From the NCBI GenBank assembly GCA_021738125.1, contig JAIPCR010000011.1, positions 1 through 32,858 on the forward strand: a stretch of DNA of 32,858 nt. Reading direction: 5' to 3'. The stretch comes from Sulfuritalea sp. (GTDB lineage: Bacteria > Pseudomonadota > Gammaproteobacteria > Burkholderiales > Methylophilaceae). The notes beneath the pieces are model-generated. The model made no database searches and was not told where the DNA came from. It saw only the letters and a program-made list of their open reading frames with translations. The position numbers were made by a program, and so were the translations under genes. How positions within the stretch are numbered: the first letter of the stretch is position 1; each line of letters opens with the position of its first letter. Below are positions 1 to 32,858 of the stretch, piece by piece.

Positions 1-704
1 TAGAGCACCATGCTGACATCTGCTGTACGTAATTCATCGACAGTAAATAATGGCGTGCTACCGAACTCGGTGATGTTGGCTAGCACAGGTACTTTGACTG
101 CGGCAGCAAATTGCTTGTACATACTCAGTTCTGTCATAGCTTCTGGAAATATCATGTCGGCGCCTGCTTCAACACATGCGCAAGCTCTATCAATGGCTGA
201 TTGCAAGCCTTCTACTGCCAATGCGTCAGTGCGGGCCATGACAACAAAGTCAGCATCAGGTTTGGCATCGACGGCAGCTTTAACGCGGTCGACCATTTCT
301 TCTAAGCTGACGATGGCTTTGTTAGGGCGGTGGCCACAACGTTTAGCGCTGACTTGATCTTCAATATGTACCGCTGCAGCTCCGGCTTTTGCAATACTTT
401 TTACACTGCGAGCAATATTAAAAGCACCGCCCCAGCCTGTATCAATATCCACTAATAATGGCGTATCTACCGCATCGGTGATGCGTCGCACGTCAATTAA
501 GACATCCTCTAAGGTGGAAATGCCTAAATCAGGCAAACCGAGTGAGCCGGCGGCAACGCCGCCACCAGATAAGTAAAGGGCTTTAAAGCCTGTTTGTGTC
601 GCGAGCATGGCGTGATAAGCATTGATTGCGCCGATGATTTGTAGCGGTTTTTCTGCTTTAAGCGCTGCGCGAAAACGTGCGCCAGCTGAAGCTGCTTGTG
701 TCAT
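1..704 (-). CDS. prpB: Methylisocitrate lyase PrpB (partial, C-terminus beyond window)
   Basis: This enzyme cleaves 2-methylisocitrate to pyruvate and succinate, the last step of the methylcitrate cycle for propionyl-CoA. The reading frame is open from an ATG at 702-704 to the window edge (234 codons of an expected ~295). It carries the isocitrate lyase/PEP mutase family signature [13 protein letters not shown] with the catalytic Cys at residue 123, VDIDTGWGG near residues 85-93 and VHIEDQV before the catalytic loop. KRCGH, rather than the KKCGH of isocitrate lyase, supports methylisocitrate lyase. It is the fourth gene of a leftward operon, 29 bases after the lyase gene at 734-1735, so propionyl-CoA disposal is probably co-expressed with the genes that could make it. 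Further prp genes may lie beyond position 1. Confidence 0.93.
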
Positions 705-733
705 ATTAAATACCTAAAAAAATAAACTGAAAA

Positions 734-1735
734 TTAGCTAAAAAACGCCTGCATTGCATCGGCTTGTATCGTCACTTTGGTCAATTTGGCTTTTTGCAAA
801 ATTTCCCAGAAATAGCGGTAAGTGGCTCGGTCGTGTAGTTCACCATCGTATTGAATGGGTCCCCAATCTGCTTTTTGCGCGGCTAATAAAATGTTGGCGC
901 CATCTTTTACTTCGTCAAAATTCGGCTTCATGGCGTCGACAATGGCTTCAATTTGCGTGGGGTAAATACTCCACATGCGTAAAAAGCCAAATTCATTGCG
1001 TGCGCGTGAAGCATCTGAATGGGTTGTTTCTACATTTTTAAGATCTAAGGTCACGTTATGGGCTGGCACTACGCCATTGGCCAGTGCCGCCGCCACGAGT
1101 TCTGCTTTAGCGCGGGCGAGTAATCGATGTTCAAATTGGCCAGGACTACGCATGGCTGATGCAGGAATTGCGCCATGATGACCGCTGACAAAATCCATTA
1201 AGCCAAAATCTAAAACTTGTAGCCAGGGTAATGTGGCGATTTCATGCACCGCTTTTAATGCACCATGTGTTTCAATCAAAATGTGCACTGGAATTTCACG
1301 TTGAATGCCATGAAAAGTCGCCACTTTTTGAATGTAGGCAATCATTTCGCTAGCTTGGGCATACGTCGTACATTTTGGGATAGTGATATAGCTTAAAACA
1401 TGGCCAGCACCGCCGACTAAAATGTCTACATCTTGCTTCCAAGCAGGGTGCGTGTAATCGTGAATACGTGCGCCTGCCATTTGATGTTTGTTTTCAGCGC
1501 TCGTGAGCACACGCACTATCATGGCGGCATGGTCACGTTCTTGCCCAGCTTGCGCACCATCTTCACAGTCACAGGTGATGTCAAATACTGGCCCTACCGT
1601 ATCTTGCATAGCCAGTGCTTTAAGAATTAATTTTTCACTGCCTGCAAAATGTTCGCAGGATGGAATAATCGGAAATGATTTTTCTCCACCAAATAAGGCT
1701 TCGCTTGGGTGAACTAACTGTTGTGTTGTCGCCAT
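734..1735 (-). CDS. HpcH/HpaI (CitE-like) lyase, probable malyl-/beta-methylmalyl-CoA lyase
   Basis: A 333-residue member of the HpcH/HpaI aldolase/citrate lyase beta family, whose members make or break 3-hydroxyacyl-CoA esters using Mg2+. The expected active-site residues are present: Glu58-Asp59 in CDCEDG, Arg90, Glu155 in ILIETHG and Asp181 in FGLMDFVSG, the Glu/Asp pair that binds Mg2+ in the family. The C-terminal stretch FGFLRMWSIYPTQIEAIVDA corresponds to the family's 'W.IHP.Q' segment. It lies 20 bases after the mesaconyl-CoA hydratase gene and 29 bases before prpB. The inferred reaction is therefore beta-methylmalyl-CoA to propionyl-CoA plus glyoxylate, reversibly. Malyl-CoA, citramalyl-CoA or another substrate cannot be excluded from sequence alone. 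Family assignment is firm; the substrate is inferred from context. Confidence 0.8.
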   Translation of the reverse strand: MATTQQLVHPSEALFGGEKSFPIIPSCEHFAGSEKLILKALAMQDTVGPVFDITCDCEDGAQAGQERDHAAMIVRVLTSAENKHQMAGARIHDYTHPAWKQDVDILVGGAGHVLSYITIPKCTTYAQASEMIAYIQKVATFHGIQREIPVHILIETHGALKAVHEIATLPWLQVLDFGLMDFVSGHHGAIPASAMRSPGQFEHRLLARAKAELVAAALANGVVPAHNVTLDLKNVETTHSDASRARNEFGFLRMWSIYPTQIEAIVDAMKPNFDEVKDGANILLAAQKADWGPIQYDGELHDRATYRYFWEILQKAKLTKVTIQADAMQAFFS

Positions 1736-1755
1736 AATATCGTCCTAATACTGAA

Positions 1756-2847
1756 TTAAACTGGTTTGCGTGGCATAAGCACGGTGTAATCTAGGTCTAG
1801 CACCACGTTGGGGTGATAGGATTTTTTCTCGCCATAGATCACATGTGTACTTGAGAGGGATGTGGCAGGAATGTTTTTGATGCCGACCATGCGCAGTCTT
1901 ACTGCTGCAACATCTACCCGATTGGGGATGAGCCATTTGTCGAGTACTTCTGACCAGGTGAAAATAGTGTCGTCGCCAAAAGTAGGGTTGCAATGCGTAC
2001 CTGCATTAATGGCCGCAATGGTGAGGGCATTTTCTAAGCCATCGTGAGAGAGTGCGCGGCATAGTGAAATAATGTGGCCGCCATACATTAGTCGACGCCC
2101 AAATGCTGTTTGTTTCATCATGACATCGTCAAAATGCAGACGCGCGTTGTTTTGATAAAGTTTGGTAGCAAGGGTGTGGTCGCTGTCATTAATCGTCATG
2201 CCAGCAGGGTGATTAATGCGCTCGCCAACGGTATAGTCGTCCCACAAGTATTGTCCGCCAGTGTTGGCCGTATTAAATTTTCTGGCATCTAAGAAGCTAG
2301 GCACAGTCAACTCGGTGTTAGGCACAAAGTCTAATAAAGTAGGAATAACAGTTTCTGGGGTGGGGGCGTTGATATCGTTTTTATGAACCATGACCCAGCG
2401 TACCCAAGAGAAGACCGGTTGTTGTAATTGGTTGGTTGAAACTGAGCGCACGTACACAACGCCAGATTTGCCGTTAGAGTTTTGTTTCAGGCCAATCACG
2501 GTAGAGCTTGTGCTGAGTGTGTCGCCTATGTAAACCGGGTGAAGAAATCTGACTTCTGCGTAGCCTAAGTTAGCCACTGCATTAACAGAAATATCAGGTA
2601 CAGTTTTACCAAAAGCAATATGAAATGCCAATAAATCGTCTACAGGACGCGCGTTATAGCCTAAGGATTGAGCGACAGTGTCGGCAGAATGAAGTACTTG
2701 TCGTGCACCAGTCAGCGCAATGTATAGCGCAACTTCGCCCTCACCTATGGTGCGTGGTGTAGCGTGATGTATCACTTGATTAAGTTCAAAATCCTCAAAG
2801 AAGTTGCCTGTACTTATTTTATTCGTAGTATTGGTTGTATTAGACAT
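1756..2847 (-). CDS. mch: Mesaconyl-CoA hydratase (double hot-dog MaoC type)
   Basis: This 363-residue protein resembles mesaconyl-C1-CoA hydratase (beta-methylmalyl-CoA dehydratase) of the ethylmalonyl-CoA pathway and the 3-hydroxypropionate bicycle, which interconverts mesaconyl-CoA and beta-methylmalyl-CoA. Recognised stretches are GNFFEDF (14-20), HATPRTIGEGE (28-38), FGKTVPDISVNAVANLGYAE (79-98), GLKQNSNGKSGVVYVR (119-134) and YQNNARLHFD (231-240), with the length expected for two fused hot-dog folds. The ATG overlaps the end of the upstream CitE-like gene by 8 bases, indicating translational coupling. The adjacent lyase would act on its product. No ethylmalonyl-CoA pathway genes (crotonyl-CoA carboxylase/reductase, mutases) are seen here, so the enzyme probably serves mesaconate, methylmalate or glyoxylate metabolism rather than that cycle. 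Confidence 0.88.
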   Translation of the reverse strand: MSNTTNTTNKISTGNFFEDFELNQVIHHATPRTIGEGEVALYIALTGARQVLHSADTVAQSLGYNARPVDDLLAFHIAFGKTVPDISVNAVANLGYAEVRFLHPVYIGDTLSTSSTVIGLKQNSNGKSGVVYVRSVSTNQLQQPVFSWVRWVMVHKNDINAPTPETVIPTLLDFVPNTELTVPSFLDARKFNTANTGGQYLWDDYTVGERINHPAGMTINDSDHTLATKLYQNNARLHFDDVMMKQTAFGRRLMYGGHIISLCRALSHDGLENALTIAAINAGTHCNPTFGDDTIFTWSEVLDKWLIPNRVDVAAVRLRMVGIKNIPATSLSSTHVIYGEKKSYHPNVVLDLDYTVLMPRKPV

Positions 2848-3721
2848 GGCTATCTTCCAAGGTAGTAATCATATCGTGAAGTTTCAATAAGCGTTCAGCG
2901 GCTCTTACATGGTGACGCTCTACTAATTTGTCGTTAACCACGACAGTGCCTTTACCCATTTTATTGGCCTCTTTCAGTGCGGCAATGATTTCACGCGCAT
3001 GCGTTACTTCAGTGGCTTGTGGACGATAAGCATCATTGCTGTAAGCCAGTTGAGCAGGGTGTACAAGTGATTTCCCGTCAAACCCCATGTCCCGTCCTAG
3101 TCGGCACGCGTATTCGAAAGAATGCATATTTTTGAAGTCGCTGGTAATGCCGTCAACCACCGCATGGCCATAAGCACGCGCAGCTAAAATCACCAGTGAT
3201 AAGGATGTCAGTATGGCTGAGCGCTCATGCGTCACGCGTGCGTGTAATTGCGAATTTAAGTCTGAAGTTGCCATAACCATACAGATAATGCGATCAGACG
3301 CGCTGGCAATTTCTTTGGCATTGAGTACGGCAATCGGGCTCTCTATCATGACCATGATAGGTAGATGACTACCGCCAGCGGCATCTAGTAATGACAGTGC
3401 AATCAGCACGTCTTCTTTAGATTCAATGTTGGGAAACAGTACCGCGTCTATTTTTGTTTTTGCGATGGCTTGAATATCATCCGGGCCCCATTGAGAAATT
3501 AAATCATTCACTCTAACGACTACTTCGCGATAGCCGTAACCACCTTCTGTGACGCTGCGTACAACGTTATCGCGAGATTCTTCTTTACGCTCAACTAGTA
3601 CTGGGTCGCCTAAATCAAGAATCACTGAATCGGCGTGCAATGTTCTTGCGCGATCAAGATAGTGAGTGTTGCATCCCGGCACGTAAAGCATGGATCGGCG
3701 TGGGCGGTAATATTGAGTCAT
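2840..3721 (-). CDS. CitE-like lyase of the HpcH/HpaI family, first gene of the mch-prpB operon
   Basis: A 293-residue classical-length CitE-like protein starting with the family N-terminus RRSMLYVPG. Arg70 (VVVRVND), Glu127 (MIESPIA) and Asp154 (SDLNSQL) match the catalytic Arg and the Mg2+-binding Glu/Asp. GHAVVDGITSDF and GFDGKSLVHPAQL are standard family segments. One family motif is altered: the usual DLEDAV reads DLGDPV, with Gly38 in place of Glu (codon at 3608-3610), and the usual FG before the metal Asp reads MAT. It is the first gene after the divergent promoter at 3773-3802. Plausible reactions are citramalyl-CoA to acetyl-CoA plus pyruvate, malyl-CoA cleavage, or an acyl-CoA thioesterase-like role as known for some CitE-like proteins. 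Substrate unassigned. Confidence 0.8.
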   Translation of the reverse strand: MTQYYRPRRSMLYVPGCNTHYLDRARTLHADSVILDLGDPVLVERKEESRDNVVRSVTEGGYGYREVVVRVNDLISQWGPDDIQAIAKTKIDAVLFPNIESKEDVLIALSLLDAAGGSHLPIMVMIESPIAVLNAKEIASASDRIICMVMATSDLNSQLHARVTHERSAILTSLSLVILAARAYGHAVVDGITSDFKNMHSFEYACRLGRDMGFDGKSLVHPAQLAYSNDAYRPQATEVTHAREIIAALKEANKMGKGTVVVNDKLVERHHVRAAERLLKLHDMITTLEDSHV

Positions 3722-3772
3722 TCGAATCCCTTTATTTCATTGTGTCTTTAATATAATTTTTAAGCTGTTTTG

Positions 3773-3802
3773 ATTATATAGAGAGAAATTCCAAACTGTC
3801 AA
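3773..3802 (-). promoter_or_regulatory. Strong sigma70-type promoter for the citE-mch-lyase-prpB operon
   Basis: On the minus strand TTGACA (3797-3802) is followed after 18 bases by TATAAT (3773-3778), both exact consensus hexamers. The predicted start of transcription is near 3765, about 45 bases before the ATG at 3721. The candidate GntR operator begins 4 bases upstream of the -35. Confidence 0.75.
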
Positions 3803-3805
3803 TCT

Positions 3806-3830
3806 ATATCTTATGTCTTATATAAGATAT
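3806..3830. promoter_or_regulatory. Nested palindrome, candidate GntR/HutC operator
   Basis: Arms ATATCTTAT (3806-3814) and ATAAGATAT (3822-3830) form a perfect 9-base inverted repeat around a 7-base centre. A second perfect palindrome, TCTTATATAAGA (3816-3827), lies inside and is offset. It sits in the divergent region between the leftward operon and the GntR gene, just upstream of the leftward -35. AT-rich palindromes of this kind are typical GntR-family targets. That this regulator binds here is inference. Confidence 0.6.
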
Positions 3831-3837
3831 AAAATGC

Positions 3838-3866
3838 TAGACTATTAAAAAATAGCATGATATAAA
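3838..3866 (+). promoter_or_regulatory. Possible promoter for the GntR regulator gene
   Basis: TAGACT (3838-3843), 17 bases, then TATAAA (3861-3866): a moderate match to sigma70 hexamers, ending 73 bases before the regulator's ATG. The flanks also contain a 6-base inverted repeat, ATGCTA (3834-3839) and TAGCAT (3853-3858), overlapping the -35 and spacer, which could be a weaker second operator. Confidence 0.35.
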
Positions 3867-3939
3867 TAAGCCTAATGCAATTTAGTGTTATTTATTTGCA
3901 GTTTAGCTTGTGGGTCAACTTAGATGAGATAACTAAATC

Positions 3940-4677
3940 ATGATAGACAAACAATACAATTCACCAAGTTATAAGCCGCTTTATGATCAGATTAAAGTAT
4001 TGCTCACGCAAAGTTTGATTGGTGGCGAATGGCGTCCTGGCGACATGATACCTAGCGAAATTGATTTAGCTGGTCGATATAAAGTCAGTCAAGGTACGGT
4101 TAGAAAAGCAATCGATGCGCTGGCAACAGAAAATATTTTGATTCGTCGTCAAGGTAAAGGCACCTTTGTCGCGACGCATAGTGCTGAAGGCATGAAGCTT
4201 AGATTTTTAAGGTTAACTTCAGTCGATGGTCAAAAAGAATTGCTTAAAAATGAATTTATTTCATGCACTAAAGGCAAAGCTGATGTGCGCATGGGGCAAG
4301 TTCTAGATTTAAAAGCAGGCGCATCAACAATAGAAATTAAACGATTGCTGACCTTTTCAGGCAGACCGTTAATTTACGATCATATTATTGTGCCGGCCGC
4401 ACCGTTTAAAGGCTTAAACGGCAATCGCGTTGAAGAAAATAATGGCTCTATGTATAGCATGTATGAATCGGAATTTGGCGTACGCATGATACGCGCAGAA
4501 GAGCGTTTAAAAGCAGTGGGGGCTCAAGGTGAAGTGGCAAAGGCGCTGGGGCTGAAAGAAAATGAGCCGATATTAAGTATCGAGCGTGTGTCGTTTACTT
4601 ATGGGGATAAACCTATGGAGTGGCGCTTAGGATTGTGTGTGACAGATAACCATCACTATATGAATGAGCTTGAGTAA
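3940..4677 (+). CDS. GntR-family (HutC subfamily) transcriptional regulator
   Basis: A 245-residue regulator with an N-terminal winged helix (about residues 10-75; PLYDQIK, GDMIPSEIDLAGRYKVSQGT and GKGTFVA are the classical GntR segments). A UTRA ligand-binding domain follows (about 95-240), whose 'SIERVSFTYGDKPMEW' end is typical of HutC-type members. It is divergent from the citE-mch-lyase-prpB operon and lies 60 bases upstream of the malic enzyme and sdh genes. It is therefore well placed to control both arms and itself through the palindrome at 3806-3830. The ligand is unknown; a C4/C5 dicarboxylate or a CoA ester intermediate would fit. A GntR gene beside sdh genes is also common in other betaproteobacteria. 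Confidence 0.88.
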   Translation: MIDKQYNSPSYKPLYDQIKVLLTQSLIGGEWRPGDMIPSEIDLAGRYKVSQGTVRKAIDALATENILIRRQGKGTFVATHSAEGMKLRFLRLTSVDGQKELLKNEFISCTKGKADVRMGQVLDLKAGASTIEIKRLLTFSGRPLIYDHIIVPAAPFKGLNGNRVEENNGSMYSMYESEFGVRMIRAEERLKAVGAQGEVAKALGLKENEPILSIERVSFTYGDKPMEWRLGLCVTDNHHYMNELE

Positions 4678-4737
4678 TTTTTTTAAAATAATGTATGTCC
4701 GCAAATGTTTAATGAGTGATTTAACAAAGGTCTAAAA

Positions 4738-5946
4738 ATGGATGATTTAAAAAAACGCGCACTTGATTACCATGAGTTTCCTAAACCGGGGAAGCTTTCG
4801 GTGGAATCATCTAAACCATGTGCCACTCAAGATGATTTGTCTTTAGCCTATACGCCTGGCGTTGCGGTGCCTGTACGCGAGATTAATCGTGATCCTGCCA
4901 ATGCCTATAAATACACCAATAAAGGTAATTTAGTCGCGGTGATTACCGACGGTACGGCAGTCTTAGGTTTGGGTAATATGGGGCCACTTGCTAGCAAGCC
5001 TGTGATGGAAGGCAAAGCGGTTTTATTCAAACATTTTGCTGGGATTGATGTGTTTGATATTGAGGTGAACGCGCCAACGATTGAAGCATTTATCGAAACC
5101 GTTGTGAATATTGCCCCTACTTTTGGCGGTATTAACTTGGAAGATATTGCTGCGCCGCATTGTTTTAGGATTGAAAATGAGTTGCGTGCCCGTTTAGATA
5201 TCCCTGTGTTTCATGATGATCAGCATGGCACGGCAGTGATTGTTGCGGCTGCCTTATCAAACGCTTTAGAGCTACAAGGTAAAACTTTAGCCAACGCAAA
5301 AATTGTATTTTTGGGGGCAGGCGCGGCAGGTTGTTCATGCGCGCGTTTACTTAAATTAATGGGGGCGACCAATATCACTATGGTTGATAAAACCGGCGTA
5401 TTAGATACTTCACGTAGCGATTTACATGACAATAATCGCCACCTCGCGATTGCACCGAGTGATGCTAAAACTTTGGCAGATGTCATGCCGAATGCAGATG
5501 TATTTATTGGGGTATCAGCGGCTAATGCTTTATCGCCAGAGTTGTTGAAATTAATGGCGCCTAAGCCTGTGGTGTTCGCCTTGGCTAATCCTGATCCGGA
5601 AATATTGCCAAGTTTAGCGCATGCGGTGAGAGATGATATTTTAATGGCGACAGGCCGTTCAGATTTTCCAAATCAAGTGAATAATGCGCTGTGTTTTCCT
5701 TACCTGTTCCGCGGTGCACTGGATGCAAAAGCCAAACAAATTACAGATGAAATGCAAATAGCGGCAGCGCGTGCTTTAGCTGCTTTAGCGCGCGAACCTG
5801 TGCCTGAAGATGTGCTTAAAGCCTATAACTTAACGAGTTTAAGTTTTGGTAGGGATTATATTATTCCTAAGCCATTTGATAAGCGCTTGCTGGCAAGAGT
5901 CTCTGGGGCCGTAGCAGAAGCAGCTAGATTACAACAAGCTCAATAA
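4738..5946 (+). CDS. maeB: Malic enzyme, single-domain bacterial type
   Basis: Oxidative decarboxylation of malate to pyruvate with NAD(P)H formation. Visible signatures are SLAYTPGVAVP near residue 35, TDGTAVLGLGNMGPLASKPVMEGK, the metal-binding VFHDDQHGTAVIV and the dinucleotide-binding GAGAAGCSCARLL. At 402 residues it ends after the malic enzyme domain and lacks the phosphotransacetylase-like domain of long MaeB proteins; short forms are normal in many bacteria, so this is not a truncation. It lies between the GntR gene and sdhC, 13 bases before the sdhC ATG. In this cluster it would convert malate from the SDH/fumarase steps to pyruvate. NAD versus NADP preference cannot be read from the sequence. 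Confidence 0.92.
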   Translation: MDDLKKRALDYHEFPKPGKLSVESSKPCATQDDLSLAYTPGVAVPVREINRDPANAYKYTNKGNLVAVITDGTAVLGLGNMGPLASKPVMEGKAVLFKHFAGIDVFDIEVNAPTIEAFIETVVNIAPTFGGINLEDIAAPHCFRIENELRARLDIPVFHDDQHGTAVIVAAALSNALELQGKTLANAKIVFLGAGAAGCSCARLLKLMGATNITMVDKTGVLDTSRSDLHDNNRHLAIAPSDAKTLADVMPNADVFIGVSAANALSPELLKLMAPKPVVFALANPDPEILPSLAHAVRDDILMATGRSDFPNQVNNALCFPYLFRGALDAKAKQITDEMQIAAARALAALAREPVPEDVLKAYNLTSLSFGRDYIIPKPFDKRLLARVSGAVAEAARLQQAQ

Positions 5947-5959
5947 AGTATCGTTGAAT

Positions 5960-6370
5960 ATGTCAAATTCATCATCACAAAATAGCGCAAAAGCGCAAAA
6001 AGCACGACCAAAAAATCTCAATTTATTGACGATACGCTTGCCAATTAATGCTTTGGTTTCAATTTTGCATAGGGCAACTGGTTGCGTTCTGTTTTTTATT
6101 CTTCCAGTTGTTTTGTTACTTTTACAATGGTCACTTAGCTCTGCGCTGCGTTTTGAAACCGTGGTTGCCATTCTGCATTCACCGCTAATCAAGCTGATGT
6201 TGCTTGGCTTAGCCTGGGCTTTTTTTCATCACTTCTTCGCGGGTATTCGGCACCTAGCGATGGACGTGCACTGGATGACGACGCTTATGAAAGCGCGCTA
6301 TACCAGCAAGGTGGTATTAGTGCTGGGGGCAATCGCCACACTGGTGTTAGCAATTAAATTATGGTTATAG
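5960..6370 (+). CDS. sdhC: Succinate dehydrogenase cytochrome b556 subunit SdhC
   Basis: Membrane anchor subunit of complex II (136 residues from ATG 5960). The in-frame TTG at 5954 is less likely because the family begins a few residues before the first conserved segment. INALVSILHRATG is the quinone-site signature, three hydrophobic helices follow, and GIRHLAMD contains the probable heme b ligand His98. The N-terminal ~25 residues are polar and Lys-rich, as expected for a cytoplasmic tail. It is followed 4 bases later by sdhD in the sdhCDAB order. Confidence 0.9.
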   Translation: MSNSSSQNSAKAQKARPKNLNLLTIRLPINALVSILHRATGCVLFFILPVVLLLLQWSLSSALRFETVVAILHSPLIKLMLLGLAWAFFHHFFAGIRHLAMDVHWMTTLMKARYTSKVVLVLGAIATLVLAIKLWL

Positions 6371-6374
6371 ACTT

Positions 6375-6719
6375 ATGTTGATAGAACTTTTAACAAAACG
6401 CTATCCCGGTATGCGGGCTTGGCTAACGCAACGCTTAAGCGGCTTAGTGATGGCGATTTATTCTGTGCTAGCGGTAGGGCGATTTTTAGTATTACAACCC
6501 ACTTATTATGAAGCATGGGTCGATTTTTTTAAGCCGTGGTGGTGGCGTCTAGCTAGCCTGCTGTTTTGGATAAGTTTATCGATTCACGTTTGGTTGGGTA
6601 TTCGTGATGTATTTAAAGATTATGTGCCTAATGCCAACTTGCGTGCCATATTGGTGAAGTTATTGTTGGTGTTGTTATGGCTTTATATGGCTTGGGCAAC
6701 TTGGTTGTTATTAGGTTAA
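6375..6719 (+). CDS. sdhD: Succinate dehydrogenase membrane anchor subunit SdhD
   Basis: A 114-residue three-helix anchor of complex II. AWLTQRLSGLVMAIYS is the first conserved segment. SIHVWLGIRDVFKDYVP carries the putative heme ligand His71 and the conserved IRD quinone-site residues. It sits between sdhC and sdhA with 4- and 30-base gaps, so the four subunits are presumably on one transcript. Confidence 0.9.
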   Translation: MLIELLTKRYPGMRAWLTQRLSGLVMAIYSVLAVGRFLVLQPTYYEAWVDFFKPWWWRLASLLFWISLSIHVWLGIRDVFKDYVPNANLRAILVKLLLVLLWLYMAWATWLLLG

Positions 6720-6749
6720 TTTAAAATTTTATTGAAGGTTTAATTGGTT

Positions 6750-8513
6750 ATGGCAGTTGCAACTCAAATATTTGATGCTTTAGTCGTGGGTGGTGGTGGT
6801 GCTGGCTTGCGCGCTTCATTACAGTTAGCGAAATCTGGCCTGAAGGTGGCTGTGTTGTCTAAAGTATTCCCAACACGCTCACACACCGTTGCGGCCCAGG
6901 GTGGGATTGCTGCGGCACTAGGCAACGTGGCAAATGATCAGTGGCTATGGCATATGTATGACACCATCAAGGGCTCAGATTATCTGGGTGATCAAGATGC
7001 GATTGAGTTTATGTGTAAAAATGCTGCTGCTGCCATTTATGAGCTTGAGCATTTTGGTATGCCGTTTGACCGATTAGAGAATGGCAAAATATTTCAACGC
7101 CCATTTGGTGGCATGACGCAGAATTTCGGCGAAAGTGCCATTTCACGCACCTGTGCCGTGGCCGATAGAACTGGCCATGCCATGTTACACACGTTGTATC
7201 AACGTAATATTCAATCCAATACCCAGTTTTTTGTAGAGTGGTTAGCGCTTGATTTGTTAAAAGATGCCGATGGCGATGTGTTAGGCGTTTTGGCCTTAGA
7301 AATTGAGACGGGTGAAGTGCATTGCATACGCGCTAAAGCCACCATGTTAGCTACAGGTGGTGCAGGTCGTATATTTAAGGCCAGTACCAATGCTTTCATT
7401 AATACTGGCGATGGTTTAGGTATGGCCGCACGTGCCAATATTCCGCTTCAGGATATGGAGTTTTGGCAATTTCATCCTACCGGTGTATTAAATGCAGGCG
7501 TGTTGATTACCGAGGGTGTGCGTGGTGAAGGTGGTTATTTAGTCAATAGTGAAGGCGAGCGTTTCATGGAGCGCTATGCGCCTCATGCAAAAGATTTAGC
7601 CAGTCGCGATGTTGTCTCACGCGCAACTGCCACTGAGATTAAAGAAGGTCGTGGTGTGGGTAAAAATAAAGATGCCGTTTATTTGAAATTAGACCATTTA
7701 GGTGAAGCGCTGATTAATGACAAGTTGCCAGGTATACGCGAAATCGCCAAAACCTTTGCTAATGTTGACCCTGTTAAAGACCCAATCCCTATTGTTCCAA
7801 CCGCACATTATATGATGGGTGGCATTCCAACTAATTTGCAAGGCCAAGTAATCGTGCCGGATGGTAAAGGTGGCCAGTCTGTCGTGAATGGTCTATATGC
7901 AGTAGGCGAATGCGCTTGTGTGTCAGTGCATGGGGCAAATCGTTTAGGCTCAAATTCGCTGCTAGATTTGGTGGTATTTGGTCGCGCGGCAGGTGACAAA
8001 ATGGTTGAAGAGGTGAGAAAAGATAACCATCACAAGCCATTACCAGCGGATGCATTTGATAAGACTTTAGCTAGATTAAACCGCTTAGATACCCAGGCGC
8101 AAGGTGAATCTGTCAAAGACGTGGGCACAGCGTTACGCGAAACCATGCAAACGCATTGTGGCGTATTTCGTTTTCCTGACTTATTACATGCAGGTGTAGA
8201 TAAAATTAACCAAGTTGCAGAACGTGCTAAAAATACCGTGATTAAAGATAAAAGTCAGGTATTTAATACCGCTAGGGTGGAGGCGTTAGAGCTGGATAAT
8301 TTGGTCGAAGTAGCATTAGCGACCATGCACGCGGCAGACGCCAGAACTGAAAGTCGCGGCGCCCATGCGCGAGAAGATTTTAGTGAGCGCGATGATAAAA
8401 ACTGGCTGACACACTCGCTTTATTATCGTGAAGGGCATCGCCTGGCCTATAAGCCTGTGCGCTTGAAGCCACAGACAGTAGAGAGCTTTGAACCCAAAGC
8501 ACGGGTGTATTAA
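6750..8513 (+). CDS. sdhA: Succinate dehydrogenase flavoprotein subunit SdhA
   Basis: Catalytic subunit oxidising succinate to fumarate with covalently bound FAD (587 residues from ATG 6750; an in-frame TTG at 6744 is less likely, and GAAGG at 6734-6738 is a loose ribosome site). It shows the N-terminal FAD-binding [14 protein letters not shown], the flavin-attaching His45 in SHTVAAQGG, the active-site [29 protein letters not shown] and [18 protein letters not shown]. Its product fumarate would feed the class I fumarase further along this strand. The maturation factor SdhE is encoded in the same run. Confidence 0.97.
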
Positions 8514-8540
8514 ATTAATTCGTATTAAAGAGACTAAAAG

Positions 8541-9281
8541 ATGAAATTCTCAATTTATAGATTTAACCCCGATGTAGACAAAAAACCCTACATGCAAGAT
8601 TACGACGTGGTGTTAGAGGATAGTGATCAAATGCTATTAGATGCATTACTACGCATCAAGGATTTGGATGATACTTTAAGTTTACGTAAATCATGTCGTG
8701 AGGGCGTTTGTGGCTCCGATAGTATGAATATTAATGGTAAAAATGGCTTAGCTTGTATTACTAAATTGTCAGATTTAGAAGAGCCTGTTGTATTAAGACC
8801 TATGCCAGGTTTGCCGGTGATTCGCGACTTGGTTGTGGATATGACGCAGTTTTTCGAGAACTATAATTCAGTTAAGCCTTATATGGTGAACAATGATCCA
8901 CCACCAGAGACTGAGCGCTTGCAGTCGCCTGAAGACAGAGCCAAGCTAGACGGCTTATATGAATGCATTTTATGTGGCGCATGCACAACTTCATGCCCTT
9001 CGTTTTGGTGGAATCCAGATAAATTTGTTGGACCAGCAGGCTTAATGCAGGCCTACCGATTTATGGTGGACAGCCGTGATCAAGCCATGGATGAGCGTTT
9101 GGAGAATTTAGAAGCGCCAGATCGATTGTATCGTTGCCATAACATTATGAATTGCGTTGAAGTTTGCCCGAAAAAACTGAATCCTAGTGCTGCGATTGCA
9201 AAAATTAAAGACCTTAAGTTTGAGCAAGCACGTGAGCATAAGAATCAGGCAAAAAAACATATAGAAATTAAATCAGTGTAG
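8541..9281 (+). CDS. sdhB: Succinate dehydrogenase iron-sulfur subunit SdhB
   Basis: Electron-transfer subunit of complex II, 246 residues, slightly longer than the usual ~235 because of a charged C-terminal tail rich in Lys. The [2Fe-2S] site is Cys52, Cys57, Asp60 and Cys72 (CREGVCGSD...GLAC); the Asp in place of a Cys ligand is also found in the E. coli enzyme. The [4Fe-4S] and [3Fe-4S] sites are provided by CILCGACTTSCPSFWW and CHNIMNCVEVCPKKLNP. GAGACT-rich bases precede the ATG, 27 bases after sdhA. Confidence 0.96.
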   Translation: MKFSIYRFNPDVDKKPYMQDYDVVLEDSDQMLLDALLRIKDLDDTLSLRKSCREGVCGSDSMNINGKNGLACITKLSDLEEPVVLRPMPGLPVIRDLVVDMTQFFENYNSVKPYMVNNDPPPETERLQSPEDRAKLDGLYECILCGACTTSCPSFWWNPDKFVGPAGLMQAYRFMVDSRDQAMDERLENLEAPDRLYRCHNIMNCVEVCPKKLNPSAAIAKIKDLKFEQAREHKNQAKKHIEIKSV

Positions 9282-9289
9282 GCCTGCAG

Positions 9290-9595
9290 ATGAATAATGT
9301 AAGCAACATGACCGATGAAGAAGTGCGACGCTTGAGTTGGCGTTGTCGTCGTGGCTTATTAGAGTTGGATATTGTGTTACAACGCTTTTCTGAAAATCAT
9401 GTTGCTGGGTTAAGTCAGCAAGAGCTACTGGCATTTGATGGGTTGTTGGATTTACCAGATAACGAATTTTTAGATGTAGTGACTTTGAGAGTCAAATTTA
9501 GCAATGTTAAGGCTTTAATGGATAAGAAACTGGATGTACTTGCAATGCAGAGTGTGCTGACAAAATTAGGTGGTCATGCCGCAATCAGTCGCTAG
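9290..9595 (+). CDS. sdhE: FAD assembly factor SdhE
   Basis: A 101-residue protein of the SdhE/YgfY family, which promotes covalent flavin attachment to SdhA. The N-terminal RRLSWRCRRGLLELDIVLQ contains the RGxxE flavinylation motif, followed by the helical DUF339 fold (LLAFDGLLDLPDNEFLDVV). It lies 8 bases after sdhB. In many betaproteobacteria citrate synthase follows sdhE; here a CitE-like lyase takes that place. Confidence 0.92.
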   Translation: MNNVSNMTDEEVRRLSWRCRRGLLELDIVLQRFSENHVAGLSQQELLAFDGLLDLPDNEFLDVVTLRVKFSNVKALMDKKLDVLAMQSVLTKLGGHAAISR

Positions 9596-9630
9596 AAGAA
9601 TGAATAATTAAAATCACTGAAAGAGCTAAT

Positions 9631-10794
9631 ATGAATAAGGTCCATTCAATTGTTGATGATATCAATATGAATAATCAAAGCAAAATAAAATGTTATAGCA
9701 ACAGCTCAATGTTAGGTGAAAGCTGGCCTGGTATACAGTTGTATTACCCACCGGTTAAATATTCACCTGCTTTAGGGATTTATGAAGATTTAACGCAGGC
9801 TGCTGCGCGTATGCGCAAGCACGCACACAACACCAATGCCCATACTTTGATTTTTGACTTAGAAGATGGTTGTCGTCAAAAGGTGATGAGTCGTGATTTA
9901 TTAAGACAAGAGTTACCTTTGCTACGCAAAGATAATCAGCAGGTGACGATTGCGATTCGCGCGAACTCATTCCGTACAGACGAATATGAATTAGACATGC
10001 AGTTGGTTCGGGATATGTCTGACTACATTGATGTGGTGATGCTGGCTAAAGCAGGTGAGGCTTATGGTGCAGCTGAAGTGCGTGATTTATCAAGCTTTTT
10101 AGTTGAGATTAACCCTCACATTACGATACAGCCAATTATTGAGCACCCTAAATCACTCAAAATTGCTCCTGAGTTGTTGCAATACAGCACAGTGAAGCAT
10201 GTGGTCTTTGGTATTCATGACTTTTCTAAAGCGATGGGTATACACATTACGCCAGAAAATTGGATAGAAGAACTACAGTTCTATATGAACCAATTGATGT
10301 TTGAAGCGCGTATTGCAGGTAAGGGCGTAATTGGTGGGGTAGAAACCTTGATTGGCGCTAATGTAATGCCAGAAAAATTTGTAGAGCCTCATGATGTCCG
10401 TCGCTGGTTAGATTTGCATGGAGATAATGAGTCCAGAGTAGTTTACAAGCATGCCTGCCAGGAAGCTGCGATGGGTCTCACTGGTAAACAAGTGATACAC
10501 CCGGGCCATATTCACTTATGTAAAACGGCATATACACCATCGCCTACCGAAGTGAATCAAAAGGTTCGCATTCTTAAGGCGGCGATTGAGGCTGATGCCT
10601 TGCATGGTGGGGCCATTAAGTTTGAAGGTGAAATGCTTGATCCACCTATGTTTGGTAAGGCCTTGCAAACATTGTTACGTGCCCATGCGTTAAGAGCCAT
10701 CACCCCTGAAGATAAAAACTTTGCCTTACAAGTGCTTGAGTTATTGCCAGCGCAAGTGATACGTCAAAACTGGCCATACGGAGCGATTTTATAA
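9631..10794 (+). CDS. Long CitE-like lyase of the HpcH/HpaI family (third paralog)
   Basis: A 387-residue CitE-type protein, about 90 residues longer than classical CitE. It has an N-terminal extension before the first strand and a C-terminal helical tail of about 60 residues. Active-site residues are present: Glu78-Asp79 in FDLEDG, Arg110 in AIRANSFR, Glu171 in PIIEHP and Asp197 in FGIHDFSKAMG; GKQVIHPGHI is the family's closing segment. The ATG at 9631 is preceded by GAAAGAG at 5-base spacing. It lies between sdhE and an acyl-CoA ligase, which suggests the ligase makes the CoA ester that this lyase cleaves, for example citramalyl-CoA or malyl-CoA. The substrate is not determinable from sequence. 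It is only distantly similar to the two CitE-like proteins on the other strand, so it is not a recent duplicate. Confidence 0.78.
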   Translation: MNKVHSIVDDINMNNQSKIKCYSNSSMLGESWPGIQLYYPPVKYSPALGIYEDLTQAAARMRKHAHNTNAHTLIFDLEDGCRQKVMSRDLLRQELPLLRKDNQQVTIAIRANSFRTDEYELDMQLVRDMSDYIDVVMLAKAGEAYGAAEVRDLSSFLVEINPHITIQPIIEHPKSLKIAPELLQYSTVKHVVFGIHDFSKAMGIHITPENWIEELQFYMNQLMFEARIAGKGVIGGVETLIGANVMPEKFVEPHDVRRWLDLHGDNESRVVYKHACQEAAMGLTGKQVIHPGHIHLCKTAYTPSPTEVNQKVRILKAAIEADALHGGAIKFEGEMLDPPMFGKALQTLLRAHALRAITPEDKNFALQVLELLPAQVIRQNWPYGAIL

Positions 10795-10850
10795 GGATGC
10801 GCTAGCGCGTTCGTATTAGGCCTTTTTATTCTGTAATTTATGAAAGCTGA

Positions 10851-12485
10851 ATGATGCAAAAATTTGAAAAATTTCCAGACTGGCAATGGCGTGTTGAAAA
10901 AAATTTCAATATCGGTGCGGCTTGTACAGACAAACATTTAAATACGCCAGTGGCACAAGCCATTGCGATGATTGTAGAAGATGATGTGCAAGGGACATCT
11001 CAAATTACTTTTGAGCAATTAGCTAAACGCACAGATCAATTTGCCCAGTTACTTAGAAACTTACAAGTCAATGTGGGTGAGCGCGTTTTGATTCGTTTGC
11101 CCAATTGCTTAGATTACCCTACTGCATTCTTGGGTACCATGAAGCGTGGCGCAATTTCCGTCCCCACCTCAACTTTACTCACCGCTGAGGAGGTTGCTTA
11201 TTTGGCGCGTGATTCTAATGCTGCCGTATTAGTAACAGATAAAGCCGCGTGGCCAGCATTACAAGATCATTTATCAGGGTTGCCTAATTTAAAGCATGTA
11301 TTTTTATCAGGAACCGGCGAAATTGCTAAGCACGCCACATTGAATGTCTGTGATTTGGCTGCTGCGCTTTCGGCGATTGAGACATGCTCAGGCACACACC
11401 CAACCGCGGCTGAAGATCCGGCTTATTTAGTCTATACATCAGGTACGACGGGTTACCCCAAGGGCGTGTTACATGCGCACCGTGCCTTAATCGGTCGTGA
11501 GCCTGCGGCAAAATATTGGTTTAATTTTTCTGATAATCTACAAGACCGCATTATGCATTCAGGAAAATTCAACTGGACTTATGTACTCGGGACCGGCTTG
11601 ATGGATCCCTTGTATCTTGGTAAAACAGTCATAGTGCACGAAGGTAAGAACGATGCAGATTTGTGGACACGGTTGATTGCTAAACACTCGGCAACTATTT
11701 TTGTCGGTGTACCTACGATTTATCGCCAAATTATTCAAAAATCATCGGCCCAGCAGGCAGATGTAACCAGTTTGCGTCATTGCATGAGTGCAGGCGAACA
11801 TTTGTCTGATGAAGTGTTGCAACAATGGCGTGCACGTTTCGGTCAAGATATTTATGAAGCGGTCGGTATGAGTGAATTTTCATACTATTTAAGTCAAAGT
11901 ACGTTCCGTCCGATTAGAGCCGGTTCAGCAGGTTTTCCGCAGCCTGGCCATGCGATTAAATTACTTAATCCAGAAACTTTGGAAGAAGTCGAGCAGGGTG
12001 AAGAGGGCATGATTTGTGTGCCAGATAATGACCCTGGCCTATTTTTACGCTATTGGAATTTAGATGAAGAAACGGCAAAATATAAGCACGATGGCTGGTT
12101 TTTTACTGGGGATTACGCACGCTACGATGAGGACGGCTATATTTGGTTCTTAGGGCGTAAGGATGACATTATTAAAAGTTTTGGTTACCGTGTGTCGCCT
12201 TATGAAATTGAGCGTGTGTATAAGTCGCATCCAGCAGTGGCAGACTGTGCCGCAGTGGGTGAGGAGCTTGAGAAAGATAAACTGCTAGTAGTGACTTACG
12301 TGATATTACAGCCTAATCTTGAGGTGACGGCAGACGAACTGTTGGCATTTGGTAAGCAACATTTGGCTGCTTATAAAACACCTAAAACGGTTTATTTAAC
12401 TAAAGATTTTCCACGCACTAAAAATGGCAAAATTTTACGTAAAGATATTAATAATAAAATTGCTTATGCAAAATCCGCAAGATAA
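10851..12485 (+). CDS. AMP-forming acyl-CoA ligase (ANL superfamily)
   Basis: A 544-residue AMP-dependent synthetase that would activate a carboxylic acid with ATP and CoA. The phosphate-binding loop YTSGTTGYPKGVLH begins at residue 195. FFTGDYARYDEDGYIWFLGRKDDIIKSFGYRVSPYEIE covers the hinge (about 420-455), and PRTKNGKILRK holds the catalytic Lys527. The overall style resembles the benzoate-CoA ligase and medium-chain acyl-CoA synthetase branch rather than acetyl-CoA synthetase. Lying between a CitE-like lyase and a class I fumarase, it is a candidate mesaconate, citramalate or similar dicarboxylate-CoA ligase. A role with propionate is also possible. ATG 10851 is directly followed by a second ATG, and either may be used. 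Confidence 0.82.
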   Translation: MMQKFEKFPDWQWRVEKNFNIGAACTDKHLNTPVAQAIAMIVEDDVQGTSQITFEQLAKRTDQFAQLLRNLQVNVGERVLIRLPNCLDYPTAFLGTMKRGAISVPTSTLLTAEEVAYLARDSNAAVLVTDKAAWPALQDHLSGLPNLKHVFLSGTGEIAKHATLNVCDLAAALSAIETCSGTHPTAAEDPAYLVYTSGTTGYPKGVLHAHRALIGREPAAKYWFNFSDNLQDRIMHSGKFNWTYVLGTGLMDPLYLGKTVIVHEGKNDADLWTRLIAKHSATIFVGVPTIYRQIIQKSSAQQADVTSLRHCMSAGEHLSDEVLQQWRARFGQDIYEAVGMSEFSYYLSQSTFRPIRAGSAGFPQPGHAIKLLNPETLEEVEQGEEGMICVPDNDPGLFLRYWNLDEETAKYKHDGWFFTGDYARYDEDGYIWFLGRKDDIIKSFGYRVSPYEIERVYKSHPAVADCAAVGEELEKDKLLVVTYVILQPNLEVTADELLAFGKQHLAAYKTPKTVYLTKDFPRTKNGKILRKDINNKIAYAKSAR

Positions 12486-12517
12486 TGCTCAAATAGATAA
12501 ATGCTTGTAAGGCAAAA

Positions 12518-14047
12518 ATGACCACGATACAGCAGGAAGACTTCATTCAAAGCATTGCAGATGCACTGCAATACATTTCTTACTACCATCCGCTTGATTA
12601 TATTCAGGCGCTGGGACGTGCCTATGAAGCGGAGCAATCAACAGCTGCTAAAGACGCTATTGCACAAATTTTAACCAATTCGCGTATGTGCGCCGAAGGT
12701 AAACGGCCGCTTTGCCAAGATACTGGCATTGTTGTTGCTTTTGTTAAAGTAGGCATGCAAGTAAAGTGGAATTCAACTTTAAATGTAGAGCAAATGGTGA
12801 ATGAAGGTGTGCGTCGTGCTTATCAGTTGCCGGAGAATAAATTACGTGCTTCTATAGTGAGCGACCCAGCTGGAAAGCGCGCCAATACTAAAGATAACAC
12901 GCCAGCAGTAGTGCATGTTTCATTGGTCACGGGGGATAAAGTTGAGGTAAGTATTGCCGCTAAAGGCGGAGGCTCAGAGAATAAAGCGAAGCTGACGATG
13001 CTTAACCCCAACGACAGCATCGTTGATTGGATATTGGGCGTGGTGCCCCAAATGGGTGCAGGTTGGTGTCCACCAGGCATGTTGGGTATAGGCATAGGCG
13101 GTAGTGCAGAAAAAGCTGTATTGTTAGCCAAAGAATCACTGATGGCGCCGATAGATATGCATGAGCTTAAGGCAAAGGGCGCAAGCAATAGAATAGAAGA
13201 ATTGCGCTTAGAAATTTTTGAAAAAGTGAATAATTTGGGTATAGGCGCGCAAGGTTTAGGGGGTCTGGCGACTGTATTGGATGTGAAGATATTAGATTAT
13301 CCTACGCATGCGGCTTCACTGCCGGTGGCAATTATCCCTAATTGTGCCGCAACGCGACATGTGCATTTTGAGTTGGATGGTAGTGGTGTAGCGCAATTAG
13401 AAGCGCCTGATTTGAATGATTGGCCTGATGTGCATTGGACCCCCAGTGAAGCGTCTTTAAGGGTGAATTTAGATACGATTACTAAAGCGCAGATTCAAAC
13501 TTGGCAACCTGGTCAAACTTTGTTGCTGAGTGGAAAATTACTGACAGGCCGTGATGCAGCGCATAAACGTATCGCGACTATGTTGGCAGCAGGAGAAAAG
13601 CTACCTGTTGATTTTACTAATCGATTTATTTATTACGTAGGTCCGGTAGATGCAGTAGGTAATGAAGCGGTAGGCCCGGCTGGACCGACGACAGCGACGC
13701 GGATGGATGGCTTTACTGACATGATGTTAGGTCAAACGGGTTTGTTGGGCATGGTCGGAAAAGCTGAGCGGGGCGATGAAACAATAGCTTCGATTGCCAG
13801 TTATCAGTCAGTTTATTTGACAGCAGTGGGCGGTGCCGCCTATTTGGTAAGTAAAGCGATTAAAAAAGCAGAAGTGCTGGCATTTGCTGACTTGGGCATG
13901 GAAGCAATCTATGAGTTTACTGTACAAGATATGCCTGTAACAGTGGCGGTGGATAGTAAGGGCGTGTCCGTACATAGTATTGGCCCAGCGACTTGGCAAG
14001 CAAAAATTGCTAGCCAAAGTTTTGTAGAAATACACGCTGTTACTTAA
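12518..14047 (+). CDS. fumA: Class I fumarate hydratase (iron-sulfur, single-chain)
   Basis: A 509-residue fumarase that joins both class I domains in one chain and converts fumarate to malate. The three cluster ligands are visible: Cys66 (PLCQDTG), Cys184 (GWCPPGMLG) and Cys276 (PNCAATRH). GGGSENKAK, GIGIGGSAEKA and the C-terminal GPTTATRMDGF are further family segments. Class I fumarases from Burkholderia xenovorans and E. coli are known to hydrate mesaconate to (S)-citramalate as well. That activity is plausible here because the gene sits with an acyl-CoA ligase, CitE-like lyases and, across the GntR gene, mesaconyl-CoA hydratase. It begins 32 bases after the ligase stop. Fumarase function is near certain; mesaconase function is inference. 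Confidence 0.95.
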   Translation: MTTIQQEDFIQSIADALQYISYYHPLDYIQALGRAYEAEQSTAAKDAIAQILTNSRMCAEGKRPLCQDTGIVVAFVKVGMQVKWNSTLNVEQMVNEGVRRAYQLPENKLRASIVSDPAGKRANTKDNTPAVVHVSLVTGDKVEVSIAAKGGGSENKAKLTMLNPNDSIVDWILGVVPQMGAGWCPPGMLGIGIGGSAEKAVLLAKESLMAPIDMHELKAKGASNRIEELRLEIFEKVNNLGIGAQGLGGLATVLDVKILDYPTHAASLPVAIIPNCAATRHVHFELDGSGVAQLEAPDLNDWPDVHWTPSEASLRVNLDTITKAQIQTWQPGQTLLLSGKLLTGRDAAHKRIATMLAAGEKLPVDFTNRFIYYVGPVDAVGNEAVGPAGPTTATRMDGFTDMMLGQTGLLGMVGKAERGDETIASIASYQSVYLTAVGGAAYLVSKAIKKAEVLAFADLGMEAIYEFTVQDMPVTVAVDSKGVSVHSIGPATWQAKIASQSFVEIHAVT

Positions 14048-14072
14048 TGCCATTTTATATTGGCCGTTAGTG

Positions 14073-14399
14073 ATGCGTGTGGATAAGAGATTAGCATTTT
14101 TAGGACCAGCACTTATTTTTCTGGCTGGTTTTTTTGTCATTAACTTAGCAAGTGCAGAAGATTTGTTGGGCTACCTCACGGATAAAAATGGGCGATATAT
14201 TGGCCCTAGCGTTGAAGATAATGTGGTAGCAATGGATACAGATAAGAATGGCTTTGCCGATGTATATGAAGTGCGTGCTTTTTTAGAATTAAAGCACGGC
14301 AAAGGCTATGAAAAAGAGGTGTTGGATAGAATGGAGGCTTCAGCTAAGGGTAAGAGTTGCAGTTCGCCATTTGCTAAAGACTTATACCTAAATCAGTAG
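14073..14399 (+). CDS. Small exported EF-hand (calcium-binding) protein
   Basis: A 108-residue protein of no recognised specific family. The N-terminus has a basic start (MRVDKR), a hydrophobic core to about residue 25 and an ASA|ED signal-peptidase-like site after residue 28. Residues 55-66 (DTDKNGFADVYE) form a textbook EF-hand loop with Asp, Asp, Asn, Gly, Asp and Glu at positions 1, 3, 5, 6, 9 and 12. Only one clear EF-hand is present, although DKNGRYIGPSVED earlier (about 37-49) could be a degenerate partner. A single Cys lies near the C-terminus. An in-frame GTG at 14070 is an alternative start. It is placed between fumarase (25 bases before) and acnB, but a periplasmic calcium binder has no evident role in this metabolism. 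Confidence 0.75.
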   Translation: MRVDKRLAFLGPALIFLAGFFVINLASAEDLLGYLTDKNGRYIGPSVEDNVVAMDTDKNGFADVYEVRAFLELKHGKGYEKEVLDRMEASAKGKSCSSPFAKDLYLNQ

Positions 14400-14451
14400 T
14401 TAATCAGGATAAATAAGCAATAAGAAATAAACGTTCAGATCAAAATCTACT

Positions 14452-14511
14452 TGGGTTAAGCACCCTCTGTTTTGAGCTGGTTGTATAATGATGATGAATA
14501 ATTTTAACCCA
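14452..14511 (+). promoter_or_regulatory. Possible acnB promoter/operator region
   Basis: The 131-base gap before acnB holds TATAAT (14484-14489) without a convincing -35. It also holds a perfect 8-base inverted repeat, TGGGTTAA (14452-14459) and TTAACCCA (14504-14511), flanking that -10. The arrangement suggests a regulated promoter close to the acnB ATG at 14531. No known operator is recognised. Confidence 0.35.
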
Positions 14512-14530
14512 CTTTAAAGATGCAAATATC

Positions 14531-17110
14531 ATGTTAAAAGCCTATGCCGCGCACGTGCAAGAACGTGCTAATAATCAATTACCACCATTACCGCTTAATG
14601 CTGAGCAAGTTGCTCAAGTTGTAGAGTTGCTTAAAAACCCACCTGCAGGTCAGGCTGAAATCTTAATTGATCTGATTGCCAACCGCACGCCGGCTGGGGT
14701 AGATCAGGCCGCCTATGTAAAAGCTGCATTTTTATCTGATATTGCCAATGGCAAAGCTGTTTCACCTTTGATGACGCCAGCGCAAGCCGTTGAGTTGCTT
14801 GCAACGATGTTAGGTGGATATAACGTTCAAGCGTTAGTAGCCCTACTTGATACGCCTATGGCAGAAGCCGCAGTGGATGCCTTATCAAAAACTATTTTAA
14901 TGTTTGATGCTTTTCATGATGTGAATGAAAAAATGAAAGCAGGTAACGTACATGCTAAAAAACTCATCACATCATGGGCGAATGCAGAATGGTTTACGAA
15001 TGCCCCAGTATTAGCTAAAGAAATTAAATTGGTGGTCTTCAAAGTCGATGGTGAAACCAATACCGATGATTTAAGCCCCGCACAAGATGCTTGGAGTCGC
15101 CCAGATATTCCTTTGCATGCCAAAGCGATGTTGGTGAATAAAATGCCAGAAGGCTTAAAGCTGATTGATACTTTGAAGCAAAAAGGTTTGCCACTGGCTT
15201 ATGTCGGTGATGTTGTTGGTACCGGTTCTTCACGTAAATCGGCGATTAATTCCTTGCAGTGGTTTATGGGTAATGACATTCCTAATATTCCGAACAAGCG
15301 CACGGGTGGCGTCATTCTAGGCACTAAAATTGCCCCTATTTTCTTTAATACGGCAGAAGATTCTGGTGCATTGCCTATCCAATGTGACGTTTCAAAAATG
15401 CACACAGGGGACATCATCACCATTCAGCCTTATGCGGGAAAAGTGCTAAATGAAGCGGGCGAAGTGATTTCTAGTTTTGATTTGGCACCATTAACCATCC
15501 CAGATGAAGTGCGCGCAGGCGGGCGTATTGCATTGATTATTGGACGTGGATTAACCACTAATGCCCGTGCGGCTTTAGGCTTGCCGCCAACAGAATTGTT
15601 TATCAGCGCCGCCACACCAAAAGATAGTGGTAAGGGCTATACGCTTGCCCAAAAAATGGTGGGTAGAGCATGTGGCTTGCCTGAGGGAGTAGGAGTTAGG
15701 CCAGGGTCATATTGTGAGCCTAAAGCCACAACCGTAGGTTCACAAGACACTACAGGCGGCATGACCCGTGATGAGCTGAAAGAATTGGCTTGTTTGGGTT
15801 TTAGTGCAGATTTGGTGATGCAAAGCTTCTGTCATACTGCGGCTTATCCAAAACCAGTAGACATTAAATTGCATCATAGTTTGCCAGAGTTTATGAGTAG
15901 CCGTGGTGGTGTGAGTTTGCGCCCGGGTGACGGTGTGATTCACTCTTGGTTAAACCGTATGGTATTGCCCGATACGGTAGGTACTGGCGGTGACTCGCAT
16001 ACGCGCTTCCCAATAGGTATTTCATTCCCAGCGGGTTCTGGTCTAGTTGCCTTTGCTGCGGCCATGGGCGCGATGCCGTTAGATATGCCGGAATCAGTGT
16101 TAGTACGTTTTAAAGGCACGATGCAACCAGGTATTACTTTACGTGATTTAGTCAATGCCATTCCTTATGCCGCTATTCAAAAAGGTGAGCTGACAGTGGG
16201 TAAGCAAGGCAAAAAAAATGTCTTTAATGGCCGTATTTTAGAAATTGAAGGTTTGCCTGATTTGAAGGTAGAGCAAGCCTTTGAATTTGCTGATGCCTCT
16301 GCTGAACGTTCTGCAAATGGTTGTACGGTTAAGTTAAACAAAGCACCAGTGATTGAGTTTCTAAGTTCAAATATCGTGCTTATGCAAAACATGATTGATA
16401 ATGGCTATGAAGATGCGCGTTCGTTACAACGTCGTATTGCCAGCATGCAAGCGTGGTTGGCTAAGCCTGAGTTGTTAGAACCCGATGCGAATGCTGAGTA
16501 CGCATACACACTTGAAATTGATTTAAATGAAATTAAAGAACCTTTAGTAGCATGCCCTAACGATCCTGATGATATTAAGCCATTGTCAGCTGTGATGGGT
16601 GACAAGGTTGACGAGGTGTTCATTGGTAGTTGCATGACTAATATTGGTCATTATCGCGCCGCCGCAAAAGTGTTAGAAGGTTCAGGGAATATTCCTACTC
16701 GTTTATGGATTGCGCCACCTACTCGTATGGATGAAGCGCAACTTAGAGACGAGGGTGTTTATTCTGTATTTGGCGTAGCTGGTGCGCGTACTGAAATTCC
16801 AGGTTGTTCTTTATGTATGGGCAATCAAGCGCGTGTAGCTGATAAAGCGACAGTGTTTTCAACCAGCACACGTAATTTTGATAACCGTATGGGGATGGAT
16901 GCCCGCGTTTATCTAGGTTCAGCTGAATTAGCGGCAGTGTGTGCGAAGTTGGGACGTATGCCAACGCATGCTGAATATATGGAAACAGTCGGTAATAAAT
17001 TACAAAATACCGCTGAAATTTATAAATATCTTAACTTTGATCAAATGCCAGATTATTCAGCAAGTTTGGCCAAGTCTAAAAAAATCATTCCTATTGCTGA
17101 AGTGATTTAA
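14531..17110 (+). CDS. acnB: Aconitate hydratase B / 2-methylisocitrate dehydratase
   Basis: An 859-residue AcnB-type aconitase, close to the 865 residues of E. coli AcnB, with the HEAT-like N-terminal domain and the swivel domain preceding the catalytic part. It isomerises citrate to isocitrate and can hydrate 2-methyl-cis-aconitate to 2-methylisocitrate, the substrate of PrpB. The cluster ligands are the Cys in [13 protein letters not shown] and the two Cys in [14 protein letters not shown] near the C-terminus. [13 protein letters not shown] and [15 protein letters not shown] are active-site segments. It closes the metabolic cluster and is followed by a long hairpin. Its presence with prpB supports a working methylcitrate cycle, although prpC and prpD are not in the window. 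Confidence 0.96.
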
Positions 17111-17127
17111 TTCATACGGTATCTAAT

Positions 17128-17164
17128 TTACGTTCATCCTTAACTTGTAAAAGGATGAACGTAA
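17128..17164 (+). terminator. 14-bp perfect hairpin after acnB, possible terminator
   Basis: TTACGTTCATCCTT (17128-17141) and AAGGATGAACGTAA (17151-17164) are perfectly complementary with a 9-base loop, starting 17 bases after the acnB stop. No T tract follows on the plus strand, so it may work as an mRNA 3'-end stabiliser or a Rho-assisted terminator rather than a classical intrinsic one. Confidence 0.5.
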
Positions 17165-17201
17165 GACTATATTGCTGTGTAATATTTTTATAGACCGCAA
17201 T

Positions 17202-17642
17202 ATGTGCCCTGCAGACAACAACATCAAACCAGATAATCCCAACGCTCATATTTTTAATGAGGAAACTTTAGCCGAAGTTCCAAAACGTGGTGCATGGAAG
17301 TGGATGCTGCCGCTCACCTTATTACTCGCAGTGACTGTGTTTGTAGCCTGGTGGTTTGGCTGGCATGCTAAGGCAGTAACCACTGGAGTGGTGCTTGTTG
17401 CAGCTGGATCTCACGTGCTTGCTTGGATATTAGGCATGATTACGCTAATCCCCATTGTTGGCCCTATACTGGTGAAGGTCCTCAGTTTGTCCATCATCTG
17501 GTTGTTAAACGCTGTCGGTTATTTGGTCTCCTACGTGGCCATTAAGCGTGGCTATTCTAAAGATGTACTGAGCTATCGTGGCATCACCATCGCGCTACTG
17601 ACAGGCATTGTTATTGGTTTCGTGATGGGTAGCTTGATTTAG
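17202..17642 (+). CDS. Membrane protein of unknown function
   Basis: A 146-residue protein from ATG 17202; a longer frame starting with TTG at 17172 would begin inside the untranslated leader and is less likely. A polar N-terminus of about 35 residues (NIKPDNPNAHIFNEETLAEVPKRG) precedes four or so hydrophobic segments: WMLPLTLLLAVTVFVAWW, TTGVVLVAAGSHVLAWILG, LIPIVGPILVKVLSLSIIWLL and a final ALLTGIVIGFVMGSLI. A short basic loop (KRGYSKDVLSYRG) sits before the last one. No family is recognised. It is followed 22 bases later by a DUF2914 membrane protein, so the two may form an operon. Confidence 0.65.
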   Translation: MCPADNNIKPDNPNAHIFNEETLAEVPKRGAWKWMLPLTLLLAVTVFVAWWFGWHAKAVTTGVVLVAAGSHVLAWILGMITLIPIVGPILVKVLSLSIIWLLNAVGYLVSYVAIKRGYSKDVLSYRGITIALLTGIVIGFVMGSLI

Positions 17643-17664
17643 ATAATCGGCCTAATCTCAACCT

Positions 17665-18792
17665 ATGGTCATTGCTAGAATAAAACAATCTCGTGCTTAT
17701 CAGCACCTTCTAAAATTGACAGATTTTTGGCCAGTCATTTTCTTTTTTGGCGGATTTTTATGGGATGCCCTGACAATAGGTCGTCACGTAGCTGCCTTAG
17801 ATTTGTTGATTCTTGCCCTTTATCTATTGGCGGCAGCCGCTATTCTATATGTGATTGGGCGGCCTAGAATTGCGCTAGTAGATGCCGAAAAATTACCCGC
17901 TTGGTTACCAAAATTAACTGGCAATCTATATACGCGGTTTTCTCGCTCAAGATTTTATTGGCCGAGTTTTCCTTACTTTATGCTGCAGTTTCTGTTTGGC
18001 AGCATGTTAAGTGCCTTATTCATTTTATATTTTAAAAGTGCCAGTCATTGGCTGGCTTGGCTGATGTCTATCTTACTGGGTGTTTTGCTGGTGGCAAATG
18101 AATACTTAGAAGATAAATATCGGCAATTAACCATTAGCTGGGCGCAATTTGGCTTCTGCGCAATGCTGCTATTTAATTTTGCATTACCATTTTTGCTGGG
18201 TAGCATACACGCGATTTGGTTTTACTTAAGTACTGTGTTGGGGGCAGGATTTGCCTATTGGCTCTATCAAAAAACGCCTCATCATTCTGGCAATATTAAG
18301 CCTGTTGGGCTGATTGCTATTGCGCTAATGTTAGCCTATACCTTTGATATGATACCGCCGGTGCCACTCGTTAAACGCGATATGGCAGTGGGTTATGCAA
18401 TTACGAAAACAGCTGGTGATTATCAACTTAGTCAACAGCCGTCAGATTGGTGGGTTTTTTGGCGAAAAACGAGTAATGATTTAAAAACTACACCAGGACA
18501 ACGGGTATATTGTTTTTCATCGGTATTCGCACCTAGTGGTTTAAATACTAGGCTTTATCATGTTTGGCAACTTTACGATAAAAAACGTGGTTGGCAAACC
18601 CAATCACGTATAGGCTATACCTTATCAGGTGGCCGTCAGAATGGCTTTAGAGGGTACACTTTTAAGCAAGGACTGCAGGCAGGTGACTGGCGTGTTGCGG
18701 TAGAAACTGAAAGCAATAAAACAGTGGCTATACAGGAATTTAGCATAGCCCAGGTCGCAACCAAGGCTACGCCAATAGTGCTTTATTATTAG
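17665..18792 (+). CDS. DUF2914 membrane protein
   Basis: A 375-residue protein with about seven hydrophobic segments between residues 20 and 235 and a soluble C-terminal domain (about 270-375). That domain matches the DUF2914 pattern: RVYCFSSVFAP, a YHVWQLYDKKRGWQTQSRIGYTL-like strand pair and GLQAGDWRVAVET. DUF2914 proteins are uncharacterised; the C-terminal domain looks like an exported beta-sandwich with the conserved 'W...G..Q....' and 'G.WRV.V' elements. It ends 7 bases from the stop of the convergent UPF0114 gene. Function unknown. Confidence 0.75.
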   Translation: MVIARIKQSRAYQHLLKLTDFWPVIFFFGGFLWDALTIGRHVAALDLLILALYLLAAAAILYVIGRPRIALVDAEKLPAWLPKLTGNLYTRFSRSRFYWPSFPYFMLQFLFGSMLSALFILYFKSASHWLAWLMSILLGVLLVANEYLEDKYRQLTISWAQFGFCAMLLFNFALPFLLGSIHAIWFYLSTVLGAGFAYWLYQKTPHHSGNIKPVGLIAIALMLAYTFDMIPPVPLVKRDMAVGYAITKTAGDYQLSQQPSDWWVFWRKTSNDLKTTPGQRVYCFSSVFAPSGLNTRLYHVWQLYDKKRGWQTQSRIGYTLSGGRQNGFRGYTFKQGLQAGDWRVAVETESNKTVAIQEFSIAQVATKATPIVLYY

Positions 18793-18799
18793 TAATAGT

Positions 18800-19342
18800 T
18801 TAATGCTGCTTTTCTGAGTGACTCATCAACTTATCAATGTAAGCAATTGAGACGGCAGAGAATACAAAAGTCATATGGATGATGGTTTGCCAAAGCAAGA
18901 CTTTATCCGTTAAATTCTCTGCATTGATAAAGGTTTTAAGCAAGTGTATCGATGAAATGCCGATGATAGCAGTCGCTAATTTTACTTTTAGTAGGTTGGC
19001 ATTAACGTGTGATAGCCAGTCCGGTTCATCCGGATGCCCCTCAAGATTTAAGCGTGAAACAAAGGTTTCGTAGCCACCAACGATGACCATAATCAGTAAG
19101 TTTGAAATCATCACTACGTCAATTAAGCCTAATACAATCAACATGATATGCGCTTCTTCGAGGGCGGTGGCAGTAGTCACTAGGTGGACTAATTCAACCC
19201 CAAAGAAAAAAACGTAAACTGCTTGGGCGACGATTAAGCCTAAATAAAGCGGCAATTGCAACCAACGACTACCAAATAATATATTGGTCATCATGCTCTT
19301 TTGTTTGTATTCAGTAGAGGAAGCTGGTTTTTTGATTTGCAT
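18800..19342 (-). CDS. UPF0114 (YqhA-like) membrane protein
   Basis: A 180-residue inner-membrane protein of the YqhA/UPF0114 family. ILFGSRWLQLPLYLGLIVAQ, LIMVIVGGYETFVSRL, LLKVKLATAIIGISSIHLLKTF and the terminal TFVFSAVSIAYIDKL match the family's conserved segments in order. The N-terminal ~16 residues are polar and exceed the usual YqhA start; a downstream start at MMTNILFGSRW is possible. The family has no established function. It is convergent with the DUF2914 gene and upstream of rlmJ on the same strand. Confidence 0.85.
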   Translation of the reverse strand: MQIKKPASSTEYKQKSMMTNILFGSRWLQLPLYLGLIVAQAVYVFFFGVELVHLVTTATALEEAHIMLIVLGLIDVVMISNLLIMVIVGGYETFVSRLNLEGHPDEPDWLSHVNANLLKVKLATAIIGISSIHLLKTFINAENLTDKVLLWQTIIHMTFVFSAVSIAYIDKLMSHSEKQH

Positions 19343-19404
19343 AAAATATAGCCTTATTAGTTTAGGGAATGCGTGATTGTAACAGTTAAAAAGTGAATAT
19401 TCAT

Positions 19405-20247
19405 TTAGGCTATTTGGCTAGTGAGTGTGAAATTCGCTGTGTCATCTAGCGCTAATAGTTGCGTTAATACGGGTAGCGATTCATTTAAAATATTCGGCAA
19501 TGTCCAAGGTGGGTTGATAATCAATAGACCGCTGCCATGCATGCCAAACCCTTCGAATGAGGGTTCATGAATAGTCATCGTGACGTGTAGCCAGCTTGCT
19601 GGGTTTAAACGCATCAGGTCGTCAATCATTTCGGTAGGTTCTGGGCGCTGTAGTAATGGATACCAAACCATATAGGTGCCAGTAGCAAAGCGTGTCAGAC
19701 TGTCTTTAATCATGCTCACTACACGCTGATAATCTTGTTTGTCTTCATAAGGGGGGTCTATCAATACCGCGGCACGGCGAGTGGGTGGCGGCAAGCAGGC
19801 CTTAATGCCAGCAAAGCCATCTTGTTGTTCAATCTTGACTTGCTTGGTTTGACCCTTGAAATTTTCAATCAGCAATTTGAAGTCGCTGGGGTGTAATTCA
19901 AACAAGCGCATTTTATCGTCAGCACGTAAAAAATCTTGTGCCACCATAGGCGAACCAGGGTAAAACGCCAGGGCATGGTGATTGAATTGTTTTATTTGGG
20001 TGACAAAATCTGCCAGTGATTGCGGTAACTGAGACGCTGCCATAAGTTTAGCAATACCTTCTTCAAATTCTGCATTTTGCGTAGCATAGCCTTCCGTTAA
20101 GCCATACAAACCAGCTCCTGCATGGGTGTCGATATACCAAAAAGGTTTATCTTTTTGTTTCATGTAGGCGAGCACTAAGCCTAATACGTAATGTTTTAGC
20201 ACATCAGCATGGTTGCCTGCATGAAAGGCGTGACGGTAACTAAGCAT
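19405..20247 (-). CDS. rlmJ: 23S rRNA (adenine2030-N6)-methyltransferase RlmJ
   Basis: A 280-residue homologue of RlmJ, which methylates A2030 of 23S rRNA. The N-terminus MLSYRHAFHAGNHADVLKH is diagnostic. FWYIDTHAGAGLYGL is the SAM-binding segment, LIDPPYEDKQDYQ is the DPPY catalytic motif of N6-adenine methylases, and GFGMHGSGLLIINPPW is the conserved C-terminal segment. It is divergent from the cation diffusion facilitator gene across 122 bases. Confidence 0.95.
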   Translation of the reverse strand: MLSYRHAFHAGNHADVLKHYVLGLVLAYMKQKDKPFWYIDTHAGAGLYGLTEGYATQNAEFEEGIAKLMAASQLPQSLADFVTQIKQFNHHALAFYPGSPMVAQDFLRADDKMRLFELHPSDFKLLIENFKGQTKQVKIEQQDGFAGIKACLPPPTRRAAVLIDPPYEDKQDYQRVVSMIKDSLTRFATGTYMVWYPLLQRPEPTEMIDDLMRLNPASWLHVTMTIHEPSFEGFGMHGSGLLIINPPWTLPNILNESLPVLTQLLALDDTANFTLTSQIA

Positions 20248-20338
20248 AAGCGTTTTCCATAAGATGTTTGCATTATAACTTTTTGGTTAATTTAACTATT
20301 AAATTTAAGCATTAAATTTTTATGGGTAAAAATGTTCA

Positions 20339-20367
20339 ATGAAATGACTTTTCGGTTAGCATTTCAT
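20339..20367 (+). promoter_or_regulatory. Inverted repeat just before the CDF transporter start
   Basis: ATGAAATG (20339-20346) and CATTTCAT (20360-20367) form a perfect 8-base inverted repeat with a 13-base spacer, ending 2 bases before the transporter ATG. No Shine-Dalgarno sequence is visible there. It could be a repressor site or an mRNA hairpin affecting initiation. Confidence 0.35.
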
Positions 20368-20369
20368 CT

Positions 20370-21026
20370 ATGACAAACTTAGCTACCCACTTAGATGACG
20401 ACGGCCATGATGATCATGATCATTACCTTGTGCCATTCCTACTTATTTTTACCTTTGCGATTGTTGAGGCAATTGGCAGTTGGTACACCGGCTCTTTAGC
20501 GCTATTAAGTGATGCGGGCCATATGTTTACAGACGTCGCAGCATTAGGTTTAGCCTGGCTAGCAGCGGTACTTGCTAAAAATCCAAATGTGGCGCGGCAC
20601 AAATCTGGCGTTAGCTACGCAGAGTTAGTTGTTTCAATCATTAACGCGCTTACCATGTTGGCAGTGATTGTGTATGTGGTGCTAGAAGCTATTCATAGGT
20701 TTAAGCACCCACAGCAAGTAGAGGGGGTATGGTTAACCGTTATTGCAACATTAGGCTTAATCGTGAATTTGATTGTTGCTAAGCAGTTGCATCATCAAAC
20801 TGAGCATCATGGCGAAAGCTTGAATAATCGCGCAGCATTTTTACACGTGATGGGCGATTTGCTTGGCTCAGTGACCGCTGTTGCCGCAGGGGTGGTGATT
20901 TATTTGACTGGCTGGATGCCGATAGATCCGATTTTATCTTTGTTTATCTCAGTATTGTTATTGGTGTTTACCTTAAATCTGATACGCGATATAGCCAAAA
21001 CACTACAAACCACTCAACCTCTATGA
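20370..21026 (+). CDS. Cation diffusion facilitator (zinc-type efflux), short form
   Basis: A 218-residue CDF-family transporter with six membrane segments. The metal-site pairs are HMFTD in helix 2 (LLSDAGHMFTDVAALG) and HVMGD in helix 5, an HxxxD/HxxxD arrangement known for Zn2+ (and Cd2+) transporters. The N-terminal DDDGHDDHDHY and a mid-protein HHQTEHHGE loop are His-rich, typical of the ZitB/CzcD branch. The protein ends right after helix 6 and lacks the ~80-residue cytoplasmic domain of most CDF proteins. Its stop overlaps the next ATG in ATGA, so the downstream DUF1643 gene is translationally coupled. Confidence 0.88.
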   Translation: MTNLATHLDDDGHDDHDHYLVPFLLIFTFAIVEAIGSWYTGSLALLSDAGHMFTDVAALGLAWLAAVLAKNPNVARHKSGVSYAELVVSIINALTMLAVIVYVVLEAIHRFKHPQQVEGVWLTVIATLGLIVNLIVAKQLHHQTEHHGESLNNRAAFLHVMGDLLGSVTAVAAGVVIYLTGWMPIDPILSLFISVLLLVFTLNLIRDIAKTLQTTQPL

Positions 21027-21562
21027 GCATTATCGTTAAGCAACACAATACCCTGATACAAGAATCAGTGGCGCACTTTTCAAGCTGTGAAAAGTATCGA
21101 TATTGGTTGCGTAGGGATTGGGATCTTAGTCTTAAAGCCATTAGTTTTTTAATGCTCAACCCTAGCACCGCCAATGAAATTGAGAATGATCCGACCATAG
21201 AACGTTGCCAACGAAGAGCGATTGCTATGGGCTATGGCAGCATGATTATCGTTAATTTATTTCCATTTCGTATGACGGACTCCACTTTGCTCAATACCAT
21301 AGATGACTTATTGGGCGATGTAAGCCAAGCTAACGATAGCATTGTGCGAGCGGTTGAATTGTCCGACATGACAGTATGTGGCTGGGGCAAGCATCCGCTC
21401 GCGGCGCCTAGGGCAGATGCAGTGATGCTAATGCTAACGCAGGCAAATCTGCAACATAAAGTGAAGTGTTTGCAATTAAATGCCGATGGTAGTCCTCAGC
21501 ACCCGCTTTATATAGCCTATGCTAAGCAACCAGTGCCGTTTCTGATTCATCAAAATACTTAA
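21023..21562 (+). CDS. DUF1643 family protein
   Basis: A 179-residue cytoplasmic protein matching DUF1643: YRYWLRRDW, FLMLNPSTANEIENDPTIERCQRRA, YGSMIIVNLFPFR and VCGWGKHP, in the family order. DUF1643 proteins are widespread and uncharacterised. The start codon overlaps the stop of the CDF gene by 4 bases, so the two products are probably made together, though a metal-related role for this family is not established. Confidence 0.85.
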   Translation: MSIIVKQHNTLIQESVAHFSSCEKYRYWLRRDWDLSLKAISFLMLNPSTANEIENDPTIERCQRRAIAMGYGSMIIVNLFPFRMTDSTLLNTIDDLLGDVSQANDSIVRAVELSDMTVCGWGKHPLAAPRADAVMLMLTQANLQHKVKCLQLNADGSPQHPLYIAYAKQPVPFLIHQNT

Positions 21563-21573
21563 GGAGAATGATT
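21561..21573 (+). promoter_or_regulatory. Ribosome binding site deciding the tautomerase start
   Basis: AAGGAG (21561-21566) lies 7 bases before ATG 21574 but overlaps the region of the earlier in-frame ATG 21568, which is far too close to use it. The start at 21574 puts Pro as residue 2. Confidence 0.7.
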
Positions 21574-21756
21574 ATGCCCTACGTCAATATTAAGCTTGCT
21601 GGCGAAGTGACTCATGAACAAAAGGCGCAAATAGCCAAAGAAATTACAGAAACCTTAGAGAGAGTTGCCCATAAGCCAAAATCTTACACTTACATCACCT
21701 TTGAGGAAGTGGCTTATGAAGATTGGGCCATAGGCGGAAAGTTATTGTCTGACTAG
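21574..21756 (+). CDS. 4-oxalocrotonate tautomerase family protein
   Basis: A 60-residue small tautomerase. From ATG 21574 it reads MPYVNIKLAG, so removal of Met exposes the N-terminal Pro that acts as the general base in this family. The earlier ATG at 21568 would bury the Pro and is rejected. TYITFEEVAYEDWAIGGKLL matches the C-terminal half of 4-OT-like proteins, with the Trp-containing segment near the end. The physiological substrate is unknown. It stands alone, 11 bases after the DUF1643 gene. Confidence 0.85.
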   Translation: MPYVNIKLAGEVTHEQKAQIAKEITETLERVAHKPKSYTYITFEEVAYEDWAIGGKLLSD

Positions 21757-21819
21757 GCTATTTGGAATGGCTATCAGCGCTGAAAGATATTCCCACTGGT
21801 CTGATGTTAGAATGTTCCC

Positions 21820-22674
21820 ATGAAAACTCCCCAAAGACTAGCGCCACTCTTAGAAGATGGCTTGATTGATGATGTAGTTCGTCAGCTCATGAGTGGCAAA
21901 GAGGCTGCTGTGTATGTGGTGCGCTGTGGTGACGATGTACGTTGCGCCAAAGTATACAAAGAAGCCAATAAGCGTAGCTTTAGACAAAGTGTTGATTACA
22001 CCGAAGGCCGCAAAGTTAAAAATAGTCGTCAAGGTCGCGCCATGGCTAAAGGCTCTAAATTTGGTAGAGAATCACAAGAGGCGGCTTGGCAAAGTGCGGA
22101 GGTGGATGCCTTATATCGGCTAGCAAATGCGGGTGTGCGTGTGCCAGAGCCTTATAACTTCTACGAAGGTGTATTGTTGATGGAGTTGGTGGTGGATGCC
22201 AATGGCAATGCAGCGCCTAGGCTAAACGACATTACATTCAGTGCAGAAGAAGCGCGTATTCATCACCAAACCTTAATTAAAGAAGTGGTACGTATGCTGT
22301 GCGCAGGTATTGTGCATGGCGATTTGTCCGAATTTAATATTTTAATGAGTGCAGATGGCCCCGTTATTATTGATTTGCCACAAGCGGTAGATGCGGCAGG
22401 TAACAACAACGCACGTGACATGTTAGAGCGTGATGTCAGAAACCTGAGTGATTATTTTGGTCGTTTTGCCCCTGAATTACTTAGCACTGAATATGGCAAA
22501 GAAATTTGGGCGCTCTATGCGCACGGTGATTTAACGCTAGATACCCAGCTTACAGGCCGCTTTAGGCAAACCAATAAACCGGTTGATTTAAAGGGTGTGA
22601 TGCGTGAAATTGATGATATTAAGAAAGCAGAAGAAATGCGCTTGTTACGTATGGCAGAAGATAAAGCCAGCTAA
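21820..22674 (+). CDS. RIO-type serine protein kinase
   Basis: A 284-residue bacterial member of the RIO1 kinase family. SGKEAAVYVV (about 25-34) is the nucleotide loop, CAKVYK contains the ATP-contacting Lys, VHGDLSEFNIL has the catalytic Asp168 and Asn173, and IIDLPQAVD has the metal-binding Asp185. The kinase is therefore probably active. In archaea and eukaryotes RIO proteins act in small-ribosomal-subunit maturation; the role of the bacterial forms is poorly known. It precedes uvrC by 30 bases and could be co-transcribed. Confidence 0.88.
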   Translation: MKTPQRLAPLLEDGLIDDVVRQLMSGKEAAVYVVRCGDDVRCAKVYKEANKRSFRQSVDYTEGRKVKNSRQGRAMAKGSKFGRESQEAAWQSAEVDALYRLANAGVRVPEPYNFYEGVLLMELVVDANGNAAPRLNDITFSAEEARIHHQTLIKEVVRMLCAGIVHGDLSEFNILMSADGPVIIDLPQAVDAAGNNNARDMLERDVRNLSDYFGRFAPELLSTEYGKEIWALYAHGDLTLDTQLTGRFRQTNKPVDLKGVMREIDDIKKAEEMRLLRMAEDKAS

Positions 22675-22704
22675 ATTCCCCATCATTTGTTGACGATAAA
22701 CGCC

Positions 22705-24504
22705 ATGTTTGACCCAAAACCCATCTTAAAAAACTTACCTAATCTGCCTGGTGTCTATCGCATGATCAATGGCACAGAGGAAGTGATTTATGTAGGCAAA
22801 GCCAAAGACCTAAAAAAGCGCGTTTCTTCTTACTTTAATAAAAATTTAGCCAGCCCTCGTACGCGCATGATGGTGAGTCATATCGCCAAAATAGAAACCA
22901 CCGTCACCCACAATGAGGCGGAAGCTTTGTTGTTAGAAAACAATCTCATTAAAAGCATCATGCCGCGTTATAACGTGGTGTTTCGTGATGATAAATCCTA
23001 CCCCTATATTGTACTGACAGGAGATGACTATTCACGCTTAGCCTTTCACCGTGGTGCACAGCGTAAGGGTAATCAATACTTTGGACCTTTTCCTAATTCG
23101 ATAGCGGTGCGCGAGAGCATACAGTTGCTACAAAAAGTCTTTAAGTTACGCACTTGCGAAAATACGGTATTTGCTAATCGTAGTCGCCCATGTTTACAAC
23201 ACCAAATTGAGCGTTGCACCGCGCCTTGTGTGGGGCTTATTACCGATTCGGAATACAACAATGACGTGCATCAAGCGGCCATGTTTTTACAAGGTAAAAC
23301 TAACGAAGTACTTGATGCCTTAGGCGAGCAAATGAATAGCGCGGCGGCTAATCAAGAATACGAACTGGCGGTGGTGTATAGAAATCGCATGCAGGCACTA
23401 CGTCAAGTGCAAGCTAAACAGTTCGTCAGTGATTTTAATGTGTCTGATGCTGATGTGATTGCCTGCGCTGAGTTGCAAGGACAGCATTGTATTAATTTGG
23501 TGATGGTGCGCGGTGGACGACATTTAGGTGATAGAAGTTATATGCCTAAGAATACTGATGGGGAGAGTTTAGAGACCAGTATGGCGGCATTTTTGGGACA
23601 GCATTATGTGGCGCAAAATACACCGCCTCTGATTGTACTGGGCATTAAAATTGAAACAGACCTCATACAAGAAGTATTAAGCGAGCAAACAGGGCGCAAA
23701 ATAAAAATCAACACCAATGCGATTGGTGATAAGCGCGTATGGTTAAAAATGGCGCAAACTAACGCAGAGCTGGCCTTAGGTCAGCGTGCCGCAACTTCTG
23801 CCAATCAAACTGCTAAGTTACTGGCATTGCGCGAAGCGCTTAATCTGCCAGAGAGTACCGAGCGTATTGAATGTTTTGATATTAGCCATACCATGGGCGA
23901 GGCAACGGTAGGTAGCTGCGTGGTGTTTGATAAAGGCGATATGCAAAATAGTGAATACAGGCGCAATAACGTGACTGGCATTACTCCTGGTGATGATTAC
24001 GCGGCCATGCGAGATGTATTAACGCGGCGTTATAAGAAAGTGGCGGCGGGTGAGGGCGTTAGGCCTGATTTGATTTTTATTGACGGCGGTAAAGGCCAGT
24101 TAGGGATTGCGGTAGAAGTGATGACAGAAGTTGGCTTGGCTGATATTTTGTTAGTGGGGATTGCAAAAGGTGAAGAGCGCAGACCGGGTTTAGAAACCAT
24201 GATTTTTTCTGATACAGGCGAAATGCTTAACCTGGAAAAAGACAATAAAGGTCTACATTTATTACAGCAAATACGTGATGAAGCACACAGATTTGCTATT
24301 ACTGGCCATAGAGCCAAACGCGCCAAAGCCCGCATGCATTCAAGTTTAGAAGAGATTGAAGGCATAGGGGCTAAACGCCGCAAAGCGCTGTTAACGCGCT
24401 TTGGTGGCTTAGATGGTGTAAAAAGTGCTAGTATTGACGAAATGGCTCAGGTTGAAGGCATTAGCCAGAGTTTGGCTGAAAAAATATACGGGGAGCTACA
24501 TTAA
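22705..24504 (+). CDS. uvrC: Excinuclease ABC subunit C (UvrC)
   Basis: A 599-residue nucleotide-excision repair nuclease making the two incisions around a lesion. An N-terminal GIY-YIG nuclease (LPGVYRM...EVIYVGKAKDLKKRVSSYF) is followed by the Cys-containing RSRPCLQHQIERCTAPC, the UVR motif (about 205-240), the RNase H-like C-terminal nuclease (RIECFDISHTMGEATVGS; PDLIFIDGGKGQL) and a helix-hairpin-helix pair (LEEIEGIGAKRRKALL). The ATG at 22705 is chosen over the in-frame TTG at 22687 because MFDPKPILKNLPNLPGVY is the normal UvrC start. Confidence 0.97.
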   Translation: MFDPKPILKNLPNLPGVYRMINGTEEVIYVGKAKDLKKRVSSYFNKNLASPRTRMMVSHIAKIETTVTHNEAEALLLENNLIKSIMPRYNVVFRDDKSYPYIVLTGDDYSRLAFHRGAQRKGNQYFGPFPNSIAVRESIQLLQKVFKLRTCENTVFANRSRPCLQHQIERCTAPCVGLITDSEYNNDVHQAAMFLQGKTNEVLDALGEQMNSAAANQEYELAVVYRNRMQALRQVQAKQFVSDFNVSDADVIACAELQGQHCINLVMVRGGRHLGDRSYMPKNTDGESLETSMAAFLGQHYVAQNTPPLIVLGIKIETDLIQEVLSEQTGRKIKINTNAIGDKRVWLKMAQTNAELALGQRAATSANQTAKLLALREALNLPESTERIECFDISHTMGEATVGSCVVFDKGDMQNSEYRRNNVTGITPGDDYAAMRDVLTRRYKKVAAGEGVRPDLIFIDGGKGQLGIAVEVMTEVGLADILLVGIAKGEERRPGLETMIFSDTGEMLNLEKDNKGLHLLQQIRDEAHRFAITGHRAKRAKARMHSSLEEIEGIGAKRRKALLTRFGGLDGVKSASIDEMAQVEGISQSLAEKIYGELH

Positions 24505-24537
24505 TGATTAATCGCATCCAATACAGAGGAGCATGCA

Positions 24538-25134
24538 ATGAAGCTTAATATTCCTACCATGCTCACGTGGTTGCGGATTCTGTTGATTCCTATTTTTGTT
24601 GGTGCGTTTTACTGGCCAGAAAATCTACACAAATTAAGTGCTATGCCTTCTCACCAGGTGAATATTTTCGCTACTACAATATTCCTAATTGCCGCTATTA
24701 CCGACTGGTTGGATGGCTATTTAGCAAGACGGCTCAATCAAACATCGGCATTCGGCGCGTTTTTAGACCCAGTGGCAGATAAGCTCATGGTCGCTGCCGC
24801 TTTAATTGTGCTGGTGGAGTTTGGCCGAGTAGGTGCGATTGTGTCGCTTATTATTATTGGTCGCGAAATTGCCGTCAGTGCGCTTAGAGAATGGATGGCT
24901 GGCGAGGGGCAAAGAAGTAGCGTAGGGGTAGCGATGATAGGCAAAGTGAAAACTACTGTACAAATGATCGCCATCTCATTTTTATTGTTTTGGGATAATC
25001 TTGATTTGGGTGTACTGGGCATTTTCCCTACTCAAGCTTTTGGTCACGTTTTAATTATGATTGCCGCATTTTTAACATTGCTATCAATGGCTTATTACCT
25101 CAAAGCCGCTTGGCCCAAATTAAAAGATAAATAA
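24538..25134 (+). CDS. pgsA: CDP-diacylglycerol-glycerol-3-phosphate 3-phosphatidyltransferase PgsA
   Basis: A 198-residue membrane enzyme making phosphatidylglycerol phosphate, the committed step to phosphatidylglycerol and cardiolipin. It carries the CDP-alcohol phosphatidyltransferase motif D56WLDGYLAR then G and two D residues (FLDPVADK), and starts MKLNIPTMLTWLRILLIPIF. AGAGGAG sits 6 bases before the ATG. The uvrC-pgsA pairing, followed by tRNA-Gly and tRNA-Cys, matches the order in enterobacteria. Confidence 0.95.
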   Translation: MKLNIPTMLTWLRILLIPIFVGAFYWPENLHKLSAMPSHQVNIFATTIFLIAAITDWLDGYLARRLNQTSAFGAFLDPVADKLMVAAALIVLVEFGRVGAIVSLIIIGREIAVSALREWMAGEGQRSSVGVAMIGKVKTTVQMIAISFLLFWDNLDLGVLGIFPTQAFGHVLIMIAAFLTLLSMAYYLKAAWPKLKDK

Positions 25135-25142
25135 ATAACGGA

Positions 25143-25175
25143 TAAGAGTAGCGTTTAGTCTTGACGCTATTCTTA
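25143..25175 (+). terminator. Hairpin after pgsA overlapping the tRNA-Gly promoter
   Basis: TAAGAGTAGCGT (25143-25154) pairs with ACGCTATTCTTA (25164-25175), a 12-base stem with one G-U pair and a 9-base loop, beginning 8 bases after the pgsA stop. No T run follows, so intrinsic termination would be weak. The 3' arm overlaps the -35 hexamer of the tRNA promoter. Confidence 0.4.
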
Positions 25176-25188
25176 AAATCGCTATAAT
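25161..25188 (+). promoter_or_regulatory. Consensus promoter of tRNA-Gly
   Basis: TTGACG (25161-25166), 16 bases, then TATAAT (25183-25188) followed by a GC-rich stretch (GGCGCC), as is common in stable-RNA promoters. The predicted transcript start is about 12 bases before the mature tRNA. Confidence 0.8.
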
Positions 25189-25206
25189 GGCGCCTGTCTT
25201 AACGAC

Positions 25207-25282
<76 letters not shown>

Positions 25283-25305
25283 CGAATTTATTCAAATGGC
25301 ATAAT

Positions 25306-25335
25306 ACGGCGAATGCAAATATGCTTCGCCGTTTT
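25306..25335 (+). terminator. Intrinsic terminator between tRNA-Gly and tRNA-Cys
   Basis: ACGGCGAA (25306-25313) pairs with TTCGCCGT (25325-25332), extended by GCA/TGC across one bulged base, with an AATA loop. TTTT and a further TTT (25338-25340) follow. The GC-rich stem and T tract are the classical Rho-independent form. Confidence 0.75.
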
Positions 25336-25387
25336 AGTTTCAGCTCGTAATGTAGAATTGTTAATTCACAATAATTCTCACACACAT

Positions 25388-25461
25388 GGCGCGATAGCAA
25401 AGCGGTTATGCCGCGGCCTGCAAAGCCGTTTAGACCAGTTCGACTCTGGTTCGCGCCTCCA
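25388..25461 (+). tRNA. tRNA-Cys (GCA)
   Basis: 74 bases with acceptor GGCGCGA/TCGCGCC, anticodon stem GCGGC/GCCGT around CTGCAAA (anticodon GCA), T arm CCAGT/CTGG-type with TTCGACT, T discriminator and encoded CCA. It follows tRNA-Gly as in enterobacteria; no tRNA-Leu follows. Confidence 0.96.
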
Positions 25462-25561
25462 TCAAATCATAAAAATTTCTGAATCTTAATTGCCGATATA
25501 ACCTATAAAAACAGGTTAATACTGCGCATCACCGATTGTCGTTCTCAGGTATATTTTCCTC

Positions 25562-25672
25562 ATGAGTGTTATTGGCTTTTTGCTTAGTGTCGATAGCATG
25601 GCTGGGTTAGCTGTTTTTGGCATTAAAATTGCTATTAATTATCTTATGCATACTTGCCAACATCATCATTAA
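25562..25672 (+). CDS. Possible 36-residue hydrophobic small protein (uncertain)
   Basis: An ATG-to-TAA frame encoding MSVIGFLLSVDSMAGLAVFG then a short helix and a HTCQHHH end. The composition suits a single membrane segment with a His-rich tail. No clear ribosome site precedes it. It lies in the 244-base gap between tRNA-Cys and lapB, where it could equally be a chance frame. Confidence 0.2.
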   Translation: MSVIGFLLSVDSMAGLAVFGIKIAINYLMHTCQHHH

Positions 25673-25705
25673 ATTTGCTTCATGAATATTGATACAGGAA
25701 AAAAC

Positions 25706-27859
25706 ATGAATACAGAAGACCTACTTCGAATTGGAGGTAGCGGTGTTGTAGATTCATTATTGGATAGTCTGGTTTTAATTTGCCGTATTCAAGGGGTTGC
25801 GACCTCTAAAGATGCGCTGATTTCAGGGCTGCCTCTGCGCGACGGTAAAATGACACCAGCACTTTTAAAGCGTGCTGCAGAACGTGTTAATTTAACTGTC
25901 ACCACATTAAAAAAACCACTAGATAACATACGCCCAGAATTTCTTCCTGCCATCTTGTTGCTTAAAGATGAAGAAGCGTGTGTCATCACAAAGTTTGAGC
26001 CTGATAGTAATCAAGTGGGTATCATCCTGCCTGAGCTGGGTGATTCTGAAATATTGATGACAATCAGTGAGTTAGAGAAGATATTTTCTGGTTATTTAAT
26101 TGTTGCAAAAGCCAAATATGCATTTGACCAACGTGCACCTATTGTGGGAAAAGTGCGTTTGCGTCACTGGTTTTGGGGTACCTTAGCCGAGAATAGTCGC
26201 ATATATCGCGACATTATGATTGCTGCTTTTGTGGTGAATATGTTCGCTTTGGCCATGCCACTTTTCACCATGAATGTTTACGATCGTGTCTTACCTAATC
26301 GTGCAGTTGAAACGTTATGGGTGATGGCGATTGGTATTTCTTTGATGATTATTGGCGATTTAATTTTGCGTACTATGCGCGGTTATTTTCTCGATTGGGC
26401 AAGTACGCGTGTCGATGTGAAACTTACCGCCCGCATTATGGAGCAAGTGTTAGGTATCCGACTTGAACAAAGGCCAAACTCAGTAGGCTCTTTTGCATCC
26501 AACTTACGCTCTTTTGAAACCGTCCGAGATTTCATCACTTCTGCCACAATTACAACATTAATTGACATTCCATTTGGTCTAATATTCGTGGCTGTCATGG
26601 CATGGATTGCTTTGCCTATGGTCATCCCTGTGATTATTGGCGCAATTTTAATTTTGGTGTACTCGTTTAGCGTGCAAACAAAAATGCATGAACTGTCCGA
26701 AACTATGTACCGAGCAAGTGCAATTAGAAATGCCACGCTGATTGAAAGTCTAGTGGGGCTTGAAACAGTAAAAGCCTTAGGGATAGAGGGTCAAATGCAA
26801 CGTAAGTGGGAGCATAGCGCCCATTTCTTAACAGAAGTCTCCAGCAAATTAAGATTGTTATCTTCATCAATTAATAATGGCGCAAGCACGATTCAGCAAT
26901 TAATCAATATTTCACTAGTGGTGTTGGGCGTTTACTTGGTGGTCAATGGTGATTTGACCATGGGGGGCTTAATCGCTTGTACTATGCTGGCTTCTCGTGC
27001 GCTGGTGCCTATTGCACAAACCGCTGGGCTATTAACGCAATATCATAATGCGGCAACTGCACTCGCTTCGCTTGATGAAATTATGCATAGGGAAGTTGAG
27101 CGTCCACTGGATGCTAAGTTCTTATCTAGACCTGCTTTTAACGGCAATATTGAATTTAGAGAAGTAAGTTTTAGCTACCCAGGTACAGAGCAAGATGCGC
27201 TGACTAAAGTGTCATTCAAAATTAAAGCAGGCGAACATGTGGCGCTGTTAGGTCGCATGGGCTCAGGTAAATCGACTATCCATAAATTAATACTTGGTCT
27301 GTATCAGCCAACTGCTGGGGCTATTTTGATTGATGGCATTGATGCGCGTCAAATTGACCCGGCCGAGTTGAGGCGCTGTGCAGGTTATGTGCAGCAAGAT
27401 ACTCATTTGTTTTACGGCACCATGCGAGAAAATTTAACCATTTCTGCGCAACATGTAGATGATGCCGCAGTGTTAGCGGCTGCGCATGTGGGTGGTATAG
27501 ATGAATTCGTCAATGCACACCCTAAAGGTTTTGATATGCTAATTGGTGAGCGTGGTGAAACCTTATCTGGCGGACAACGACAAGGGGTAGGTATTGCGAG
27601 GGCGTTGATTAGCAATCCGTCCATATTGTTGTTAGATGAACCCACCAGTGCGATGGACCATTCTGGTGAAGATGCGATTAAAAAGCGTTTGATAGAGACA
27701 GTTAAAAATAAAACACTGGTATTAATTTCGCATCGCTCATCTTTATATGATTTAGTTGATCGCATTATTGTCATCGACTCTGGCCGTATTGTGGCGGATG
27801 GTCCTAAAGAACAAGTGGCAGAAGCATTGCGTAATGGCAAGGTAGGGAAAGCATTATGA
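25706..27859 (+). CDS. lapB: Type I secretion ABC transporter, LapB-like
   Basis: A 717-residue inner-membrane exporter for a large adhesin. The ATG at 25706 is chosen over 25682 because AGGA lies 6 bases before it and none precedes the earlier one. Domains in order: a C39-like domain (about 1-125) without the catalytic Cys signature, as expected for RTX-type substrates that are not cleaved during export; an ABC membrane domain (about 150-430); and the ATPase with Walker A GRMGSGKST (516-524), signature LSGGQRQ (620), Walker B ILLLDEP (Asp644, Glu645) and switch His676. Its stop overlaps lapC by 4 bases. Linked lapD and lapG genes identify it as the Lap subtype. Confidence 0.9.
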   Translation: MNTEDLLRIGGSGVVDSLLDSLVLICRIQGVATSKDALISGLPLRDGKMTPALLKRAAERVNLTVTTLKKPLDNIRPEFLPAILLLKDEEACVITKFEPDSNQVGIILPELGDSEILMTISELEKIFSGYLIVAKAKYAFDQRAPIVGKVRLRHWFWGTLAENSRIYRDIMIAAFVVNMFALAMPLFTMNVYDRVLPNRAVETLWVMAIGISLMIIGDLILRTMRGYFLDWASTRVDVKLTARIMEQVLGIRLEQRPNSVGSFASNLRSFETVRDFITSATITTLIDIPFGLIFVAVMAWIALPMVIPVIIGAILILVYSFSVQTKMHELSETMYRASAIRNATLIESLVGLETVKALGIEGQMQRKWEHSAHFLTEVSSKLRLLSSSINNGASTIQQLINISLVVLGVYLVVNGDLTMGGLIACTMLASRALVPIAQTAGLLTQYHNAATALASLDEIMHREVERPLDAKFLSRPAFNGNIEFREVSFSYPGTEQDALTKVSFKIKAGEHVALLGRMGSGKSTIHKLILGLYQPTAGAILIDGIDARQIDPAELRRCAGYVQQDTHLFYGTMRENLTISAQHVDDAAVLAAAHVGGIDEFVNAHPKGFDMLIGERGETLSGGQRQGVGIARALISNPSILLLDEPTSAMDHSGEDAIKKRLIETVKNKTLVLISHRSSLYDLVDRIIVIDSGRIVADGPKEQVAEALRNGKVGKAL

Positions 27860-29268
27860 GTGAAAGCTTGTTTAAAAAAATTGGCAAGGTTAATGAGGTG
27901 TTTAAAAGACAAACTTGGATTACCAAGCCTATTAATTATTTCTTAGATCATTGGGTGCCCAAAGAAACAAAAGAGGATCTGCATTGGAGTGAAGAGGCTG
28001 ATATCGCTATTTTGGAACAAGCGCCGCTCAGAGCTAAAGTGTTGATTTATGGCATTGCGTCAGCTTTATTTGTGTTGTTGGTTTGGGCTTGGTTTGCCAA
28101 AGTGGATGAAGTGACGAGGGGTGAGGGACGTGTTATCCCCTCTAAGCAAGTACAAATTATTCAATCGTTAGATGGCGGTATTGTTTCTCAAATTTTAGTT
28201 ACCGAAGGGCAAAAGGTATTAGTCGGTACGCCACTCATTCGGATTGACGAAACCAGAGCCGTTTCTTCCTTGAGAGAAAATCAAACGCAGTATTTAGCAC
28301 TTTTAGCCAAGCAAGCTAGATTACAAGCACTGGCTGAAGGTAGCGCATTTAATCCGCCTAAAGAAGTAAAGGCTGAGGCGCCCCAAACCTACGATCAAGA
28401 GTATGCCTTGTATATTGCAAGTAAAGATGAATTGCGTTCAACGATTGCTATTGCTCAGGATCAGATGGTACAAAGAGAGAAAGAATTGGTTGAGGTACAG
28501 TTTCGTAAAGAGCTTGCCGAAAAGAATTATGAATCTACGACCAAAGAGTTGGCGGCCAATAAACCTTTGTTGGCGAGTGGGGCAGTATCTGAAATTGATA
28601 TCTTAAAATTAGAAAGAGAATCAAGCAAAGCAAAAGGTGATATTGATCAGTCGCGTGCGCAAATTAGCCGTATACAAACGGCTATTGCTGAAGCGCGGCG
28701 AAAAATTGTAGAAGTTGAACAAACCTCCAGAAGCAAAGTGCGTACTGAGTTAAATGACATTACAGCTAGACTCAATCTAATTACAGAAACTAGCGTTGGA
28801 CTCACCGATAAAGTGAAACAAGCAACGTTGAAGTCTCCCGTGAACGGTAAAGTGAGTCGACTCTTTTTCAATACTGTGGGTGGGGTGATACAGCCAGGTA
28901 AAGAAGTATTAGAGCTTGTGCCTACTGATGATGCGCTGATTTTAGAAACTAAAATACAGATTAAGGATATTGCTTTTATTAGCTTATCTCAGCCAGCTGT
29001 AGTGAAACTTACCGCTTATGACTATAGTATTTACGGCGCTTTAGATGCGGTTGTGGAGAACATTTCTCCTAACTCTATCGTCGATGAAAAAGGCAACGCT
29101 TACTATGTGGTGAGGGTTAGAACTTTAAAATCTAGCTTAGGCGCAGGTTTGCCAATTATTCCGGGTATGGTGGCTCAGGTAGACATTATGACGGGTAAAA
29201 AGACCATACTTTCATACTTGCTTAAACCTGTTTTAAAAGCAAAATCGTATGCCTTTAGTGAGCGGTAA
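27856..29268 (+). CDS. lapC: Type I secretion membrane fusion protein, LapC-like
   Basis: A 470-residue HlyD-family adaptor bridging the ABC exporter and an outer-membrane channel. A cytoplasmic N-terminus of about 60 residues is followed by one membrane helix (62-81), the first lipoyl half (VIPSKQVQIIQSLDGGIVSQILVTEGQ), a long coiled-coil region (about 180-310), the second lipoyl half and the HlyD C-terminal beta barrel (KLTAYDYSIYGALDAVVENISP). The ATG lies within the lapB stop overlap (ATGA), so the two are translationally coupled. No TolC/LapE-type channel gene is present in the window. Confidence 0.9.
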   Translation: MSESLFKKIGKVNEVFKRQTWITKPINYFLDHWVPKETKEDLHWSEEADIAILEQAPLRAKVLIYGIASALFVLLVWAWFAKVDEVTRGEGRVIPSKQVQIIQSLDGGIVSQILVTEGQKVLVGTPLIRIDETRAVSSLRENQTQYLALLAKQARLQALAEGSAFNPPKEVKAEAPQTYDQEYALYIASKDELRSTIAIAQDQMVQREKELVEVQFRKELAEKNYESTTKELAANKPLLASGAVSEIDILKLERESSKAKGDIDQSRAQISRIQTAIAEARRKIVEVEQTSRSKVRTELNDITARLNLITETSVGLTDKVKQATLKSPVNGKVSRLFFNTVGGVIQPGKEVLELVPTDDALILETKIQIKDIAFISLSQPAVVKLTAYDYSIYGALDAVVENISPNSIVDEKGNAYYVVRVRTLKSSLGAGLPIIPGMVAQVDIMTGKKTILSYLLKPVLKAKSYAFSER

Positions 29269-29907
29269 ATGCAGGATATTTTCATTAGTGCATTGCCTGC
29301 ACTGTTAGATAGCTGGGCTGAAGCTTTTCCTAAAGCGACGTTATTTAATGCTGTGCCGGAATCGATAGCAAGCCCAAAGCCCAAGGTAAGTAATACCCCA
29401 ACTACTATTTTTTGGCTACACATTAATGACGATAAATCATGGTTGGCTAATACCATGGTATTGATTGCAAAAGAGCATGTTGGTGCAAAAGTGGTGGTTT
29501 TAGCTAATATGCCTTCTCAGCCAGAGGCCGTTCAAGTCTTAGGTTTGGGTGCCATGGGCTACTGTCACGCTTACATGGCGTCAGCCGTGTTAAAAGAGAT
29601 TAGATCGGTAGTTAGTCATGGTGGGCTATGGTTAGGGCAAGATCTTTTGCAACGATTGATAGAAGTGTCTACAAGCAGAATTGGTAATCAACCTGAGTAC
29701 GTAGAAGGCCTGTTAGCCAAGCTCACCAATCGCGAAAAAGAAGTAGCGATGGAAGCGGCTAAAGGTTTAAGTAACAAAGAAATTGCTAGGGTGCTTAGTA
29801 TTACTGAGCGCACAGTTAAAGCCCATTTAGCTCATACGTTTGAGCGCTTAGGCGCAAAAGACAGGTTGCAACTAGCATTAATGCTTAACGATAATTACAA
29901 ACATTAA
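29269..29907 (+). CDS. LuxR-family regulator with degenerate receiver domain
   Basis: A 212-residue protein starting at the base after the lapC stop. The C-terminal LuxR helix-turn-helix (152-205: LTNREKEVAMEAAKGLSNKEIARVLSITERTVKAHL) is complete. The N-terminal half has receiver-like elements (KVVVLANMPSQPEAVQVLGLGAMGYCHAYM resembles strands 4-5). No phosphorylatable Asp is evident at the strand-3 position (TIFWLHIND), and the conserved Lys is replaced by Ala or Tyr. It is therefore probably an aspartate-less receiver controlled by something other than phosphorylation, perhaps regulating adhesin or lap expression. No histidine kinase gene is nearby. Confidence 0.82.
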   Translation: MQDIFISALPALLDSWAEAFPKATLFNAVPESIASPKPKVSNTPTTIFWLHINDDKSWLANTMVLIAKEHVGAKVVVLANMPSQPEAVQVLGLGAMGYCHAYMASAVLKEIRSVVSHGGLWLGQDLLQRLIEVSTSRIGNQPEYVEGLLAKLTNREKEVAMEAAKGLSNKEIARVLSITERTVKAHLAHTFERLGAKDRLQLALMLNDNYKH

Positions 29908-29934
29908 TCAAGCCTAGTTTACGGGCCTGCTTTG

Positions 29935-31875
29935 CTAGCGCCTAATCCCCGGTCCTGTCATACCATCTACTCCAATGAGTTTCAATGCGGCTGATTCGCT
30001 GTCAGTTTGTACGCCTTCAGCAATCGTAATAATGCCAATAGAACGGGCAATCATGCACAAGCCTCTCAATAGGGTTTTGTTGGCTTCATTAGTATCAATG
30101 TCGCGAATGATAGATACATCAATCTTGATGTAATCTAGGCCCACATCATGCAACTCACCTAAGCGAGAGATTCTTGAGCCTACGTGTTCAATCCCAATTT
30201 TGCTACCCAAGGCTTTGAGTTGACTGCAGAAATTTCTGAATTCTGCTAAGTGATCAAACGCACTTTTTTCTGGAATTTCAAAATACAGGCGATTGGCAAT
30301 GCCCAAGTTTTGTTGAATGACTTTCACCATTTTTTCAATGAAATGCGGGTTGCAAATAGCCTCGGATGAAACATTAAGTCCAATCGGATCAGAGCCTTTG
30401 TTGAGTAAATCAATGGCTGTTTCTAATACCATCTCATCAATGCTACTCATCAAGTTAAGTTGTGTCGCCCAAGTAATAAATTCACCTGCGGCATACCATT
30501 TGCCATCCGGTTCTAATTGAAGTCGAACTGGACTTTCGTTATGAATCAACTCACCTTTTTGATTAATCACAGGGTATTGCTCTAGCTTAATTCGCTTGCT
30601 GACTAAGGCCGAGCTAATTAAACGTTGCCATTCGGCTTGGTCATTATTGTTATATTTAGTTAGATCGGTATGGTCAATCACATGCAAGCTATTATGAGCG
30701 TCAGCTTTATCGAGTAGTGTGTCAATAAAGGAGATTAACTTTTTAGCGGCTTCAATCGCAGAACTTAAATTGCCTGCCGCATCAGATTTAGAAATATTAA
30801 TCGCCACTGTTAAAAAATTGGCGCTGATGAGTGCTTGGTCAGCATGGCTAATGTTGGCAAGTAAGCTTTTGATTTCATTGCCTAGTGTATAGGCATCTAT
30901 CGGACGGTTAGAGAATACAGAAAAATCTGTTCCGCTTAAGCGCCCAGCGTAAAGTGAAGGTATAGCCTTGCATTGATTTTCTAATGCTTCGCCTATCCTT
31001 TTTAATAAAGTATTGGTGGCTTGATGCCCCAAGGCTTGGTCTATTGCCGCTAGGTTGGATAGTCTGGAGACAATCAAAAGTCCTTCACTAAAGGTTTCTT
31101 CATGACTGATGCTGGCATCTACTCGGTTCATGAAGTAATCATGATTCATTAAGCCTGTAATAGGGTCAAAGTTAGCCTTAAAGCGCAATTGTTCTAGTCG
31201 GGCAGATTCTTCAGCCACGGTCTTTTTGATGCGATTGGATAGTGCGTTCATGGCACTGGCAACCGCTTTAAACTCAGTAGTTTTTGGAACATCAATGGTA
31301 ATAAATCTATTTTCACCAATCGCTGTTGCTTGATTCACAACATCATCTAATGGGCTGATAATTTTCCTTAAAACTTTGCTACCTACGTAGCAAGCCAGTA
31401 AGCCTATCAGTAAGGTTAATAGTGCTACCTGTATGGTTGAATCCCATAGTTTATCGTAGGCAAAGTTAGGATCACTTTCTAATGTGATTGAGCCGTATTG
31501 TGACCATCCGTCTTGAATATCCGCCACGCCAATTTGCGCTTGAATGGGTACAAGTTTAATAAACCAAGCAGGGGCTTTGGTTTTGCTATTAATATTGACA
31601 CGTTCACTAATGGCTTTGCCACTTGGGTCAATCAAGCCTATGTAGCGATAATGCCCCGCGTCAAATTGGGCGGATATTAGCAGGTCGAGTGTGATGGGGT
31701 CTTTTTGCATTTGCGACATGGACAGTGCGAGTGAAGTCGCATTATCAATATTCTTCATTTGCAATTGCTCTTCAAGATAATTTTTACTTGATAAGGTGCT
31801 TAATACAAAGCTGCCGCCCGCCGCCAATGCGAGTATAAAAATAATCGCTAACCAAAGTTGTTTAATGAGTGACAT
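29935..31875 (-). CDS. lapD: LapD-like c-di-GMP receptor
   Basis: A 646-residue inner-membrane protein with LapD architecture. It has a first membrane helix (7-27), a periplasmic LapD/MoxY domain (28-145) ending GWSQYGSITLESDPNFAY with Trp124, a second helix (149-168), a HAMP segment, a degenerate GGDEF domain (from NFDPITGLMNHDYF at 236, active site reading RLSGTDF at 312-318) and a degenerate EAL domain (about 415-646; ESPVRLQL at 447-454 where EAL is expected). Both enzyme sites are altered, so it should bind rather than make or cleave c-di-GMP. In Pseudomonas the c-di-GMP-bound form holds LapG away from the adhesin. It converges on the LuxR gene and precedes lapG's product partner on the same strand. 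Confidence 0.92.
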   Translation of the reverse strand: MSLIKQLWLAIIFILALAAGGSFVLSTLSSKNYLEEQLQMKNIDNATSLALSMSQMQKDPITLDLLISAQFDAGHYRYIGLIDPSGKAISERVNINSKTKAPAWFIKLVPIQAQIGVADIQDGWSQYGSITLESDPNFAYDKLWDSTIQVALLTLLIGLLACYVGSKVLRKIISPLDDVVNQATAIGENRFITIDVPKTTEFKAVASAMNALSNRIKKTVAEESARLEQLRFKANFDPITGLMNHDYFMNRVDASISHEETFSEGLLIVSRLSNLAAIDQALGHQATNTLLKRIGEALENQCKAIPSLYAGRLSGTDFSVFSNRPIDAYTLGNEIKSLLANISHADQALISANFLTVAINISKSDAAGNLSSAIEAAKKLISFIDTLLDKADAHNSLHVIDHTDLTKYNNNDQAEWQRLISSALVSKRIKLEQYPVINQKGELIHNESPVRLQLEPDGKWYAAGEFITWATQLNLMSSIDEMVLETAIDLLNKGSDPIGLNVSSEAICNPHFIEKMVKVIQQNLGIANRLYFEIPEKSAFDHLAEFRNFCSQLKALGSKIGIEHVGSRISRLGELHDVGLDYIKIDVSIIRDIDTNEANKTLLRGLCMIARSIGIITIAEGVQTDSESAALKLIGVDGMTGPGIRR

Positions 31876-31894
31876 ATCAATTCCTTACTTTAAA

Positions 31895-32527
31895 TTATTC
31901 TATTCCATCTGCTTGCATACGTGTTAATACATCGCGCCATCTAGAAAGATGAGACGATGCATCGCTTTTAGGTTTAGTGCTGTTACCCACCCATAAACCT
32001 TTGTCGTTAAAACTAAAAATAGGCGTTAAATCTTTTCTGCTAGAGGCCGGCATGATGTCGGGCACTAAGCTGTCTAAAATCAGTGGTTCAGATTGTGGGG
32101 TTGCGTAGTAGCTGAGTACCATGTGCGCTCTGATGACGGTGCCATTGGGGGTAGGCATGGCGGCTCTAACGTAGGTGAGCCTTAATTTGTCATTAGAGAC
32201 GTTTAATATTTTAAGAAAAGCATATTTTGCAATGCTAAAGTCTTCACAATCGCCTGCTTCGCGGCCGATTGACTCTAACGGTGATGCCCAATAGTCTGAT
32301 TGACCCCACACATCAATATCTTCTGCATAGGTCACTTTTCGGTTAAAAAAGTTATTAATTTCTTTAAGTTTATCCGCCTCAGAGGCTGACTTTAATTGAT
32401 TAAGTAGTTGCTCCAGCTCTACAGTGGTGTTGTAGGCTTCTACGCCATAACGTTGTTTGGCAAAACCGCTAAATTTATTGAAATCATAACCCGCCGCATA
32501 GATAGCAGTAATGCCAACAACCAGCAT
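31895..32527 (-). CDS. lapG: Periplasmic cysteine protease LapG
   Basis: A transglutaminase-like bacterial cysteine protease that clips the N-terminus of the large adhesin when LapD releases it. Numbering from ATG 32527 (210 residues), the triad is Cys94 (REAGDCEDF), His135 (RAHMVLSYY) and Asp152 (LILDSL). Asp93 and Glu95 flank the Cys as in the calcium-binding site of Pseudomonas LapG. From this ATG the export signal lacks its basic end. The frame stays open upstream and encodes SKRIISILSIVMLVVG, a proper signal start, so the true initiation is probably at a non-ATG codon; ATT at 32588-32590 is the best candidate (231 residues). It is 19 bases upstream of lapD. Confidence 0.9.
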   Translation of the reverse strand: MLVVGITAIYAAGYDFNKFSGFAKQRYGVEAYNTTVELEQLLNQLKSASEADKLKEINNFFNRKVTYAEDIDVWGQSDYWASPLESIGREAGDCEDFSIAKYAFLKILNVSNDKLRLTYVRAAMPTPNGTVIRAHMVLSYYATPQSEPLILDSLVPDIMPASSRKDLTPIFSFNDKGLWVGNSTKPKSDASSHLSRWRDVLTRMQADGIE

Positions 32528-32587
32528 GACTATGGACAGTATGCTGATGATGCGCTTTGAAGGCGTTAGATTTTTTGTTAAATCTAG

Positions 32588-32602
32588 AATAAGCGGTACT
32601 CC
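32588..32602 (-). promoter_or_regulatory. lapG: Possible ribosome site and ATT start codon for lapG
   Basis: On the minus strand GGAG (32599-32602) is followed after 8 bases by ATT (32588-32590), in frame with lapG and 63 bases before its first ATG. The frame has a stop further upstream and no ATG, GTG or TTG in between. ATT starts are rare but known (infC). Confidence 0.4.
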
Positions 32603-32858
32603 AAGGCTTCTTATTAAGGGTTAATGAAAATATTCTAAGCTGATAATGGAGTAGCGGCTAATTTTTCTAACATTATCATTTTTTATTTAGCGTGTTTATC
32701 GAATCATAAAGGTTTTTATTATGAGTGATATTAAGAATTTTAAATTGATGCCGTTAATACCGTATTGGCCATCAGTACAATAGTTTTGTAGAGATATAGC
32801 GTGTCTAATGCAACTGTAGAAAAAGTATGAATATGTCGCATATGAAGTTTATTTTATT
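32603..32858. other. AT-rich intergenic region upstream of lapG, no gene supported
   Basis: No convincing gene is seen. It holds a perfect inverted repeat, TGATAATG (32641-32648) and CATTATCA (32671-32678), followed on the plus strand by TTTTTTATTT. It also holds a 20-codon frame from ATG 32721 that is too short to call. The lapG promoter presumably lies here; only weak hexamers are visible. Confidence 0.5.

Follow-up and report, generated by a model that had tools for sequence, protein, structure and literature searches.

The window analysed here, a 32,858-nucleotide stretch of DNA, carries a locus that may encode a citramalate cycle which the methylcitrate cycle completes, a reading to which we give slightly under even odds (about 0.48). 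In a methanol-type bacterium such a cycle could take the place of the glyoxylate cycle. Homology, active-site residues, the grouping of the genes at one locus, the occurrence of a five-gene set, counts of PrpB, isocitrate lyase (ICL) and Ccr, and the way the set is split in family f23 all point to it. In the proposed cycle, acetyl-CoA and pyruvate would give (S)-citramalate through the CitE-like protein Cyl3, with or without a thioesterase. A class I fumarase acting as mesaconase would convert citramalate to mesaconate, an acyl-CoA ligase would form mesaconyl-C1-CoA, MaoC would turn this into beta-methylmalyl-CoA, and Cyl1 would cut the latter to propionyl-CoA and glyoxylate. Propionyl-CoA and oxaloacetate would then yield pyruvate and succinate via prpC, prpD, acnB and prpB, regenerating the pyruvate, and succinate would return to oxaloacetate via sdh, fumarase and malate oxidation. 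A lyase together with Cyl2, which is of the thioesterase type, or malate synthase in genomes that have it, would join glyoxylate and acetyl-CoA to malate. The net conversion, acetyl-CoA and oxaloacetate to glyoxylate and succinate, would equal that of the isocitrate lyase branch. Homology suggests the fumarase, MaoC and Cyl1 steps and gene families the methylcitrate steps; we infer the Cyl3, ligase and malate-forming steps, as well as the direction. That Cyl3 is a CitE-family (S)-citramalate maker which, with the fumarase/mesaconase, ligase, MaoC, Cyl1 and the methylcitrate cycle, forms a full glyoxylate-cycle replacement in methylotrophs and other bacteria without ICL and Ccr is a more tentative proposal, possible rather than probable.

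The divergent locus and its predicted functions

The minus-strand row cyl2-maoC-cyl1-prpB runs leftward and is tightly packed, with one 8-base overlap followed by gaps of 20 and 29 bases; our recomputed coordinates agree with the arrangement given in a preliminary description of this DNA. The prpB gene (3..704, 2-methylisocitrate lyase, 234 aa, running off the window edge) scores 432.4 bits against NF008455 (cut-off 353), which bears out, by homology and context, the link to the methylcitrate cycle drawn there. It is broken by the end of the window contig (C121), and its remaining part lies on contig C83 of the same genome (G000). That contig also has prpC and prpD, for which a check beyond position 1 had been suggested; at 91% and 95% identity they match those of a relative (G013), which are named from reading of the sequence and from the published cluster. 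With the predicted aconitase B gene acnB/can (14531..17110, plus strand, named from sequence reading and the published 'can'), proposed for the 2-methylisocitrate-forming step, the methylcitrate cycle gene set in G000 is complete. All four genes of the row occur together in 25 of 30 loci that our search retrieved, the window's own included, so their grouping exceeds chance. One of the four is absent in L002, L014, L018, L023 and L030, of which at least L018 and L030 are short, cut loci.

Upstream of cyl2, a sigma-70-like promoter (TTGACA-18-TATAAT, 12/12, 3773..3802, minus strand) is predicted by consensus match only, and the region around it holds fewer sigma-70-like sites than its shuffles. 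The divergent plus-strand genes begin with a GntR/UTRA regulator (gntR, 3940..4677, PF00392 and PF07702), followed by a 402-aa malic enzyme (4738..5946, PF00390 and PF03949), presumably the 'mdh' of the published cluster, and by sdhC, sdhD, sdhA and sdhB for succinate dehydrogenase (5954..9281, ORFs named from sequence reading and the published cluster). Beyond these lie cyl3 (9631..10794), a 544-aa AMP-forming acyl-CoA ligase (10851..12485, PF00501) and a class I (Fe-S) fumarase (12518..14047, TIGR00722 210.7 bits, cut-off 100.65), a proposed fumarase/mesaconase. The parts of the proposed cycle sit in one divergent locus in Methylophilaceae. The preliminary description had named the lower steps as a source of propionyl-CoA; that central chemistry is probably right, but the description overlooked cyl3, the ligase and the fumarase, which would provide a plausible source of mesaconyl-CoA at this locus.

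The 363-aa product of maoC (1756..2847, minus strand) has homology to 4e3e (E 6e-129) and to 8hgn, 'Beta-methylmalyl-CoA dehydratase' (E 1e-107), over residues 10-361, nearly its full length, and matches Pfam MC_hydratase at 46.4 bits (cut-off 26.5) over residues 8-154 only. By full-length homology to named Mch/beta-methylmalyl-CoA dehydratase it is a predicted member of the mesaconyl-C1-CoA hydratase (Mch) family, as had been proposed. Itaconate degradation by RipB/RipC is not indicated, with MaoC at 104.9 of 340 bits against RipB and Cyl2 at 119.7 of 375 bits against RipC, both under the curated cut-offs. The ligase is presumably the 'prpE' of the published cluster, yet it falls outside the PrpE family. 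Its best PDB relatives are anthranilate/benzoate-CoA ligases. We doubt the published name since no PrpE model is among its best 25 of 107 NCBIfam families, while a PrpE above the curated cut-off adjoins prpB in another genome (G337).

The assembled pathway had been thought little described. The cluster is, however, already in print for Methylophilaceae as a 'methylcitric acid cycle' cluster with the same list, prpCBD, cyl1, maoC, cyl2, gntR, mdh, sdhABCD, cyl3, prpE, fum and can, and similar parts are published for Arcobacter butzleri (PMC2147049). The available text of the Methylophilaceae papers calls its role and the metabolite processed unknown and gives cyl1-3 and maoC no function (PMC4109929, PMC3728764). 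The latter reports that gntR of this cluster was overexpressed in situ and that, under lake conditions, expression of the Methylotenera cluster generally exceeded that of the main C1 assimilation pathway (PMC3728764).

Active-site residues of the three CitE-like proteins

What is new is that Cyl2 carries the glutamate marking malyl-CoA thioesterases, and Cyl1 and Cyl3 the lyase aspartate. Cyl1 (734..1735, minus strand, 333 aa) belongs to the 3qqw/3r4i subfamily, with structure matches to 3qqw (E 4e-154) and 3r4i (4e-109) and then to malyl-CoA lyase 4l9y (5e-14). These matches and the gene context agree with the methylmalyl-CoA-type lyase predicted earlier, and we propose beta-methylmalyl-CoA lyase activity. 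The superfamily catalytic residues Arg76, Glu141, Asp168 and lid Asp299 are kept in 29/29 family members. Position 167 is Met in all 29 and not Ala, the residue of known malyl-CoA lyases that published authors tie to propionyl-CoA binding. This counts against the cycle and is also why we class Cyl1 only as working like a malyl-CoA/beta-methylmalyl-CoA lyase and leave it outside the MCL clusters. Two loci labelled Cupriavidus have only the maoC-cyl1 pair of the module, with GntR and acyl-CoA dehydrogenase genes close by.

Cyl2 (2840..3721, minus strand, 293 aa) is HpcH/HpaI/CitE-like; the earlier label 'CitE-like' holds for the family but misses the thioesterase signature. Glu replaces the lid Asp299 in 25 of 26 Cyl2 proteins, the remaining one having Gln, and Cyl2-like proteins adjoining maoC elsewhere, mostly in alphaproteobacterial loci, have the thioesterase-type Glu in 36/36. 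The otherwise conserved Glu44 is lost in Cyl2 of the gntR-linked type: the window protein has Gly there, and so have 21/26, while Asp45 is retained in the window protein and in 19/26. The loss of Glu44 also counts against the cycle, and we therefore treat Cyl2 as a carrier of the signature and do not file it with malyl-CoA thioesterases of the Rhodobacter sphaeroides type.

Cyl3 (387 aa, PF03328) is a divergent CitE-like protein with the lid Asp in 22/22, and its proposed product is (S)-citramalyl-CoA or (S)-citramalate. Its AF2 model is poor (pLDDT 61.9), a further point against the cycle. Foldseek with this model puts CitE/citramalyl-CoA entries on top; because the model is poor, malyl-CoA lyases follow close behind and TM is about 0.4, we give the ranking no weight. 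Plasmid records, searched for named carriers of Cyl3, gave 120 hits, none reaching 60% identity. CimA was set aside as the first enzyme on product stereochemistry, because it yields (R)-citramalate and mesaconase takes (S)-citramalate (PMC8307300).

Distribution across genomes

The five-gene set cyl1-maoC-cyl2-cyl3-ligase occurs in 17 of 80 named loci (the L094 match to cyl2 is just 34%); some of them carry the labels Thiobacillus, Tepidiphilus, Gallionella, Methylophaga and Sulfurospirillum. Among 17 genomes picked for the module, PrpB is above cut-off in 15 and split across two contigs in a sixteenth; ICL is found in none and malate synthase in two. Also new is that cyl3-positive Burkholderiales carry prpB and mostly lack ICL: in a draw from the order, ICL occurs in 2/22 cyl3-positive genomes versus 14/28 cyl3-negative ones and PrpB in 20/21 versus 11/28, counts that take no account of shared ancestry. 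Exceptions weigh against the cycle: G058 has ICL alongside the module; in G355, which has no PrpB above cut-off, ICL accompanies cyl3, ligase, fumarase and acsA; and G062 has no PrpB. So does the finding of ICL in 0/7 Methylophilaceae without cyl3; its absence by itself is therefore no call for the module. In the 86% complete G000, ICL is not above cut-off and malate synthase is unmatched. Ccr is above the TIGR01751 cut-off in 0/12 and 0/29 genomes, the 86% completeness of G000 applying here too; on these counts we reject the ethylmalonyl-CoA pathway, in line with the preliminary description.

A third new observation is the split of the set in f23 into acsA|cyl3-ligase-fumarase and cyl2-maoC-cyl1-prpBC, which links the first half to acetate. 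There acsA is divergent to cyl3-ligase in 10/10 loci fetched, with the fumarase in 9/10, and cyl2-maoC-cyl1-prpB plus prpC stand together in 10/11, the eleventh ending at a contig edge. One Methylophilaceae locus has acsA after prpD. Malate synthase is present and ICL absent in 10 of 12 f23 genomes; that these genomes retain cyl2 despite malate synthase argues against the cycle.

Alternative readings and related pathways

Catabolism of an external C5 dicarboxylate is the rival nearest to the reading in the preliminary description. The ligase would activate mesaconate, or citramalate via fumarase, and hydration and cleavage would then supply propionyl-CoA and glyoxylate to the methylcitrate cycle. 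The gene functions would be identical and the methylcitrate genes adjoin, and Burkholderia xenovorans is reported to use mesaconate by way of a class I fumarase (PMC4682846). We nevertheless consider it unlikely. Outside the module, prp, gntR and malic genes, no family is common to more than two of 11 compared loci, and therefore no common transporter was seen; the ABC ATPase of L036 and L044 is one pair common to two, and the common-gene list is incomplete in GC-rich loci (e.g. L041, L042) because the longest-ORF choice took wrong-strand frames there. This reading also leaves the low ICL frequency and the divergent acsA in all ten f23 loci unexplained.

Marginally less likely is the reverse direction, in which glyoxylate and propionyl-CoA would be condensed and lead to acetyl-CoA and pyruvate, which is how the second half of the 3-hydroxypropionate bicycle runs; the ligase could then act on citramalate rather than mesaconate. 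Yet the adjoining methylcitrate cycle would compete for propionyl-CoA, and f23, with acsA adjacent and with malate synthase but no ICL, suits the forward direction better. The bicycle's Mct, a class III CoA transferase, presumably belongs to PF02515. This family is unmatched in 9/9 Methylophilaceae and in G050 (matches in 2/12 genomes overall, G047 and G058), and 3-hydroxypropionate-type CoA transfer is rejected for them. The reverse direction was favored in 2007 for A. butzleri, whose cluster ab1917-ab1921 is described as encoding a pair of CitE-like proteins, a ligase with a fused CitE domain, a hydratase and a fumarase of class I type (PMC2147049). The same reactions were predicted there, treated as interconversions, and prpB and prpC are in that genome, but the described cluster is without prp genes. 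A. butzleri does not grow on acetate or propionate (PMC2147049), and this and its authors' preference count against the forward cycle.

Least probable is that the cluster mainly disposes of propionyl-CoA from amino acids or odd-chain acids, with the CitE/MaoC genes encoding repair or overflow enzymes for side products: prpB, prpC and prpD are present and the published role is simply 'methylcitric acid cycle', but the module occurs without adjoining prp genes in G050 and in the loci labelled Thiobacillus, Tepidiphilus and Gallionella, and in f23 it includes a separate half linked to acetate.

The proposed citramalate cycle has relatives. That of Rhodospirillum rubrum, proposed by Ivanovsky et al. 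in 1997 (cited in PMC4682846, where it is still to be proven; reviewed in PMC8307300), shares citramalate, mesaconate, mesaconyl-CoA, methylmalyl-CoA, glyoxylate and propionyl-CoA. There propionyl-CoA reaches pyruvate via succinyl-CoA and glyoxylate can enter malate synthase, whereas in the present proposal pyruvate would be regenerated through the methylcitrate cycle. The lower half of the ethylmalonyl-CoA pathway (Mch, malyl-CoA lyase, malyl-CoA thioesterase) is matched by the Mch-family MaoC and the thioesterase signature of Cyl2 and has the identical reaction from mesaconyl-CoA to propionyl-CoA and glyoxylate; here, without Ccr, mesaconyl-CoA would derive from citramalate, not crotonyl-CoA. 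In the haloarchaeal methylaspartate cycle a CitE-like lyase likewise cuts beta-methylmalyl-CoA to glyoxylate and propionyl-CoA and a second CitE-like protein serves as malate synthase (PMC3832036), but mesaconate is drawn from glutamate. No publication linking acetate assimilation, isocitrate lyase and the methylcitrate cycle in Betaproteobacteria came up in a literature search.

If the citramalate cycle reading is true, six gene products would have testable substrates and the cycle proposed in 1997 a candidate gene set. It would also bear on the role of the Methylotenera methylcitrate cluster, a role that PMC3728764 calls unknown, and may explain acetyl-CoA assimilation in several bacteria that have neither isocitrate lyase nor Ccr.

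The divergent locus and its published counterpart

ORFs confirm the four minus-strand genes cyl2-maoC-cyl1-prpB where the preliminary description had placed them, with the spacing it gave, an 8-base overlap followed by gaps of 20 and 29 bases. The Sulfuritalea sp. genome, 1.9 Mb in 127 contigs and 86% complete, includes the window as its contig C121, and the end of this contig interrupts prpB. The last part of prpB is on contig C83, and both prpC and prpD, looked for beyond the break, follow it there. Upstream of cyl2 lies a sigma-70 site with a perfect consensus, its end some 50 bases from the gene start; it is a consensus match only, and sigma-70-like sites are not in excess over shuffled sequence in that region. 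The genes divergent from cyl2 are gntR, the gene for malic enzyme, the sdh genes, cyl3, those for an AMP-forming ligase and a class I fumarase, and acnB. This locus matches the gene list of a published cluster, 'prpCBD, cyl1, maoC, cyl2, gntR, mdh, sdhABCD, cyl3, prpE, fum, can', as printed in PMC4109929. The assembled pathway had been taken as little described, but the cluster itself is already published. A second paper calls its role and processed metabolite unknown, and reports in situ expression of cluster genes in general above that of RuMP genes (PMC3728764). A propionate-oxidising pathway is attributed to Methylotenera, Methylophilus, and others, and the Ca. Methylopumilus strains covered by that work lack it (PMC6794327). 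Contrary to that absence, a MAG titled Candidatus Methylopumilus universalis (L052) has the cluster, although its title may be loose.

Of the named loci fetched from the matches listed, Methylophilaceae-labelled records come closest. A Methylotenera oryzisoli MAG (L046) is 95% identical to the window in gntR and 96% in prpB. Within this otherwise conserved cluster maoC (window 1756-2847) is unusually divergent (loci L026, L030, and L038). It is 66% identical in genome G001, against 98% for prpB, 92-94% for gntR, and 84% for cyl1, and 62% in G009, against 95% for gntR. The genus may contain two lineages of maoC, or the gene may have been replaced in some members. The maoC of G024 (contig C34) has an internal TAA and that of G020 (contig C101) is in two adjacent pieces, possibly through decay or assembly error of that single gene. 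Elsewhere in the window, the stretch 25682-32527 encodes an HlyD adaptor and a type I secretion ATPase that passes the TIGR03375 cut-off. LapD-like and LapG-like proteins, each below its equivalog cut-off, are close by, and the set resembles a Lap-type adhesin release system.

Active-site residues and a proposed route

The 363-aa maoC product is a nearly full-length homologue of 4e3e (PDB name, MaoC dehydratase), which we take to be Chloroflexus Mch, and also, near full length, of 8hgn, 'Beta-methylmalyl-CoA dehydratase'. To compare the three CitE-like proteins, cyl1, cyl2, and cyl3, we used positions given by Zarzycki and Kerfeld (PMC3832036). In their account the superfamily keeps the lid Asp, which is Asp299 of the R. 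sphaeroides lyase, save for the R. sphaeroides malyl-CoA thioesterase cluster with Glu (PMC3832036). This residue is Asp in 29/29 cyl1 and 22/22 cyl3 sequences and Glu in 25 of 26 cyl2, with Gln in L042. All 36 cyl2-like proteins adjoining maoC in other loci, mostly Alphaproteobacteria-labelled, also have Glu. A second set of 14 sequences per kind, a few of them shared with the first, gave Asp in 14/14 cyl1 and 14/14 cyl3 and Glu in 13/14 cyl2. The exception is the CitE part adjoining the ligase in L094 (34% identity), itself no clear cyl2. However, two positions count against a plain reading: Glu44 is lost in gntR-linked cyl2 (Gly in 21/26), and at position 167 cyl1 has Met and cyl3 has His in place of Ala. 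In the Sulfurospirillum-labelled MAG L094 (6426-8972), ligase and CitE-like stretch form one 848-aa ORF, in which the latter carries the lyase Asp and not the cyl2 Glu. A. butzleri AB1918 is described as a fused protein of a like kind.

The locus is real, as the preliminary description saw, and its central reaction, from mesaconyl-CoA through beta-methylmalyl-CoA to propionyl-CoA and glyoxylate, is probably right. The hydratase and lyase steps have support from homology; citramalate formation, ligase substrate, malate source, and direction of the pathway are what we infer. The steps would sum to conversion of acetyl-CoA and oxaloacetate to glyoxylate and succinate; PrpB would regenerate pyruvate, and one ATP would be spent to AMP per turn. 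There is precedent for the fumarase step in E. coli and B. xenovorans, whose class I fumarases are reported to form (S)-citramalate by hydration of mesaconate (PMC4682846).

A citramalate cycle was proposed in 1997 for R. rubrum. Miller et al. 2007 (PMC2147049) present A. butzleri ab1917-ab1921 as the same kinds of proteins with the same reactions drawn, although they favoured the opposite direction from the one proposed here; A. butzleri did not grow on acetate or propionate (PMC2147049). In literature covered mostly at title and abstract level, with few subscription journals, no paper was seen to tie the Methylophilaceae cluster to a citramalate cycle. We read the locus as a variant of an already proposed kind of pathway, in a known cluster.

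Distribution and genome content

Among the best 80 loci in a scan of named genomes, 17 hold the whole module, cyl1, maoC, cyl2, cyl3, and ligase, within the fetched stretch, with a cyl2 match of 34% in L094. Nine of these (L041-L044, L047-L049, L051, and L094) fall outside Methylophilaceae by title or identity; no prp genes were seen in the fetched stretch of seven of the nine, and class I fumarase is near the module in four (L041, L043, L048, and L094). In many others of the 80, among them Alphaproteobacteria, Myxococcales, Chloroflexi, and Janibacter, maoC is present, frequently accompanied by a cyl2-like gene, but cyl1, cyl3, and ligase are not. Two Cupriavidus loci (L081 and L090) have a maoC-cyl1 pair with a GntR regulator and acyl-CoA dehydrogenase nearby, the rest of the module not being in the stretch.

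Seventeen genomes were picked for the module; in G013 and G036, cyl3 and ligase would lie beyond the fetched stretches. PrpB is over cut-off in 15/17, being split over two contigs in G000, the genome of the window, and not found in G062. Isocitrate lyase (ICL) was found in 0/17, malate synthase in two, and 2-oxoglutarate dehydrogenase E1 in seven; E1 was not found in the seven Methylophilaceae among them or in the Methylophaga-labelled (both) and Sulfurospirillum-labelled genomes. G047 and G058, added for contrast, both have ICL. A cyl3 search of 399 genomes of the order at E 1e-60 gave 22 positives, 12 of them from one family, f23, and six Methylophilaceae. ICL occurs in 2/22 cyl3-positive (G058 and G355) versus 14/28 cyl3-negative genomes (Fisher p 0.002, kinship ignored), and PrpB in 20/21 versus 11/28 (p 6e-5, kinship likewise ignored). 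The 20 include the split G000, and the miss is G355; G058, outside the profile search and so not among the 21, has a prpB seen in L034. Nineteen of the 28 negatives were searched for cyl3 without a match, the other nine are not among the 22 matches and were possibly never drawn, and G047 (cyl3-negative, ICL-positive) was excluded. The 19 alone give ICL in 9/19 and PrpB in 5/19. In seven cyl3-negative Methylophilaceae, no PrpB or ICL passes the cut-off. In line with absence of the ethylmalonyl-CoA pathway, Ccr is over cut-off in 0/12 and 0/29 genomes; the control genomes have one that passes.

A split set in family f23

In f23, a family of Burkholderiales, an AcsA-like gene is divergent to cyl3-ligase in 10/10 loci fetched (from 12 genomes). 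It is 67-71% identical to AcsA of L039, and 5/5 tested passed the AcsA cut-off (974-998 bits versus 724.95). A TIGR00645 membrane protein and class I fumarase come after cyl3-ligase in 9/10 loci. The membrane protein lies between ligase and fumarase (L121, L122, and L127-L133); the window also has one, on the minus strand at 18800-19342, beyond acnB. Separately, cyl2-maoC-cyl1-prpB with prpC is divergent from gntR in 10/11 f23 genomes examined, nine of the ten with sdh genes beside gntR. The 11th locus (L142) begins at cyl1 owing to a contig end, and the 12th genome, G355, has no PrpB over cut-off. Malate synthase is present in 12/12 f23 genomes and ICL absent from 10/12. One Methylophilaceae genome, G016, has AcsA (973.8 bits) after prpD. 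The f23 arrangement thus splits the set into a half placed by acetate activation, which would make mesaconyl-CoA, and a half placed by the methylcitrate genes, which would use it.
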